From the NCBI GenBank assembly GCA_020162035.1, contig JAIUNM010000009.1, forward strand, positions 1-64,000: a stretch of 64,000 nucleotides of DNA, in the 5' to 3' direction. Below are positions 1 through 64,000 of the stretch, piece after piece. Below the pieces are notes generated by a model, which did no database searches, was not told the DNA's origin, and saw only the letters and a program-made list of their open reading frames with translations. The position numbers were made by a program, and so were the translations under genes. Within the stretch, counting starts at the first letter, position 1; each line of letters opens with the position of its first letter. The stretch comes from Bacteroidota bacterium (GTDB taxonomy: Bacteria > Bacteroidota > Bacteroidia > B-17B0 > Aurantibacillaceae).

Positions 1-41
1 ATTTAACTATATTAGAGTATCAAAAATCAATTAATAATAAC

Positions 42-233
42 TTAAAAAATGCAGCTTAATGTTAATAAATTTTTGTCCACTTTTTGTTTGGAATTCCAAT
101 TAAACCAACTAATTTTACTTTCAACAGAAACAGGTTCTAAATCTGCAGTTACCATTCTGCTTTCAATTGTAGAATTGTATGTTGCAACAATGTTTTCTAA
201 ATCACTAAAAGTAGCTAATTCAAAACTAATCAT
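42..233 (-). pseudogene. GNAT acetyltransferase N-terminal remnant
   Basis: The 63 codons begin like a phosphinothricin/methionine-sulfoximine-type GNAT N-acetyltransferase. The early segment has an alpha-1-like [12 protein letters not shown] stretch, followed by [14 protein letters not shown] and a Trp-Phe pair at about residues 43-44. Full family members run to about 160-180 residues and carry the acetyl-CoA loop (R/Q-x-x-G-x-G/A) near the middle. Here the frame changes character after the Trp-Phe pair and stops at residue 63, so neither the CoA-binding loop nor the catalytic core is present. The ATG overlaps the hflX stop codon by one base, so it was once, or still is, co-transcribed with hflX. 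Only 41 bases remain to the window edge, so I could not test whether the rest continues in another frame. The homology is inferred from remembered family sequences. Confidence 0.5.
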
Positions 234-1432
234 TAATAAAGCAAATTATGATAAGGGTATCTTTTAATATGAATTTCTTTAACCATTTTATACAGAGTGG
301 ATTTAAACTCATCAACATTATTTTTTTGTTGAGCACTAATAAAAATACAGGTTGTATTTAAACTTTTCATCCAAGTATTTTTAATATCATCTAAACTTAA
401 ATTTTCTTTTAAAATAGGGGTTAAATCATCTTCATCTTTAGGAACATAGGTAAATGCGTCAATTTTATTAAATACTAATAAAGTTGGTTTATCTCCTGCT
501 CCAATATCTTGTAATGTTTGTTTTACTACATTTATATGATCTTCAAAACTTTTATGAGAAATATCTACAACATGTATTAAAACATCAGCTTCACGCACCT
601 CATCTAAAGTACTTTTAAAACTTTCAACTAATTGAGTAGGTAATTTTCTAATAAAACCAACCGTATCGCTTAATAAAAAAAATAAATTATCAATTGTTAC
701 TTTTCTAACTGTTGTATCTAAAGTAGCAAACAATTTGTTTTCAGCAAAAACTTGGCTTTTGCTGAGCATATTCATAATTGTACTTTTTCCAACATTTGTA
801 TATCCAACTAAAGCAACACGAACAAGCTCTCCCCTATTTTTTCGTTGGGTAGCCATTTGTTTATCTATTTCTTTTAATCGTTCTTTTAATAAACTTATTT
901 TATCGCGTACAATCCTTCTGTCTGTTTCTATTTCTTTTTCCCCGGCTCCACCTCTAGTACCTGTTCCTCCACGTTGTCGCTCTAAGTGTGTCCACATACC
1001 AGTTAAACGCGGTAATAAATATTGATATTGCGCTAATTGGACTTGTGTTTTAGCATGAGCTGTTTGTGCACGTTGTTCAAATATTTCAAGAATTAAAGTT
1101 GTTCTATCTAATATTTTTTTACCTAATACTTTTTCTAAATTACGCTGTTGAGATGGCGAAAGTTCATCGTCAAAAATAACAACGTTAATATTATTTTCTG
1201 TAATATAATTTTTAACTTCTTCTAATTTACCTTTACCAATAAAGGTTGCTTTATCAGGCTTTTCAAGTTTTTGAGTAAATACTTTTTTGGTTTCTAAACC
1301 GTATGTTTCCGATAAAAATGCTAGTTCATCTAAATATTCTTTTGCCAAACTTTCGTCTTGCATTTTGTTCATTACTCCAATTAAAACACATGTATGAACA
1401 GGAATGGCAGTTGAAAACGGTTCGGGTTTCAT
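233..1432 (-). CDS. hflX: GTPase HflX
   Basis: This is the ribosome-associated GTPase that binds the 50S subunit and splits stalled or stress-inactivated 70S ribosomes. The N-terminal HflX domain (about residues 15-200) includes the IGKGKLEEV segment and the glycine-rich loop [14 protein letters not shown] near 153-166. The G domain follows, with G1 GYTNVGKST at 210-218, G3 DTVGF at 256-260 and G4 NKID at 322-325. The length of 399 residues is normal for the family. The start is an ATG. The gene leads into the overlapping GNAT remnant and follows the cytochrome c fusion gene by 5 bases, so the minus-strand genes 1-3.7 kb may form one transcript. Assignment is secure from the motifs. Confidence 0.96.
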
Positions 1433-1437
1433 TAAAT

Positions 1438-2061
1438 TTATTTGCTCTTTATAGTAGAAACAACATAATTGGCAATTGCATCTGCTTCTTCTGGTGTAAC
1501 ATCTGCGGCGGGCATTGTATTTTTACCATTAATTATTGTTGCTTTTATTTCTTCTAAAGAATTTTGAGTAACACTTAAATCTTTAGCTCCTGCAGCAGCT
1601 AATTTTCCATCACCGCCATGGCATAATCCACATTTAGCTTCGTATAAAGCTTTACCATCATTACTTGCAATAGTTGTATTTCCGTTTGCAGATACACCTT
1701 TACGTTTATGATAAACTTCGGCTAAACCAAAACTACCTGTAATAAGTAATAAACTTAAAGCAGCTAAAAGTTTGTTTTGTTTTTTAAATCCTATAATTGC
1801 AATTGGAATAGAAACTAATACCATTGCAACTTTAATAAAAAACAAATAATCGTATTTACTTCCAAAAGGTAATTGAGTTGCTAAAAAAATACCTGTTGCT
1901 AAAAACAAAAAACTAATTACCATTTCAGGTATTTTAATTTTTTTAGTAAATGAGTTAAGTGTTTCTATTTTATTGCTTAATAATAATATTGTTTTAATTA
2001 AATAAATTAATAAAAATAGTGTAACAACTAAATAGTGGGTGTGTAACATTCCTTTATACAT
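1438..2061 (-). CDS. SirB-like membrane protein fused to cytochrome c
   Basis: The first 120 residues form four predicted transmembrane helices (about 9-29, 44-65, 70-92 and 97-117). The pattern resembles the SirB/SirB2 family, with histidines at 7 and 9 and a short polar loop before the second helix. A linker is followed by a class I cytochrome c domain with the heme motif CGLCH at 144-148 and a likely distal ligand Met183 in NTMPAAD. The heme domain should face the periplasm. The protein probably passes electrons to or from a membrane partner, but the partner cannot be read from context. Neighbours are hflX (5 bases downstream) and an LpxL-type gene upstream. SirB-type proteins usually lack a heme domain, so the fusion is notable. 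The cytochrome call is firm; the SirB call is moderate. Confidence 0.82.
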   Translation of the reverse strand: MYKGMLHTHYLVVTLFLLIYLIKTILLLSNKIETLNSFTKKIKIPEMVISFLFLATGIFLATQLPFGSKYDYLFFIKVAMVLVSIPIAIIGFKKQNKLLAALSLLLITGSFGLAEVYHKRKGVSANGNTTIASNDGKALYEAKCGLCHGGDGKLAAAGAKDLSVTQNSLEEIKATIINGKNTMPAADVTPEEADAIANYVVSTIKSK

Positions 2062-2094
2062 AATAATTTTTTTTGTAAAAATATAAATAATTAA

Positions 2095-2982
2095 TTAATT
2101 GTTTAGGTTTCGTTTGTGTTTCCATCGTTTATGGCTCCACAACCAATATTCGGGCTGTTCAATAATTAGTTCTTGTAGCTGCATTGCGTAGCTTTTAGTT
2201 ATTTCGCCCTCTATGGTTTCTTTTGGACTATCTGTAATCAGTTTGGCATCTAACTCATAAGTATTTCTTTTTACTTTACGCATTGCAATAAATAAAACAG
2301 GTAAGTTAAATTTTTTAGCCATTTTTTCAGGGCCGCCAAAAAATGGAGTGTCTTGATTTAAAAATGTAAGCCAAAAACTACTTTCCTTAGGTGGCGTTTG
2401 GTCTGCAATTAGCCCAATACTCCCAGGTTTTGTTTGTGGTTTATAACCAATTAAAAAACGAAGCGAATTTTGCATAGTAACTAAATTAACTTTACCTCTA
2501 TTTCTTAATTTTGAAATTAAAGCATCCATATTTTTATTGGATAATGGATGATAAATTCCAACAATATTATATTTATAATTAAGCTGATGAGCGATTAAAC
2601 TCCACTCCCAATTACCATTATGCCCTAAAGCTAAAATAATTGTAGTGTTCTGTTTGTGATAGTGGTTAAACAATTGTAAAGCTTGTGGGGTAAAATAGCA
2701 ATACTTCATAAATTTTTTATTAGAAATACTTAAAAGCTTTATGTTTTCAATTATTAAATCACAAAAATGTTTGTAAAATTTTTTAGAAATTTGGTTTAAC
2801 TCATTTGTTGATTTATTTGGGAATGAATTTTTTAAATTTTCGAGAACTACTTTTTTGCGATACCTTAAAACATAAAATACCAAAACATAAAAATGAAAGC
2901 TAATTACATTTAAAATAAAAAAAGGGAATAGAGATATTAAGTAAAGAAAAGGGTAAATTGTTATTTTAAAAATTAAACTCAA
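2095..2982 (-). CDS. Lysophospholipid/lipid A acyltransferase, LpxL/HtrB family
   Basis: This enzyme transfers an acyl chain to a lipid A precursor or a related lipid at the inner membrane. An N-terminal hydrophobic anchor (about residues 5-40) precedes the catalytic HX4(D/E) motif, seen as HNGNWE at 121-126, and a conserved GLIADQTP segment near 191-198. At 295 residues it matches single-domain Bacteroidota homologues. No ATG lies near the N-terminus: the first in-frame Met is about residue 92, after the membrane anchor. The start is therefore taken as TTG at 2980-2982, two bases after the stop of the LOG-family gene, which implies translational coupling. The acyl donor and the position acylated cannot be told from sequence. 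Confidence 0.88.
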   Translation of the reverse strand: MSLIFKITIYPFLYLISLFPFFILNVISFHFYVLVFYVLRYRKKVVLENLKNSFPNKSTNELNQISKKFYKHFCDLIIENIKLLSISNKKFMKYCYFTPQALQLFNHYHKQNTTIILALGHNGNWEWSLIAHQLNYKYNIVGIYHPLSNKNMDALISKLRNRGKVNLVTMQNSLRFLIGYKPQTKPGSIGLIADQTPPKESSFWLTFLNQDTPFFGGPEKMAKKFNLPVLFIAMRKVKRNTYELDAKLITDSPKETIEGEITKSYAMQLQELIIEQPEYWLWSHKRWKHKRNLNN

Positions 2983-2984
2983 TT

Positions 2985-3698
2985 TTAAAAGTTTGGTTTC
3001 AATAAATATTTACTATAAAAATCTACTATATGTTTAACCGCTTCGTCTGTTGTATCAACAATTTTAAACAAATCTAAATCAGAAGGGTTAATGTTTTTTT
3101 CTTTTTCTAACATAGTACTTTTTATCCAATCTATTAAACCTTCCCAATATGATTTACCTACCAAAACTACAGGAAACTGAGCAATTTTATGGGTTTGTAC
3201 AAGTGTAAGCGATTCAAACAATTCATCTATTGTTCCAAATCCACCTGGCATACCAATAAACCCCTGCGAGTATTTTAAGAATATTGTTTTGCGTACAAAA
3301 AAGTAGTCAAAATTTAAACATTTGTCTTTATCTATAAAATCGTTATGTTTTTGTTCAAAAGGCAATTCAATATTTAATCCAACCGATTTTCCCCCTCCTC
3401 TTTGCGCTCCTTTATTTGCAGCTTCCATTATGCCCGGCCCACCACCTGAAATTATTCCATAGCCTTCTTTAACCAACTTAAAAGCTATTTCTTCGGCCAT
3501 TTGGTAATAAATATTATCGGGTTTGGTGCGAGCACTTCCAAATATTGAAACACAAGGGCCTATTTTGCTCATTTTTTCAAAACCTTCAACAAACTCACCC
3601 ATAATTTTAAATATTTGCCAACTATTTTGCGCTTTTACTTCGCTCCAATCTTTAGTTGCAAAAGCTCTTCTTATTTTATTTTCGTTTTCGTTTGTCAT
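2985..3698 (-). CDS. LOG-family (TIGR00730) nucleotide phosphoribohydrolase
   Basis: This is a Rossmann-fold protein of the LOG/YvdD group, whose characterised members cleave cytokinin or purine nucleoside 5'-monophosphates to free base and ribose 5-phosphate. The diagnostic motifs are present: SGGGPGIMEAA at 84-94 and PGGFGTIDE at 151-159, which includes the catalytic glutamate. At 237 residues it belongs to the slightly longer group with an extra N-terminal helix. It has an ATG start and sits directly upstream of the LpxL-type gene with a two-base gap. The true substrate in bacteria is often uncertain, so only the family is assigned. Confidence 0.9.
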   Translation of the reverse strand: MTNENENKIRRAFATKDWSEVKAQNSWQIFKIMGEFVEGFEKMSKIGPCVSIFGSARTKPDNIYYQMAEEIAFKLVKEGYGIISGGGPGIMEAANKGAQRGGGKSVGLNIELPFEQKHNDFIDKDKCLNFDYFFVRKTIFLKYSQGFIGMPGGFGTIDELFESLTLVQTHKIAQFPVVLVGKSYWEGLIDWIKSTMLEKEKNINPSDLDLFKIVDTTDEAVKHIVDFYSKYLLKPNF

Positions 3699-3771
3699 AA
3701 ATATTTTTTATAAATATAATATAAAATTAATGGGGCATTTCCTTAATAAATCTTAATTTCTACAAAACAAA

Positions 3772-3798
3772 AAAACCTACTCGTTTAAAGTAGGTTTT
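3772..3798 (-). terminator. Rho-independent terminator of tRNA-Asn
   Basis: Inverted repeat AAAACCTAC (3772-3780) / GTAGGTTTT (3790-3798) with a nine-base loop. On the minus strand it is followed by a T-rich run and lies directly 3' of the tRNA, the expected place for its intrinsic terminator. Confidence 0.75.
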
Positions 3799-3804
3799 AT
3801 TTTG

Positions 3805-3878
3805 CTCCCCCTCCTGGGCTCGAACCAGGGACCCCGTGATTAACAGTCACGTGCTCTAACCAGCTGAGCTAAGGAGGA
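3805..3878 (-). tRNA. tRNA-Asn (GTT)
   Basis: Read on the minus strand the gene folds as a complete cloverleaf. The seven-base acceptor TCCTCCT pairs with AGGGGGA with one G-T wobble. The D arm is AGCTCAGCTGGTTAGAGC, the anticodon loop carries GTT (complement of 3842-3844), and the T arm is CCTGG-TTCGAGC-CCAGG. The discriminator base is G at 3805. CCA is not encoded, since the following bases read CAA, so it would be added by the CCA-adding enzyme. GTT decodes both Asn codons. Confidence 0.96.
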
Positions 3879-3958
3879 ATTTACTGATTAGGGTTGCAAA
3901 ATTAATATGTTTTTTCGAAATAAACAATATCTTTACCAAAATTTTTAAAAATTATTTA

Positions 3959-4885
3959 ATGAGCTTATTAGTAGTTGGTACAGTTGCCTTTGACGCAATA
4001 GAAACCCCATTTGGAAAAACAGATAAAATTGTAGGTGGAGCAGCATCTTACATTGCTTTAGCATCATCGTATTTTTATAAAAACATACAACTCGTTTCGG
4101 TAATTGGAGACGATTTTCCTGAAGATTTTTTAAACAAATTAAAATCGCAAGGTGTAAAATTAGATGGATTACAGATAAAAAAAGGAGAAAAATCGTTTTT
4201 TTGGAGTGGAAAATACCACAACGATTTAAATAGTAGAGATACATTAGATACACAATTAAATGTATTAGAAAACTTTAACCCAATAGTACCCGAAAATTCG
4301 AAAGAATGTGATTTTTTAATGTTAGGGAACTTAGTGCCTGCAGTACAGAAAAGTGTTATAACTCAGTTAAAAAAACGTCCAAAATTAATTGTATTAGATA
4401 CCATGAATTTTTGGATGGATATTGCTTTAAACGACTTAAAAGAAAACCTTAAACTTATAGATGTTTTAACTATTAATGATAGCGAAGCTCGCCAACTATC
4501 TGGCGAATATAGCTTGGTTAAAGCAGCACAAAAAATATTAACCATGGGGCCAAGTACTTTAGTAATAAAAAAAGGCGAACATGGCGCTCTTTTATTTAAT
4601 AAAAACGAAGTGTTCTTTGCTCCAGCTTTACCTTTAGAAGAAGTGTTTGACCCAACTGGTGCTGGTGATAGTTTTGCTGGTGGTTTTATTGGTTACTTAG
4701 CAAAAACAGGCGATGTAAGTTTTGAAAACATGAAACGTGCAATTATTTTTGGAAGTGCAATGGCTAGTTTTACGGTTCAAAAGTTTGGTACTGAAAAGCT
4801 AATTGGATTAACCGAAAATGAAGTAAACGAACGTGTGCAAGAATTTGTTAATTTAGTTCAGTTTGATATTTCGTTAGTAAGCTAA
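3959..4885 (+). CDS. PfkB-family sugar/nucleoside kinase
   Basis: A ribokinase-fold enzyme that would phosphorylate a sugar or nucleoside with ATP in the cytosol. The first PfkB signature region is at about residues 25-40 (VGGAASYIALASSY) and the second, DPTGAGDSFAGG, is at 231-242. It contains the anion-hole glycines and catalytic Asp237. The length of 308 residues is typical. It follows tRNA-Asn on the opposite strand and precedes the PorW/SprE-like gene by 39 bases. In Bacteroidota this group is usually annotated only as a sugar kinase. Substrate specificity cannot be read from the motifs. Confidence 0.9.
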   Translation: MSLLVVGTVAFDAIETPFGKTDKIVGGAASYIALASSYFYKNIQLVSVIGDDFPEDFLNKLKSQGVKLDGLQIKKGEKSFFWSGKYHNDLNSRDTLDTQLNVLENFNPIVPENSKECDFLMLGNLVPAVQKSVITQLKKRPKLIVLDTMNFWMDIALNDLKENLKLIDVLTINDSEARQLSGEYSLVKAAQKILTMGPSTLVIKKGEHGALLFNKNEVFFAPALPLEEVFDPTGAGDSFAGGFIGYLAKTGDVSFENMKRAIIFGSAMASFTVQKFGTEKLIGLTENEVNERVQEFVNLVQFDISLVS

Positions 4886-4924
4886 AAAATGCAATAAAAT
4901 CCGTATTTTTACGTTTATAGTTTA

Positions 4925-7582
4925 ATGAAATTTAAGGCTTTTGTTTACATTTTAATTATTAGTGTTTTTTACTCATGTAGTACAAAACGAAACACCTTTG
5001 TTAGCCGTAATTATCATAACCTTACTGCTCGTTTTAATGGATATTATTACTCTTGCGAAAATATAAATGAAGGAATTTATAAAGTAGAAAAAAACAATAA
5101 AGATAATTTCGAAAAAATTCTGCCAATTTTTATTTATCCAAGTTTAGAAAAAGCAAAAAGTACATTTCCTGAATTTGATAAAGCTATAAAAAAGTCTTCT
5201 TTTTGCATTCAAAGGCATACCATTAAAGATAAAAAGTTAAATGAAATCCCTAGTGCAGGAAAATGGATAGATAACAATTGGATTAATATTGGTATATCTC
5301 AATTCTACAAAAAAGAATATTATACTTCTTTAGAAAATTTTGAATATGTTGCCAGAACCTATACAAAAAGCCAAGATAAATACACTGCAATGCTTTGGAT
5401 TGCAAAAGTAAATAATGAAATTGGCGCAGTAAGTGTTTCTGAGCCTATTTTAAGTTTACTAAAAAATGAAAAAAAGTTGCCTAAAGATGTAAAACGAGAA
5501 TTGCCCTTAGTTGAAGCAGATTATTACATGCGACAAGGATTAAACACAGAAGCTTCAACAAAATTAATGGCGGCAGTTAGAAACAAAAATTTACTTACTG
5601 GAATTAAAAAAAGTAAAAGAGCCAGATATGCTTTTATTGTTGCTCAATTACTTGAAAAAAATAAAGATACAAAACGAGCAAAAAAATATTACGAAAAAAC
5701 AATTCAATTACACCCTCAATACGATTTAGTTTTTTACAGTAAAATAAAATTAGCTCGTATGTTGGATGTTAAACGTAACAACTCCGAAAAAACTAAAAAA
5801 GATTTATTAAAAATGGCTAAGGAGTTTAAAAACTCCGATTATTACGATGTTATTTATTATACACTTGGAGAAATTGAAGAGAAAGAAAACAATAAAGAAT
5901 TAGCTTTAACTTATTATAAAAAATCTGTTCAAACCAGTGTTGTTAATCCAAGTCAAAAAGCATTATCGTATTTAAAAATAGGTGAATTAAATTTTGAAAA
6001 AACAAATTATCAATTGGCTGGCGCATATTATGACAGTACTGTAGTTACTCTACCTAAAGATCATCCACAATATGAATTAATTGTTGCAAGAAAAAAAACG
6101 CTTGAAAATTTAGTAGCTCAAATTAATACAATTAAAAATGAAGACAGTTTGCAAAAAGTATCTAAATTATCAGAAAATCAATTAAATAATTTAATAGATA
6201 AAATAATTGAAAACGAAGAACAAGAAGAAATAAAAAGACAAAAAGAAAAAGAATTAGCTGAAAAAGCCTTAGAAACTGGCAATGCTGGAGCGTTAACAAA
6301 TAACGCTAACAATCCAGCAAACAACAATGGTTTAGCAGCAAATGGCGCTTTATTTTATTTTTATAATCCAAATACTGTTGCTTTAGGTGTTGCCGATTTT
6401 CAAAAGAAATGGGGAAATAGAAAATATGAAGATAACTGGAGGAGATCAAATAAGAGTATAACTGTTGATGATCCACTTAATAGCGATTCGAGTAATGCAA
6501 CAGCAAAAAATAAAAATTTAAATAAAAAAAGTAGAGACACTTACAAAAAAGGTTTATTTACTTCAGATAGTTTATTTGCACAAAGTAATAATAGAATTAT
6601 AGAAGCATACTACACAATGGGAGGTATTTATAAAGAAGAGTTACAAAATAACAAAAAAGCAATATCAACTTATGAAGAGTTAAACACTCGTTTCCCTACA
6701 AACAAATATTTACTTAACAATTATTACTTATTATACCGAACTCATTTAAGCGATAAAAACAGCGATAATGCTGAAGCATATAAAAATAAAATTTTAAACG
6801 AATTTCCTCAAAGCGAATTTGCTCTATTATTAAAAAACCCAGAGAACATTGAAAAAATAAATCATAAAAAAACAGAAGCAGAAACTTTTTACATTCCTGT
6901 ATATAAAGCTTACCGAAAACAAAAATATGACGAAGCTTATGCTGGAGCGCAAGAAGGAATTTTAAAATTTGGCAATAATGATTATAGACCCAGGTTTGAA
7001 TTTATAAAAGCAATTTGCGAAGGCAAGCTTAAAAGTATTGATACAATGGAAAATTCTTTAAAGTTACTTGTTGCACGTTTTCCTAAGGCCGATGTTACTC
7101 CAAATGCAAACGATATTTTACAAGCAATTAAGCGTCAAAAAAATCCTGAACTATTTGCTCCTAAAACTTCATCAAACACAAGTGTAAAAGATACTTTTTT
7201 AATTGATTTTGATAAAGAACATTATATTGTAGCTGTTTTACCCGATGATCCCAAAATTTCTAATAGCTTTAAAAGCAACCTAGATGCTTTTTGCACAAAA
7301 TATTATGCTGACAAAAGTTTTAATATTACAAGTAACATTTATACAACTGGCAAACAATTAGTTTTATTAAAATCGTTTACAAATGCATTAGACTGTAATG
7401 TTTTTGCAACAAATATGCTTAATGATAAAGATTTATTTAATGGCGATGCAAAACGCGAAATGGTTGATGTTTTCCCGATTTTAGGAAACAACCTATCTTT
7501 ACTTTACAAAACTAAAAATACCGAAGGTTACAAAACCTTTTATTTAGATAATTACAAAAACCTATCGAACAAACCTAAGTAA
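4925..7582 (+). CDS. porW: T9SS/gliding lipoprotein, PorW/SprE family
   Basis: An 885-residue TPR lipoprotein. The signal peptide ends in a lipobox with Cys18, and the mature protein starts with a conserved NYHNLTARFNGYYYSCEN-like stretch as in PorW/SprE. Several TPR-like helical repeats occupy about 130-400. A charged, then Asn/Ala-rich linker follows at about 425-470. The family signature GALFYFYNPNTVALGVADF starts at 474 and WGNRKYEDNWR lies at 496-506. More TPR-like repeats follow to about 760. In Porphyromonas and Flavobacterium this lipoprotein is needed for type IX secretion and gliding and connects the periplasmic ring to the outer-membrane translocon. Finding it fits the many T9SS cargo genes nearby. 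The family call rests on the signatures as I remember them. Confidence 0.85.
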   Translation: MKFKAFVYILIISVFYSCSTKRNTFVSRNYHNLTARFNGYYYSCENINEGIYKVEKNNKDNFEKILPIFIYPSLEKAKSTFPEFDKAIKKSSFCIQRHTIKDKKLNEIPSAGKWIDNNWINIGISQFYKKEYYTSLENFEYVARTYTKSQDKYTAMLWIAKVNNEIGAVSVSEPILSLLKNEKKLPKDVKRELPLVEADYYMRQGLNTEASTKLMAAVRNKNLLTGIKKSKRARYAFIVAQLLEKNKDTKRAKKYYEKTIQLHPQYDLVFYSKIKLARMLDVKRNNSEKTKKDLLKMAKEFKNSDYYDVIYYTLGEIEEKENNKELALTYYKKSVQTSVVNPSQKALSYLKIGELNFEKTNYQLAGAYYDSTVVTLPKDHPQYELIVARKKTLENLVAQINTIKNEDSLQKVSKLSENQLNNLIDKIIENEEQEEIKRQKEKELAEKALETGNAGALTNNANNPANNNGLAANGALFYFYNPNTVALGVADFQKKWGNRKYEDNWRRSNKSITVDDPLNSDSSNATAKNKNLNKKSRDTYKKGLFTSDSLFAQSNNRIIEAYYTMGGIYKEELQNNKKAISTYEELNTRFPTNKYLLNNYYLLYRTHLSDKNSDNAEAYKNKILNEFPQSEFALLLKNPENIEKINHKKTEAETFYIPVYKAYRKQKYDEAYAGAQEGILKFGNNDYRPRFEFIKAICEGKLKSIDTMENSLKLLVARFPKADVTPNANDILQAIKRQKNPELFAPKTSSNTSVKDTFLIDFDKEHYIVAVLPDDPKISNSFKSNLDAFCTKYYADKSFNITSNIYTTGKQLVLLKSFTNALDCNVFATNMLNDKDLFNGDAKREMVDVFPILGNNLSLLYKTKNTEGYKTFYLDNYKNLSNKPK

Positions 7583-7599
7583 AAAATTATATTTTTTTT

Positions 7600-8754
7600 A
7601 TGAATAATAAAAATTACAAATTCGGCACAAAAGCAATACATGCAGGTGCAGATCCAGATCCTAGCACAGGAGCTATTATGACTCCAATTTTTCAAACTAG
7701 TACTTATGTTCAAGAATCACCAGGTAAGCATAAAGGTTATGCTTACGCACGTGGAAAAAATCCAACTCGCGAAGCTCTTCAAAAAAATATTGCAGCGTTA
7801 GAAAACGCAACACATTGCTTATGTTTTAGTAGCGGAATGGGTGCAATGGATGCAGTACTTAAATTAATGCGCCCAGGAGATGAAGTAATTACTGGTGATG
7901 ATTTATACGGTGGAAGTTACAGAATGTTTACAAAAGTTTTTGCAAACTATGGCATTAAGTTTCATTTTGTAAATATGACAGATGCAACTAATATTGAAAA
8001 ATATATAAATGCTAATACAAAATTAATTTGGGCAGAAACACCAACCAACCCAACAATGCAAATAATTGACATTGAAGCGTGCGGAAAAATTGCAAAAAAA
8101 CATAATTTAATTTTAGCGGTTGATAATACATTTGCATCGCCATACTTACAAAACCCTTTAGCTTTAGGTGCAAACATTGTTATGCATAGTGTAACAAAAT
8201 ACCTAGGCGGGCATAGCGATGTTGTTATGGGAGCATTAGTTTTAAATGATGAAAAACTATACGAACAATTAGCGTTTATACATAACAGTTGTGGAGCAAC
8301 ACCCGGACCAATGGATAGTTTTTTAGTAATGCGCGGTATTAAAACTTTGCATTTACGTATGGAACGCCATTGCTTTAATGGCAAAAAAATTGCTGAGTTT
8401 TTAAAAACACATCCTAAAATAGAAAAAGTGTATTGGCCAGGATTTACAGATCATCCAAACCACGAAATTGCAAAAAAACAAATGAAAGATTTTGGAGGAA
8501 TGATATCAATTGTTTTAAAAGGGGCAGATTTAGATCAAACCTTTAAAGTTGCATCATCATTTGAAGTTTTTTCTTTAGCCGAAAGTTTAGGCGGTGTAGA
8601 ATCATTAATTAATCACCCTGCTACAATGACACACGCAAGCATACCTAAAGATGAAAGAGAAAAAGCAGGTGTGGTAGATAATTTATTGCGATTAAGTGTT
8701 GGCGTTGAAGATATTGAAGATTTATTAGAAGATTTAAAAAATGTTTTAGGTTAA
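7600..8754 (+). CDS. Cys/Met metabolism PLP enzyme (cystathionine gamma-synthase/lyase or methionine gamma-lyase type)
   Basis: A gamma-family PLP enzyme of transsulfuration. The PLP lysine is K200 in SVTKYLGGHSD, the pyridine-binding Asp is D175 in VDNT, and the phosphate-binding Y49/R51 pair from the neighbouring subunit lies in YAYARG. At 384 residues it is full length. Members interconvert cysteine, homocysteine, cystathionine and methionine, and the exact reaction is set by a few active-site side chains that I cannot assign with confidence. It starts 17 bases after the PorW/SprE-like gene and is followed 29 bases later by the zeta-like kinase. No special regulation is visible. Confidence 0.9.
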   Translation: MNNKNYKFGTKAIHAGADPDPSTGAIMTPIFQTSTYVQESPGKHKGYAYARGKNPTREALQKNIAALENATHCLCFSSGMGAMDAVLKLMRPGDEVITGDDLYGGSYRMFTKVFANYGIKFHFVNMTDATNIEKYINANTKLIWAETPTNPTMQIIDIEACGKIAKKHNLILAVDNTFASPYLQNPLALGANIVMHSVTKYLGGHSDVVMGALVLNDEKLYEQLAFIHNSCGATPGPMDSFLVMRGIKTLHLRMERHCFNGKKIAEFLKTHPKIEKVYWPGFTDHPNHEIAKKQMKDFGGMISIVLKGADLDQTFKVASSFEVFSLAESLGGVESLINHPATMTHASIPKDEREKAGVVDNLLRLSVGVEDIEDLLEDLKNVLG

Positions 8755-8783
8755 AAAAATTTTGAACCTTAAATTTATAATTA

Positions 8784-9353
8784 ATGCCAAATTTATACAT
8801 AATAGCAGGTTGCAATGGAGAAGGTAAAACCACTGCCAGTTTAACTGTATTGCCAGATGTATTAAATTGTTTTGAATTTATTAATGCCGATAATATTGCT
8901 AAGGGCTTATCGCCTTTTAATGTTGAAGGAGTTGCAATTGAAGCCGCAAAAATAATGTTAAATAGAATAGAAGAATTAATAACTAAAGGCGTTGATTTTG
9001 CAATTGAAACAACCTTGGCAAGTAAAACTTATGCAGCATTAATTAAACGTGTAAAATTATTAGGTTATGAAGTACATTTAATATTTTTTTGGTTAAACAC
9101 TGTTGATTTAGCTATTGAACGAGTAAAACAACGTGTTTTAAATGGAGGACATAACATGCCATTAGATATTATTAAAAGGCGTTATAAAAATGGTTTAAAA
9201 AACCTAAATTTAATTTACGCATCAATTGTAGATAGTTGGACAATTTATGATAATTCGAATAATTTTCCATTACAGATAGCAAAAAAATTTAACAACGATG
9301 AGCTAATTGTAAACAATACTAATATATTTAATATTATTACAAATGAAAAGTAA
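8784..9353 (+). CDS. Zeta-toxin-like P-loop kinase
   Basis: A 189-residue P-loop protein of the zeta toxin/COG4185 group. Walker A is GCNGEGKT at 9-16, where the family norm is GPNGAGKS. An Asp lies in the NADNI segment near 36, an IETT segment near 74-77, and the characteristic ERVKQRV...GGH...IIKRRY block spans about 112-134. Zeta toxins phosphorylate UDP-N-acetylglucosamine and block wall synthesis, but many chromosomal relatives are uncharacterised, so toxicity is inference. It overlaps by 11 bases a small gene that may encode its partner. The usual epsilon antitoxin gene is not found upstream. Confidence 0.85.
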   Translation: MPNLYIIAGCNGEGKTTASLTVLPDVLNCFEFINADNIAKGLSPFNVEGVAIEAAKIMLNRIEELITKGVDFAIETTLASKTYAALIKRVKLLGYEVHLIFFWLNTVDLAIERVKQRVLNGGHNMPLDIIKRRYKNGLKNLNLIYASIVDSWTIYDNSNNFPLQIAKKFNNDELIVNNTNIFNIITNEK

Positions 9354-9528
9354 AGCAGATATATTATTTGATAAAATACATGAAGGCATTTTAAAAGCAT
9401 ACCATAAACTATTAATTGAAAAAGCAAAAAATGACGAAGAACTAATTTTTAGTATTGACAATAAAATAGTACGCATTAAAGCAAAAAAATTATTGGAGGA
9501 TAATAAAGAAAAGTCAAAACATAAATGA
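9343..9528 (+). CDS. Small protein overlapping the zeta-like kinase, possible antitoxin
   Basis: A 61-residue, lysine-rich protein with no signal or membrane segment. Residues 8-30 look helical (a KIHEGILKAYHKLL core), followed by a possible beta hairpin (ELIFSIDNKIVRIKAKKLL) and a charged tail. Its ATG lies inside the end of the zeta-like gene (11-base overlap), so the two are translationally coupled. In type II toxin-antitoxin pairs such a small coupled protein is often the antitoxin, and a toxin-first order occurs in some systems. I recognise no characterised family. The next gene is rnpB, so the pair forms a closed two-gene unit. Confidence 0.6.
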   Translation: MKSKADILFDKIHEGILKAYHKLLIEKAKNDEELIFSIDNKIVRIKAKKLLEDNKEKSKHK

Positions 9529-9642
9529 TTAATTGCAAATTAATTTCTTTAATATAGTATTTTATAAAATTTAATCAATGTTTTAAAATAAATTAATAAT
9601 TTCATTATTCCATTTAATTATTATCAAGTATTTAATTTTTAC

Positions 9643-9650
9643 TACCTTTA
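9643..9650 (+). promoter_or_regulatory. Probable rnpB promoter -7 box
   Basis: TACCTTTA matches the Bacteroidota -7 consensus TAnnTTTG except for the last base and lies a few bases before the inferred 5' end of the RNase P RNA. No clear TTG -33 box is seen at the expected spacing. Confidence 0.4.
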
Positions 9651-9653
9651 CAA

Positions 9654-10013
9654 GGCAAGTTGTTCTATCGCTGTAATTAATTTTGCAGAGGAAAGTCCGG
9701 GCAACACAGGGCAACCCACCATTTGTTAAAAATGGGTACATAATGCAACAAGTTATGTAACAGAAAGTGCCACAGAAACTAAGTAGCTATGCTTTGCATA
9801 GTGATAATGAAACAGTGAGGTAAGAGCTCACTCATTTAATTAGTAATAATTAAATGTGGTAAACCTTGGGTGTTGAAAAACCAAATAGGTTGCAAAATAC
9901 AGGCGGCCCGCTTGTTCTTAAGTATTTAAGATTTGCAATGGGTAGGTTGAAAAGATAAATGATAGATATATTCAGTTTACTGAATGAAACAGAACCCGGC
10001 TTATAAACTTGTT
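9654..10013 (+). ncRNA. rnpB: RNase P RNA (class A)
   Basis: The catalytic RNA of RNase P, which trims 5' leaders of tRNA precursors. The universally conserved 5' element GAGGAAAGTCCGGGC is at about 9688-9702. The P4-region partner ACAGAACCCGGCTTATA is at about 9989-10005. The P8/P9-to-P11-like block GTGGTAAACC...GGTTGCAAAA lies between them. The ends are set by P1 pairing of CAAGTT (9656-9661) with AACTTG (10006-10011), so they are uncertain by a few bases. It is transcribed towards the D-2-hydroxyacid dehydrogenase gene and touches its stop codon. No T-run terminator is seen between them. Confidence 0.95.
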
Positions 10014-10959
10014 ATTTTAAATTTGTAAAAATTTTTACAATATCATCAGCTATTATTTTGCTCATTTTATAATTGCTCTCGTGCGTCCAACCTGCTATAT
10101 GTGGCGTTAAAATTACTTTGTTACTACTAAGTAGATATTTAAAATCATCAGGTAATGTTTCAAAATTTATTTTTTCAAACGAAATACTTTCGTATTCTAA
10201 CACATCTAAACATGCACCTAATACCTTATTTTCTATTAAAGCATTTACTAATGCTTTTGTATTTAAGCATTTTCCTCTGGCTGTATTTATAAAATAAATT
10301 GGCTTTTTAAATGCATTAAAAAATGAAACATCAGCATAATAATTTGTTTCTTCAGTTAAAGGTAAATGTAAACTAACAATATCAGCCTCATTATATATTG
10401 TTTCTATAGTTACTTCTTTAACTTTATCAGTACCAAAATTTTGTTTGTATTTATCGCATGCAATTATATTACAGTTAAAGCCACCTAATTTTTCAGCAAA
10501 ACTTGTTCCCATTTGGCCATAACCAATTATAGCAACAGTTTTACCTTCTAGTTCAAAACCTCTATTTTCAGCACGTAACCAAATTCCATCTCTTACTTCT
10601 GCATCAGCTTTTTTTAAATTATTCATTAACATTAAAAGCATACCAAGAGCATGTTCGCCAACAGCATTTCTATTTCCTTGTGGCGCACTTAAACATAAAA
10701 TGTTTTTACTTTTTGCAAATTCAACATCAATGTTTTCCATTCCTGCTCCTACTCTGCCAATTACTTTTAATTTTGGGCAAACACTTAAAATTTCTTTAGT
10801 TAATTTAAATTTACTTCTAATCACTATACCATCGTAATTAGGTAAAATATTAATTAACTCATCAGCACTTAAATTCCAAAATTTATCAATCTCAAATTTG
10901 TTCTCAACTAAAATCTCTTCTAATATTTCATGATTTTTATCTGCTAATAGTATTTTCAT
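10012..10959 (-). CDS. D-2-hydroxyacid dehydrogenase (phosphoglycerate dehydrogenase-like)
   Basis: An NAD-dependent D-isomer-specific 2-hydroxyacid dehydrogenase. The closest functional type by sequence is 3-phosphoglycerate dehydrogenase (SerA), which would feed serine synthesis. The nucleotide-binding motif GYGQMG is at 146-151 (numbered from the chosen start), the substrate-binding RVGAGMENID block at about 70-79, the catalytic Arg is in NTARG, and the catalytic His is in TPHIAGWTHES near the C-terminus. There is no ACT domain. The start is ATG 10957-10959 (MKILLADKN). A longer TTG-initiated form would run into a CATCTTTG element that looks like the promoter, so I rejected it. The gene converges on rnpB. 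Confidence 0.88.
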   Translation of the reverse strand: MKILLADKNHEILEEILVENKFEIDKFWNLSADELINILPNYDGIVIRSKFKLTKEILSVCPKLKVIGRVGAGMENIDVEFAKSKNILCLSAPQGNRNAVGEHALGMLLMLMNNLKKADAEVRDGIWLRAENRGFELEGKTVAIIGYGQMGTSFAEKLGGFNCNIIACDKYKQNFGTDKVKEVTIETIYNEADIVSLHLPLTEETNYYADVSFFNAFKKPIYFINTARGKCLNTKALVNALIENKVLGACLDVLEYESISFEKINFETLPDDFKYLLSSNKVILTPHIAGWTHESNYKMSKIIADDIVKIFTNLK

Positions 10960-11222
10960 AAGAAATAATGTGCAAAGATGCAAAGAGTTTAATAAATAAT
11001 TCTTAATTAAAAGTATAATTAAGCAATTTAATAATTAACAAATACTACACAAAATTTATGTTTATAAATTAAAATTTCTAATTATTAACAAATATAAAAG
11101 TGTAAAATGCTGGTAAACAACTATAAACAAAAGCGTATTTAGTTTTAAACACATTTTTAAACATGCTTTAAATTTTGTAAATTTATTATGAGCTAAAAAT
11201 ATCGCATTTTTGCCCTCCCACT

Positions 11223-12803
11223 ATGAATAACGATAACTCAAATAAAACACGCAAAAGTATATTACGCAATCAACAACCAATTGCATTAAGCGAAATGGGT
11301 AAACTACCACCGCAAGCTGTTGATTTAGAAGAGGCAGTTTTAGGAGCTATGTTGCTTGAAAGAGAAGCACTTAGTAACGTTATAGATATTTTATCGGATA
11401 AAGCATTTTATAAAGAACAAAACGGTAGAATTTATGCAGCAATTGTATCGCTATTTAACAGATCTGAACCAGTTGATATTTTAACGGTTACTCAAGAATT
11501 AAAACGAAGTGGTGAGTTAGATTATGTTGGTGGAGCATATTATATATCATCGTTAACCAATAGAATTGCGTCATCTGCTAATATAGAATTTCATGCCCGT
11601 ATTGTAGCTCAAAAATTTTTACAACGCGAATTAATTAGAATAAGCACCGACACTATAAAAACTGCATATGAAGACAGTACAGATGTTTTTGGTTTATTAG
11701 ATGAAACAACAAAAAATATTTTTGAAATATTAGACTCTAATGTTCGTAAACAACACGACAAAATGAGCACTCTTATTAGTAAAGCTATTGAAGAAATTGA
11801 AACTGCATCTAACCAAGCCGATGGCTTAAGTGGTGTGCCAAGTGGCTTTACCGCCTTAGATAGAATTACTGGTGGTTGGCAAAAATCTGATTTATTAATT
11901 TTAGCTGCTCGCCCTGGTATGGGTAAAACAGCTTTTGTTGTTAGTATGGCAAAAAATGCTGCAGTGCAATTTAAAAAACCTGTTGCTATTTTTAGTTTAG
12001 AGATGAGTAGCTTACAATTAGTAAAGCGTTTAATAAGTAGCGAAACAGAAATTGCACAAGATAAAATTTTAAAAGGTAATTTAGAAAATCATGAATTTGT
12101 TCAATTAAACGAACGTATAAAAAACCTTGCTGTTGCTCCATTGTATATTGACGATACTCCTGCTTTATCTATTTTTGAATTAAGAGCTAAAGCTCGAAGA
12201 TTAAAAGAAAACCAAAAGGTAGAAATGATTATTATTGATTACCTTCAATTAATGAGTGGTGGGCCAGATGGAAAAGGAAATCGTGAACAAGAAATTAGTA
12301 CAATATCTAGAGGGTTAAAAAGTTTAGCTAAAGAACTTGAAATTCCAATAATTGCTTTATCTCAATTAAGCCGCCAGGTAGAAAACAGACCTGGTGGAAG
12401 TAAACGTCCGCAATTAAGTGATTTACGTGAATCGGGCGCAATTGAGCAAGATGCGGATATGGTTATGTTTATTTATCGTCCAGAATATTATGGATTAGAA
12501 GTAGATGAAGAGCAACAACCAACTAAAGGAAGAGGCGAATTAATTATTGCGAAAAACAGACATGGTGCATTAGATACAGTTAAACTAAGGTTCTTGGGGC
12601 AATTTGCTAAGTTTGCAGATTTAGATTATACCGAAGGAAGCGATGTTATATACTCACATAATACAAATACAACCTTACAACAAAACGATTCTTTTTTAAA
12701 TAATGAAGGCCAAAATGTAAAAACGATGGAATCGAAAAATTGGAATAAAGTAGATGACAACAATGCTGATATAGTTAAAAGAAACGACATTGAAGATTTT
12801 TGA
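11223..12803 (+). CDS. dnaB: Replicative DNA helicase DnaB
   Basis: The hexameric 5'-3' helicase of the replication fork. The N-terminal domain (about residues 28-130) begins with the PPQAVDLEEAVLGAMLLE block. The RecA-like domain has Walker A ARPGMGKTAF at about 229-238, Walker B MIIIDYLQLM near 335-344, and the SQLSRQVENR motif with its arginine finger region. The length of 526 residues includes an Asn-rich C-terminal tail (about 475-526) without known function. It is followed 13 bases later by a cytochrome c-like lipoprotein and then by ruvX. The upstream 239 bases are AT-rich; I see no clear TAnnTTTG box there. Confidence 0.97.
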   Translation: MNNDNSNKTRKSILRNQQPIALSEMGKLPPQAVDLEEAVLGAMLLEREALSNVIDILSDKAFYKEQNGRIYAAIVSLFNRSEPVDILTVTQELKRSGELDYVGGAYYISSLTNRIASSANIEFHARIVAQKFLQRELIRISTDTIKTAYEDSTDVFGLLDETTKNIFEILDSNVRKQHDKMSTLISKAIEEIETASNQADGLSGVPSGFTALDRITGGWQKSDLLILAARPGMGKTAFVVSMAKNAAVQFKKPVAIFSLEMSSLQLVKRLISSETEIAQDKILKGNLENHEFVQLNERIKNLAVAPLYIDDTPALSIFELRAKARRLKENQKVEMIIIDYLQLMSGGPDGKGNREQEISTISRGLKSLAKELEIPIIALSQLSRQVENRPGGSKRPQLSDLRESGAIEQDADMVMFIYRPEYYGLEVDEEQQPTKGRGELIIAKNRHGALDTVKLRFLGQFAKFADLDYTEGSDVIYSHNTNTTLQQNDSFLNNEGQNVKTMESKNWNKVDDNNADIVKRNDIEDF

Positions 12804-12816
12804 TTAATTTTAACTT

Positions 12817-13176
12817 ATGAAAAAATCATTTTTATTTTTAACAATTACCGGATGCTTAACTTTACTCTTAGTTAATTGTAAAAGTTCAAAAAAAGCAACA
12901 ACTGCTTTAGATAAACAAGTGCCTACAGAAAAAGAACTTAATGGTTACAAAAAAATTAACAGTAACATTACCTTAGCCGAATTACAAGCAGGGCATAAAA
13001 TTTATTATACAAAATGTAATACATGCCATCAAAATTTTACCATTACCGATTTTAATGAAAAAAAATGGAGACACGAAATTGATGATATGAGTCCTAAAGC
13101 TGAATTAACAGAAGACGAAAAAAGTAAATTAACTTTATATATTTTATCCTATTTAGCTGCAAATAAAACAGAATAA
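12817..13176 (+). CDS. Small c-type cytochrome lipoprotein
   Basis: A 119-residue protein with a lipoprotein signal peptide (lipobox Cys21 in LLLVNC) and one heme motif CNTCH at 67-71. A Met at 91 (DDMSP) is the likely second axial ligand. It should be anchored on the periplasmic side of a membrane and carry one heme. The domain is shorter than usual class I cytochromes. Its stop codon abuts the ruvX ATG without a gap, so expression should be coupled to ruvX even though the functions seem unrelated. The electron partner is unknown. Confidence 0.82.
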   Translation: MKKSFLFLTITGCLTLLLVNCKSSKKATTALDKQVPTEKELNGYKKINSNITLAELQAGHKIYYTKCNTCHQNFTITDFNEKKWRHEIDDMSPKAELTEDEKSKLTLYILSYLAANKTE

Positions 13177-13593
13177 ATGGGGAGAATACTTGCAATAGAC
13201 TATGGCTCAAAAAGAGTTGGCTTAGCCGTAACAGACCCATTAAAAATATTAGCAACAGGCTTAACTACAATTCACAGTAAAGATTTAATTGCATTCTTAG
13301 AAAAATACTGTGTTGACGAAAAAGTAGAATTAATTGTTGTAGGAGAACCTAAACAACTTAATAATGAACAAAGCGATAGCGCAAGATTTATAGAACCTTT
13401 TGTTAAGCACTTACAAAAAAAATTTCCTCAAATTTTAATAGAACGTTTTGATGAGCGCTTTACAAGTAAAATTGCCCAACAAACAATGTTACTGGGCGGT
13501 TTAAAAAAGAAAGACCGTCAAAATAAAGAATTAGTAGATATGATGAGCGCAACTATAATTTTACAAGATTATATGCGTTTTAAAGGTCTGTAA
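13177..13593 (+). CDS. ruvX: Putative Holliday junction resolvase RuvX/YqgF
   Basis: An RNase H-like nuclease of 138 residues, linked in other bacteria to Holliday-junction resolution and to 16S rRNA 5'-end processing. The first catalytic Asp lies in ILAIDYGSKRVGLAVTD (residues 4-20). The VGEPKQLN segment and the DERFTS segment match the family. The ATG follows the cytochrome stop directly. The gene ends 4 bases from the convergent argS, with no obvious terminator between them. Confidence 0.93.
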   Translation: MGRILAIDYGSKRVGLAVTDPLKILATGLTTIHSKDLIAFLEKYCVDEKVELIVVGEPKQLNNEQSDSARFIEPFVKHLQKKFPQILIERFDERFTSKIAQQTMLLGGLKKKDRQNKELVDMMSATIILQDYMRFKGL

Positions 13594-13597
13594 AGTA

Positions 13598-15379
13598 TTA
13601 CATTCTTTCAGGTACATTTATACCTAACAAGTTCATGGCATTTGCAATAACAGTTGCACAAGTTTTACTTAAAGCTAATCTGTAGTTTTTAACTGTTTCA
13701 TTTTCTTCTCTAATAATATTGTGCTCGTGATAAAAACGATTATATAGTTTAGTTAACTCATAAACATAGTTAGAAATTATTGCGGGGTTGTATAAATTTC
13801 CAGCTTCTGTAACTACAGACTCAAAATCATATATTGTTTTAATAATTTCTTTTTCTATTAAATTAATTTCAATTTTTGATTTATCAAACTCTTTAAAATT
13901 TTCAACTTTTCGTATAACAGATTTAATTCGCGCATGAGTATATTGTATAAACGGGCCTGTGTTACCATTAAAATCGATACTTTCGGCAGGGTTAAACAAC
14001 ATTTTCTTTTTAGGATCTACTTTTAAAATAAAATATTTTAATGCCCCTAAACTAATTGTTTTGTATAATTCATTTAACTCCCCTTCCGAAAAATCATCAA
14101 CTTTACCTAATTCTGCTGTAGTTTTAGCTGCAGTATTATACATTTCTGTCAATAAATCATCAGCATCTACAACTGTTCCTTCTCTACTTTTCATTTTACC
14201 TTCAGGCAATTCAACCATACCGTAACTTAAATGGTAACATTCTTTAGCCCAAGCATAACCAAGTTTATCTAATATTTTAAATAATACTTTAAAGTGATAA
14301 TCTTGTTCGTTACCAACTGTATAAATTAACTGATTTAATTCAGGAAACTCTTTAAAACGCTCAATTGCAGTACCAATATCTTGTGTAATATAAACACTTG
14401 TGCCATCGCTTCTTAATACAATTTTTTCATCTAAACCTTCATTACTTAAATCAATAGCAACGCTTCCATTTTCTTTTTTATAAAATACTTTTTTATTTAA
14501 ACCATCTGCAACAATTTCTTTCCCTAATAAATAAGTATTGCTTTCGTAGTACATTTTATCAAATTCAACTCCTAAATTTGCATAAGTTTGTTTAAAGCCA
14601 TCGTAAACCCAACCATTCATTGTTTTCCAAAGTTCAATAACTTCCGCATCGCCTTTTTCCCATTTAAGTAACATTTGTTGAGCTTCGAGTATAATTGGAG
14701 CTAATTTTTCAGCTTCTTCTTTAGTTTTACCTTCATTAACTAACTTTATGATTTCACTTTTATAAAGTTTATCAAACTCCACGTAATATTTCCCTACTAA
14801 ATGATCTCCTTTAATTCCTGAAGATTGTGGCGTTTCTCCATTTCCATTTAATTTCCAGGCCAACATACTTTTGCAAATATGAATCCCTCTATCATTAACC
14901 AAATTAGCTTTTACAACTTTATGTCCGTTTGCACTTAATATTTTAGCAACAGAATAACCTAATAAGTTATTTCTTACATGCCCTAAATGCAATGGTTTAT
15001 TGGTGTTTGGCGATGAGTATTCTAACATTATAGTTTTACCCGAACTATTAGTTGTTTTAAACCCTATATTTAAGTTATCCTTAACAGAACAAAAATAGTT
15101 TAACCAAAACTCGTTTTTAAAACTAATGTTTAAAAAACCTTTAACAACATTATATTTTTCTATTAAAGTCTCGTGTGTTTTTAAATATTCACCAATGGCT
15201 GTTGCAGTTGCATCTGGGCTTACTTTAGTTAGTTTTGTTAAATTAAAAGTAACTAAGGTTATATCTCCTTCAAAATCGGGTTTTGTTTTTTGAAAACTAA
15301 GTTCAATATTTTGAATTTCATATAAGGCACTTAGAGCTTTGCTTATAGAAATATTTAAAATTTGTAGTACGTTTTGCAT
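13598..15379 (-). CDS. argS: Arginyl-tRNA synthetase
   Basis: A class I aminoacyl-tRNA synthetase that charges tRNA-Arg. The HIGH motif is HLGH at about 131-134 within SPNTNKPLHLGHVRNN. The KMSKS region is the degenerate KMKSREGTVV, as is usual in ArgRS. The C-terminal DALR anticodon-binding domain starts with GPFIQYTHARIKSV and ends in the typical PERM. I start it at ATG 15377-15379 (MQNVLQILN), giving 593 residues, the usual size in Bacteroidota. A longer frame up to 15514 adds 45 residues unlike the family and overlaps the divergent exporter gene. Confidence 0.96.
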   Translation of the reverse strand: MQNVLQILNISISKALSALYEIQNIELSFQKTKPDFEGDITLVTFNLTKLTKVSPDATATAIGEYLKTHETLIEKYNVVKGFLNISFKNEFWLNYFCSVKDNLNIGFKTTNSSGKTIMLEYSSPNTNKPLHLGHVRNNLLGYSVAKILSANGHKVVKANLVNDRGIHICKSMLAWKLNGNGETPQSSGIKGDHLVGKYYVEFDKLYKSEIIKLVNEGKTKEEAEKLAPIILEAQQMLLKWEKGDAEVIELWKTMNGWVYDGFKQTYANLGVEFDKMYYESNTYLLGKEIVADGLNKKVFYKKENGSVAIDLSNEGLDEKIVLRSDGTSVYITQDIGTAIERFKEFPELNQLIYTVGNEQDYHFKVLFKILDKLGYAWAKECYHLSYGMVELPEGKMKSREGTVVDADDLLTEMYNTAAKTTAELGKVDDFSEGELNELYKTISLGALKYFILKVDPKKKMLFNPAESIDFNGNTGPFIQYTHARIKSVIRKVENFKEFDKSKIEINLIEKEIIKTIYDFESVVTEAGNLYNPAIISNYVYELTKLYNRFYHEHNIIREENETVKNYRLALSKTCATVIANAMNLLGINVPERM

Positions 15380-15390
15380 ATAAAAAACAA

Positions 15391-15398
15391 CAAATTTA
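15391..15398 (-). promoter_or_regulatory. argS promoter -7 box
   Basis: On the minus strand this reads TAAATTTG, an exact TAnnTTTG match, 11 bases before the argS ATG, which implies a very short leader. No TTG is seen at the -33 position. Confidence 0.45.
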
Positions 15399-15453
15399 AT
15401 GCATTTTTTAAACATAATAATTTGATTATTAATGCTATCTTTATACTCTTTAA

Positions 15454-16281
15454 ATGAAAACTGTAATAACCAGTGAGGATAAGAGTTTTTTAAGGCTAAA
15501 TGAGATAATTGCATACAAAAGCCTAATTAAACATTTAAGCCTTAGAGATTTAAAAGTTCGTTACAAACAAACTTGGCTTGGCTTTAGTTGGAGTGTAATT
15601 AGACCATTAGTTAACATTATTATTTTTGGAGCATTAAGTTTACTTATTAATAAAGAAACTTCTATTACTCAAAATTTTATTACGGTTTCATCGGTAGTAA
15701 TTTTTTGGCAACTTATTTCAACAGTAATTACAGATGTAAGCAATTCTTTAGTATCAAATTCAAACATTTTAACTAAAGTATATTTCCCAAAAATAATTTT
15801 ACCAATTTCAAGCGTTACAATAAGTTTAGTAGATTTTATAATAGCATTTGTAATTTTTTTAATTCCAACATTTATCCTTTTAGGTTCGCCACCTTGGCAA
15901 ATTATTTTAGTACCTTTTATTATTTTGTATGCACTATTTTTTTCAATTTCTATTGGGTTGTTTTTTGCTACAGCATCAGTTAAATTTAGAGATGTAAAAT
16001 TTCTTTTGCCTTTTATATTACAAATTGCATTTTATGCAATTCCTGTTTTTATTCCAACCTCAAAATTTTTAAGTTTAAATATTCCAGATATTTTTAAAAC
16101 AATTTATTTTTTAAATCCATTTGTTGGAATTATAAATTTATTTAAATATAGTTTATTTGGTGTTTACGATGGCCCAAACACAACTTTTTTATTAATAAAC
16201 GCAGCTACAATTATTGTTCTTAGTATTCTTTCTATAAGATACTTTTTAAAATTCGAAAAATCATTTGCCGATTATATTTAA
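15454..16281 (+). CDS. Polysaccharide ABC exporter permease (Wzm/TagG type)
   Basis: A 275-residue ABC-2 type inner-membrane permease with about six hydrophobic segments (starting near residues 44, 74, 110, 147, 185 and 247). The N-terminal amphipathic segment LSLRDLKVRYKQTWLGFSWS is typical of O-antigen and teichoic-acid exporters. It pairs with the Wzt-like ATPase 3 bases downstream to move an undecaprenyl-linked glycan across the inner membrane. It is the first gene of a nine-gene run up to 23911, 74 bases from the divergent argS. The exported glycan is not identified. Confidence 0.92.
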   Translation: MKTVITSEDKSFLRLNEIIAYKSLIKHLSLRDLKVRYKQTWLGFSWSVIRPLVNIIIFGALSLLINKETSITQNFITVSSVVIFWQLISTVITDVSNSLVSNSNILTKVYFPKIILPISSVTISLVDFIIAFVIFLIPTFILLGSPPWQIILVPFIILYALFFSISIGLFFATASVKFRDVKFLLPFILQIAFYAIPVFIPTSKFLSLNIPDIFKTIYFLNPFVGIINLFKYSLFGVYDGPNTTFLLINAATIIVLSILSIRYFLKFEKSFADYI

Positions 16282-16284
16282 ACT

Positions 16285-17523
16285 ATGCAAAACACAGCAA
16301 TTAAAGTACAAAACATCGGTAAAAAATATTTAATTAATCATCAAAATAAAGATGCAGAAGAATCTTTAGTACGTTCTATTTTTAAAGGTGCAAAAAAAAT
16401 AATAAACTCATCAAATAAAAAAACAATTGAAGATTTTTGGGCATTACAAGATATAAACTTTGAAATTAAAAAAGGTGATAGAGTTGGTATTATTGGTAGA
16501 AATGGCGCAGGTAAATCAACTTTATTAAAAATTTTAAGCAGAATTGTAAAACCAACTACAGGAAAAATTGAATATTATGGTAGAATGGCCAGTTTATTAG
16601 AAGTAGGTACTGGCTTTCATGGTGATTTGAGTGGGCGTGAAAATATTTTTTTAAATGGCTCTATTTTAGGGATGAGCAAAAATGAAATAGAAAAACAATT
16701 TGATGAAATTGTTGCCTTTAGTGAAGTTGAACAATTTTTAGATACTCCGGTAAAACGATACAGTAGTGGAATGTATGTTCGATTAGCGTTTGCTGTTGCA
16801 GCGCATCTAAATCCTGAAATTTTAATTGTTGATGAAGTTCTTGCAGTTGGAGATGCCGCATTTCAAAAAAAATGTTTAGGTAAAATGAATGATATAAGTA
16901 AAGAAGGAGATAAAACTATATTGTTTGTTAGCCATAGCATGCAAGCAGTTCAAAAATTATGCAATAAAGGAATTTACTTAAGTAAAGGAAAATTAATTGA
17001 GTACAACTCTATTGAAAATATTGTAAATCTCTATTTACAATCTGGCGAACAAGCACAGAGCAATTATAAATTGCAAAAACCAGATAACGAATCTAATGGC
17101 TTTGCTCATAATGTATTTATTGAAGATGAATATGGTAAACCATTAGTTGAAATCCCTGTTGGCTCTAATTGGCGTGTTAGAATTTGCTTTACAATTTTAA
17201 AAAAATTAGAACATTTTATAGGTGGAATGGGAATTGTTTCTGCATTAGATTTACCAGTTAGAACATCATGGAGCATTCCTCAAATTATTAACCCAGGTGA
17301 ATATGAAATTATTTTTACTAACAATGATTTAATGTTAACAACAGGAACATATAAATTAGTAATTGGCTTATCAAATAACGAAATAACTTTTCATTATAAC
17401 GATTCTACTGTCTCTATAGTAATTTCTGATGCTGGTGATACAGCAACAAATAATAGAATTGTAAATACGCAAAGCGGTTTAATACTAAATCCAATGCAAG
17501 TAACTTTAAATAAAATTAATTAA
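16285..17523 (+). CDS. Polysaccharide ABC exporter ATPase (Wzt type) with C-terminal domain
   Basis: The ATPase half of the exporter, 412 residues. The nucleotide-binding domain has Walker A GRNGAGKST at 71-79, signature YSSGM at 159-163 and Walker B ILIVDEVLAVGD at 179-190. Residues about 255-412 form an added beta-rich domain like Wzt C-terminal carbohydrate-binding domains, which in E. coli O8/O9a recognise the modified end of the finished chain. Such a domain suggests that chain length here may be controlled by terminal capping rather than by a Wzy/Wzz system. The methyltransferase-like gene downstream is a possible capping enzyme. That link is inference. Confidence 0.93.
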   Translation: MQNTAIKVQNIGKKYLINHQNKDAEESLVRSIFKGAKKIINSSNKKTIEDFWALQDINFEIKKGDRVGIIGRNGAGKSTLLKILSRIVKPTTGKIEYYGRMASLLEVGTGFHGDLSGRENIFLNGSILGMSKNEIEKQFDEIVAFSEVEQFLDTPVKRYSSGMYVRLAFAVAAHLNPEILIVDEVLAVGDAAFQKKCLGKMNDISKEGDKTILFVSHSMQAVQKLCNKGIYLSKGKLIEYNSIENIVNLYLQSGEQAQSNYKLQKPDNESNGFAHNVFIEDEYGKPLVEIPVGSNWRVRICFTILKKLEHFIGGMGIVSALDLPVRTSWSIPQIINPGEYEIIFTNNDLMLTTGTYKLVIGLSNNEITFHYNDSTVSIVISDAGDTATNNRIVNTQSGLILNPMQVTLNKIN

Positions 17524-17536
17524 ACGAAATAAAAAC

Positions 17537-18178
17537 ATGAAACTACATTTAGGTTGCGGACAAAAATACATGGAAGGATATGTAAATATAGATTATCCTT
17601 CGTCAGAGCATACCATTCAACAAACAAGTGTTGCAGACGAATATCATAATTTATATGAATTAAAATATAAACCACAAACAATAAATGAAATCCGTTTACA
17701 CCACGTTTTTGAACATTTTGAAAGAATGAGTGCTTGCGCTTTTATGGCAAGTTGGAACTCTTGGTTAATAATGGGGGGTATTTTAAGAATAGAAGTGCCT
17801 GATTTTGAAACTACATTTAAGAAAAATTTTTCTATGTTTGGAACAAAACACGAAGGAGTTGGATTAAGGCATATTTTTGGCTCGCAAGAAGCAGCTTGGG
17901 CTGTACATTACGAAGGATACTCAAAAAAAAGATTAGAAAAAATATTTACTGCATTTGGATTTGAAATTACACAGGTTATACCTAATGATTATAAAAACAC
18001 ATATAACATTGAAGTTATAGGTAAAAAAATAAAAAATTTGTCTATTACAGATGCTAAAAACGCTGCCAAAGAATATTTAGCTGATTATATGGTTGATGAT
18101 AGCGATACAGAGAAAAGAATGTTAGATGTTTGGTTTAAAAATTTTGAAACACAATTAAATAAAACATTTGCAAACTAA
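17537..18178 (+). CDS. SAM-dependent methyltransferase-like protein
   Basis: A 213-residue protein beginning with the class I methyltransferase motif I form LHLGCGQKYMEGYVNID (residues 3-19). A conserved LHHVFEHFE segment follows at about 54-62, typical of predicted methyltransferases found in glycan clusters. The C-terminal 50 residues are charged and helical. Being directly after the Wzt-type ATPase gene, it could methylate a sugar on the exported chain, possibly as a terminator. The substrate is unknown. The next gene starts at a TTG 11 bases before this gene's end. Confidence 0.8.
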   Translation: MKLHLGCGQKYMEGYVNIDYPSSEHTIQQTSVADEYHNLYELKYKPQTINEIRLHHVFEHFERMSACAFMASWNSWLIMGGILRIEVPDFETTFKKNFSMFGTKHEGVGLRHIFGSQEAAWAVHYEGYSKKRLEKIFTAFGFEITQVIPNDYKNTYNIEVIGKKIKNLSITDAKNAAKEYLADYMVDDSDTEKRMLDVWFKNFETQLNKTFAN

Positions 18179-19004
18179 ATTTGATATATCTGTTGTAATA
18201 CCTAATTATAATCGTGCTGAACTTTTAGTTAATGCAATTAACAGCACATTAAACCAAACATATCCTGTATTAGAAATATTAATTTGTGATGATGGCTCCA
18301 CAGATAATTCTAAAGAAAAAGTTTTAGAACTTAATAATGAAAAAATAAAATGGATAGATTGCGGCAAAAACGGTAGGCCTGCAATACCAAGAAATATAGG
18401 CATAAATAACAGTAAAGGTAATTGGATTGCTTTTTTAGATAATGATGATACATGGCAAGCTACAAAAATTGAAAAACAAGTTAAAGCTCTTCAACAATCA
18501 TCTTATTTAATTTGTTGTACTAATGCTTTAAAAATTAAAAACAATGTTAGTGTTGGAGAATTTTCAAACTTCAATAAAAACTTAATTTCGTTAAGTGATT
18601 TAATGAAACAAAACGAAGTTATTTGTAGTAGTGTAATTGTAAATAAAAATTTACTATTATCAACCTCATTATTTCCTGAAGACATAACATTTAAAGCTAT
18701 TGAAGATTATGCCTTGTGGGTTAGACTAAGTACTAAAAGTGAAATCCTTTACTTAAATGAAAATTTAGTAAATTATACAGATGCAGAAAATATTTCTATA
18801 AGATCAGAAGTTAAAAGTGATGGTTGGGATACATTAAATACAATATTTTATGATTTTAAAAACTGGTTTACTTTAAACAAAATCTCTTTAAGTAAAGAAA
18901 ATCAACTTAATTTAAAAATATTATATAAAAAAATAAAACAACGTGGTGTACCTACAGCTTATGAAGAATTTATTCGTAAACTTAAAAGTAAATTTAATTT
19001 ATAA
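18168..19004 (+). CDS. Glycosyltransferase family 2
   Basis: A GT-A fold transferase of 278 residues. The N-terminal nucleotide-sugar domain starts ISVVIPNYNRAELLVNAI, has the ICDDGSTDNS motif near 40-49 and a metal-binding DNDD near 92-95. A shorter C-terminal helical part follows. No ATG is available before the conserved fold, so the start is TTG at 18168-18170, giving an 11-base overlap with the methyltransferase-like gene. The stop overlaps the next ATG (TAATG). Donor and acceptor are unknown. Confidence 0.9.
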   Translation: MQTKFDISVVIPNYNRAELLVNAINSTLNQTYPVLEILICDDGSTDNSKEKVLELNNEKIKWIDCGKNGRPAIPRNIGINNSKGNWIAFLDNDDTWQATKIEKQVKALQQSSYLICCTNALKIKNNVSVGEFSNFNKNLISLSDLMKQNEVICSSVIVNKNLLLSTSLFPEDITFKAIEDYALWVRLSTKSEILYLNENLVNYTDAENISIRSEVKSDGWDTLNTIFYDFKNWFTLNKISLSKENQLNLKILYKKIKQRGVPTAYEEFIRKLKSKFNL

Positions 19005-20002
19005 TGAGTAACATTCCATTAATAAGCGTTTTACTCCCAATTTATAATGCAGAATTATACTTAAAAGAATCTATTGACAGTATTTTAAATCAAACCTTTA
19101 CCAATTTCGAATTACTTTTATTAAACGATGGCTCTACTGATAAATCAGAAGAAATTTGTTTATCTTTTACAGATAAAAGAATAAAATATCACAAACATAA
19201 TAATATTGGGTTAGCCGCAACATTAAATAAGGGTATTTCATTAAGTGTGGGTAAATATATAGCAAGACAAGATAATGATGATATATCATTACCCACAAGA
19301 TTTGAAAAACAAATTTCTTTTTTGGAAAAAAATCCTGATGTACATCTTTTAGGTACTTGCGCTAAAATATTTAGCAATAAAGAACCAAATTATGGTTATC
19401 ATAATCATCCTACATTACCTGCAATTTTAAAATTTGATTTGTTATTTGATAATCCATTTGTTCACTCATCAGTTATATTTTTAAAATCAAAAGTTTTAGA
19501 AATAGGTTGTTATCAATTAAGTAGAGATTATTATGAGGATCATAACTTATGGTCTAGTTTTTCATTTGTTGGAAAAGTAGCTAATTTGCCTGAACACTTA
19601 ATAAATTACAGGCATCACGATAAAGGACTTTCTAAAATTAACAATTATTATTCTGCTAAACCTCTTTATAATCAAACCTTACTTAATATTCAAACTTTAT
19701 TAAAAAGCAAAAACAATGAAATAATTGAATTATCAAAACTATATCATCATCAATACTCAAAAAACGATAACTTTAATTTTCCATTAATTATAAATACATT
19801 AAGCAACATAAATGAAATTTTAATAAATGAATTTCCCAATTCAAAAAATGAACTGGATAAAAGATATAAATTATATAAAAAAGTATTTCAAAGCAGATAT
19901 AATATGATGCTAAGAAAAAAAGAAAATATTAATTTTTTAAATTTATTGTTCCTAAAAATTAAACATAAACTTTTCAATTACAAATCTACCATATATAGCT
20001 AA
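19004..20002 (+). CDS. Glycosyltransferase family 2
   Basis: A 332-residue GT-A transferase with the start SVLLPIYNAELYLKESID, a LLNDGSTDKS motif at about 40-49 and the DXD-type RQDNDD near 88-93. The C-terminal 110 residues are Lys/Asn-rich and probably helical. It resembles the enzyme at 22904 (both have the SILNQTF...NDGS...ARxDxDD layout), and the two may have arisen by duplication. It is translationally coupled to the preceding transferase by a one-base overlap. Specificity unknown. Confidence 0.91.
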   Translation: MSNIPLISVLLPIYNAELYLKESIDSILNQTFTNFELLLLNDGSTDKSEEICLSFTDKRIKYHKHNNIGLAATLNKGISLSVGKYIARQDNDDISLPTRFEKQISFLEKNPDVHLLGTCAKIFSNKEPNYGYHNHPTLPAILKFDLLFDNPFVHSSVIFLKSKVLEIGCYQLSRDYYEDHNLWSSFSFVGKVANLPEHLINYRHHDKGLSKINNYYSAKPLYNQTLLNIQTLLKSKNNEIIELSKLYHHQYSKNDNFNFPLIINTLSNINEILINEFPNSKNELDKRYKLYKKVFQSRYNMMLRKKENINFLNLLFLKIKHKLFNYKSTIYS

Positions 20003-20007
20003 AACAA

Positions 20008-21180
20008 ATGAAAATAATACATTGTGTAGAATCTTATTATCCTAATGTTGGTGGAATGCAAGAAGTTGTAAAACAATTATCTGAACGCATGGCTAAATTA
20101 GGTCATGAAGTTATTGTTTGTACAAGATTTCATAACGATAGAAATTTCACGCAACTAAACAACGTATATATTGAAGCGTTTAAAATAGAGGGTAATCCTT
20201 TTGCTTCGAACACAGCTGAAGAAAAAAGATATGAAAGTTATTTAATAAATACAAATGCTGATGTGATAACTTTTTTTGCAGCGCAGCAGTGGGCTACAAA
20301 TTTAGCATTGCCGATTTTAAATCAAATTAAAGCTAAAAAAGTATCAGTACCAACTGGATATTCAGGTTTATACTGGCCAGAGTTTAAACAATATTTTGAA
20401 GACATGAAAACTTATATTCATGGCTATGATATGAACGTATATTTAAGTGATGATTACAGAGATATTAATTTTGCAAGAGAAAATGGCGTAAAAAATTTAA
20501 TGATTATTCCTAACGGCGCTGCCGAAGATGAGTTTTTAAAAGAAGAACAAATTAATGTAAGAAAAGAATTAAACTTAAAACAAGACACATTTTTGTTATT
20601 ACATGTAGGAAGCTATACAGGTTGGAAAGGACATGAGGAATTAATTGAAATTTTTAGAAAAAGTAAATTAAAAAACGCAGCATTAATAATGGTTGGAAAC
20701 AACTACGAGCAGTTTTTTAAATCAATGCCTAAATACATTAAACGTTTTATAAATTGGTATCTCATAAAATTTAGTTTCTCTAAAAAAATATTTTTCAAAC
20801 ACTTTTCTCGTGAATTTACTGTTGCAGCCTATAAGCAAGCTAATATTTTTATTTTTCCATCAAATATTGAATGTTCGCCAATAGTTTTATTTGAAAGTGC
20901 CGCCGCAAAATTGCCATTTTTAGCCACAGATGTAGGTAACTCAAATGAAATAGCAAAATGGACAAAAGGTGGTAAAATTTTACCAACTTATAAAGATTCA
21001 AATGGATTTTCGCATGTAAAAATTAATGAAGCAATAAAAATGTTAAATGATTTTTATGATAATGAAAATGAAAGAAAAGCAATGGCAGAGGAGTCGCACA
21101 ATATTTGGAAAGAAAAATACAGTTGGGAAAAAATAACACTTGAGTACGAAAAACTTTACAAGAACTTAATTGATAAATGA
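20008..21180 (+). CDS. Glycosyltransferase family 4
   Basis: A GT-B fold transferase of 390 residues. The N-terminal domain starts IIHCVESYYPNVGGMQEVV, the typical acceptor-side glycine-rich loop. The C-terminal donor-binding domain has LLHVGSYTGWKGHEEL at about 194-209 and the EX7E-type region IECSPIVLFESAAA. It would add a sugar from a nucleotide donor with retention. Its TGA stop overlaps the ATG of the fucosyltransferase gene (ATGA). Substrates unknown. Confidence 0.92.
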   Translation: MKIIHCVESYYPNVGGMQEVVKQLSERMAKLGHEVIVCTRFHNDRNFTQLNNVYIEAFKIEGNPFASNTAEEKRYESYLINTNADVITFFAAQQWATNLALPILNQIKAKKVSVPTGYSGLYWPEFKQYFEDMKTYIHGYDMNVYLSDDYRDINFARENGVKNLMIIPNGAAEDEFLKEEQINVRKELNLKQDTFLLLHVGSYTGWKGHEELIEIFRKSKLKNAALIMVGNNYEQFFKSMPKYIKRFINWYLIKFSFSKKIFFKHFSREFTVAAYKQANIFIFPSNIECSPIVLFESAAAKLPFLATDVGNSNEIAKWTKGGKILPTYKDSNGFSHVKINEAIKMLNDFYDNENERKAMAEESHNIWKEKYSWEKITLEYEKLYKNLIDK

Positions 21181-22040
21181 TTATTACAAAATTAATAGGT
21201 GGATTAGGAAATCAAATGTTTCAATATGCTGCTGGTTTAGAATTAGCAAAAAAATGGAATGTGCCTTTAAAAATAGATGTTAATCATTTAAACAAAAATC
21301 CAAATGGAGCCTATACTCAAAGACAATTAGAACTTTCAATTTTTAACTTACCAATTAATATTGCAACCGAAACAGAAATTAATTTATTTCACGAGAGTCA
21401 TTTATCAAAGTTACTGTATAGATATTTTGGAATTAAAAATAAATATCAAGTTGTAAATGAAATTGGCCAAACTTTTAATTCAAATTTTTACACATTAACA
21501 AAAAACACCTATTTAAACGGCTTTTGGCAAAATCAAAAATATTTTATAAACTCTAAAATTGAAGTAGTAAATTCTTTTACATTCAATCAAAAAATAATTG
21601 AGAGTTGCAATGAATTTGAAAAACAACTTTTACCAAATAGTGTTTCTCTTCATGTAAGGCGTGGAGATTATGTAAGCCTTAGCTCTGCCAATCAGTTTCA
21701 TGGCCTGTGTAGCATTGAATATTATACAAATGCTGTAAATTATTTAGTAAATAAATTAAACTCCAATTTAAATTTATTTATTTTTTCTGATGATGTTGAA
21801 TGGTGTAAACAAAATTTAAATTTTAAAAATTGTATTTATTTAAAAACTACCAGCGCAGCACAAGATTTATATTTAATGAGTAAATGCGAACATAACATTA
21901 TTGCAAATAGCAGTTTTAGTTGGTGGGGAGCTTGGTTAAACCAAAATAATAATAAAATTATTATAGCACCTAAAAACTGGTTTAACGGTGTTGAAAGTGA
22001 AAAATTAGGGATTTTACCTGATAATTGGATTACGTTTTAA
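21177..22040 (+). CDS. Alpha-1,2-fucosyltransferase (GT11)
   Basis: Transfers fucose from GDP-fucose to galactose or a related sugar. The N-terminus LIGGLGNQMFQYAAGLELA (residues 6-24) and the peptide HVRRGDYV (159-166), with the catalytic/GDP-binding arginines, identify GT11. A SSFSWWGAWL segment lies near 243-252. Length is 287 residues, normal for bacterial members. It starts inside the stop of the GT4 gene. It implies that the glycan carries fucose, but no GDP-fucose synthesis genes lie in this window. Confidence 0.94.
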   Translation: MIITKLIGGLGNQMFQYAAGLELAKKWNVPLKIDVNHLNKNPNGAYTQRQLELSIFNLPINIATETEINLFHESHLSKLLYRYFGIKNKYQVVNEIGQTFNSNFYTLTKNTYLNGFWQNQKYFINSKIEVVNSFTFNQKIIESCNEFEKQLLPNSVSLHVRRGDYVSLSSANQFHGLCSIEYYTNAVNYLVNKLNSNLNLFIFSDDVEWCKQNLNFKNCIYLKTTSAAQDLYLMSKCEHNIIANSSFSWWGAWLNQNNNKIIIAPKNWFNGVESEKLGILPDNWITF

Positions 22041-22041
22041 T

Positions 22042-22914
22042 ATGAAAATTGGTTTTTTAATATTAGCACATAAAAATCCAAATCAATTAAAAGATTTAAT
22101 TACAACACTTTTAACTTTTAATGAAAGTAAAATTTACATCCATATTGATTTGAAAAATTTAAATCAATTTTCTGATTTAATAAAATATTTTTCTGAAAAC
22201 AACAAAGTTTTATTTATTGAAGAAAAATATAAGGTTTCTTGGGGAGCCTGTTCACAAATTAAAGCAACATATGCCTTAATTAAAGAAGCTGTAAAAAATA
22301 AATCCGAAAATTATTTTATGTTAATTAGCGGTCAAGATTTTCCTATTAAAAAAACAACTGAAATACTTAATTTTTTAAATCAAAATAACAACAAAGAATT
22401 TTTAGTTAATTTTAAATTACCAAACTCGCAATGGGAAAAAGGTGGGATAAATCGCTTAGGTATTGTTTATTTTGAATCCGTTAAGTTTAAAAAACTTGTT
22501 AATTTAATTAATAGATTAATGGCAATGTTTCAAACTTTTTTAAATCTAAAAAGGAAACCATACTTTACACAATATGGTGGCACAAATTGGTTTAATTTAT
22601 CTTATAATTGTTTGCTTTATATAAAAAATTACATTGAACAAAATCCTAAATATTTAAAATCATTTAAACATAGCTTAACAGCTGACGAAATATTTATTCA
22701 ATCAATAGTACTAAACTCCCCTTTTGCAGAAAATGTTATTTCGGAAGATTTAAGATTTACTGATTGGATAACTGGACCTGAATATCCTAAAGTTTTAACA
22801 AATAATTATTTTGATAAATTAATTTCTTCAAAAAACAAAATATTTGCTCGAAAATTTGATTCAGAAAAAGATTCAGAAATTATTAGTAATTTAAAAAAAT
22901 ACATTGAGTCATAA
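22042..22914 (+). CDS. Core-2/I-branching-type glycosyltransferase (GT14)
   Basis: A 290-residue transferase of the branching GlcNAc-transferase/xylosyltransferase family. Diagnostic segments are IGFLILAHKNPNQLKDLI at 3-20, IYIHIDLKN near 33-41, a VSWGACSQIKAT stretch near 66-77 and LISGQDFPIKKT near 94-105. The enzyme probably makes a beta-1,6-GlcNAc or xylose branch. In bacteria the family is common in capsule and O-antigen loci. It follows the fucosyltransferase after one base and overlaps the next gene by 11 bases. Confidence 0.88.
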   Translation: MKIGFLILAHKNPNQLKDLITTLLTFNESKIYIHIDLKNLNQFSDLIKYFSENNKVLFIEEKYKVSWGACSQIKATYALIKEAVKNKSENYFMLISGQDFPIKKTTEILNFLNQNNNKEFLVNFKLPNSQWEKGGINRLGIVYFESVKFKKLVNLINRLMAMFQTFLNLKRKPYFTQYGGTNWFNLSYNCLLYIKNYIEQNPKYLKSFKHSLTADEIFIQSIVLNSPFAENVISEDLRFTDWITGPEYPKVLTNNYFDKLISSKNKIFARKFDSEKDSEIISNLKKYIES

Positions 22915-23911
22915 TCCAAAAATATCTATAGTTATGTCTGTTTTTAATGGTGAAGCTTTTTTAAAGCAAGCCATTGAAAGTATCCTTAATCAAACGTTTA
23001 CTGATTTTGAATTTATAATTATTAATGATGGTAGTAATGACAATACATTAAGTATAATTCAAAACTACACAGATTCGAGAATTACCCTAATAAATAACGA
23101 AATTAATTTAGGTCTTATCACATCATTAAACAAAGGTGTTTCTCTTGCTAAAGCTCCATTAATAGCCAGAATGGATGCTGATGATATAGCTTTTCCTGAT
23201 AGATTATTTAATCAATATCAATACTTCCAAAACAACCCTAATTGTAATATAATTGGAGGTAATTACAGCATTATTTCTAAAAATAAAACAATTAGTTTTA
23301 ATCATAACTTTTCAAATGGTCAATTAAAAACAATTTTATTATTCTCTACTTGTTTTATGCACCCATTAGTTATGTTTAAAAAAAGTTCAGATTCTTTATA
23401 TGACGAAAATTTTAAACATGTTGAAGATTATGAGTTATGGACAAGGTTAGCTACAAAGTACGAGTTTGGGTTTTGTGAACAAAAATTAATTATTTATCGA
23501 AGTCACAATCAGCAAATAAGTGCGCAAAACAACACAATTCAGCTACAAAAAAGTTCTCAAATAAGACAAAATTATTTAACTGCTTTGGGCTTCAAATTTA
23601 CTAATGAACAACTTGAAATTCATAATTTAATTGGGAATAATAATTTTATTACAAATAAAAACACATTAATTCTAATTGAAAATTGGTTGCAAAATTTAAT
23701 AAATCAAAACAATAAATTAAATGCAATTTCTAAAATCGAATTTAATACCGTAATATTAAAATTTTGGTTAGATAGTTGTGGTAATACAAATTTAGGCTTA
23801 AAAGCATATCAACTATTTGGTAATTCAAAAATTAGTAAATTAAATCCTATCCCTTTTAATACTAATTTGAAATTAATTTGTAAGTGTATAATTCGTAAAT
23901 TTAAAAAGTAA
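22904..23911 (+). CDS. Glycosyltransferase family 2
   Basis: A 335-residue GT-A transferase with KISIVMSVFNGEAFLKQAI at the N-terminus, INDGSNDNT at about 40-48 and the metal-binding RMDADD near 88-93. The start is TTG at 22904-22906, inside the end of the GT14 gene. The nearest ATG would remove the first beta strand. It is the last gene of the glycan operon, and the thiolase ATG is 10 bases downstream. It resembles the transferase at 19004. Confidence 0.9.
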   Translation: MSHNPKISIVMSVFNGEAFLKQAIESILNQTFTDFEFIIINDGSNDNTLSIIQNYTDSRITLINNEINLGLITSLNKGVSLAKAPLIARMDADDIAFPDRLFNQYQYFQNNPNCNIIGGNYSIISKNKTISFNHNFSNGQLKTILLFSTCFMHPLVMFKKSSDSLYDENFKHVEDYELWTRLATKYEFGFCEQKLIIYRSHNQQISAQNNTIQLQKSSQIRQNYLTALGFKFTNEQLEIHNLIGNNNFITNKNTLILIENWLQNLINQNNKLNAISKIEFNTVILKFWLDSCGNTNLGLKAYQLFGNSKISKLNPIPFNTNLKLICKCIIRKFKK

Positions 23912-23921
23912 TTTTTTTATC

Positions 23922-25127
23922 ATGAAACAAGCATATATAATAAACGGTGTAAGAACTGCAATTGGGAATTTTGGAGGCACGCTTTCTACTATTAGAACTG
24001 ACGATTTAGCAGCACACGTTTTAAAATCATTAAAAGAAAAAAATTCTCAAATTAATTTTGAAGAAATTGGCGATGTTATTTTAGGATGCGCTAATCAAGC
24101 AGGTGAAGACAACCGTAATGTAGCCCGTATGGCAAGCTTACTTGCTGGCTATCCATCTGTAGTTCCTGCCCAAACAGTTAACAGATTATGCGCCAGTGGC
24201 TTAAGCGCTGCAGTTGATGCGGCAAGAGCTATTCAAGTTGGAGATGAAAATTTAATGGTTGCTGGCGGAGTTGAAAATATGACGCGTGGCCCATTAGTTA
24301 TGAGTAAAGCAAGCAGTGCATTTGGCCGCGATCAACAACTTTATGATTCAAGTTTTGGCTGGCGTTTTATTAATCCAAAGTTAAAAGAACACTATGGAGT
24401 AGATTCAATGGGAGAAACTGCTGAAAATGTAGCTAGTCAATTAAAAATAAATAAAGAAGACCAAGATAAATTTGCTTTTTGGAGTCAACAAAAAACAGCT
24501 AAAGCAATAGCAAATGGTAGATTTGAAAAAGAAATTATTTCAATTGAAATACCTCAACGAAAAGGAAACTCTATTGTTTTTAAAACTGATGAATTTGCTA
24601 AACCAAACACAACCATTGAAGGCTTGGCTAATTTAAAACCTTCGTTTAAAAAAGACGGAACTGTAACCGCAGGTAATGCAAGTGGATTAAATGATGGTGC
24701 AGCAGCAATATTATTAGCAAGTGAAGAGGCCATTAAAAAATATAATTTAAAACCACTTGCTCGTATAGTAAGCATGGGTGTTAGTGGTATTGAACCTCGC
24801 ATAATGGGCCTAGGACCTGTAGAAGCTGCTAATAAAGCTTTAAAACGTGCCGGTTTATCTTTTAATGATATTGGATTAATAGAATTAAATGAAGCATTTG
24901 CATCACAGGCATTAGGCTGCACTCGTTCTTGGGGTTTAGCAGACAATGATGAACGCATTAATGTAAATGGAGGAGCAATTTCTCTTGGACATCCATTAGG
25001 TATGAGCGGTACAAGAATTTTAAATTCTGCAGCAATTGATTTACATATTCATAATAAAAAATTTGCATTGGTTACAATGTGTATAGGTGTTGGCCAAGGC
25101 TACGCAGCAATTATTGAAAAATGCTAA
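23922..25127 (+). CDS. Acetyl-CoA acyltransferase (thiolase)
   Basis: A degradative-type thiolase that cleaves 3-ketoacyl-CoA with CoA, or runs in reverse. The nucleophilic Cys90 lies in NRLCASGLSAAVDAARAI, and GGVENMTRGP follows. His357 lies in NGGAISLGHPLG and the second catalytic cysteine Cys387 in CIGVGQG. The length of 401 residues is full. Closest in style to 3-oxoadipyl-CoA/acetyl-CoA acyltransferases (PcaF/FadA), but the chain length is not fixed by motifs. An acyl-CoA dehydrogenase gene 4.7 kb away would fit fatty-acid oxidation. It sits 10 bases after the glycan operon, perhaps by read-through. Confidence 0.93.
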   Translation: MKQAYIINGVRTAIGNFGGTLSTIRTDDLAAHVLKSLKEKNSQINFEEIGDVILGCANQAGEDNRNVARMASLLAGYPSVVPAQTVNRLCASGLSAAVDAARAIQVGDENLMVAGGVENMTRGPLVMSKASSAFGRDQQLYDSSFGWRFINPKLKEHYGVDSMGETAENVASQLKINKEDQDKFAFWSQQKTAKAIANGRFEKEIISIEIPQRKGNSIVFKTDEFAKPNTTIEGLANLKPSFKKDGTVTAGNASGLNDGAAAILLASEEAIKKYNLKPLARIVSMGVSGIEPRIMGLGPVEAANKALKRAGLSFNDIGLIELNEAFASQALGCTRSWGLADNDERINVNGGAISLGHPLGMSGTRILNSAAIDLHIHNKKFALVTMCIGVGQGYAAIIEKC

Positions 25128-25134
25128 TTTAAAA

Positions 25135-26532
25135 ATGACTTTAAACACAAACGATACAATTGTAGCTTTAGCTACTGCGCATGGCACTTCAGCCATTGCA
25201 GTAATAAGGCTTTGTGGTAATAATGCAATTTCTATTGCTGAAAAACATTTTTATAGTAAAAAAAACAATCAATTAAAATCTTTACATAAAATAAAAACCC
25301 ACACAACTGTATTTGGTTTATACATACATAACAATGTTATAATTGATGAAGTTTTAGTTAGTGTTTTTAAAGCCCCTAACACATATACAGGAAATAATAT
25401 TGTAGAAATATCTTGCCATGGTTCGCCATTTATTATTCAAAAATTAATACAGTTGTTTTTAAATGATGGAGCAAGAATGGCTAACCCAGGCGAGTTTACC
25501 ATGCGAGCATTTTTAAATGGCAAATTAGATTTAAGCCAGGCAGAAGCCGTAGCAGATTTAATAGCAAGTAATAGCGCAGTTAGCCATCAAGTAGCAATGC
25601 AACAAATGCGTGGTGGCTTTAGTAGTAAAATAAAATTACTTAGAGATAACTTAATAAATTTTGCATCATTAATAGAATTAGAATTAGATTTTAGTGAAGA
25701 AGATGTTGAGTTTGCAAATAGAGATGATTTAAAAAAATTGATTAATACTATTATATCAATTATACATAAATTAATTAATAGTTTTGAAGTTGGAAATGTA
25801 ATTAAAAACGGAATACCTGTTGCTATTGTGGGTAAACCAAACGCAGGCAAATCAACCTTATTAAATATATTATTAGAAGATGACCGTGCTATTGTTAGTG
25901 AAATACCTGGGACTACAAGAGATATTATTGAAGATGAAATTACAATAGATGGCGTTTTGTTTAGATTTATTGATACTGCCGGAATAAGAACAACAACAGA
26001 TGTTATAGAACAAATAGGTGTTAACAAAGCGTTTGATGCAATAAAAAAATCGGCAATTGTCATTTATTTGTTTGACGGACATGAACTAAGTAGTGGCGAT
26101 TTGAAACTTGAATTAGAATTGTTAAAAGACCATATTGGCAGCTCGCAATTAGTTGTTGTAGCAAACAAAACAGATGTTGAAGGAGAAGAAACTCTTAAAA
26201 AAGAATTTTTTGAGTTTAAGGATATGATTTTTATTTCGGCTAAAGAACACAAGAATATAGATGTATTAAAAAATAAATTAGTTTCGTTGTTCGATACCAG
26301 AACAGTTGACACTACAGATACAATAGTTACAAATGCGCGACACGCAAACTCATTAAGCAAAGCTTATATTGCTTTGCAAAAAGTTAATGAAGGCTTAGAA
26401 AAGCAAATAGTTGGCGATATACTTGCATTAGACATTAGATATGCCTTACAAGAATTAGGTAGCATTACTGGTGATGTGCATGCAGAAGACCTGTTAAAAT
26501 CCATCTTTACAAAATTTTGTATAGGAAAGTAA
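25135..26532 (+). CDS. mnmE: tRNA modification GTPase MnmE
   Basis: With MnmG this makes the 5-carboxymethylaminomethyl group on the wobble uridine of several tRNAs. The N-terminal tetrahydrofolate-binding domain includes the NPGEFTMRAFLNGKLDLSQA block. The G domain has G1 GKPNAGKST at 233-241 and the EIPGTTRD switch. The C-terminus ends with the catalytic CxGK, here CIGK at 462-465. I chose ATG 25135-25137 (MTLNTNDTIVALATA); an upstream in-frame ATG would overlap the thiolase gene and add 16 unrelated residues. Length is 465 residues. Confidence 0.96.
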   Translation: MTLNTNDTIVALATAHGTSAIAVIRLCGNNAISIAEKHFYSKKNNQLKSLHKIKTHTTVFGLYIHNNVIIDEVLVSVFKAPNTYTGNNIVEISCHGSPFIIQKLIQLFLNDGARMANPGEFTMRAFLNGKLDLSQAEAVADLIASNSAVSHQVAMQQMRGGFSSKIKLLRDNLINFASLIELELDFSEEDVEFANRDDLKKLINTIISIIHKLINSFEVGNVIKNGIPVAIVGKPNAGKSTLLNILLEDDRAIVSEIPGTTRDIIEDEITIDGVLFRFIDTAGIRTTTDVIEQIGVNKAFDAIKKSAIVIYLFDGHELSSGDLKLELELLKDHIGSSQLVVVANKTDVEGEETLKKEFFEFKDMIFISAKEHKNIDVLKNKLVSLFDTRTVDTTDTIVTNARHANSLSKAYIALQKVNEGLEKQIVGDILALDIRYALQELGSITGDVHAEDLLKSIFTKFCIGK

Positions 26533-26661
26533 TTTTTTAATTGTTTTTTACTTAAACTAGGCTAACTATTTAACAATACCAATATTCATCTAATAATTAA
26601 AGCATTCTGTCAAATTTTTAAATTTGTATAGTTTGTTTTTAGTAATTTTCTATACGGTTAA

Positions 26662-28605
26662 ATGAAAAACATTGCTCTAATAATTATACTTTTTTTATTC
26701 TCACAAAATTTATTTGCGCAAAAAATAGATTCTCTTAAAAATTATATCAACACGCAAAAAATTGATACTAATTATTTAAATTCTATTTACAAAATAGGGA
26801 ATTTATATTATTATGAAGGTAAATTAGATTCAAGCCTAAAATATTTCTCAATAGGTTTAAATAATTCTAAAAAACTTAATCTACAAAAATACATTTGTTC
26901 ATTTTATTCTGAATTAGGAACAATCTATAGAGAAAAAGGTATTTATGATAAATCCAGTGATAATAGTTTAAAAGCATTAACTATTGCTGATGCAAACAAT
27001 TTTGAAATTAAAAAAGCATCATGCTACAATAATATTGCCATATTAAATACAATTCAAAAACAGTTTGATAAAGCTTTTGAGTTTTACAACAAAGCAATGG
27101 TTATTTATCTAAAAAAAAATAATATAGGCGGACAAGCGTCAATTAATAACAACTTAGGTTTAATTTATTTAGAGCAAGAAAAAAACGAACAGGCTCTTGA
27201 ATTATTTCATAAAGCAAAAACATTAAATTTAAAAGTTAATAACGGTTATGGTGTTGCTTCTAACTCCGAAAACATTGGATTAATTTATGAAAACCTAAAA
27301 CGTTACGATTCTGCTTTATTTTATTACGAAAAAGCATATAAAATTTGGGAATCAAGAAAAGATACTCATAGCCTTGCAATTAACATGGGTTATATAGGTA
27401 AATCATTAATTAACCAAAACAAATTTAAAGATGCTATAAAAATTTTAACACAAGCTTTAAATTATTCTAAACAAATAAATTCAAAAAGCTCAGAAAGAGA
27501 TATTTCTTTTTATTTATCAAATGCTTTTGAAGAAGATGGAAATTTAAGAAACGCGTTAACTTACTATAAACTTGGTAACCAATTAAATGATAGTTTAATA
27601 AACTCTGATAAACTAAGAGAAATTACCGAAATGCAACTTAATTACATTTTTAACAAAAAACAATTACAAGACTCTATTAAACACAGTACAGAAGTTAATG
27701 AAAAAGAAAACGAAATAATTTCTCAAAAGAAAAATGCAAGTATTGCAATTGTTTTCTTAGGAATATTTATTGTATTACTTTTTTTTGTTATTAGAGGATA
27801 CATCCAAAAAAACAAAACAAATAAAATTATTACCGAACAAAAAATATTAGTTGAACAAAAACAAAAAGAAATTTTAGACTCTATATCTTATGCCAAAAAG
27901 ATACAAAACACTCTTCTTGCAAATCAAAATTTTTTAAATGATAATATAAAAAATAATTTTATTTATTATAACCCTAAAGATATTGTTAGTGGCGATTTTT
28001 ATTGGGCTACTTTAAAAGATAATTTATTTTACTTGGCTGTTTGTGACAGCACAGGGCACGGTGTTCCTGGTGCATTTATGAGCTTATTAAACATTGGATA
28101 TTTATCCGAAGCAATTAATGAAAAAAATATTATTCAACCTAATTTAGTATTTAATTATGTTAGAGAAAAGTTAATCTCTTCACTATCTAAAGACGGTCAA
28201 AAAGATGGTTTTGATGGGGTACTTTTATGTTTAAATAAAAGAACCAATGAAATTTCTTATGCAGCTGCAAACAATAAATTAATTTTAATTAGAGATAATA
28301 AATTAACTGAATTAACATCGGATAGAATGCCTGTTGGTATTGGGATTAAATCAGAATCTTTTAAACACAATTTACTCCAAATAAAACCAAACGACACTCT
28401 TTATATTTATACAGATGGTTTTGCTGATCAATTTGGTGGGCCAAAAGGAAAAAAATTTAAATACAAACAACTAAATGAAATTTTATTAAAAAACATAAAT
28501 TCGTCTCTAACAACACAAAAAGACATTCTTAAAACTTCTTTTGAAAACTGGAAAGGAAATTTGGAACAAGTAGATGATGTGTGTATTATCGGAATTCGTT
28601 TTTAA
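26662..28605 (+). CDS. TPR and SpoIIE (PP2C-type) phosphatase, membrane-anchored
   Basis: A 647-residue protein in four parts. A signal peptide ends near residue 20. About six TPR units span 40-310, predicted periplasmic. One transmembrane helix lies at 359-379. A cytosolic coiled linker leads to a SpoIIE/RsbU phosphatase domain (about 405-647), with metal-site residues in SGDFYW (443-448), CDSTGHGVPGAFMS (461-474) and the final DDVCIIGI. Such enzymes dephosphorylate an anti-sigma antagonist or similar partner, so this looks like a sensor that turns a periplasmic TPR-mediated signal into partner switching. No partner gene (STAS or RsbW-type kinase) is adjacent. The output is unknown. Confidence 0.9.
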   Translation: MKNIALIIILFLFSQNLFAQKIDSLKNYINTQKIDTNYLNSIYKIGNLYYYEGKLDSSLKYFSIGLNNSKKLNLQKYICSFYSELGTIYREKGIYDKSSDNSLKALTIADANNFEIKKASCYNNIAILNTIQKQFDKAFEFYNKAMVIYLKKNNIGGQASINNNLGLIYLEQEKNEQALELFHKAKTLNLKVNNGYGVASNSENIGLIYENLKRYDSALFYYEKAYKIWESRKDTHSLAINMGYIGKSLINQNKFKDAIKILTQALNYSKQINSKSSERDISFYLSNAFEEDGNLRNALTYYKLGNQLNDSLINSDKLREITEMQLNYIFNKKQLQDSIKHSTEVNEKENEIISQKKNASIAIVFLGIFIVLLFFVIRGYIQKNKTNKIITEQKILVEQKQKEILDSISYAKKIQNTLLANQNFLNDNIKNNFIYYNPKDIVSGDFYWATLKDNLFYLAVCDSTGHGVPGAFMSLLNIGYLSEAINEKNIIQPNLVFNYVREKLISSLSKDGQKDGFDGVLLCLNKRTNEISYAAANNKLILIRDNKLTELTSDRMPVGIGIKSESFKHNLLQIKPNDTLYIYTDGFADQFGGPKGKKFKYKQLNEILLKNINSSLTTQKDILKTSFENWKGNLEQVDDVCIIGIRF

Positions 28606-28629
28606 TATACTCTTTCAAATAGTGCTAGT

Positions 28630-29706
28630 TTAAATTTTACCAGTATAAACTGCGCCACCACAACTATTACGAATTGCTCCTGTAACACTTGCCAAACTGT
28701 TATCTTTATTGTTTAGTCTTAAATACCCTAAAAAAGCAAAAATTAACGCTTCTTTAAAATTAATTATAAAATTGTTTGGTATTATTAACTTACAATTTGT
28801 TTTGGATTGAATTAATTCTATTAAAAATTTATTAAACGTTCCACCTCCTGTACACAAAACATTACTTAATTTATTTTTGTTTAAAATTGCAGCAATCTGA
28901 GTTGCGGCATGGTGAGTATATGTAGTTATTACATCTTCTATTTTATATTTGGTAAATATTTTTTTTACTTCATTATCATAAAACTCTCTTCCTAAACTTT
29001 TTGCTCCTTTAATTTTGTAAAATTTTAATTGTTCAAGCTTATCTAATAGTTCAAAATTTAAAGCGTTATTTCTAGCAGTTAAACCATCTTTATCGTAATC
29101 TAATCCTAATTTATTTGATAAATCGTTTAAAACAATATTTACTAAACAAATATCAAATGCAATTCTTTTTTGTTTTTGACTATATGAAATGTTTGCAATA
29201 CCACCTAAATTTAAACAGGCATCATAATTTTTAAACAATAAATCATCTCCTATTGGTACTAGCGGAGCCCCTTGTCCGTTTAAAGCAACATCTAAACTTC
29301 TAAAATCGCAAACAGTAGTTAAATTTGTGTTAGCTGCTATTGTTGCACCACAACCTAGTTGGGTACTAAAGCCATTTTTAGGTTCATGAAAAATTGTGTG
29401 TCCATGGCTTGCTATAAACTGAGGTGTTAATTTATGTTTCTTAATAAATTTGTTACATAAATCAGCTATAAAAGCACCATACATTGCATTTAATTCAAAA
29501 TAATCTCTCCCAATTAAAAGGTTAGCGTTTTTAAGAGAAAACTCAATTTTCTTTTGGTATTTAATGGTTTCAGCACAAATAATTTCATGTTTAATCTTGC
29601 CATTTTTAGTGCTAAATTTGCAATAAGCAATATCAAGTCCATCTAGCGATGTGCCACTCATTACACCAATGCCATGTGTAATTTTTTCAATCTTGATTTT
29701 AGTCAT
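28630..29706 (-). CDS. anmK: Anhydro-N-acetylmuramic acid kinase
   Basis: Cleaves and phosphorylates 1,6-anhydro-MurNAc to MurNAc-6-phosphate in peptidoglycan recycling. The ATP-binding signature GVMSGTSLDGLDIAYC starts near residue 13. The FCDFR-like region (VCDFRSLDVAL), GQGAPLVPIGD and the LNLGGIANIS block are typical. The length of 358 residues fits. It starts at ATG 29704-29706 and is divergent from the acyl-CoA dehydrogenase. It converges on the SpoIIE phosphatase gene with a 24-base gap and no evident terminator. Confidence 0.94.
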   Translation of the reverse strand: MTKIKIEKITHGIGVMSGTSLDGLDIAYCKFSTKNGKIKHEIICAETIKYQKKIEFSLKNANLLIGRDYFELNAMYGAFIADLCNKFIKKHKLTPQFIASHGHTIFHEPKNGFSTQLGCGATIAANTNLTTVCDFRSLDVALNGQGAPLVPIGDDLLFKNYDACLNLGGIANISYSQKQKRIAFDICLVNIVLNDLSNKLGLDYDKDGLTARNNALNFELLDKLEQLKFYKIKGAKSLGREFYDNEVKKIFTKYKIEDVITTYTHHAATQIAAILNKNKLSNVLCTGGGTFNKFLIELIQSKTNCKLIIPNNFIINFKEALIFAFLGYLRLNNKDNSLASVTGAIRNSCGGAVYTGKI

Positions 29707-29737
29707 AATTTAGTTTCGAAAATAATTATAATTTTAA

Positions 29738-29768
29738 TTGCAATCTTGCTCTTACAAAGTTATATTTG
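29738..29768 (+). promoter_or_regulatory. Bacteroidota-type promoter of the acyl-CoA dehydrogenase gene
   Basis: A TTG -33 box (29738-29740), 20 bases of spacer and the exact -7 box TATATTTG (29761-29768), followed 31 bases later by the ATG. This agrees with the known sigma-A consensus of the phylum, TTTG-N17-23-TAnnTTTG. Confidence 0.7.
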
Positions 29769-29799
29769 CAACACTAATAAACATTATAAATTTACCATT

Positions 29800-30939
29800 A
29801 TGCAATTTGATCTAACAGAAGAACATTTAATGATTCAAAAAGCAGCAAGAGATTTTGCTCAAAATGAATTAAAACCAGGAGTAATTGAACGCGATGAACA
29901 TCAAAAATTTCCAACTGAGCAAGTAAAAAAAATGGCAGAGTTAGGTTTTTTAGGAATGATGGTTGATCCAAAATATGGCGGAGGCGGTATGGATGCTATT
30001 TCATACGTGCTTGCAATGGAAGAAATTAGTAAAGTAGATGCTAGCTGCTCTGTAATAATGAGCGTTAACAATAGTTTAGTATGTTGGGGTTTAGAAATGT
30101 TTGGAACTGAAGAACAAAAACAAAAATACTTAGTTCCTTTAGCTAAAGGAGAAAAAATTGGAGCATTTTGTTTAAGTGAACCTGAAGCAGGAAGTGACGC
30201 AACTTCTCAAAAAACAACTGCTATTGATAAAGGAGACCATTATCTTTTAAATGGAACAAAAAATTGGATTACAAACGGTAATAGTGCAAGTATTTATCTA
30301 GTTATTGCACAAACAAATATTGAAGCAGGACATAAAGGTATTAATTGCTTAATAGTTGAAAAAGGAATGCCTGGTTTTGAAGTTGGCCCTAAAGAAAATA
30401 AAATGGGAATTAGAGCAAGCGACACTCATAGCTTAATGTTTAATGACGTAAAAGTACCTAAAGCTAATCGAATTGGAGAAGAAGGATTTGGATTTAAATT
30501 TGCAATGAAAACTTTAAGTGGAGGAAGAATTGGGATTGCATCTCAAGCTTTAGGAATTGCAAGTGGCGCATACGAATTAGCATTACAATACAGCAAAGAA
30601 AGAAAAGCGTTTGGTAAAGAAATTAGTAAGCACCAAGCCATTCAATTTAAGTTAGCAGATATGGCAACTAAAATTGAAGCCGCAAGATTATTAATATACA
30701 GAAGTGCTTGGTTAAAAGACAACCATTTACCAATGGATAAAGAAAGTGCAATGGCTAAAGTTTTTGCAAGTGAAACTGCTATGTGGGTTACAACCGAAGC
30801 AGTTCAAGTTCATGGCGGTTATGGGTATGTAAAAGAATACCACGTTGAACGTTTAATGAGAGATGCAAAAATTACTCAAATTTATGAAGGCACAAGCGAA
30901 GTTCAACGAATTGTAATATCAAGACAAGTTTTAGCTTAA
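29800..30939 (+). CDS. Acyl-CoA dehydrogenase
   Basis: An FAD-dependent dehydrogenase that makes 2-enoyl-CoA and passes electrons to ETF, 379 residues from the chosen start. It has the N-terminal helical block MQFDLTEEHLMIQKAA, the FAD/substrate motif CLSEPEAGSDA, the second family signature in the middle, and the C-terminal region with QVHGGYGY and IYEGTSEVQRIVISR. The catalytic glutamate is expected in the YEGTSE loop (short/butyryl-CoA type). ATG 29800-29802 is chosen; an upstream extension in the same frame would cover the promoter at 29738-29768. Confidence 0.95.
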   Translation: MQFDLTEEHLMIQKAARDFAQNELKPGVIERDEHQKFPTEQVKKMAELGFLGMMVDPKYGGGGMDAISYVLAMEEISKVDASCSVIMSVNNSLVCWGLEMFGTEEQKQKYLVPLAKGEKIGAFCLSEPEAGSDATSQKTTAIDKGDHYLLNGTKNWITNGNSASIYLVIAQTNIEAGHKGINCLIVEKGMPGFEVGPKENKMGIRASDTHSLMFNDVKVPKANRIGEEGFGFKFAMKTLSGGRIGIASQALGIASGAYELALQYSKERKAFGKEISKHQAIQFKLADMATKIEAARLLIYRSAWLKDNHLPMDKESAMAKVFASETAMWVTTEAVQVHGGYGYVKEYHVERLMRDAKITQIYEGTSEVQRIVISRQVLA

Positions 30940-31020
30940 CTAACAAATAAAGAGGACTAATAAGTTCTCTTTTGTTGTTTTAGGCACAATATTTGTAAAT
31001 TAAAGTTAAAATATAAATTC

Positions 31021-34000
31021 ATGAAAAATTTTTTAATCATTCTGTTCATTCTTATAGGCTTATCTATTCAAGCTCAAACTAGTTGCGCAAGTGCTGCACC
31101 TTTTTGTGCTGGTGGAACATCAGGTGTTACTTTTCCTGCAACCGTTAATGGTCCTCCTGCACCAGTTGGCCCTGCATATGGCTGTTTAGGCTCTCAGCCA
31201 AACCCAGCTTGGTATTATTTACAAATAAGTTCGCCAGGCAATTTAGATTTATATATTGCAGGTTCAGGTGGGGCTGATGTTGATTTTATTTGTTGGGGGC
31301 CTTTCCCTAACCTTTCAGCAGCTTGTGCTAATTTAACTGCAGGTAATATTGTAGATTGTAGTTATTCTAGTAGTCCAACCGAAACGTGCAACATTGTTTC
31401 AGCCCCTACAGGTTCTTTTTATATGGTTTTAATAACAAACTACGCAAATATTGCACAAAACATCATTTTTAATCAAATTGGAGGCACAGGCTCTACAAAC
31501 TGTAGTATTTTGGCCTCAAGCAGTACAATATGCGCGGGTTCAACCGCTGTAATTACGGCAAGTAATAGTAGTAACTTAACTAGCCCTGTTTATTCTATTA
31601 ACCCAGGCAGTGGAACAAGTACTAATCCATCATTTACAGTTTCACCTGCTGTTACAACAACTTACGTTGTATCAGTTACTGGTCAAAACACTTCAGGCTC
31701 TACTATTACCCAAACAGCAACTGCAATAGTTACAGTTTATCCTAAACCAACAGTAGCACCCTCACTAACGCAAGCAACCTGTACAAACCCAAATAATGCA
31801 TTTAACCTTAATTTAAATTTTTTACCACCTACTCCAGTCCCTACATATACAATATCCTGGAGCCCTACACCTGCAGGTATTATATCTAATACACAATACA
31901 CTGCGGCAAATGTACCATCAGGCACATACAACGCAACTATAACTGCACAAGGAGGGTGTACAGCCACAACTAGTATAACAATGATTGATATGACTGCCCC
32001 TACTTTAACCGTATTAAACACCACAGGTTCATTTTCAATCACATGTGCTTCTCCAAGTGTTTGTATGACAGCCCAAACTACTCCAGCAAATTGTTCTTAT
32101 TTTTGGACAAATTCTGCTGCTACGTTTACATCTAATGCCCAAAGTGTTTGTACTAGTACTGTAGGCTCTTATACCGTTGTAGTTACTCACCCTTCAAATA
32201 CTTGCACTGCAACTCAAACATTAGCAATTGCAATGAATACAACTGCACCAACAGGTACTGTTAGTCCAACTTCTGTAACAATAAATTGTAGTTCAAATGC
32301 ACCTACATTTACAGCATCTGTAATTACACCAACGTCAAATATGCAAATTCAATGGTTTACTACCACAACTGTTGGTATTATACCTGGACCAGTTTATATT
32401 AACACAATTTCAATTCAAGCATTAGGACCAGGAACTCACGTAGCAACTTTTTCTAATACTGTTAATGGCTGTACTCAATCTAAAACTGTTACCGTTGTAA
32501 CAACCACAACATTCCCTACTTTTATACCAACTAGCAATACAAATTTCACTGTTGGTTGTGCTCCAAGTCATACAACTACTTTATGTTTTGGTTCTCCAAA
32601 TTCTGCAAATGGCTCAGTAGATTTTTGTTTTTACCCAGGCTCAACAATGACAACCTCAATTCCAAGTGGTTCATTTAGCGGTAGCCCTGGCGCATCTTGT
32701 TTAACTACAAGCATAACAGGCCAATGGAATTTAGTTTTAAGAGATGTTGTTAGTGGTTGTCAAACTTCATTACCTGTATATGTTATTGCAAATACAGTTC
32801 AGCCACATGTTCAATATACTATGCCAACAAATACATTAATGTGCCATACACCTTCATTTATGGCTGTTGGAAGCAGCACAACCATAAACACAAACGTTGT
32901 GTGGAATTACCCTGTGCCGCCACCAAATACTACTACAGGCTCATCTATAAACATTGGAGCAACTGGTTTTGGACCAAGTACTTGTACAAATTGTGCTGGC
33001 GCGTATGGTGTTTACACGGTTGTTGTAACAAATACTGTAAACTCTTGTAGAAGTACTCAAACTGTTGGTATTGATCAAAATTTTTTATTACCAAGAATGG
33101 TAACAAATTTAAGTACGCCTAATTTCTTTTCTTGTAAAACAAATACAGTTGGAATTAATGTAAGTTTAGTTTATGTTGGTACTAGTACTGCAAATGTAAT
33201 TTCTGCCACAAATACATTTGTTGTTCCTGTTGGCACATCTACTTTATATACTTTAGGTGGGCCAGGTGTTGTTTCTGTTATAGTACCGGATATTGTAGTT
33301 CCAAACACATCAACTTTAATTACACAAGGCAATTTTAATGGTTGTATTTCAACTTCAGTAGTAACAATAAACGGCGATTATACAAAACCAGTTATTGCAC
33401 CATCACAAAATTACACATTAGATTGTGCTGTTAGCGCATCTGTTGTTGGTGTTCCAATTCGTGTGGTTTTAAGTAATTCGTTATCTGCATGGTCTGTTCT
33501 TTATAAAAATTATCCAGCAGGGACATCTTTTTCACCATTAAGTTTTATCACACCTCCAGTTGGAGGAACATGTTCTCCTGGTGTAATTAGCCCTACTGTA
33601 GTAGTAGACAAAGCTGGAACATATGAATATGTTGTTACAAATAACGTAACAGGTTGTTATGAATTTGCAACTTTAAATGTATTACCTGGATTTATAAATG
33701 CAAGCATGAATGCTTCAGCAGAATCTGGGTTTGCACCATTAACTGTTTATTTCAATAACACAAGTGCATCAGCAGGTACATTAAACGCAAGCTCAAATGT
33801 TATTTCTAATTGGAGTTTTGGAAATGGAACGTATTCTGCTTCAATTTCAAACTCAATTTCAACAGGTGCAACATATGTAAACCCAGGCACCTATACTGTT
33901 TTATTAATTAGTTCAAAAGGCGAATGTATTGATAGTACTTTTAAAATAATAAAAGTAGATATTCCTTCTAAATTAGAAATACCAAATATTTTTACACCAA

Positions 34001-34248
34001 ATGGAGATAATTCTAACGACATTTTCTTTGTTAAAGCTAGTAATTTATCCAAAATTGAAGCTGTTATTTTTGATAGATGGGGAAATAAAGTGTATGATGT
34101 TAATTCAAATACAGGAAATATTGCTTGGGATGGTAAAAACTTTGCCGGAATGGAATGTGCAGCAGGAACATATTTCTATATAATTAAAGCAGAAGGTAAA
34201 GATGGTGCTACTTATGAGAAAAAAGGTTCTGTATCCTTAATGCGATAG
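31021..34248 (+). CDS. Secreted PKD-type protein with T9SS type B C-terminal domain
   Basis: A 1075-residue exported protein with a signal peptide (about 1-19, ending IQAQ). The body (about 20-890) is Thr/Ser/Asn-rich with repeated Ig/PKD-like beta modules and paired cysteines. A PKD-like module is near 897-965 (SGFAPLTVYFNNTS). The last 90 residues begin IPNIFTPNGDNSNDIF and contain FDRWGNKVYD, the gliding-motility-associated type B sorting domain recognised by the T9SS. The protein should end up outside the outer membrane, attached or released. No enzyme domain is recognisable. A strong terminator follows at 34272. Function is probably adhesive or structural, by inference. Confidence 0.9.
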   Translation: MKNFLIILFILIGLSIQAQTSCASAAPFCAGGTSGVTFPATVNGPPAPVGPAYGCLGSQPNPAWYYLQISSPGNLDLYIAGSGGADVDFICWGPFPNLSAACANLTAGNIVDCSYSSSPTETCNIVSAPTGSFYMVLITNYANIAQNIIFNQIGGTGSTNCSILASSSTICAGSTAVITASNSSNLTSPVYSINPGSGTSTNPSFTVSPAVTTTYVVSVTGQNTSGSTITQTATAIVTVYPKPTVAPSLTQATCTNPNNAFNLNLNFLPPTPVPTYTISWSPTPAGIISNTQYTAANVPSGTYNATITAQGGCTATTSITMIDMTAPTLTVLNTTGSFSITCASPSVCMTAQTTPANCSYFWTNSAATFTSNAQSVCTSTVGSYTVVVTHPSNTCTATQTLAIAMNTTAPTGTVSPTSVTINCSSNAPTFTASVITPTSNMQIQWFTTTTVGIIPGPVYINTISIQALGPGTHVATFSNTVNGCTQSKTVTVVTTTTFPTFIPTSNTNFTVGCAPSHTTTLCFGSPNSANGSVDFCFYPGSTMTTSIPSGSFSGSPGASCLTTSITGQWNLVLRDVVSGCQTSLPVYVIANTVQPHVQYTMPTNTLMCHTPSFMAVGSSTTINTNVVWNYPVPPPNTTTGSSINIGATGFGPSTCTNCAGAYGVYTVVVTNTVNSCRSTQTVGIDQNFLLPRMVTNLSTPNFFSCKTNTVGINVSLVYVGTSTANVISATNTFVVPVGTSTLYTLGGPGVVSVIVPDIVVPNTSTLITQGNFNGCISTSVVTINGDYTKPVIAPSQNYTLDCAVSASVVGVPIRVVLSNSLSAWSVLYKNYPAGTSFSPLSFITPPVGGTCSPGVISPTVVVDKAGTYEYVVTNNVTGCYEFATLNVLPGFINASMNASAESGFAPLTVYFNNTSASAGTLNASSNVISNWSFGNGTYSASISNSISTGATYVNPGTYTVLLISSKGECIDSTFKIIKVDIPSKLEIPNIFTPNGDNSNDIFFVKASNLSKIEAVIFDRWGNKVYDVNSNTGNIAWDGKNFAGMECAAGTYFYIIKAEGKDGATYEKKGSVSLMR

Positions 34249-34271
34249 CTTTAAGTATATAGCGATTTAAG

Positions 34272-34299
34272 CCCCAATAAAAAATATTGGGGTTTTTTT
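34272..34299 (+). terminator. Rho-independent terminator
   Basis: Perfect 8-bp stem CCCCAATA (34272-34279) / TATTGGGG (34285-34292), five-base loop, then seven T residues. It ends the type B cargo gene. Confidence 0.9.
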
Positions 34300-34329
34300 A
34301 TTTAAATACATTTATTTAAAATAAAATAC

Positions 34330-34337
34330 TAAATTTG
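34330..34337 (+). promoter_or_regulatory. sucC promoter -7 box
   Basis: TAAATTTG, an exact TAnnTTTG match, 34 bases before the sucC ATG and just after the preceding terminator. A -33 TTG at the proper distance is not evident. Confidence 0.5.
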
Positions 34338-34371
34338 AAGCTATTAATTTGTTATTAAATAAAATTTATAT

Positions 34372-35565
34372 ATGAACATACACGAGTACCAAGGTAAAAG
34401 TATTTTAAAAAGTTTTGGTGTAGCAATACAAGAAGGTATTGTTGCTGAAACTGCCGAGCAAGCTGTTGAAGCAGCAAAAAAATTAAAAACAGATTACAAT
34501 AGCGATTGGGTTGTAGTTAAGGCTCAAATACACGCTGGTGGTCGTGGTAAAGGTGGCGGCGTTAAATTAGCCAAAAATTTAGACGAAGTAAAAGAAAAAG
34601 CAAGTCAAATTATTGGAATGAACTTAATAACTCCTCAAACTAGTGCTGCCGGTAAAAAAGTTCATAAAGTTTTAATTGCACAAGACGTTTATTACCCTGG
34701 TGCAAATCCAACAAAAGAATTTTACATGAGTGTTTTACTTGATAGAGCAAAAGGTAGAAATACATTTGTATATAGTACAGAAGGTGGCATGGATATTGAA
34801 CATGTTGCAGAAACAACTCCTGAAAAAATTTGGAAAGAAGAAATTGACCCACGTGTTGGTTTACAAGGATTTCAAGCAAGAAAAATTGCTTTTAATTTAG
34901 GCTTAAGCGGAAACGCTTTCAAAGAAATGACAAAGTTTGTCACAGCTCTTTATAAAGCCTACGAAAGTATTGATGCAAGTTTATTTGAAATTAATCCTGT
35001 TTTAAAAACTAGCGATGATAAAATAATTGCTGTTGATAGTAAAGTAACTTTTGATGGGAATGGATTATATCGTCATCCTCAATACGAGGCAATGAGAGAT
35101 ATTACTGAAGAAAACCCTATTGATGTTGAAGCGCGTGAAGCCGAATTAAATTATGTTCAACTTGACGGAAACGTAGGCTGCATGGTTAATGGTGCAGGTT
35201 TAGCAATGGCTACAATGGATATAATAAAATTAAGTGGAGGCGAACCAGCTAACTTTTTAGATGTTGGTGGAACTGCTAATGCGGAACGTGTTGAAAAAGC
35301 CTTCCGTATTATTTTAAAAGATAAAAACGTAAAAGCAATTTTGGTAAATATTTTTGGGGGTATTGTTAGATGCGATAGAGTTGCGCAAGGTGTTGTTGAT
35401 GCTTATAAAAACATGGGCAATATTAATGTTCCTATAATTGTAAGGTTACAAGGAACAAACGCAGATATTGCAAAAAAACTAATTGATGACAGTGGCTTAA
35501 AAGTATACTCTGCTATTGAGTTTCATGAAGCTGCTGCTTTAGTAAATAAATTAATTAAAGGCTAA
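34372..35565 (+). CDS. sucC: Succinyl-CoA synthetase beta subunit
   Basis: The nucleotide-binding subunit of the TCA-cycle enzyme that converts succinyl-CoA to succinate with ADP or GDP phosphorylation. The ATP-grasp N-terminal domain starts MNIHEYQGKSILKSFGV and has the GGRGKGGGVKLA loop near 59-70 and a LFEINPV motif. The C-terminal ligase domain contains NIFGGIVRCDRVAQG. The length of 397 residues is standard. The alpha subunit gene sucD is not adjacent. Two secreted proteins follow before the next terminator. Confidence 0.97.
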   Translation: MNIHEYQGKSILKSFGVAIQEGIVAETAEQAVEAAKKLKTDYNSDWVVVKAQIHAGGRGKGGGVKLAKNLDEVKEKASQIIGMNLITPQTSAAGKKVHKVLIAQDVYYPGANPTKEFYMSVLLDRAKGRNTFVYSTEGGMDIEHVAETTPEKIWKEEIDPRVGLQGFQARKIAFNLGLSGNAFKEMTKFVTALYKAYESIDASLFEINPVLKTSDDKIIAVDSKVTFDGNGLYRHPQYEAMRDITEENPIDVEAREAELNYVQLDGNVGCMVNGAGLAMATMDIIKLSGGEPANFLDVGGTANAERVEKAFRIILKDKNVKAILVNIFGGIVRCDRVAQGVVDAYKNMGNINVPIIVRLQGTNADIAKKLIDDSGLKVYSAIEFHEAAALVNKLIKG

Positions 35566-35581
35566 TAAATTAAAAAACAAA

Positions 35582-36472
35582 ATGAAAAAATCTATAGTAT
35601 TTTTCTTATCAGCAGCAACATTATTTGCTGTTACTAGTTGTGGAGGTGATTCAGAAAAAACTGACGAAACCGATATCGTTGACTCTACAAAAGTTGAAGA
35701 CATGCAAGTTTCTCCAATTTCTGAAACTTTTTTCCAAGTTCCTTCGCCAGGCGAAATGCTTACCTTCATTAAAATGATTGGTAACAACAGTAAAGACACG
35801 AAAATGTTAAACCCTGCATCTAATGCTAAAAATTATACTGATGCAAAATCTAAAGCTTTAAATTTTGGTATTTACAGCTGTGATTTAAGTTATTGCAGTA
35901 TTTTTGAAATTGGTGCCGATGCATTAAAATATTTTCCTGTAGTTAAAACTTTGGGCGATCAAATTGGAGTTTCTACTGCAATTAAACCTGAGATATTAAA
36001 ACGATTACAAGATAATTTAGGAAAACCAGATTCGTTAGCATTAATAACTGATGATATTTATTTTTCATCATTTGAAACATTAGAAGGAAGCAAACAAGGA
36101 CCAACTTTAGCTTGCGTTGTTGCTGGTGGTTGGATTGAAAGTATTTACATTGCTACTCAATTAGCGCAATATAAAGCTAACAGCCCAATTATTGAAAGAT
36201 TGGCAGATCAAAAATACACCCTTGAAAATATAATTGAATTTTTCAAAAAACATGAAGCAGACCAAAATGTTGCATCTATTAAAGCAGATTTCGAATCACT
36301 TTTAGCTGAATTTAATAAAATTGCCGAAAAAGATGTAGAAGCTGCCAAACAAGGTGATGGAAAAACAAAAGTATTAGCTGGCGGAAAACAATTAAATATA
36401 ACAGAAGAAAATTACAATATCATTAAAGAGAAAATAAAATCGATAAGAAACGGTTACGCTCAAATTAAATAA
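35582..36472 (+). CDS. Conserved lipoprotein of unknown function
   Basis: A 296-residue protein with a lipoprotein signal peptide, lipobox TSC with Cys20 followed by GGD, then an acidic linker (about 22-45). The mature part is mostly helical. It has a GIYSCDLSYCS segment near 98-108 with two cysteines and a GGWIESIYIA segment near 182-191. I recognise no characterised family; it looks like a Bacteroidota-specific outer-membrane or periplasmic lipoprotein. It follows sucC by 16 bases and precedes a second small secreted protein, so the three may share a transcript. Confidence 0.8.
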   Translation: MKKSIVFFLSAATLFAVTSCGGDSEKTDETDIVDSTKVEDMQVSPISETFFQVPSPGEMLTFIKMIGNNSKDTKMLNPASNAKNYTDAKSKALNFGIYSCDLSYCSIFEIGADALKYFPVVKTLGDQIGVSTAIKPEILKRLQDNLGKPDSLALITDDIYFSSFETLEGSKQGPTLACVVAGGWIESIYIATQLAQYKANSPIIERLADQKYTLENIIEFFKKHEADQNVASIKADFESLLAEFNKIAEKDVEAAKQGDGKTKVLAGGKQLNITEENYNIIKEKIKSIRNGYAQIK

Positions 36473-36513
36473 TTTATTAAAATTCTGTTTATAAAAATTA
36501 AAAAAATATACAA

Positions 36514-36999
36514 ATGAAAAAAATATTAAGTCTATTAGTTGCCATTTTAATCAGTTCTTCTGTTTATAGTCAAGCAGGGGTTTGTAGTGGTTTTCATAAA
36601 AAATATTGTGTTTTAGAAAAAAACAAAAACGAAAAATGGCAATATAATGCGCAAAGTAAAAGTGGTTTGTTTAACCAAGGTATGGTAAGCAAATTGCGTT
36701 GTGTAATTTATAAAAATATGGATTATCGTATTTCTGTATGTTGCGAAACTGTGTTAGGCGATAAAGTAAATTATAAAATTTACGATTCAAGAACTAACGA
36801 ATTATTATTTGATAATGCCACTGCAGAAGACACACAAATGTTCGAATTTCAAAGTGTTGGCACACGCCAATTAATAATTGAAGTTGTTGTTCCGCAAGGC
36901 GCTACAGAAAAAGATAAACACAAAGCTAGTGATGGAGCTTGTGTTGGTTTATTAATTGAACATAAAGTAAGTGATAAACAAGGCTTCTCTACTTATTAA
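36514..36999 (+). CDS. Small cysteine-containing secreted protein
   Basis: A 161-residue protein with a signal peptide (about 1-19, ending VYSQ). The mature domain is mixed beta with six cysteines (a VCSGFHKKYC start, LRC, VCCE and GAC), probably forming disulfides in the periplasm. A LIIEVVVPQGAT strand and a C-terminal LLIEHK strand suggest a compact beta sandwich. I recognise no family. It lies 41 bases after the lipoprotein gene and is followed by a clear terminator. Confidence 0.75.
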   Translation: MKKILSLLVAILISSSVYSQAGVCSGFHKKYCVLEKNKNEKWQYNAQSKSGLFNQGMVSKLRCVIYKNMDYRISVCCETVLGDKVNYKIYDSRTNELLFDNATAEDTQMFEFQSVGTRQLIIEVVVPQGATEKDKHKASDGACVGLLIEHKVSDKQGFSTY

Positions 37000-37020
37000 T
37001 TAATTTTTATAATAATTTTT

Positions 37021-37049
37021 AAAGGCTGTTTCAAATAGAAATAGCCTTT
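37021..37049 (+). terminator. Rho-independent terminator
   Basis: A 12-bp stem AAAGGCTGTTTC (37021-37032) / GAAATAGCCTTT (37038-37049) with one G-T pair and a five-base loop, then a T-rich tract. It ends the sucC-lipoprotein-secreted protein unit. Confidence 0.85.
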
Positions 37050-37064
37050 TTATTTTTTCAGTAA

Positions 37065-37823
37065 ATGGATACTAAATGGATGGAAAGAACAACCTTACTG
37101 GTTGGCCAAAAAGGGTTAGAGAAATTAAATAATGCTCATGTTTTGATTGTTGGTTTAGGAGGTGTAGGTTCTTACGCTGCCGAAGCTATTGCAAGAAGTG
37201 GTGTAGGAAAAATGACAATAATTGATGGTGATACAGTTGATCCAACTAATAGAAACAGACAATTACCAGCATTAATTAATACTCATGGTTTAAAAAAAGC
37301 ACACCTAATGGCCGAGCGCATTAAATTAATTAACCCCGAAATTAATTTAGATGTGATTGATTCATTTAAAAATCCAGAAGAAATGCAACTTTTATTAAAA
37401 TCAAAATTTTCTTATATAATAGATGCTATAGATAGTATTTCTCCAAAATTGTATTTAATTCAAACCGCTTATTACAATAACCAACGCATTATAAGTAGCA
37501 TGGGTGCTGGAGGAAAAATGGACCCTACACGAATTAAAGTAGCCGATTTATCTAAAACAAAAATATGCCCAATGGCTTATTATGTTAGAAAGCGTTTAAG
37601 ATATATGAATATTTTTAAAGGCATTAAATGCGTGTTTAGCGATGAGCCTGCGGCTAAGCACTCAATAATGCGGACTGATGGAAGTAATTATAAACGCTCA
37701 GCTTATGGCACAATTTCTTATTTACCCGCAGCCTTTGGTTTAACGTGTGCCTCTGTTGTTATTAGAGATTTAATAGAATGGAAAGAACCAAAGTACGGTA
37801 TTATTAAAGAAAAAAAGAAATAA
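37065..37823 (+). CDS. tcdA: tRNA threonylcarbamoyladenosine dehydratase (TcdA/CsdL)
   Basis: An E1-like adenylating enzyme that cyclises t6A37 of ANN-decoding tRNAs to ct6A. It has the ATP-binding loop GLGGVGSYAAEAIARSGVG starting at residue 30, the acidic DGDTVDPTNRNRQL block near 54-67, and the catalytic-type MGAGGKMDP region. The length of 252 residues matches TcdA rather than MoeB or ThiF, which carry extra domains. It lies just after a terminator with only 15 bases before the ATG. It ends directly against the convergent reductase gene. Confidence 0.92.
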   Translation: MDTKWMERTTLLVGQKGLEKLNNAHVLIVGLGGVGSYAAEAIARSGVGKMTIIDGDTVDPTNRNRQLPALINTHGLKKAHLMAERIKLINPEINLDVIDSFKNPEEMQLLLKSKFSYIIDAIDSISPKLYLIQTAYYNNQRIISSMGAGGKMDPTRIKVADLSKTKICPMAYYVRKRLRYMNIFKGIKCVFSDEPAAKHSIMRTDGSNYKRSAYGTISYLPAAFGLTCASVVIRDLIEWKEPKYGIIKEKKK

Positions 37824-38837
37824 CTAAAATGAATTTACACCTTGAACAGTTGTATATTTCATAGTGTATTTAATTCCTGGATTCATATACTTGTATGCAC
37901 TATGGCTCATTAATGCAGCTTCATGAAAACCACACAAAATTAATTTTAATTTATTTGTGTAAGTGTTTATATCTCCAATTGCATAAATCCCTTCTATGTT
38001 TGTACTGTAATCATCAGTATTAACTTCAATAGCATTTTTATCTAAATTTAGCCCCCAATTTTCTATTGGTCCTAACTTAGGGCTTAATCCAAAAAGAGGT
38101 ATTAAATGATCTGTATTTACTGTTACAACTTCGTTCGATTTTATGTTTTTAATTGTAACTGTTTCTAAATTTTCATTTCCGCTAACGCTCTCTATTGCAC
38201 TATTTAAAAGTAAATTAATTTTTTTTGTTTCAGCAAGTTTCATCACTTTATTTACACTATCTGGCGCGCCTCTAAAACTTTCGCTTCTATGTACCAAAGT
38301 TAGTTCGCTGCAAATATCTGCTAAAAAAATTGTCCAATCTAATGCGCTATCACCCCCGCCAGCAATTACCATTTTGCTTCCTCTATATTTTTCAGGGTCT
38401 AAAATCATATAGTTAATTCCTTTACCATTTTCAAAATTAGATAAACCTTGTACTTCTGGCTTTCTTGGTTCAAAACAACCTAATCCTCCAGCAATAACAA
38501 CCACTTTTGCATTAACTTGTGTACCCATATTGGTTTCAATAATAAAATTACGTTCGTCAATTTTTTCTAGTTTTTCAACTCTTTCTCCTAAAGTAAATGT
38601 AGGTTTAAAAGGTTCGGCTTGTTTCATTAAATTATCAATTAATTCTTGCGCCAAAACACTTGGATAACCAGGAATGTCGTAAATCGGTTTTTTAGGATAA
38701 ATTTCAGATAATTGGCCGCCAACTTGCGGTAAATAATCAATTAAATGGCAACGCAATTTTAATAAACCTGCCTCAAAAATGGCAAATAACCCAACAGGAC
38801 CAGCGCCAATTATTACTATATCAGTTTCAATTTTCAT
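37824..38837 (-). CDS. Ferredoxin--NADP reductase (thioredoxin reductase-like)
   Basis: A two-domain FAD/NAD(P)H oxidoreductase of 337 residues. The FAD-binding motif IIGAGPVGLFA is at about 9-19, followed by the QVGGQLSEIYPKKPIYDIPG block typical of the TrxR-like FNR group. The NADPH-binding GGGDSALDW lies near 163-171. The CxxC redox pair of true thioredoxin reductase is absent, which supports the FNR assignment. The start is ATG 38835-38837; the TTG four codons upstream lies inside the promoter-like TATCTTTG. It converges on tcdA. Confidence 0.9.
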   Translation of the reverse strand: MKIETDIVIIGAGPVGLFAIFEAGLLKLRCHLIDYLPQVGGQLSEIYPKKPIYDIPGYPSVLAQELIDNLMKQAEPFKPTFTLGERVEKLEKIDERNFIIETNMGTQVNAKVVVIAGGLGCFEPRKPEVQGLSNFENGKGINYMILDPEKYRGSKMVIAGGGDSALDWTIFLADICSELTLVHRSESFRGAPDSVNKVMKLAETKKINLLLNSAIESVSGNENLETVTIKNIKSNEVVTVNTDHLIPLFGLSPKLGPIENWGLNLDKNAIEVNTDDYSTNIEGIYAIGDINTYTNKLKLILCGFHEAALMSHSAYKYMNPGIKYTMKYTTVQGVNSF

Positions 38838-38846
38838 AATTTTATG

Positions 38847-38854
38847 CAAAGATA
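38847..38854 (-). promoter_or_regulatory. Ferredoxin-NADP reductase promoter -7 box
   Basis: On the minus strand this reads TATCTTTG, an exact TAnnTTTG match, 9 bases from the ATG. It would give a nearly leaderless mRNA. Confidence 0.45.
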
Positions 38855-38939
38855 ATTGATAATTAGCTTGTTAAAACCTAAAAAAAGTCATTATTTATAT
38901 AAAAAAATGTTTATTTTAGTACTTTATTAATAAATTATC

Positions 38940-41132
38940 ATGAAAAAAACACTACTCACAATTTTAACTGCGGGAGCAATTATTAATGCTAACGCGCAAA
39001 TCCCAAGTCCTGCTTGGGCAACTTTGCAAAACACAAATTACACATTGGCTGCAAGTATGTCAAGTAAATTTTTAGATGTTGTAAACTCAAACGTAGTTTG
39101 GTCTGTAGGCTATAGTGGAGCCGCAGTTGGACAAAACTATGTTCATTTTTCAAGAACAATTAACGGTGGGGCAACATTTAATACAGGCCCAATTTATTCA
39201 AGTACAGTTAATCCTTCTTTAGGAGATACAAATACTTATGCAATTTCAAATTTAGATGCAATTGATGCTAATACAGCATGGGTTGGTGCATATAAAAAAG
39301 CTACTGGTAATATGGGGGCAATCCACAAAACTACAAATGGTGGTGCAACTTGGACAAATATGACTGCAACAGGTATGTATACTAATTCGGCATCATTTTG
39401 TAACGTAGTTGCTTTTCTTACGCCTTCAATTGGAATTACACAAGGTGATCCAAACTCTGGTGTTGGTAACGAATTTGAAATTTGGAGAACTACAGATGGT
39501 GGAACAACTTGGAGTTTAGTACCAGGTGCAAATATTCCAAACCCATCTTCTGGTAGCGAGTATGGATTAGTTAACTTATATGAAAAACAAGGCACAACCA
39601 ACTTATGGTTTGGAACTAATGCAGGACGTGTATTTCGTTCAACAGATGCTGGTGTAACTTGGAGTGTAGCTGTTTTACCAGGTACACCTTCTGCTAGTAT
39701 TCAAGTTGTTGATATTGCTTTTTCAAATGCTAACAGTGGTATTTGCATTGCATACAACTCTTCGGTAACCCCTTCTGTACCTGAACAATACATTACATCA
39801 AATGGTGGTGCATCTTGGACAAAAGTTGCTACATTAGACCCTAATATGGGACTAAACGACGTTGCTGGTGTACCAGGAACTGGAGTTTTTGTTAGTGCAG
39901 CTAACACATCAACATCTGCGTCTGGCTTTATATCATATTCAAAAGATGGTGGCTTAACTTGGACAAATTGGGGAGGTACAGGTATTGCTTATTTAGCTAT
40001 TGATTTTGCTGATGCAACTTCTGGTTGGGCAGCAACTTTCCAAGCATCGCAAAGTGCACCAACTGGTGGTATTTATAAATTTAATGGTGCTACTTCTATT
40101 TTTAACGCACCAAGTGGAGCATGTTTTAGTGGCCCATCTGCTACTATTGCGCCAGTTAATATGTCTTTAGGTAACGCAACTGTTTCTTATACATGGTCTA
40201 GCTCTCCAGCGGCAATGATTTCATCAACAAGTGCTGCTAATCCAGTTGTTACATTTACTGCGCCAGGAAATTATGTATTAACTTTAACTGCATCAAATGG
40301 TACTCTTTCATCTTCAAGTGCTACAGTAAACGTTACTTCTTGTACTACACCAACTGCAGATTTTTCAGTTCCAACAGGTACATTATGTAATAAAGTAGCA
40401 TTAAACTTTACAAACACAACTACTGGTTCTCCAACACCAACTTATACTTGGTCAACAATTCCTGCGGCTGGTGTAACAATTAGCCCTAATGCTAATGCTA
40501 CTAGTCCGGCAATTACTTTTAGTACTGGTGGTACATATACTGTAAGCATGTTAGCTTCTAGTATTGCTGGTTCTGTTGTTGTTAATAAAACAATTACAGT
40601 AAACACTTGTACAGCTGCTGCTTCATTTACAATACCTGCAACTGTTTGTTCAACTGCTGCAATTGTACCAAATAACACAACATCTGGCCCAGGTCCAATT
40701 TCATACACTTGGTCAACTGCACCTACAGGAAGCGTTGTGTTTTTACCAAATGCTGTAGCTGCAAACCCTACAATTAATGTAAGTGGTATTTCTGTTTACA
40801 CAGTTACATTAAGAGCTGGTAATGCATCTGGTGTATCAATTACAACACAAACTATTGATGTACAAAATTGTGTTGGTATTAACGAAGCAAAATTTGCTAA
40901 TTTAACTGATATTTCACCAAACCCTACTACTGGTAATTTAAATATTAGTTTACCAACAAATGGCGATTATAATTTAGTTGTTGTTGATGTTTTAGGTTCG
41001 ATTATTGTTAATGAAAAAATAACTAACGGTAACTCTGCTAACCTTAATTTAACAGGTAAAGCAAAAGGAGTTTATTTTATCACAATATCTAATAAAGTTG
41101 ATAAAGTAACAAGAAAAATAGTTTTAGAATAA
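38940..41132 (+). CDS. Secreted Asp-box/PKD protein with T9SS type A C-terminal domain
   Basis: A 730-residue exported protein with a signal peptide of about 20 residues. The N-terminal 390 residues form a beta-propeller-like region with at least five Asp-box motifs (S/T-x-D/N-x-G-x-T-W), for example TTNGGATW, TTDGGTTW, STDAGVTW, TSNGGASW and SKDGGLTW, as in sialidase/BNR and Ycf48 proteins. PKD-like modules fill about 400-640. The last 75 residues (ISPNPTTGNLNIS ... KGVYFITI ... KIVLE) form a type A T9SS sorting signal. The sialidase catalytic residues were not identified, so enzyme activity is not claimed. A terminator follows. Confidence 0.88.
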   Translation: MKKTLLTILTAGAIINANAQIPSPAWATLQNTNYTLAASMSSKFLDVVNSNVVWSVGYSGAAVGQNYVHFSRTINGGATFNTGPIYSSTVNPSLGDTNTYAISNLDAIDANTAWVGAYKKATGNMGAIHKTTNGGATWTNMTATGMYTNSASFCNVVAFLTPSIGITQGDPNSGVGNEFEIWRTTDGGTTWSLVPGANIPNPSSGSEYGLVNLYEKQGTTNLWFGTNAGRVFRSTDAGVTWSVAVLPGTPSASIQVVDIAFSNANSGICIAYNSSVTPSVPEQYITSNGGASWTKVATLDPNMGLNDVAGVPGTGVFVSAANTSTSASGFISYSKDGGLTWTNWGGTGIAYLAIDFADATSGWAATFQASQSAPTGGIYKFNGATSIFNAPSGACFSGPSATIAPVNMSLGNATVSYTWSSSPAAMISSTSAANPVVTFTAPGNYVLTLTASNGTLSSSSATVNVTSCTTPTADFSVPTGTLCNKVALNFTNTTTGSPTPTYTWSTIPAAGVTISPNANATSPAITFSTGGTYTVSMLASSIAGSVVVNKTITVNTCTAAASFTIPATVCSTAAIVPNNTTSGPGPISYTWSTAPTGSVVFLPNAVAANPTINVSGISVYTVTLRAGNASGVSITTQTIDVQNCVGINEAKFANLTDISPNPTTGNLNISLPTNGDYNLVVVDVLGSIIVNEKITNGNSANLNLTGKAKGVYFITISNKVDKVTRKIVLE

Positions 41133-41152
41133 CAAATAATCATTTATAATTT

Positions 41153-41187
41153 AAAAGAGGCAGTTTAAGAACTGCCTCTTTTTTTTT
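41153..41187 (+). terminator. Rho-independent terminator
   Basis: Stem AAGAGGCAGTT (41155-41165) / AACTGCCTCTT (41170-41180) with a four-base loop, then seven more T residues. It ends the Asp-box protein gene. Confidence 0.9.
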
Positions 41188-41201
41188 GCTTTAATATAGA
41201 T

Positions 41202-41209
41202 TAAATTTG
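41202..41209 (+). promoter_or_regulatory. fmt promoter -7 box
   Basis: TAAATTTG, an exact TAnnTTTG match, 38 bases before the fmt ATG. The nearest upstream TTTG (41185-41188) is closer than the usual spacing. Confidence 0.5.
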
Positions 41210-41247
41210 CACTACTAAATTTTTAACCAAACATTTAAAAGCAAATA

Positions 41248-42201
41248 ATGAGAATAATTTTTATGGGCACACCAGATTTTGCTGTAGCAAGTTTGGAAGA
41301 AATATTAAAACAGAATTATAACGTTGTAGCAGTTGTTACTGCACCTGATAAACCGGCTGGGCGCGGGCAAACACTTCAACAAAGTGCGGTTAAACAATTT
41401 GCAGTAAAACATAATTTAAATGTATTACAACCTCTTAATTTAAAATCAGAAGAATTTATTCAAGAATTAAAAAAATTAAATGCCGATTTACAAATTGTAG
41501 TTGCTTTTAGAATGTTGCCAGAAAGTGTTTGGAATATGCCAAAACATGGCACATATAATTTGCACGCATCGTTATTACCAAAATATAGAGGAGCTGCTCC
41601 AATTAATTGGGCAATAATTAATGGAGATAAAAAATCTGGTGTAACTACATTTAAATTAAAACACGAAATTGATACAGGAAATATATTGTTTCAAAAAGAA
41701 GTTGAAATAAAAGAAAATGATAATGCAGGGAATTTACACGACAACTTAATGCATGAAGGAAAAATTTTAATAATTGAAACAATAAAAAAAATTGAATTGT
41801 GCGAAAAAAATAATTCAGAATTACCTTTCATTTCTCAAAACAATTTAGAAGCAAGCCATGCACCAAAAATTTTTAAACAAGATTGCAAAATAAATTTTGA
41901 TTTAGATGCAGAAAAAGTAAATAATTTAATTAGAGGTTTAAGCCCCTACCCTACAGCATTTACAACAATACATAACGAAGATAAAATTCAAACATTGAAA
42001 CTTTTTAATACAAAAATAGAATTTTGTAATAACGATGTTAAAGCAGGGGCAATTATTAGCGATAATAAAACTTATTTAAAAATTAAATGTAAAACAAACT
42101 TACTAACGGTTTACGAGTTACAGTTAGAAGGCAAAAAAAGAATGTTGATTGAAGATTTTTTAAAAGGTTATAAAATAAACAATACTGCTTTTTGCCAATA
42201 G
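41248..42201 (+). CDS. fmt: Methionyl-tRNA formyltransferase
   Basis: Formylates initiator Met-tRNA with 10-formyl-tetrahydrofolate. The catalytic triad is visible as Asn104 and His106 in NLHASLLPKYRGAAPIN and Asp142 in HEIDTG, matching N106/H108/D144 of the E. coli enzyme. The C-terminal tRNA-binding domain follows from about 205. The length of 317 residues is standard. It stands alone between two cargo/housekeeping units. Confidence 0.96.
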   Translation: MRIIFMGTPDFAVASLEEILKQNYNVVAVVTAPDKPAGRGQTLQQSAVKQFAVKHNLNVLQPLNLKSEEFIQELKKLNADLQIVVAFRMLPESVWNMPKHGTYNLHASLLPKYRGAAPINWAIINGDKKSGVTTFKLKHEIDTGNILFQKEVEIKENDNAGNLHDNLMHEGKILIIETIKKIELCEKNNSELPFISQNNLEASHAPKIFKQDCKINFDLDAEKVNNLIRGLSPYPTAFTTIHNEDKIQTLKLFNTKIEFCNNDVKAGAIISDNKTYLKIKCKTNLLTVYELQLEGKKRMLIEDFLKGYKINNTAFCQ

Positions 42202-42293
42202 TGTACTTTGTAGCTTATTTTAGCGTTAGAGTACCTTATTATTAACATTAATGGCAGTTATTCACAAAAAAACAGTTGTTTTTAGGGCATTTC

Positions 42294-42319
42294 AGGCATT
42301 TTTTATTAACAAAATGCCT
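42294..42319. repeat. Inverted repeat between fmt and the HU gene
   Basis: Perfect 9-bp inverted repeat AGGCATTTT (42294-42302) / AAAATGCCT (42311-42319) with loop TTATTAAC. There is no T-run after it on the plus strand, so it is a weak candidate for the fmt terminator. It could also be a protein-binding site upstream of the HU promoter. Confidence 0.6.
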
Positions 42320-42357
42320 ATTTATCAACAAAATAAGCAAAATAATTGCTAAAACAC

Positions 42358-42387
42358 TTGACAAATAAGGATTCAATGCTACATTTG
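42358..42387 (+). promoter_or_regulatory. Promoter of the HU gene
   Basis: TTG (42358-42360), 19-base spacer and exact -7 box TACATTTG (42380-42387), 41 bases before the ATG. This is one of the two best full matches to the phylum consensus in the window. Confidence 0.7.
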
Positions 42388-42428
42388 TAATACAATTAAC
42401 AAAAGTTTAACCCTTAAAAAACAAAAAA

Positions 42429-42710
42429 ATGAACAAAGCAGAATTAATCGATGCTATCGCATCAGGTGCTAAGTTAACAAAAGCTGACGCTGGTCGTGCT
42501 TTAGACGCAACAATTGAATCAATCCACAAAGCCTTAAAAAAAGGTGACCGTATTGGTTTAGTAGGTTTTGGTTCTTTCTCAGTAGCTAAACGTGCTGCTA
42601 GAACTGGTCGTAACCCACAAACTGGTAAAGAAATTAAAATTGCTGCTAAAAAAGTAGTAAAATTTAAAGCTGGTTCAGATTTAGCTGGTTCAGTTAACAA
42701 AGGAAAATAA
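42429..42710 (+). CDS. HU-family DNA-binding protein
   Basis: A 93-residue nucleoid protein that bends and compacts DNA as a dimer. The helical N-terminal part starts [18 protein letters not shown]. The [21 protein letters not shown] arm region carries the intercalating proline, and the KFKAGSDL C-terminal part is typical. It has its own good promoter and a terminator, so it is a single-gene unit. Its codons are of the common, highly expressed type. The exact paralogue (HUalpha or HUbeta-like) cannot be told. Confidence 0.96.
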
Positions 42711-42731
42711 TTGCTAGACAATTGTTAAAAG

Positions 42732-42764
42732 AGCTACCTAATTTAATTTAGGTAGCTTTTTTTA
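42732..42764 (+). terminator. Rho-independent terminator of the HU gene
   Basis: A 10-bp stem AGCTACCTAA (42732-42741) / TTAGGTAGCT (42748-42757) with a six-base loop, followed by a run of T residues. Confidence 0.9.
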
Positions 42765-42884
42765 TGCAAAACGTTTTTTTTTATAAAAAAAATAAACTAA
42801 CTTTACGATATCTAGCAATAGATTGTTATAACTTTATAAAAACTATTATAATTAATATAATATTAACTAAAACAAACAAGTAAA

Positions 42885-45068
42885 ATGAAAAAACAACTAC
42901 TACTTGGTACAGCATTAGTTACTGCAATGGCGGCTAATGCACAACACCAAAAAACAAAACCAAGCGGTGCTCCTACAAAAGCACCTAGGGTTAATGAAAT
43001 GTCGTATAATGCTGAAGAACCTGTAAACACACATGGTCCTTTGCAAAACCAAACTCCAGAATTATTAAAATCAACTCCAACTGGTACAAATCCTGTAACT
43101 TGGATACCTTTTGCAAATTCTATTAATAGTGCAGGCGTTTTAGTCTCTAATTCTAGAATAATAAATTACAATGAAGATTTAGATGTAGTTACATTTGTGC
43201 ATCGTAAATATTGTACTTATTCTATTACTGCATCAGGAGAAGATAACTCAGGCGTTGTAATTGCCCGTATTATTAGCAAATGGAACCCAATTGCTGCAAA
43301 TGGAACCTTTACACCTCAGTTTGATAGTACTGCTTTTGCATCAGGAGCAACAAACTTCCCTAGATACCCAAACTCTGGTATTTATAACCCTCCAGGAAAC
43401 ACTAACATTAATAATGCATATATAGTAGCTTGTGGTCCTACAACTGCTGGTTCTGGCTGGACAGGTAACTGGTATGCTAGTAAACAATTAGGTAGTGCTA
43501 ATTATAATAATAATACTGGTACTGCTCCAAACCAACAATGGTATGGCAATCCACCTACAGGCTCATTAAAAGGAGTGAATTTTAACCGTTATAACTTTTG
43601 TGTAACTGATGATGGTAAAGTAAGATCAGTTGGTACTGTTGGCACTGATAATCCTGGTTCTTCACAAGCAGCACCTGCAGATACATCATTATACATTACA
43701 ACAGGTAACTTTGCTGCAGGTTCATTTACATGGACAGGAACAGAATTGTATCCTGACTTTAAAAAAGCAACTGATGGGACTGCAAACTTAAGCGATGTTT
43801 TAATGGCTTGGAACGAAGCTGGAACTGTTGGCTATGCAATTGTTACTGGTCAAAATAAAACAACTACGGTTACTGTAAATCAAGGTATTCAACCAAAAGT
43901 TTGGAAAACAACAAACAGTGGCGCAAGCTGGGCTGCAATTCCTGATATGGATTTTACTGCTCCAACTTTAACAATGATTCCAAATGAATTACCTGCTGCA
44001 TTAGCGTCTAATACAAACGAAGTTTGTCCTTGGTTCCGTAGTGGCGAGGGGCAAGATGCAATTGTAGATAAAGATGACCGTTTACATTTTGTAACTACTA
44101 TTGTGGGGCATTCAAGTACACATAAAGATTCTACGTATTATATTTGGAGCTTTACAAATGGTGGAGATTCATACTATTGGCCTCACAAACCTGGTTACCG
44201 CCCTTATATTTACGATTTTACTACAACTGGTACAGGTTGGAATGTTACTAAAATTGATTCATTATCATCTGAAGCTCCACGCCCTACATCTGCTAGTCAA
44301 GGCTCAAGCGGTCATGGTTGGGATGAAAACCCTTGGGCAGCTGATGGAACTGGTCAAAAACCTGTTTCAAGTTCTCGTATTCAATTAGGTCGTACGCCAA
44401 ACGGTAGTCATATATACTATTCTTGGGCAGAGTCTGATACTTTGGTTACAAGTGGTAATAAAAAATGGAATACATTTCCTAACATTAAAGTTCGTGTGTT
44501 AGATGTTGCTACTGGATCTTTAAGCCCAAAATGGAATGCTACTGCTCCAACAGGTACATTAGGATTAAATTCTAAAATTAAAAACTATGCTTATTATCAT
44601 TATGCTTCTCCAAAATCTACAGCAATAACTACTGGTTCAGCTGCTGGTTCATATACAATGGCAATTCCTATGTCAGTATCTAACAACCAGTCGTTAAATG
44701 GCAATGGAGACTGTGTTACACCATCTGCAGTTACTCACTTTTTTAATGCAGTAACTGTTACAGATGCTGGTATTATTTATGTAAACCCTGTTGGTTTAAA
44801 TGAAAAAAGCAAAACTGTAACTAACATGCAAGTTATACCAAATCCTACATCTAACAATACTAATTTAGTGTTTGATATGAATACAGATGCTAAAGTATTA
44901 GTAAGTGTTACAGATGTAACAGGTAAAATTGTAAAATCTATTGTTACTAATGCTAACTTAGGTCAAAATACTGTTAATATTAATGTTAACGATTTAAAAG
45001 CTGGTATTTATTTTGTAAGCTTAAATGCAAACAATCAAAAAACTACAGCTAAATTAATTGTTGAATAA
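42885..45068 (+). CDS. T9SS type A secreted protein, paralogue 1
   Basis: A 727-residue exported protein. The signal peptide is about 1-19 (ending NAQ), and a Pro/Lys-rich stretch (about 20-60) is missing from its neighbour. The body (about 65-640) is beta-rich with aromatic/Gly segments such as SGIYNPPGNTNINNAYIV, one Asp-box-like TTNSGASW and a GEGQDAIVDKDDRLHFVTT block. The C-terminal 80 residues (VIPNPTSNNTNLVF ... LKAGIYFVSL) are a type A T9SS sorting signal. It is a clear paralogue of the next gene over nearly its full length. I recognise no catalytic family; a propeller-like fold is a guess. A terminator separates the two copies. Confidence 0.85.
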   Translation: MKKQLLLGTALVTAMAANAQHQKTKPSGAPTKAPRVNEMSYNAEEPVNTHGPLQNQTPELLKSTPTGTNPVTWIPFANSINSAGVLVSNSRIINYNEDLDVVTFVHRKYCTYSITASGEDNSGVVIARIISKWNPIAANGTFTPQFDSTAFASGATNFPRYPNSGIYNPPGNTNINNAYIVACGPTTAGSGWTGNWYASKQLGSANYNNNTGTAPNQQWYGNPPTGSLKGVNFNRYNFCVTDDGKVRSVGTVGTDNPGSSQAAPADTSLYITTGNFAAGSFTWTGTELYPDFKKATDGTANLSDVLMAWNEAGTVGYAIVTGQNKTTTVTVNQGIQPKVWKTTNSGASWAAIPDMDFTAPTLTMIPNELPAALASNTNEVCPWFRSGEGQDAIVDKDDRLHFVTTIVGHSSTHKDSTYYIWSFTNGGDSYYWPHKPGYRPYIYDFTTTGTGWNVTKIDSLSSEAPRPTSASQGSSGHGWDENPWAADGTGQKPVSSSRIQLGRTPNGSHIYYSWAESDTLVTSGNKKWNTFPNIKVRVLDVATGSLSPKWNATAPTGTLGLNSKIKNYAYYHYASPKSTAITTGSAAGSYTMAIPMSVSNNQSLNGNGDCVTPSAVTHFFNAVTVTDAGIIYVNPVGLNEKSKTVTNMQVIPNPTSNNTNLVFDMNTDAKVLVSVTDVTGKIVKSIVTNANLGQNTVNINVNDLKAGIYFVSLNANNQKTTAKLIVE

Positions 45069-45090
45069 TTAATTTAAATTACTTTAATAA

Positions 45091-45120
45091 AAAAGCCAAG
45101 CAAAAATTTGCTTGGCTTTT
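45091..45120 (+). terminator. Rho-independent terminator between the tandem paralogues
   Basis: A 14-bp stem AAAAGCCAAGCAAA (45091-45104) / TTTGCTTGGCTTTT (45107-45120) with a minimal two-base gap, then further T residues. Confidence 0.9.
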
Positions 45121-45197
45121 TTATTTCAATTTAAATGGTTAAATTTACTTTAAGCAAAAACCTTTTGTTATTTAATTAATACTTTAAAAATTTAATT

Positions 45198-47315
45198 ATG
45201 AAAACACATTTACTTTTTATGGTTTTGCTTTTTAGTTGTTGTTTTAAAATTAAAACACAAAACAATTTTTTAAACTCTAATTTAAAACAAAATTCAAGTT
45301 TTACAATACATACTTGGAAAGCGTTTTCCAACTCAATGAATGTTGATGGACTTTTAAATTCAAACACAAAAGTTTTAAGTTACGATGAAAATCTTGATGT
45401 TGTTTCGTTTTTGCAACGTAAAGCTTGTACTTATTCAATTACAAATACACCCGAAGATAACAATGGCGTAATAGTAGCCTTTATTGGTTATAACTGGAAC
45501 CCAATTGCAAATAACTTTATTTGCAGCCCCACTTTTGATAGTTCAGCAATTGCTTCGAGTGCTAATAATTTACCTTATGCTGTACAAGGAGGTATTTATA
45601 ACCCGCCAGGCAATACTAACATTAACAACTCTTACATAGTTGGTTGCGGGCCAACTAAAAATAGCGCTAATAATTATACAGGCAATTGGTTTTCGAGCAA
45701 ACAATTAGGTTTAGTAAATTATAATAACACTCCAAATACATCTCCAAATGCGCAACAATGGTTTGGTAACCCTGCAACAGCAAGTTTATTAGGACATAAT
45801 TTAAATTACAATAATTTTAGTATAACAGATGATGGTAAGCTACGGTCTATAGGTAAAGTAGGAACATCTTTTACAGGGAGCTTACAAACAAACCCTGGCG
45901 ATACATCTATTTATATTACAACAGGTAGCTTTTCGGTAGGTACTTTTAATTGGGTAGGAACAGAATTATATCCTGATTTTAAAAGAAGTACAACAAATAA
46001 ATCTCATATAGAAAATTATTTAATGGCATGGAACGAAACTGGTACAGTTGGTTATGCTATTGCAATTGGACAAAATAAAACAACTACAGTTTCAGTTAAC
46101 CAAGGTTTACAACCAAAAGTATGGAAAACAATTAATAGTGGTGCAAGTTGGGCGCAAATTTTAGATATAGATTTTAGCTTACCAACATTTAGTACAATTA
46201 TAAATGATTTACCTGCAACATTAAAAACAAATACAAATGTTGCAGTTCCTTGGTTTTACGCTGGCGAGGGGCAAGACGCCGTAGTTGATAAAAATGATGA
46301 ATTACATTTAATTACTACAATTTTACCACATGCATATATTATTTCTGATTCAATAACTGTAAAAAATCATTTTTACAACTTTTCTGATTATTATTATTGG
46401 CCTCATACACCAGGTAAACGCCCATACGTTTATGATTTTAAAACTAATGGAAGCAATTGGTCGTTTACAAAAATAGATTCATTATCTACCGAAGCGCCCC
46501 GCGCAACAATTGAAGAGCAAGATGCAGGACATGGATATGACGAAAACCCTTGGTTGGCAAACAGCGCTGGTAAAAAAACAGTATCAAGCTCGAGGATACA
46601 GGCTGGGCGAACAGTTGATGGAAGTTTAATTTATTACTCGTGGGCAGAATCGGACACTTTAATTACGAATGGCAACAAGAAGTGGAATACCTTTCCAAAT
46701 ATTAAATTACGATTTTTAAATGTTAACGCTAACACTTTAAGTGCAGAGTATAATATAACTGCGCCAACCGGAAGTATTGGCTTAAATACAAAAGTCAAAA
46801 ACTATGCATACTTTCATTGCTCATCACCTAAAACAAATTCTGTTTTTGGAAATTTATCTTCAAACTACACTTTATCCATTCCGTTTACAGTAAGCAATAA
46901 CCAAAGTTTAGATGGTTATGGCGATTGTGTTGATTTATCTAAATCAATAACACATTATTTTAATGCAGCCACAATTATAAATAGCAATCCAAACCCAATT
47001 TATTCGTGTGTAGTTCCTAACCCTTGTACCATTAATTCTTTAAAAGAAAATAGTACTACTAATTATTTAAATCTTAATATGATTCCAAATCCAAGTAATG
47101 GTAACACTCAGTTAAATTTTTATTCGTTAACAAACACTTTTACTCAAATTAATGTAACAGATGTAAGTGGTAAAATAATAAAATCAATTATAGTTGATAG
47201 TTATGCCGGAGAAAATAAAATTAATTTAAATTTAAACGATATTCGTTCTGGTTTGTATTTTGTTAGTTTAGATGTAAACAATCAAAAAACAACTCAAAAA
47301 TTAATTATTGAGTGA
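45198..47315 (+). CDS. T9SS type A secreted protein, paralogue 2
   Basis: A 705-residue exported protein. The signal-like N-terminus includes CCFKIKTQ, so it could also be a lipoprotein-type or atypical signal. From about residue 35 on it aligns with paralogue 1, sharing GGIYNPPGNTNINNSYIVG, TELYPDFKRST, GEGQDAVVDKNDELHLITT and SWAESDTLITNGNKKWNTFP. Differences are loss of the Pro/Lys-rich N-terminal stretch, insertions near the middle (around ISDSITVKNHFYN) and an extra Asn/Pro-rich linker before the type A sorting signal (MIPNPSNGNTQLNF ... IRSGLYFVSLDV). Function unknown. Confidence 0.83.
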   Translation: MKTHLLFMVLLFSCCFKIKTQNNFLNSNLKQNSSFTIHTWKAFSNSMNVDGLLNSNTKVLSYDENLDVVSFLQRKACTYSITNTPEDNNGVIVAFIGYNWNPIANNFICSPTFDSSAIASSANNLPYAVQGGIYNPPGNTNINNSYIVGCGPTKNSANNYTGNWFSSKQLGLVNYNNTPNTSPNAQQWFGNPATASLLGHNLNYNNFSITDDGKLRSIGKVGTSFTGSLQTNPGDTSIYITTGSFSVGTFNWVGTELYPDFKRSTTNKSHIENYLMAWNETGTVGYAIAIGQNKTTTVSVNQGLQPKVWKTINSGASWAQILDIDFSLPTFSTIINDLPATLKTNTNVAVPWFYAGEGQDAVVDKNDELHLITTILPHAYIISDSITVKNHFYNFSDYYYWPHTPGKRPYVYDFKTNGSNWSFTKIDSLSTEAPRATIEEQDAGHGYDENPWLANSAGKKTVSSSRIQAGRTVDGSLIYYSWAESDTLITNGNKKWNTFPNIKLRFLNVNANTLSAEYNITAPTGSIGLNTKVKNYAYFHCSSPKTNSVFGNLSSNYTLSIPFTVSNNQSLDGYGDCVDLSKSITHYFNAATIINSNPNPIYSCVVPNPCTINSLKENSTTNYLNLNMIPNPSNGNTQLNFYSLTNTFTQINVTDVSGKIIKSIIVDSYAGENKINLNLNDIRSGLYFVSLDVNNQKTTQKLIIE

Positions 47316-47346
47316 TAAAAATCTCAATTTAATTTTTAAAACTATA

Positions 47347-47354
47347 TACTTTTG
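47347..47354 (+). promoter_or_regulatory. Globin gene promoter -7 box
   Basis: TACTTTTG matches TAnnTTTG exactly and lies 18 bases before the globin ATG. No clear -33 TTG. Confidence 0.4.
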
Positions 47355-47372
47355 TGTTTGTAAAATTGTATT

Positions 47373-47777
47373 ATGAAACCAGAAATTGTTTATAGAAAAG
47401 ATGTAGAGCATTTAGTTAACACATTTTATTCAAAAATTAGAACAGATGAATTATTAGGGCCAATATTTAATAATCAAATACCCGAAAACAATTGGCCTGC
47501 TCATTTACAAAATTTAGCTGATTTTTGGGAAACAAATTTATTTGGAACACCTAAATTTAAAGGTAACCCAACCCAAGCTCATGTTAATGTTGATAAAAAA
47601 ATAAACCATACTATTTCGCAAGTACATTTTGGAAAATGGCTGCAACTTTGGTTTGAAACCATTGATGAAAATTTTAGCGGAGATAATGCACAAAGGGCTA
47701 AAAATTCGGCAAGAAAAATGTCAACAGGCCAATTTATGGCAATTTGGATTAATAGACCAGAGAATTTAAAGCAATAA
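47373..47777 (+). CDS. Group III truncated hemoglobin
   Basis: A 134-residue 2-on-2 globin. Segments typical of group III are the N-terminal LVNTFYSKIRTDELLGPIF, a WPAHLQNLADFWETNLFG block with the B/E-helix aromatic residues, and VHFGKWLQLWFETIDENF with the proximal histidine. Proposed roles in the group are binding of O2, NO or peroxide chemistry, and its role here is unknown. It stands alone between a cargo gene and the convergent rpoD, with a shared bidirectional terminator. Confidence 0.92.
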   Translation: MKPEIVYRKDVEHLVNTFYSKIRTDELLGPIFNNQIPENNWPAHLQNLADFWETNLFGTPKFKGNPTQAHVNVDKKINHTISQVHFGKWLQLWFETIDENFSGDNAQRAKNSARKMSTGQFMAIWINRPENLKQ

Positions 47778-47780
47778 AAA

Positions 47781-47805
47781 AAACCTGCTTTTTTATAGCA
47801 GGTTT
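47781..47805. terminator. Bidirectional terminator between globin gene and rpoD
   Basis: Stem AAACCTGCT (47781-47789) / AGCAGGTTT (47797-47805) with a seven-base loop. An A-run on one side and T residues on the other let it serve both convergent genes. Confidence 0.8.
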
Positions 47806-47831
47806 TAAAGGATAAAGGATTAAAAGTTTAA

Positions 47832-48695
47832 TTATCCTAAATATTGTTGTAATAATTTGCTACGGCTACTATGGCGTAAACGGCGAATTGCTTTTTCTTT
47901 AATTTGACGAACACGTTCGCGGGTTAACTCAAATTTATCTCCAATTTCTTCTAAAGTTAAACCGTGGTTTAAACCAATTCCAAAAAATAATTTCACAACA
48001 TCACGTTCTCTATCTGTTAATGTGCTTAATGCTCTATCAATTTCTTTACTTAAACTTTCGTTCATTAAACCAGTATCAGCCTTAGGCGAATCAAAATTTA
48101 CCAATACATCTAACAAGCTACTTTCTTCGCCATTAGCAAATGGAGCATCCATACTAACATGGCGGCCACTAACTTTCATTGTATCGCTAACTTTATCAAT
48201 TGGTAAATCTAAAATGTCTGCTAATTCTTCAGCACTTGGCTCACGTTCAAACTCTTGTTCTAATTTGCTATAAGCTTTATTAATTTTATTTAACGAACCT
48301 ACTTGGTTTAAAGGTAAACGCACAATACGGCTTTGCTCAGCTAAAGCTTGCAAAATAGATTGGCGAATCCACCAAACGGCATACGAAATAAATTTAAAAC
48401 CACGTGTTTCATCAAAACGGCGGGCTGCTTTAATTAAACCTAAATTACCTTCGTTAATTAAATCGGGTAAACTTAAACCTTGATTTTGGTATTGTTTAGC
48501 AACCGACACAACGAAACGTAAATTTGCACGCGTTAATTTTTCTAAAGCGTTTTGATCGCCATCTTTAATTTTTTTTGCTAAAACTACCTCTTCTTCTGCT
48601 GTAATTAATTCTTCTCTACCAATCTCTTGTAAATATTTATCTAATGATGCACTTTCGCGATTTGTGATTGATTTGGTAATTTTAAGCTGTCTCAT
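47832..48695 (-). CDS. rpoD: Primary sigma factor RpoD (sigma-A)
   Basis: The 287-residue short primary sigma of Bacteroidota, which lacks most of region 1.1 and the non-conserved region. Region 1.2 has [16 protein letters not shown]. Region 2 carries [20 protein letters not shown] and the melting/recognition segment [15 protein letters not shown]. Region 3 follows. Region 4 ends with the helix-turn-helix [20 protein letters not shown]. This factor reads the TAnnTTTG promoters seen in the window. It is monocistronic, with its own -7 box upstream. Confidence 0.96.
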
Positions 48696-49096
48696 GATTT
48701 AAGTGTATAATGGTTAAAATTGAGTTAAGTAACAAAGGTAGTAAAAAAATAGCTATTTTTTTGATAAAAACGATAAAAAACCACATTTGATTAACAGAAT
48801 TACACTTTTATACGACTATTTTTTAAAAATGTTGCGTTTTTAGAAGTTTATTATTTGGTTAAACATTTGGTAATTATTTGGTTATTTTAGGCTTCACTAA
48901 TTTATTTTAAGTGTTTTTATTTACACCTAAAAGCTTTAAAACCCTTTAATATCTAGGAAAGTTAACTTAAAGTAATTAACAACAGAGGTTTAATATCTAT
49001 TAACGCAATTAACAAAGCATTGTTTGGTTATTGTGTTAACCTACTGTTTTACACGCAACTAAGTTCTGTATTTTTATAAAAACCAAACCTCAACTT
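48696..49096. other. AT-rich divergent intergenic region (401 bases)
   Basis: It lies between rpoD and the coiled-coil gene. It holds the rpoD -7 box at 48733 and an 11-base direct repeat TTTAATATCTA at 48945-48955 and 48989-48999. It also holds several TTAAC-containing stretches between about 48961 and 49040, and a weak TATTTTTA (49069-49076) that may be the -7 box for the coiled-coil gene. No open frame or structured RNA was recognised. Confidence 0.6.
48733..48740 (-). promoter_or_regulatory. rpoD promoter -7 box
   Basis: Minus-strand TACCTTTG, an exact TAnnTTTG match, 37 bases before the rpoD ATG. No TTG is found at the -33 distance. Confidence 0.5.
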
Positions 49097-51610
49097 ATGA
49101 ACGGACAAGAAATAAAAGCCGAATTACAACAGGTATTAGACAGTGATATTCAGTTAAGAAAAGAATTCATCGAACTAAAACGCTCTTTAGGCGAATACCG
49201 TAACCAGCTAATTATGCGTGAAGAAGATTGCAAACGCTTGCAAGTTACTATTGATGTTTTAAATACCAAACTTGCAGTAATGGAGCGAGATAACACCAAT
49301 TACAAAGCAGAACTTACAGCGTTTAAAGAGTTAAGAGGAAATATAAAGGAGCAATTACAACAAAAGCAAGACGAAATAGATAATCGCTTAAACGAAATTG
49401 AGCAATTAAGAGGTGAACTTTCTACAATATCTGAACAATACGAACAGCAACTTAATGAGGTTAAAATTGCTGCCGAAACAAATTTAGAAACAGTTACAAA
49501 TCAATTTCAAAATCAAATAAACGAATTAAAATCAAACTCGCATTACAAAGAAAGTGGAATTAAACAAGAATTTGAAAACGAATTAAATTTAATAAACGAA
49601 TCGTTTGCTGATAAAGAACAAGCTATTACTTTAAAACATACAGACGAAATAACATCTATTAAAAATAATTACGAAACTGAACTTACTTTTTTAAAGAACG
49701 AACACGCTCAAACTTTAAATCAAATTCAAACAACAAATGCAGATGAATTAAACACCCTAATTCATTCGCATAAAGTTACAATTTCAAAATTAGAAGAAGA
49801 GTTTTCTCAAAAGTTAGAATCGACTGAATATAATTTAAACAACCAAATTATAGCATTAAAATTAGAAAATGAAGAGCAACGCCATATTTTAACTTCAAAC
49901 TTTCAAACCGAAATAGATTTATTAAAAAAATCTAATTTGGAAGCCGAGCAAACTTTAATTGAAAAATACGAAACTCAACTTTCAAATCTTCAAAACAACA
50001 ATTCAGAAACAACAAATAATATTCATCAATCCTTTGAACAACAAATTTCTGAATTAAAACTTCAACACAGTTCAACTATTGAAGAGTTAACAACAAGCAA
50101 CCAATTAAATTTAAATAATACAATTAACGAATATGAATTAAAATTAAGCAACACATTAATTCATAGTAATGAGCAAAACTCTAAGCTTAATGATGAAATA
50201 AATAAATTAATGTTGCAAACAGATGAGTTAAGAGAAGATGTTAAAAATTTAAGCATTACAATTGATAATAACTCTGCAACAATTACAGATTTAAGAGAAA
50301 GTAATGCCAACTTAATTATTCAATTTGAAAATGAAAAACAAAATCATTTAAGTGTTACACAAGAGTTTGAAAGCTTTAAGCACACTTCATCTCTTTCATC
50401 ATCAGAGCAAGTAAATGCTTTAAACATACAAATAGAAAATTTAAATAACGATATTCAAAATGTAAGTAAATTGTTTGAAGAGAATACAAACATTTTAGCC
50501 GAAACAGAAAACAAATTAGAAAGTGCATTAGAATCAAATTCATTACTAAATAATACAAATTCACAACTAAATACTGAATTAGAAAACACGATTTTAAAAC
50601 AAAACGAACTTACTGAAGTAACTTACAATAATGAAATAACCATTAATTCGTTAACTACTGAAGTTGATAATTTAACAACAGCAAATACTTTTTTACAAAA
50701 CGAAATAGTAAACTTACAAAGCACTGTTGAAGGATTAAATAACAAACTGGATACTCAAAAAATTGATTTTGAAACTGTACATAACCAAAACAACTTAACC
50801 AATAATTTAGAATTTGAAAAATTATTGGCAGAAAATTCGAATTTAATTTCAGAGATTGAAAGTGTTCAATTAAACCTCGAATCTAAAAGCAATGAACTAG
50901 AAATTTTAAAAGCAGAGTTTGACGATTTAAATTCAAAAACTGTAGGAAAAGTAGAAGATTTAAAAGAAACATTAAATACTAAAAATTTTGAATTAACTAA
51001 CCTAACAGGAACAAATGCTGCATTAACTGCCGAAAACGATTTATTAAAATCAGAAATCGAAAATTTAAAATTAAACTTACAAAATTCTGAAGTTGCTAGC
51101 GAAGGTTTTAATGCCCTACAAAATAATTTTGAAAATTTAAGTTTAGAAAAAAACAATTTATTGTCTGATATTGCAAATATGCAATTAACTATAGGAACGT
51201 TAAATGAAAGTATTTCAGAATTAAATTCTAAAATTAATAATTACGAAGTACAATTAAGCAATCCTATTTCTTCAACCAACGAAACTGACTTAAATAATAA
51301 ACTAGAACAACAAGAAGCTTATATAGACAAATTATTTAAACAAATAGATTTGTTAAGTGATGAACGCTTAAATTTATTAAGTGAAAAAGAACAAATGGCA
51401 AACCAATTGCTAAAAATGAATGATGTGGTTAGTGAAATATCGCAACAGATTGATAGTGAGAGTATTAATGTAAAAGATTTGAATAATCACAGAAAAAACA
51501 TTATCTTAGCAAATAGTTCTCAAATGACTGGTGAAAGTGGTCAAATGAAACAACAAATAAACGATTTGGTGCGTGAAATTGATAAGTGTATTGCTTTATT
51601 AAGTGCTTAA
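49097..51610 (+). CDS. Long coiled-coil protein upstream of zapA
   Basis: An 837-residue protein that is almost entirely predicted coiled coil, rich in Glu, Asn, Leu, Lys and Gln, with no signal peptide or membrane helix. Residues 1-80 (MNGQEIKAELQQVLDSDIQ ... LAVMERDN) and the last 100 (QIDLLSDERLNLLSEKEQM ... VREIDKCIALLSA) are less repetitive and look conserved. The middle has heptad-like stretches with several variants of SNLQNNNSE/LNxEI. It ends 17 bases before zapA. Many Bacteroidota carry a short coiled-coil gene at this place, so this may be an enlarged version acting with ZapA and FtsZ. That role is inferred from position only. Confidence 0.85.
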   Translation: MNGQEIKAELQQVLDSDIQLRKEFIELKRSLGEYRNQLIMREEDCKRLQVTIDVLNTKLAVMERDNTNYKAELTAFKELRGNIKEQLQQKQDEIDNRLNEIEQLRGELSTISEQYEQQLNEVKIAAETNLETVTNQFQNQINELKSNSHYKESGIKQEFENELNLINESFADKEQAITLKHTDEITSIKNNYETELTFLKNEHAQTLNQIQTTNADELNTLIHSHKVTISKLEEEFSQKLESTEYNLNNQIIALKLENEEQRHILTSNFQTEIDLLKKSNLEAEQTLIEKYETQLSNLQNNNSETTNNIHQSFEQQISELKLQHSSTIEELTTSNQLNLNNTINEYELKLSNTLIHSNEQNSKLNDEINKLMLQTDELREDVKNLSITIDNNSATITDLRESNANLIIQFENEKQNHLSVTQEFESFKHTSSLSSSEQVNALNIQIENLNNDIQNVSKLFEENTNILAETENKLESALESNSLLNNTNSQLNTELENTILKQNELTEVTYNNEITINSLTTEVDNLTTANTFLQNEIVNLQSTVEGLNNKLDTQKIDFETVHNQNNLTNNLEFEKLLAENSNLISEIESVQLNLESKSNELEILKAEFDDLNSKTVGKVEDLKETLNTKNFELTNLTGTNAALTAENDLLKSEIENLKLNLQNSEVASEGFNALQNNFENLSLEKNNLLSDIANMQLTIGTLNESISELNSKINNYEVQLSNPISSTNETDLNNKLEQQEAYIDKLFKQIDLLSDERLNLLSEKEQMANQLLKMNDVVSEISQQIDSESINVKDLNNHRKNIILANSSQMTGESGQMKQQINDLVREIDKCIALLSA

Positions 51611-51627
51611 TTTAATCGCTTTAGGCT

Positions 51628-51939
51628 ATGAGCGAAGTTAACATAAAGGTTGAAATTGCAGGAAGTACTTTTCCTGTTAAAGTAAATATGGTTGACCAAG
51701 CTAATATTGAAGAGGCGATAAATTTAATAAATACAAAAATTGCTGAGTTTGAAAAAGCTTATGCGATTAAAGATAAAAAAGACGTTTTAGCTATGGTAAT
51801 GCTTCAGTTGGTAGCACAACTTTACAAACAAGCAACCACAGCCGAAAACGAATTAAGCAATTTAAAACAAGTACTTGATGATGTTAAAGTTATGTTAGCT
51901 CAACACAACAATAACATTTCAAACATAAACAATGAGTAA
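51628..51939 (+). CDS. zapA: Cell division protein ZapA
   Basis: A 103-residue FtsZ-binding protein that bundles FtsZ filaments at the division ring. The N-terminal beta-hairpin domain reads VNIKVEIAGSTFPVKVNM and the C-terminal part is a long coiled-coil helix from about residue 30. It lies between the long coiled-coil gene and rny, an order common in Bacteroidota. A terminator-like hairpin follows. Confidence 0.88.
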   Translation: MSEVNIKVEIAGSTFPVKVNMVDQANIEEAINLINTKIAEFEKAYAIKDKKDVLAMVMLQLVAQLYKQATTAENELSNLKQVLDDVKVMLAQHNNNISNINNE

Positions 51940-51962
51940 AAAATAAATTTATTTTTTACATG

Positions 51963-52012
51963 AAACGCACAAAATTAAAAGCAATAACGCATTTAGTTTT
52001 GTGCGTTTTTAA
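51963..52012 (+). terminator. Hairpin terminator after zapA
   Basis: A 12-bp stem AAACGCACAAAA (51963-51974) / TTTTGTGCGTTT (51997-52008) with a 22-base loop, followed by a short T-run. It may partly separate zapA from rny. Confidence 0.75.
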
Positions 52013-52032
52013 TTTTAAAAAAAGAAAAGAAA

Positions 52033-53583
52033 ATGGAAATAATAACAATAGTACTAATAGCTGCAGCCTTAATTTTAGGAGTTATTGCGGGCTTTTTTAT
52101 TGCGGGTAGTAAGTTAAATGCATCAGCAACCAAAGAAAAAGAAAACATGTTAAAAGAGGTTGAGGTAAAAGCAGAAGCCACTAAACAAGAAAAAATATTA
52201 CAAGCTAAAGAAAAATTTTTACAACTAAAATCTGAGCACGAAAAAACAGTTCAAGAAAAAAATACTCACATTGCGCAACACGAAAATAAAATTAAACAAA
52301 AAGAGGGCGAACTAAATAAAAAATTAGAAGACCTTAACAGAAAAAATAAAGAAGCTGAAGAATTAAAAAATCAAGCAAATCAGCAAATTGAGGTTTACAA
52401 ACATCGTACCGAGGATATTGAAAAATCGCATCGTAAACAAGTTGAAATGCTTGAAAAAATTAGCGGTATGAAAGCCGAAGATGCTAAAACACAACTGGTA
52501 GAAAGCATTAAAGGTGAAGCCAAAACTCAGGCAATGGCCTATGTAAAAGATATAATGGACGAAGCAAAGCTTACTGCCAATAAAGAAGCTAAAAAAATTG
52601 TTATTCAAACTATACAACGTGTTGCAACCGAAGCTGCAATAGAAAACAGTATTTCTGTTTTTCATATTGAAGGAGATGAAACTAAAGGTAGAATTATTGG
52701 AAGAGAAGGAAGAAATATACGCGCTTTAGAAGCTGCCACTGGTGTTGAAATTATTGTTGATGATACACCAGATGCAATTACTTTAAGTTGTTTTGATTCA
52801 ATTAGAAGAGAAATTTGCCGATTAGCCTTACATCAATTAGTTACAGATGGACGAATTCACCCCGCAAGAATTGAAGAAGTTGTTGAAAAAACAAAAAAAA
52901 TGCTTGAGGAAGAAATTATTGAAACCGGTAAACGCACGTGTATTGATTTAGGCATTCATGGTTTGCACCCCGAATTAATAAGAATGGTAGGAAGAATGAA
53001 ATACCGCTCATCTTACGGTCAAAATTTATTACAACACAGTAGAGAAGTTGCAAACTTATGTGCAATTATGGCAAGCGAAATGGGCTTAAACCCTAAAGTT
53101 GCAAAACGTGCTGGATTATTACATGATATTGGAAAAGTACCTGATGAAGAACCTGAATTACCACATGCTTTATTAGGTATGAAGTTAGCCGAAAAATTTA
53201 AAGAAAAACCTGAAGTTTGTAATGCAATTGGAGCGCACCACGATGAAATTGAGATGACAAGTTTATACTCTCCTATTATTCAAGTTTGTGATGCAATTAG
53301 TGGCGCAAGACCTGGAGCTAGAAGAGAAATTGCAGAACAATACATGAAACGCTTAAAAGATTTAGAAGCTTTAGCGCAAAGTTACGATGGTGTTGAAAAA
53401 ACGTATGCAATACAAGCAGGTAGAGAGTTACGCGTAATTGTGAGCAGCGATAAAGTTAATGATGGAAGAGCAGAACAATTAGCATTTGAAATAAGCCAAC
53501 GCATACAAACAGAAATGACTTACCCTGGTCAAGTTAAAGTTACCGTTATTCGCGAAGTTAGAGCAACAGGTTACGCAAAATAA
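52033..53583 (+). CDS. rny: Ribonuclease Y
   Basis: A membrane-anchored endoribonuclease that starts mRNA decay. It has a single N-terminal transmembrane helix (about 3-24), a long coiled coil (about 30-200), a KH domain with GREG at 223-226 in [17 protein letters not shown], and an HD domain with HDIGK at 364-368. The length of 516 residues is normal. Gene order zapA-rny is conserved in the phylum. Confidence 0.97.
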
Positions 53584-53596
53584 TAAAAGCAAACCT

Positions 53597-54223
53597 ATGG
53601 ATAATTTTAATAAACATAACCATTGGGAAAATATTTATAAAACAAAACAATTATCTGAAGTGAGTTGGTACCAACCTACTCCAAATACTTCTTTAAAATT
53701 TATTACTGATAACAATTTAAGCTCATCATCAAACATAATTGATGTTGGTGGTGGTGATAGTTTTTTAGTTGATCATTTACTTACTTTAGGTTTTACTAAC
53801 ATTTCTGTTTTAGATATTTCTGAAACTGCAATAGAACGAGCAAAGAAAAGATTAGATGAAAAAGCAAAATTAGTTAATTGGATTGTTTGCGACATTTTAA
53901 ATTTTAAACCAACTCAACACTACGATTTTTGGCATGATAGAGCCGCTTTTCATTTTTTAACTAATCAAAGCGACATAGATAAATACATCACAATTTTAAA
54001 TCAATCTATAAATTTAAATGGTTTTGCTTTAATTGGAACGTTTTCTGAAAATGGTCCTAAAAAATGTAGTGGAATTGATATTAAACAATATTCTCAAATT
54101 GAATTAAAAAATACGTTTAATGATAATTTTGAAGTAATTGAAAATTTAAATGTAAATCATCAAACGCCTTTTAATACTACACAAAACTTTAATTTTTGTT
54201 TATTTAAAAAACAATCTAATTAA
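53597..54223 (+). CDS. Class I SAM-dependent methyltransferase
   Basis: A 208-residue methyltransferase. The N-terminus NKHNHWENIYKTKQLSEVSW is typical of a family of small methyltransferases. Motif I is IDVGGGDSFLVDHLLTLGF near 48-66, then LDISETAIERAKKRL and WHDRAAFHFL. Substrate unknown. It lies 13 bases after rny and ends 3 bases before the convergent outer-membrane receptor gene. Confidence 0.88.
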   Translation: MDNFNKHNHWENIYKTKQLSEVSWYQPTPNTSLKFITDNNLSSSSNIIDVGGGDSFLVDHLLTLGFTNISVLDISETAIERAKKRLDEKAKLVNWIVCDILNFKPTQHYDFWHDRAAFHFLTNQSDIDKYITILNQSINLNGFALIGTFSENGPKKCSGIDIKQYSQIELKNTFNDNFEVIENLNVNHQTPFNTTQNFNFCLFKKQSN

Positions 54224-54226
54224 ATT

Positions 54227-56728
54227 TTATTTACCAAAATCTAATCCATCTTGGTTGCCTTGGTTTTGGTCGCCCATACCCTTCATTTGTTTACCACGTT
54301 TAAAAATACTTGCATCCATTTTACCAAATAAATACGTTACAGTAAACCTAAAATATCTACTTTCTCTTCTTCTACTTAATTCTTGTGTGTAATAAGGCGT
54401 TTCGTAATAAGTTCCCATACGTCTTGTATTCATTACATCACTTACGGTTGCGTTTAAAATCCATTTGGTTCCTATCATTTTATTTACACTTACATCAAAC
54501 CCATAAACCGGTTGAGAGTAACCTAATAATAAAATACGTGGCGATTCGTAACTACCATTAACTTGAAGTGTAATGCTTTTAGGAAATTTATAACTAATTG
54601 TAGATTTTACATTGTATGCATAACCTGTTGCGGTAACTTCGGGTTCAGTAGGTACAACTAATCCTTTTAAATAAATATAATATGCATTTGCGTTTAACAT
54701 TACATCTAAATTTTTAAAGAATGTGTATTTAATTGTATGCTCCATTCCGTATCTAATACTATTTGAACCATTAACCGTAGTATTAACTAATACATTAGGG
54801 TTATTAGGGTCTGGGTAAGCTACATCTGTTATTGGTTGTTCTTCATATCTAAAATATCCACTTCCTAAGTAATTACCTTTTTCAAAAATTTTATTGTAAT
54901 TTAATTCTGCAATATTTTTAAACTCTGGTTTTAATTTTGGATTACCTATTCTGTAATTTTGAGCGTCTGCAAACATTACCACAGGCATTAATTGAAAGAA
55001 ATTAGGGCGTTGAATTTTTCTGCTAAAATTTAATTGCCATTCTTGTTGTTTGGCTAATTTTTTAGAAAAATAAATTCCAGGGAAAATTGATTTTAAAATA
55101 TCGTTACTTGTTGATGGATAATTGTATGAAAATTGAACTTTTTTATCAGTTATATTTCCTAAATAATACGATTGTTCAAACCTTAAACCCGCTTGATAAG
55201 CTATACCCCAAAATACAACACTATTGTAATTTACATAAGCTGCATTTATCATATCATCTATAACATATACATTGCTCATGGCGCTATCTTTTACATATTC
55301 ATTTTTTGTGTTGCTAAAATTAGATGTTGTGTTAGCCTGTGTTGTTTGTTTGTAAAATGCTTTAACTCCTACTTCAAACTTTTTTGTTTCAGTTAAAGGG
55401 TTAACAAAATCTAACTGAAAAACACCTTGGTTTGCAAAATTATTTCCTTTATTGTTTTGAAGAGAAACAGGGAAACTAGGAAAATAAGTTGAAAACAAAT
55501 AACCATTATTTGAAGTGGTGTGATTATAGCTAATGTCTGAAGTTAACTCTTTACCAACTTTTGGGTACGATTTTTTGTATTGTAGTTGAGCATTATAATT
55601 ATAAAACTTTGCATTTTGTTCATTAACTCTACTTGCGTTTAATAATGAATTTTTGTCTTTGTCTAAAATTTCAAAGTTTTGATCGTCGCTTGATTTAATG
55701 TTTCCGGCAACTAACATTCCGTTTAAAGAAAGTGTATTTCTAACATTTAAATTATAATCTATCCCTAGGCGAGCAAAATCAAAAGTGTTTTGAAAGTTTG
55801 TATTATTCGTTTGATTAAAATAACCAGTAACTGTTTTGTTTTTTAAAGTATCAAACTGCGTTCTATTTGTAAATCCCTTTGTACGGTTCATAGCTTGATT
55901 ATGCGAAAACATTGCACTTACATTCCACTTACCTTCTTTAACATTTATATTTGCCATTCCGCCATATCTATCTCCTGTACCTGCGTATGCCATAACCATT
56001 CCATTATAACCAGGTTTTAAATTTTTTTTCATTATTATATTTAAAATTCCTCCTGTTGCGCTTGCATCAAACTTTACCGATGGGTTGGTTATAATTTCAA
56101 CTCTTTCAATTTGATCTGCAGGGATTTGTTGTAAAGTTAAATTAGAAGGGCGACCATCTACAAAAATTGTAGGGCTTTGATTTCTTAATTGTGCATTTCC
56201 ATCAGCATCAACCGTTACGCCTGGTACATTTTTCATTACATCAACACCAGTTCCTCCTTTAACGGATAAATCTTTATCTACATTATAAACACGTTTATCG
56301 ATTGACATGCTTACTGTACTTTTTTGAGTTGTAACCTCAACTTCATTTAATAATTTTTCATCAGATTCAACTTTAATATCTCCTAAATCAACTTCTAATT
56401 TATTTGGAACCTGAATGAAAAATTTTGAGTTATATGTTTTAAATCCAATTTGAGTTATTCTTAATCTAAAACCTCCCATTGGTGGTAAATTTTCTATATT
56501 AAAAAATCCTTTTTCGTTGGTTAAAACTCCATTTATTAAACTATCTTTATTATACCACAGCACAACAACAGACGCGTATTCAACAGGTTGTTTAGTTTTA
56601 GCATCTAAAACTTTACCATAAACGCGCCCTTTTAAATCTTTCATGGCTTTCATCATTGCATCTTTACTTTGAGCAAAAAATACAGTTTGAAAACATAGTA
56701 GGAAAAACGTTAATATTATTTTTTTCAT
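54227..56728 (-). CDS. Outer-membrane beta-barrel receptor with carboxypeptidase-like N-terminal domain
   Basis: An 833-residue outer-membrane protein with a signal peptide (about 1-20, ending FFAQ). A CarboxypepD_reg-like domain (about 33-115: GRVYGKVLDAKTKQPVEYA) is followed by a TonB-dependent plug-like domain (about 150-240: GTGVDVMKNVPGVTVDADG). The long barrel ends in alternating aromatic strands (SRYFRFTVTYLFGK). It belongs to the TonB-receptor-like outer_membrane_beta_barrel group, with no partner SusD gene next to it, so it is not a polysaccharide utilisation locus. A glycine/glutamine-rich tail (about 815-833) is odd. Ligand unknown. Confidence 0.88.
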   Translation of the reverse strand: MKKIILTFFLLCFQTVFFAQSKDAMMKAMKDLKGRVYGKVLDAKTKQPVEYASVVVLWYNKDSLINGVLTNEKGFFNIENLPPMGGFRLRITQIGFKTYNSKFFIQVPNKLEVDLGDIKVESDEKLLNEVEVTTQKSTVSMSIDKRVYNVDKDLSVKGGTGVDVMKNVPGVTVDADGNAQLRNQSPTIFVDGRPSNLTLQQIPADQIERVEIITNPSVKFDASATGGILNIIMKKNLKPGYNGMVMAYAGTGDRYGGMANINVKEGKWNVSAMFSHNQAMNRTKGFTNRTQFDTLKNKTVTGYFNQTNNTNFQNTFDFARLGIDYNLNVRNTLSLNGMLVAGNIKSSDDQNFEILDKDKNSLLNASRVNEQNAKFYNYNAQLQYKKSYPKVGKELTSDISYNHTTSNNGYLFSTYFPSFPVSLQNNKGNNFANQGVFQLDFVNPLTETKKFEVGVKAFYKQTTQANTTSNFSNTKNEYVKDSAMSNVYVIDDMINAAYVNYNSVVFWGIAYQAGLRFEQSYYLGNITDKKVQFSYNYPSTSNDILKSIFPGIYFSKKLAKQQEWQLNFSRKIQRPNFFQLMPVVMFADAQNYRIGNPKLKPEFKNIAELNYNKIFEKGNYLGSGYFRYEEQPITDVAYPDPNNPNVLVNTTVNGSNSIRYGMEHTIKYTFFKNLDVMLNANAYYIYLKGLVVPTEPEVTATGYAYNVKSTISYKFPKSITLQVNGSYESPRILLLGYSQPVYGFDVSVNKMIGTKWILNATVSDVMNTRRMGTYYETPYYTQELSRRRESRYFRFTVTYLFGKMDASIFKRGKQMKGMGDQNQGNQDGLDFGK

Positions 56729-56832
56729 ATCGGAATAAAATCAAGCCTACAAAAGTAACTTAACGCTTTAAAGTACAAAGTACCAACCAAATAATTTTAT
56801 TTCTAAATACGTTTAAATTCCGTTAATTGTTG

Positions 56833-57546
56833 TTAATTAACTAAAGTGGCTTTAAATAAATTAGCGAAATGTTTTTTTATTTTATTTTTTACCTCTGCTA
56901 TATTTTGTTCTTTACCAAGTTCGCTATGAATACTTGTTACAGATTTGTTTACTATACCACAAGGTACAATGTTATTAAAATAAGATAAGTTTGCGTTTAC
57001 ATTTAATGCTAAACCATGCATAGTTACCCACCTACTGCATTTTACACCCATTGCACAAATTTTTCGAGCTTTATTATTTACATTAGGCTCTATCCACACT
57101 CCTGTTTCTCCCTCACTTCGTTCAGCTAAAATATTGTATTCATTTAATGTTAAAATAACTGTCTCTTCTAGTAATCGTAAATATTTATGAATATCAGTAA
57201 AAAAATTATCTAAATCTAAAATTGGATAAACAACTAATTGTCCAGGCCCATGATAAGTTATATCGCCTCCTCTATTAATTTTATAATAGGTTGCTTCTTT
57301 TTCTTTTAACTGTAATTCATTAACTAACAAATTATTTTCATTACCACTTTTTCCTAATGTATAAACATGCGGATGCTCAACCAACAATAAATAATTTTTT
57401 GTAGGTTGTTGTTCAGCTTCAATTAAGTTTCTGTTATTTGTTTTTTGAGTAACAATTTCATTAAACAAAACTTCTTGGTAATCCCAACAAGTTTTGTAAT
57501 CCATCAAACCTAAATCTTTAACTATAACTTGTGTGTTTTTATTCAA
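56833..57546 (-). CDS. lipB: Octanoyltransferase LipB
   Basis: Moves octanoyl from acyl-carrier protein to lipoyl domains, the first step of lipoate synthesis. The signature RGGDITYHGPGQLVVYPI is at 92-109, catalytic Lys162 is in RKICAMGV and Cys196 is in IVPCGI. The length of 237 residues is standard. The conserved N-terminal DLGLMDYKTCWDYQE requires a start upstream of the first ATG (57502-57504), so I used TTG 57544-57546, which follows the stop of the isomerase gene directly. Confidence 0.93.
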   Translation of the reverse strand: MNKNTQVIVKDLGLMDYKTCWDYQEVLFNEIVTQKTNNRNLIEAEQQPTKNYLLLVEHPHVYTLGKSGNENNLLVNELQLKEKEATYYKINRGGDITYHGPGQLVVYPILDLDNFFTDIHKYLRLLEETVILTLNEYNILAERSEGETGVWIEPNVNNKARKICAMGVKCSRWVTMHGLALNVNANLSYFNNIVPCGIVNKSVTSIHSELGKEQNIAEVKNKIKKHFANLFKATLVN

Positions 57547-58530
57547 CTAAAATTTGCTTAGTTCGTTTTTTAAATGGTTTATAACATTAACCTCAACGGC
57601 ATCAACTTTTTTAATTTCAGCAATAAAACAACTAATATAATCTCCTATATTAATTAAATATAAAAACTGTTGTAATTTAGTTTCGCCTTTTGCTGTAACA
57701 TCAATTACTTTATTGCTGTATTTTTCAAAAATAGGTTTACAAACCTCGTAACGTTTTTTTGTTCTATTAAAATCAAATGAAGTATGAAAAGTTAACACAA
57801 CTAAATTGTCATTTTTTTCTGTCCAACCAACTAATTCATTATGATTCATTTCAGGAAAAACATGATGCCAACATAACTGTTTACCATTTTCATTAACTTG
57901 CTGTCTAAACCTCACCGCAACGCCTTCGCTACCGCCTAAACTATAAATTACTGTAAGTTTGCCGGCTAATGAATTAGCAATTTGTTTTGCTTCATTTATT
58001 ATTAAATTATTTTCTTTAATTAATAAATTCATTGCTGTTTCTACATCATTTAATAATGAGATTGGGGCTAGTTTTTTAAAAACTAAAACTTTAATTAATT
58101 GAACTAAAGAATAACCAATACAAGACCTTGGCGGTTGCCCACCTGGAATTTCGATAAACTCTATTAAGTTTTGTTTTGCTAATTCTAAAATTTTACCACC
58201 GCTTGTAATACAAACAATTTGTGCTTTTTTTGTAATGGCTTGTTGCATTGCCTCAACTGTTTCTTCGGTATTGCCAGAATAACTAGAAACAATTAATAAA
58301 GTATTTTCATTTACAAAAGCTGGTAAAAAATAATCTTTATTAACTACAACTGGAACCATTAATTTATCTAATAATGTTTCTGCAATTATGGTCCCTCCAA
58401 TGCCAGAGCCACCTAAGCCAGTAATTACAATATTTTGAATTGGAATATTAGGCTCGTTTAAAATTGCAGCATTAGCAATACTAATGGCATGTTTTAATTG
58501 ATTTGGGAAATTATCAACTAGTTTTATCAT
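57547..58530 (-). CDS. Bifunctional phosphoglucose/phosphomannose isomerase-type SIS protein
   Basis: A 327-residue SIS-domain isomerase. The phosphate-binding motif is GLGGSGIGG at 38-46 and SSYSGNTEET at 82-91. The EMNHNELVGW segment near 218-227 and a C-terminal dimer region match the PGI/PMI family, which interconverts glucose-6-P or mannose-6-P with fructose-6-P. Mannose-6-P would supply GDP-sugars for glycan synthesis, but this link is inference. It is coupled to lipB without a gap. Confidence 0.9.
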   Translation of the reverse strand: MIKLVDNFPNQLKHAISIANAAILNEPNIPIQNIVITGLGGSGIGGTIIAETLLDKLMVPVVVNKDYFLPAFVNENTLLIVSSYSGNTEETVEAMQQAITKKAQIVCITSGGKILELAKQNLIEFIEIPGGQPPRSCIGYSLVQLIKVLVFKKLAPISLLNDVETAMNLLIKENNLIINEAKQIANSLAGKLTVIYSLGGSEGVAVRFRQQVNENGKQLCWHHVFPEMNHNELVGWTEKNDNLVVLTFHTSFDFNRTKKRYEVCKPIFEKYSNKVIDVTAKGETKLQQFLYLINIGDYISCFIAEIKKVDAVEVNVINHLKNELSKF

Positions 58531-58567
58531 AGTGTTACAAATTTAATTAATAATGATATTAAATAAC

Positions 58568-59125
58568 TTAAATTTTTCCTTCGTTTATTAAAATTTTTGT
58601 TTTTAATATTCCTACCATACTTAATGAATCGGTAATTTCTCCATTTAATACCATTTGATAGGCTTTTTCGAATGGAATTTTTTTAATTATTAAATCTTCA
58701 CTTTCTTCAGGTTCAGATTCTTCGAACTTTAAATTTTGAGCTAAAAAAATATGGCAATATTCGTTTGTGGCCGAATTGCTTGTATGCATATTGCATAAAA
58801 GTGTATATTTTTCAGCTACAATACCTGCCTCTTCTTTTAATTCGCGTTTGGCCGATTCTATTGGAGCAATGTTTAATGGGCCTCCACCCTCAATAATTTC
58901 CCAACTGTATTGTTTTAATGGGAAACGCCATTGTCCAACAATCCAAGTATTATAATTTTCATCTAAAGGTATAATTCCAATGGCTAAATTTTTAAACTGA
59001 ACAGTTCCATAAATCCCTGGCTTATTAGCAGGATTAATTACTTCATGGTGACTAACTTCTATCCAAGGGGTTTCGTAAACCGTTTTTGATGAATTTATTT
59101 TCCATGGGTTTTTAATTTGGCTCAT
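58568..59125 (-). CDS. Nudix hydrolase (ADP-ribose pyrophosphatase type)
   Basis: A 185-residue Nudix hydrolase with the layout of ADP-ribose/GDP-mannose pyrophosphatases. The Nudix box (about 80-101) keeps RELKEEAG, but the position of its first conserved Glu (GX5E) is occupied by Ile in GGGPLNIAPIESAKREL. The catalytic metal-binding glutamates of REXXEE are kept. ATG 59123-59125 (MSQIKNPWKIN) is chosen; a TTG 9 codons upstream is possible but less likely. It lies 37 bases upstream of the isomerase gene. Confidence 0.88.
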   Translation of the reverse strand: MSQIKNPWKINSSKTVYETPWIEVSHHEVINPANKPGIYGTVQFKNLAIGIIPLDENYNTWIVGQWRFPLKQYSWEIIEGGGPLNIAPIESAKRELKEEAGIVAEKYTLLCNMHTSNSATNEYCHIFLAQNLKFEESEPEESEDLIIKKIPFEKAYQMVLNGEITDSLSMVGILKTKILINEGKI

Positions 59126-59239
59126 AAGTAAAATTTCGTCTAAAGAAAACAAATAAATACATTAATTTTAATGAGTTAACATAAATTTTAGTATATTTAA
59201 CCTTATAATTTTTAAATTGTAAAAATACGTTAAAATTTT

Positions 59240-62200
59240 ATGCGATTGGTTACTAAAACTAGGCTCTTAATAATACTTTTATTTACAGCTATAAATATTT
59301 CTAGCTTTGCTCAAGATTTACATTGGATTGGTGGATCGGGAAGTTTTAATGACCCCAACCATTGGAGTTTTGTTAAAAACGGTAAAGCCTCTGGCACTAT
59401 TCCTAATAAAAACACTTCAATTTACTTTGATTCTGACTTAAACAATGGAACTTTTGTAATTAATTTTGTTGGGGCAAGCAATTTTAAAAGCTTAGTAGCT
59501 TCAACAAGTTTATCACAATATCATTTTGTTTTTTCTAATTTTTCTGAAACAAGTATTTGGGGTGATTTTGAGTTAAATCCCAATATTAAATTAACAGGTT
59601 CTGGCAAATTCATTTTTAATAACGAAGGCCAACAAGCAAAAGTTAATTTTTTAAATCAAATTTACCAAGGTGATGTTATATTTAAAGGAGGAAATTGGAA
59701 TATCAAAAGCATAAATACATCTGATGATAAAAATGTAATACTAGAATCTGGTAGTTATACACTAAATAATGCAAGAATTAATACAGGAAATTTTATTAGC
59801 AATAAGGGTTTAGTTTCAATCAAAAATAACACTTCAATTATTGATGTTAAAAATAATTTTGAAATTGGTAACAACACTACATTTAACTCTGATGGTTTGT
59901 ATGTAAAAGCTCCATTAGATGCGACTCATTATAAAATTGCAAATGGTGTAAATTTTGGAAACAATTACAAAACTTTAAATTCTGCTTTTGCTGTTTGTGG
60001 AGCTACTTTAAGCTCTGTTGGTATTTCATGTTCGGGTATTTGCGATGGTCAATTAATTTTAGGGATAGACCCAACGTGTGTTGGCGCACCATTTTCGCTA
60101 ATTTGGAGTAATCCATCTTGTGCTACGCCTACTTTAAATAATGTTGGCACAGGTACTTTTACAATTACAAATTTATGCGCCTGTGCTGACTTTTACAGTG
60201 TTTTAGTATTTGATAATTTAGGGAATTTATTAACTATTTCTAACGCAGTAAATATTCCAGGTCAATCTGCTATTAATTTTGTACCAATATTTTTTACACA
60301 ACCATTATGTAATGGAAACTGTAATGGTTCAATTGTATCTAACTTAAGTGGTAGCGTTGGCCCATACACTGTAACGGTAAATGGAGGTTCTGTAATTCCA
60401 GTACCTTCGGGTAACACAACTTATTCTATGTTATGTGGTGGCACTAACTCTTTTAGCGTAATTGATACAAAAGGATGTTTAAGAAATTTCACTATAAATC
60501 TTAACCAACCTCCAACTTTATCATTAACATCAACAACATCAAGCTTAAGTTGTAATGCAGTTTGTAATGGTTCAATTGTAATAAATCCTACTGGTGGCAC
60601 ACCAAATTATACAATTAACAGTTCAGTGCCAACAACAAACACATTAAGTTCTGGAGGTAGTATGACTTTAACAGGGTTATGTCAAGGCGTTGTAACATCT
60701 ACAATAACTGATTCAAAAGGCTGTTTTATAAATCCTTCTTTTACAATAACGCAACCTCCACCTTTATCTGCAAGTGTAACTCAAACAAATGTTGCTTGTT
60801 TTGGTAATTGTACAGGTATAGCGTCAGTAACTGCTTCAGGGGGTACAAGCCCATACACATTTACTTGGAGTGCTGGTGGGGCTGGAAGTTCTATAAATTC
60901 TACTTTATGTGCAGGTCCTAAAACGGTTACTATAAGTGATGCGAATAATTGTTTATTGCCGCAAACACTTACTATAACTCAATCTCCATCTGTTACAATT
61001 TCTATCACACAAACAAATGTTACTTGTAATGCGCAATGTAATGGGGCAGCAAGTGTAACCGCATCTGGTGGTGCAGGAGCTTTTACATTTACATGGGTTG
61101 CTCCAAGTAGCGCAACTATTTCAAACTCGCAAAGTGTAAATGCATTGTGTGCGGGAGTTTATACTATTTTTGTTAAAGATTTAAATAATTGTTTAACTCA
61201 AAGTTTAGTAACAATTACACAACCTCCTGCGCTAACTATTACTGCTCAAACGCAAAGCATACAATGTTTTGGTTCATGTAGTGGTGCGGCAACAGTTGTA
61301 GTAACTGGGGGTAATGGGGCGCCATACACACCAATTTGGTCTCCAAGCGGATCTGGCACTTTAACCAGCTCAATGTGCGCTGGTAATTACACTGTATCAG
61401 TAACAGATGCATCAGCTTGTCCAATTAGTACAGTATTTACAATAGCACAACCATCATCTATTACAATTAATGTTAGTACTACAAGTTTATCGTGTAATGG
61501 GGTTTGTAACGGAGTAATTAATTTTACAACTTCGGGAGGGGTGCTTCCAATGGCTACTCCAACATTAATTTCAACTTCAAGCACAATTGTAGCTTCTCCA
61601 CCTTACAATTCACTTTGTGCAGGAAATTACACTTTACTTATTAAAGATGCTTCGAGTTGCGTACAATCGCAAACTATAAACCTGGCAGAACCAAATTTAT
61701 TAACCAGCAATGTTACAACAAATTCAGTTACTTGTTTTAATGCGTGTAACGGTTCTCTTTCAGGTAGTGCTGTTGGAGGAACACCTGGGTACACGTTAAG
61801 CTGGGCAACATCAACAAGTGTTATCCCTGGCGGTATAATTGTTGGTGCATGTGCTGGTACATACACATTTCAAATTTTAGATGCTAATGGTTGTTCAAGC
61901 AACTCTGTTGTTACTATTAATCAACCACCTGCATTAACCACTACAATAAATTCTACAAGTCCTTTATGTTTTTCGGGGTGTAACGGAATTTTAAATGCAA
62001 ATGTTTCGGGTGGAGTACCTGGTTATACTTTAAATTGGTCAAATGGTTTTACTGGTAATCCAAACGTTGGATTATGTGCAAATGGATATACATTAACAGT
62101 AAACGATGCAAACGGTTGTTCTGATACATTTACTGCTTCTGTTTTAGCACCTTCTCCAATGACAATAAACGTAACAACTTCTTCTGTTACTTGTGCAGGA

Positions 62201-64000
62201 AGTTGTAATGGTGGTGCAAGTGTAACTGTAGTTGGTGGTGCACCTAGTTTTACATATTCATTTAATTCTGCTCCTGTAATTACAAATACTACAGGTATTG
62301 CTTCTGGCTTATGCTCTGGGCCTTTTATAGTAAATGTAACGGACGCAAATGGATGTGTTCAAAATCAAAATTTTAACATTACACAACCTATAGCTTTAAG
62401 TGCAGCAATTACAGGTACTCAAAATAGTTGTAATGCATGTACAGGTGCTGGTACAGTAACAGCATCTAATGGAACACCTCCCTATTCTTTTGTTTGGACA
62501 AACTCATTAAGCGCAACAGTTTCTACAGTTTCTACAGCTAACAATTTATGTCCAGGTAATTATACCATTACAGTTACAGATGTTAATAGTTGTACAACAA
62601 CATTAACATACTCCGTTTCGCAAGTTATTAATGTTATTGTAGTGGCTAGTGGCACTACAATTCCTTGTTTTGGGGCATGTACAGCATCGGCTCAAGCAAA
62701 TGCAGTTGGAGGCACTTTACCTTACACTTACACATGGAATGTAACAGCACCTACGCAAACAACACAAACAGCTACAAATTTATGTTTCGGAACTTATACG
62801 GTTAATGTTTCAGACGCATTAGGTTGTTCAAACACAGCAACTGTTAATTTTGCAAATCCTCCGGCTATAGTAATTGCTCCAACAAAAACAAATGTTACAT
62901 GTTTTAGTCAATGTAACGGAATTATAAACTCTAATGCTTCTGGAGGAACTGGAGCTTTAACATTCACCTGGTTACCAGGAGGACAAAACACTAGCTCAAT
63001 AACCGGACAATGTGCAGGAAATTATACTGTTATTGTAAAAGATGCTAATGGGTGTACACAAAGTGCAACAATTAACATTAGTCAACCACCTGCTTTAACT
63101 GGTACAATTAATACAACTAATCCTAGTGCTTGTATTGTAAATAACGGTAGTATATGTGTTACACCATCTGGAGGAAATGGTCCTGCATATTCATTTACAT
63201 GGGCTCCCGCAGGTGGAATAGGCATAAATACAAGTTGCTATTCAAATTTAAGTGCGGGTTTATATTCAGTAATAGTTTCTGATGCTTTAGGTTGTTTAAA
63301 CACATTAACAGCAAATATAAGTTCACCCACAGGGCCAACCCTAACAATTAACACAGCATCTATTAGCTGCTTTGGTAACTCTAACGGTGGTGCAACTGTT
63401 ACTGCAAATGGCACGCCTGGGTTTACGTTTACTTGGACTCCTGCGGTTTCATTTGTTAACTTAGGAAACACAAGTACAGCATCAAGTATGACATCTGGCA
63501 CTTACAACATTGGTGTTACTGATGGAAATGGCTGTGTAGTAAATCAAACAATTGGTATTGTTCAATCACCTTCATTAAACGTAAATTCAACTTTATCAAA
63601 TTTATCTTGTAACAGTATATGTAATGGTTCAATAACATTAAATACAACCGGTGGAACTCCATCATACACTTTTGCGTGGCTACCAATTGCACCTCCAATT
63701 ACTGGCCAAGGCACACAAACAATTACAAATTTATGTGTAGGCAATTATAGTGTAAATATTACAGATGCTGCAAGTTGTGTAGTTACAAGAACTTTTGTAA
63801 TTACCCAACCTCCTCCAATTGAAGCTACTGTTACGCCTCATAATTTGTTATGTAACAGTGTATGTAATGGTTCAATTACAACATTAAGTAATGGTGGAAC
63901 TGCACCATTAAATTTCACATGGACACCAGTAGGAGGATTTGGAGGAGCAATAACACCAACAATAGTTAATTTATGTGCTAATATTTATACCCTAACTATT
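59240..64000 (+). CDS. Giant secreted SprB-repeat protein, partial (3' end outside window)
   Basis: An open frame of 1587 codons from ATG 59240 to the window edge without a stop. The signal peptide ends near residue 25 (SSFAQ). A domain starting HWIGGSGSFNDPNHWSF (about 28-250) resembles the WxGGxGxWxDxxHWS module of Bacteroidota surface proteins. From about residue 255 there are at least 17 repeats of roughly 78-82 residues, each with CNxxCNG, a SGGxxPYTFTW-like stretch, LCAGxYT and a NGC/SSC near the end. These match SprB-type repeats of the gliding adhesin SprB. A T9SS type B domain is expected at the unseen C-terminus. It is probably an adhesin or gliding-related surface protein. Confidence 0.9.
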   Translation, partial: MRLVTKTRLLIILLFTAINISSFAQDLHWIGGSGSFNDPNHWSFVKNGKASGTIPNKNTSIYFDSDLNNGTFVINFVGASNFKSLVASTSLSQYHFVFSNFSETSIWGDFELNPNIKLTGSGKFIFNNEGQQAKVNFLNQIYQGDVIFKGGNWNIKSINTSDDKNVILESGSYTLNNARINTGNFISNKGLVSIKNNTSIIDVKNNFEIGNNTTFNSDGLYVKAPLDATHYKIANGVNFGNNYKTLNSAFAVCGATLSSVGISCSGICDGQLILGIDPTCVGAPFSLIWSNPSCATPTLNNVGTGTFTITNLCACADFYSVLVFDNLGNLLTISNAVNIPGQSAINFVPIFFTQPLCNGNCNGSIVSNLSGSVGPYTVTVNGGSVIPVPSGNTTYSMLCGGTNSFSVIDTKGCLRNFTINLNQPPTLSLTSTTSSLSCNAVCNGSIVINPTGGTPNYTINSSVPTTNTLSSGGSMTLTGLCQGVVTSTITDSKGCFINPSFTITQPPPLSASVTQTNVACFGNCTGIASVTASGGTSPYTFTWSAGGAGSSINSTLCAGPKTVTISDANNCLLPQTLTITQSPSVTISITQTNVTCNAQCNGAASVTASGGAGAFTFTWVAPSSATISNSQSVNALCAGVYTIFVKDLNNCLTQSLVTITQPPALTITAQTQSIQCFGSCSGAATVVVTGGNGAPYTPIWSPSGSGTLTSSMCAGNYTVSVTDASACPISTVFTIAQPSSITINVSTTSLSCNGVCNGVINFTTSGGVLPMATPTLISTSSTIVASPPYNSLCAGNYTLLIKDASSCVQSQTINLAEPNLLTSNVTTNSVTCFNACNGSLSGSAVGGTPGYTLSWATSTSVIPGGIIVGACAGTYTFQILDANGCSSNSVVTINQPPALTTTINSTSPLCFSGCNGILNANVSGGVPGYTLNWSNGFTGNPNVGLCANGYTLTVNDANGCSDTFTASVLAPSPMTINVTTSSVTCAGSCNGGASVTVVGGAPSFTYSFNSAPVITNTTGIASGLCSGPFIVNVTDANGCVQNQNFNITQPIALSAAITGTQNSCNACTGAGTVTASNGTPPYSFVWTNSLSATVSTVSTANNLCPGNYTITVTDVNSCTTTLTYSVSQVINVIVVASGTTIPCFGACTASAQANAVGGTLPYTYTWNVTAPTQTTQTATNLCFGTYTVNVSDALGCSNTATVNFANPPAIVIAPTKTNVTCFSQCNGIINSNASGGTGALTFTWLPGGQNTSSITGQCAGNYTVIVKDANGCTQSATINISQPPALTGTINTTNPSACIVNNGSICVTPSGGNGPAYSFTWAPAGGIGINTSCYSNLSAGLYSVIVSDALGCLNTLTANISSPTGPTLTINTASISCFGNSNGGATVTANGTPGFTFTWTPAVSFVNLGNTSTASSMTSGTYNIGVTDGNGCVVNQTIGIVQSPSLNVNSTLSNLSCNSICNGSITLNTTGGTPSYTFAWLPIAPPITGQGTQTITNLCVGNYSVNITDAASCVVTRTFVITQPPPIEATVTPHNLLCNSVCNGSITTLSNGGTAPLNFTWTPVGGFGGAITPTIVNLCANIYTLTI
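60024..64000 (+). repeat. SprB-type tandem protein repeat array
   Basis: At least 17 diverged units spaced about 225-246 bases apart, starting near 60027, 60306, 60549, 60795, 61022, 61263, 61490, 61731, 61964, 62189, 62427, 62663, 62899, 63130, 63366, 63607 and 63850. The reading frame is constant. The units are similar as protein but clearly diverged as DNA, so the array is old rather than recently amplified. Confidence 0.85.

Follow-up and report, generated by a model that had tools for sequence, protein, structure and literature searches.

In Flavobacterium johnsoniae, the adhesin SprB is encoded in the operon sprC-sprD-sprB-sprF, and its carrier SprF has a periplasmic C-terminal tail with a Cys-X-Cys motif that is bonded to Cys343 of GldK, which ties SprF to the moving track (PMC12635249). 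This disulfide was reported in 2025 as the route by which force reaches gliding adhesins (PMC12635249): when either SprF cysteine is replaced, SprB is still exported to the surface but gliding is abolished, and a SprF free of cysteines still shows brief movement along the track (PMC12635249). In PorK the residue bonded to PorG is Cys356, and the cysteine arrangements of PorG differ between species (PMC12635249), so the hook rule may fail in species that are not closely related to F. johnsoniae. Among the type B adhesins of F. johnsoniae itself, some are static (PMC12618676); static Fjoh_3952, as well as PG1035 of Porphyromonas gingivalis, is linked to PorE-like proteins, whereas mobile adhesins are not (PMC12618676, PMC9143113). 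Tandem Ig-like domains are also found in GhpA of Aureispira sp. CCB-QB1 (PDB 9flw, 9fly and 9flp), and the grappling hooks of Aureispira are secreted by the T9SS (PMC11205867).

The window (the whole stretch of 64,000 nucleotides analysed here, which is positions 1-64000 of its contig) belongs to a genome of 3.17 Mb that is 99.98% complete, and it ends inside a giant gene (Table 1). The first-pass annotation had described this frame as open for 1587 codons from 59240, with a signal peptide, a WxGGxG...HWS module and at least 17 SprB-type units, and all of these points hold: the frame begins with an ATG and has no stop before the window end, the N-terminus is signal-peptide-like, the module is present (WIGGSGSFNDPNHWS), and 16 units found by a profile begin before codon 1587, preceded by one divergent unit. 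Past 64000 the frame continues to a stop at contig base 67792, giving a protein of 2,850 aa in which Thr, Ser, Asn and Gly are abundant (Cys, 4.1%; mature mass, ∼288 kDa; pI 4.4). It carries an Ig_7 domain (Pfam; residues 2597-2678) and, at its C-terminus, a type B sorting domain (CHU_C; residues 2763-2844 of 2850), both beyond the window; the C-terminus scores 62.2 bits with TIGR04131 (cut-off 35) and 82.5 bits with PF13585 (cut-off 27). The Pfam SprB-repeat model (PF13573) matches the in-window part with E=1.7e-63 and the whole protein with E=2e-123 (402 bits; cut-off 28), 21 stretches passing on their own. Thus neither an early stop without a sorting domain nor a lack of matches to the repeat model, which the annotation had named as fatal to its reading, was found. 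About 20 sampled genomes, and most of 80 further loci examined by name, encode the same type of protein (mostly 2,800-3,500 residues) together with the carrier gene described below, which excludes a chance origin of the frame. The gene is thus real and complete, and its product is a SprB-repeat surface protein of the T9SS type B kind with its own carrier, conserved across Bacteroidia.

Table 1. Features of the adhesin gene and of a T9SS gene in the window
Feature	Coordinates	Strand	Basis or remark
PorW/SprE T9SS periplasmic lipoprotein	4925..7582	+	NF052312, 617 bits, cut-off 250
Giant SprB-repeat adhesin gene, in-window part (codons 1-1587)	59240..64000	+	open frame and profile matches
Signal peptide, residues 1-24 (MRLVTKTRLLIILLFTAINISSFA)	59240..59311	+	sequence; cleavage site placed by eye
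N-terminal head domain, residues 25-250, W-x-GG-x-G...D..HW motif	59312..59989	+	predicted parallel beta-helix
Divergent first SprB-like unit, ∼residues 253-331	59996..60232	+	CSGICDG motif at 264; missed by unit HMM
SprB-type unit array, residue 332 onward	60233..64000 (in-window)	+	PF13573 and unit HMM

An HMM of the repeat unit built in this study finds 29 strong units of 74-82 aa in residues 332-2587 and one weak extra unit at 2695-2749. The units are diverse, with a mean pairwise identity of 33% among 26 aligned ones. Three units are predicted to be all-beta (pLDDT 91.9), with matches to Ig-like domains. Among solved structures GhpA is the nearest relative, both when the unit profile is compared with PDB sequences (E=1.4e-20) and when the unit fold is compared with solved structures (Foldseek E=1.2e-6; Z 10.2, rmsd 5.6 over 219 residues); single-sequence phmmer with the whole adhesin finds no relative in PDB.

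Each unit has four recurrent cysteine positions. In the adhesin itself the second and the third are each cysteine in 20 of the 26 aligned units, and in units from 20 genomes both are present in 447 cases, neither in 163 and only one in 7; in a larger set, which in part repeats the same species, the corresponding counts are 1351, 422 and 18 (17+1). As units share descent, a Fisher p-value for this co-occurrence is not to be read as a probability. Since discordant units are nearly absent, Cys2 and Cys3 are likely to form a second disulfide, with Cys1-Cys4 as the putative constant pair. A literature search found no paper joining 'SprB repeat' and 'disulfide'.

The array is conserved unit by unit. 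With the nearest relative (L114) all 29 units are colinear reciprocal best matches, and 28 are colinear with those of a second genome (G002); a third of the same genus (G014, 26 units) fits after allowing for a four-unit insertion. In more distant relatives fewer units are colinear (16 in L128), and in the remotest loci colinearity is gone; the number of units is still about 30 there, as in most full-length relatives. A recently expanded array is ruled out by the counterparts in the nearest relative and in the two other genus members; together with a number that stays near 30, they indicate that the array behaves as a rod of near-fixed length.

The head domain that precedes the array has its motif residues (W, G, G, D, H and W) invariant in 31 sequences. 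It is predicted to be all-beta (mean pLDDT 86.7, mostly above 90 over residues 25-250). VIA-align matches it to parallel beta-helix proteins, the best being ORF18 of Geobacillus virus E2 (7chu; Z 11.4, rmsd 3.4 over 196 residues), with tapirin (6n2b) a close second. These alignments and the strand pattern of the predicted structure suggest that the head is a parallel beta-helix, which points to a fold and not to a function; Foldseek with the head returns nothing significant, and a head-domain profile has no convincing match among PDB sequences. In four same-genus genomes (G004, G005, G009 and G024), all of which have gldJ, the head is unmatched; this may reflect loss, divergence or missing sequence.

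One base pair downstream of the adhesin gene lies a gene for a 307-aa carrier of the PorP/SprF family (67794-68717, plus strand; TIGR03519, 293 bits), which has no cysteine at all. Single-sequence phmmer finds no relative of it in PDB. A scan of the genome collection for its relatives gave the same picture: a cysteine in the C-tail, taken as the part that follows the last strand, is found in 0 of the best 80, which, being the best matches to this carrier, describe its clade and not all SprB carriers. They come nearly all from uncultured Bacteroidia (Crocinitomix catalasitica is included), and in most a SprB-array protein is encoded in the frame before the carrier, the close adjacency being repeated. 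The carrier tail pattern FS[RK]KQxxxW, or something near it, is kept within the genus; among these 80 it is not kept beyond the nearest relatives. The next gene after the carrier encodes an amino-acid permease, and the adhesin locus has no PorE-like gene and neither sprC nor sprD beside the adhesin.

The locus resembles SprB-SprF of F. johnsoniae in its SprB repeats, great length, type B sorting domain and carrier gene immediately downstream. It differs in that SprB has 6,497 aa (2,850 here), SprF has the Cys-X-Cys motif (none here), and in place of the sprC-sprD-sprB-sprF order there is a divergent upstream gene of 194 aa (58568-59152, minus strand; Nudix hydrolase-like). With the static set Fjoh_3952-Fjoh_3951-Fjoh_3950 (adhesin, carrier and PorE-like protein) it shares a type B adhesin adjoining its cognate carrier, but a PorE-like gene follows there and none follows here. 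PG1035-PorP-PorE is similar in that a PorP-family protein holds a type B protein on the surface of a T9SS bacterium; P. gingivalis, however, is non-gliding, has the PorE partner, and no SprB array is reported for PG1035 (PMC12618676, PMC9143113). Identity with the SprB gliding adhesin is only partly supported: the tail cysteines and the operon context do not agree, and other features do.

Gliding of the organism is plausible, because the genome encodes the gliding-associated lipoproteins GldB, D, H and J as well as GldK, L, M and N, SprA and SprE. GldB, D, H, K, L, M, N, SprA (2354 bits) and SprE exceed their cut-offs; GldJ is found with E=1e-113, its pieces scoring slightly below the curated cut-off, which is the case in nearly the whole genus. 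The search, which covered these genes, thus recovered the gldK-N and sprA genes that the annotation had said to look for, and its PorW/SprE homologue at 4925 is well supported (Table 1). We observed a porP-gldK-L-M-N cluster, and PorU beside gldJ. In GldK, Cys388 aligns with Cys356 of PorK in PDB 9ots, i.e. the acceptor cysteine is kept. With the Gld set in place, a reading of this genome as non-gliding was rejected. The suggestion that the organism may glide thus stands on its Gld set and T9SS; as evidence for it, the adhesin gene is weak.

A different carrier of this genome does have tail cysteines. A PorP-family gene directly beside gldJ encodes twin cysteines at positions -16 and -4 of a tail ending in CPSF in 21 out of 21 genus members, and in other families of the class (G032 not counted) every readable gldJ-adjacent copy has the -4 cysteine, most having both. 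The porP-gldJ pair has PorU divergent beside it (L032:5072-7741, minus strand, and 7933-11892, plus strand). Adhesin-side and gldJ-side carriers fall into separate clades of the carrier tree, with low support for the SprB-linked clade (0.52) and none for the node uniting all gldJ-side carriers (0.02). The gldJ-adjacent twin-cysteine PorP may be the real track-linked carrier.

The genome has 34 type B domains over the cut-off (12 type B proteins in total are reported for F. johnsoniae; PMC12618676) and 14 carrier-family matches. When the two lists of places are compared, eight type B genes are found immediately ahead of a carrier gene, so that some 26 are orphans. No substrate gene adjoins the gldJ-side carrier, and in this it is like the orphan carrier Fjoh_1677, which serves several orphan adhesins (PMC12618676); it is thus a candidate server of the orphan type B adhesins. 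Four other carriers (L061, L064, L065 and L067) have genes for TPR and/or PD40 proteins next door, a PorE-like make-up; a carrier with such a neighbor is the arrangement that has been proposed for adhesins with a static anchor. As a candidate for PorG, we considered an outer-membrane-like protein of 241 aa that has a cysteine in its tail (L025:6929-7654), but it matched no family.

The known disulfide hook to GldK is not available to a carrier without cysteine, and with this hook unusable the adhesin is most likely a T9SS adhesive filament to which the track gives no covalent drive, the gldJ-side carrier being the likelier track rider in this lineage; we put the probability of this reading at roughly 0.57. 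The adhesin would first be exported by Sec, after which its type B C-terminal domain would take it through the SprA translocon; it would then be handed to its own PorP/SprF carrier and held in the outer membrane by its C-terminus. The ∼30 Ig-like SprB units, most of them with two putative disulfides, would make a rod of near-fixed length that carries the beta-helix head outward, the head being the probable binding end. Such a filament would be adhesive but without covalent drive by the track, on which the cysteine carrier of the gldJ side would ride.

In the strongest rival reading the protein moves in gliding as SprB does, and non-covalent contacts of its carrier, or an adaptor, would couple it to the GldJ/K/N track. 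It is consistent with the Gld, SprA and SprE proteins listed above, with the class-wide conservation of the adhesin/carrier pair and with the brief track contact that a cysteine-free SprF keeps in F. johnsoniae, and the operon has no PorE-like gene, as is the case for mobile F. johnsoniae adhesins. The tail pattern common to the carriers of the genus also speaks for this reading; however, it is lost outside the nearest relatives, loss of the cysteines abolishes gliding in F. johnsoniae, and here cysteines are kept by the gldJ-side carrier instead. With no tail cysteine, yet no PorE-like gene, the two published predictors disagree for this adhesin/carrier pair. SprB repeats and type B domains do not decide the matter: several other proteins of this genome have SprB repeats, and together with the 34 type B domains and the static examples of F. 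johnsoniae this means that neither feature is specific to moving adhesins. We therefore retain the 'SprB-like adhesin' of the first-pass annotation, which the repeats, the type B domain and the PorP/SprF carrier support, but not an equation with the mobile gliding adhesin, as Cys-X-Cys is missing from the carrier and from all 80 of its clade. Drive of this adhesin by the gliding track is the less probable state of affairs, and a mobile adhesin coupled without the disulfide is unlikely, if far from negligible.

It is much less probable that the filament has another role, for example capture of prey or particles, as a grappling hook like that of GhpA might do. Profile and fold both place GhpA closest to the units among solved structures, but the similarity is that of a generic Ig-like rod: GhpA is a T9SS-secreted protein of 5,898 aa that forms a heptameric hook, the adhesin has half this length and is alike at the unit level only, and GhpA does not occur among the head matches listed. 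Draft genomes often misassemble repeats, but a misassembled or decayed gene can be dismissed here, as the frame is intact, all 29 units have colinear reciprocal best matches in a related genome, and the length is nearly equal in many independent assemblies.

Returning to the filament without covalent drive, we tentatively propose, with the odds somewhat against it, that type B adhesins include a third class conserved across Bacteroidia. Its members would have a rod of ∼30 units and a carrier with neither the GldK hook nor a private PorE anchor, and an undescribed link would hold or move them; the true track rider of these same genomes would be the cysteine-tailed carrier beside gldJ, serving the many type B adhesins that are orphans. 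A widespread SprB-repeat adhesin without the hook either marks a limit of the disulfide mechanism or means that many 'SprB-like' gliding markers are not motility adhesins. Tail cysteines offer a simple sequence criterion, which singles out the gldJ-adjacent carrier in uncultured lineages.

Other genes in and near the window were also noted. A second type B sorting domain in the window (33976-34245; 53.7 bits) ends a protein of ∼1,075 aa encoded at 31021-34248 (plus strand), and none of the 14 carrier-family matches of the genome lies beside this gene. Downstream, L006:12023-15550 (plus strand) encodes a large protein whose N-terminal part, by eye, resembles a propeller and whose other end resembles a SpoIIE-like phosphatase. 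Also by eye, the gene at 49097-51610 of the window (plus strand) encodes an 837-aa low-complexity, coiled-coil-like protein and lies just upstream of a ZapA-like gene and an RNase Y-like one.
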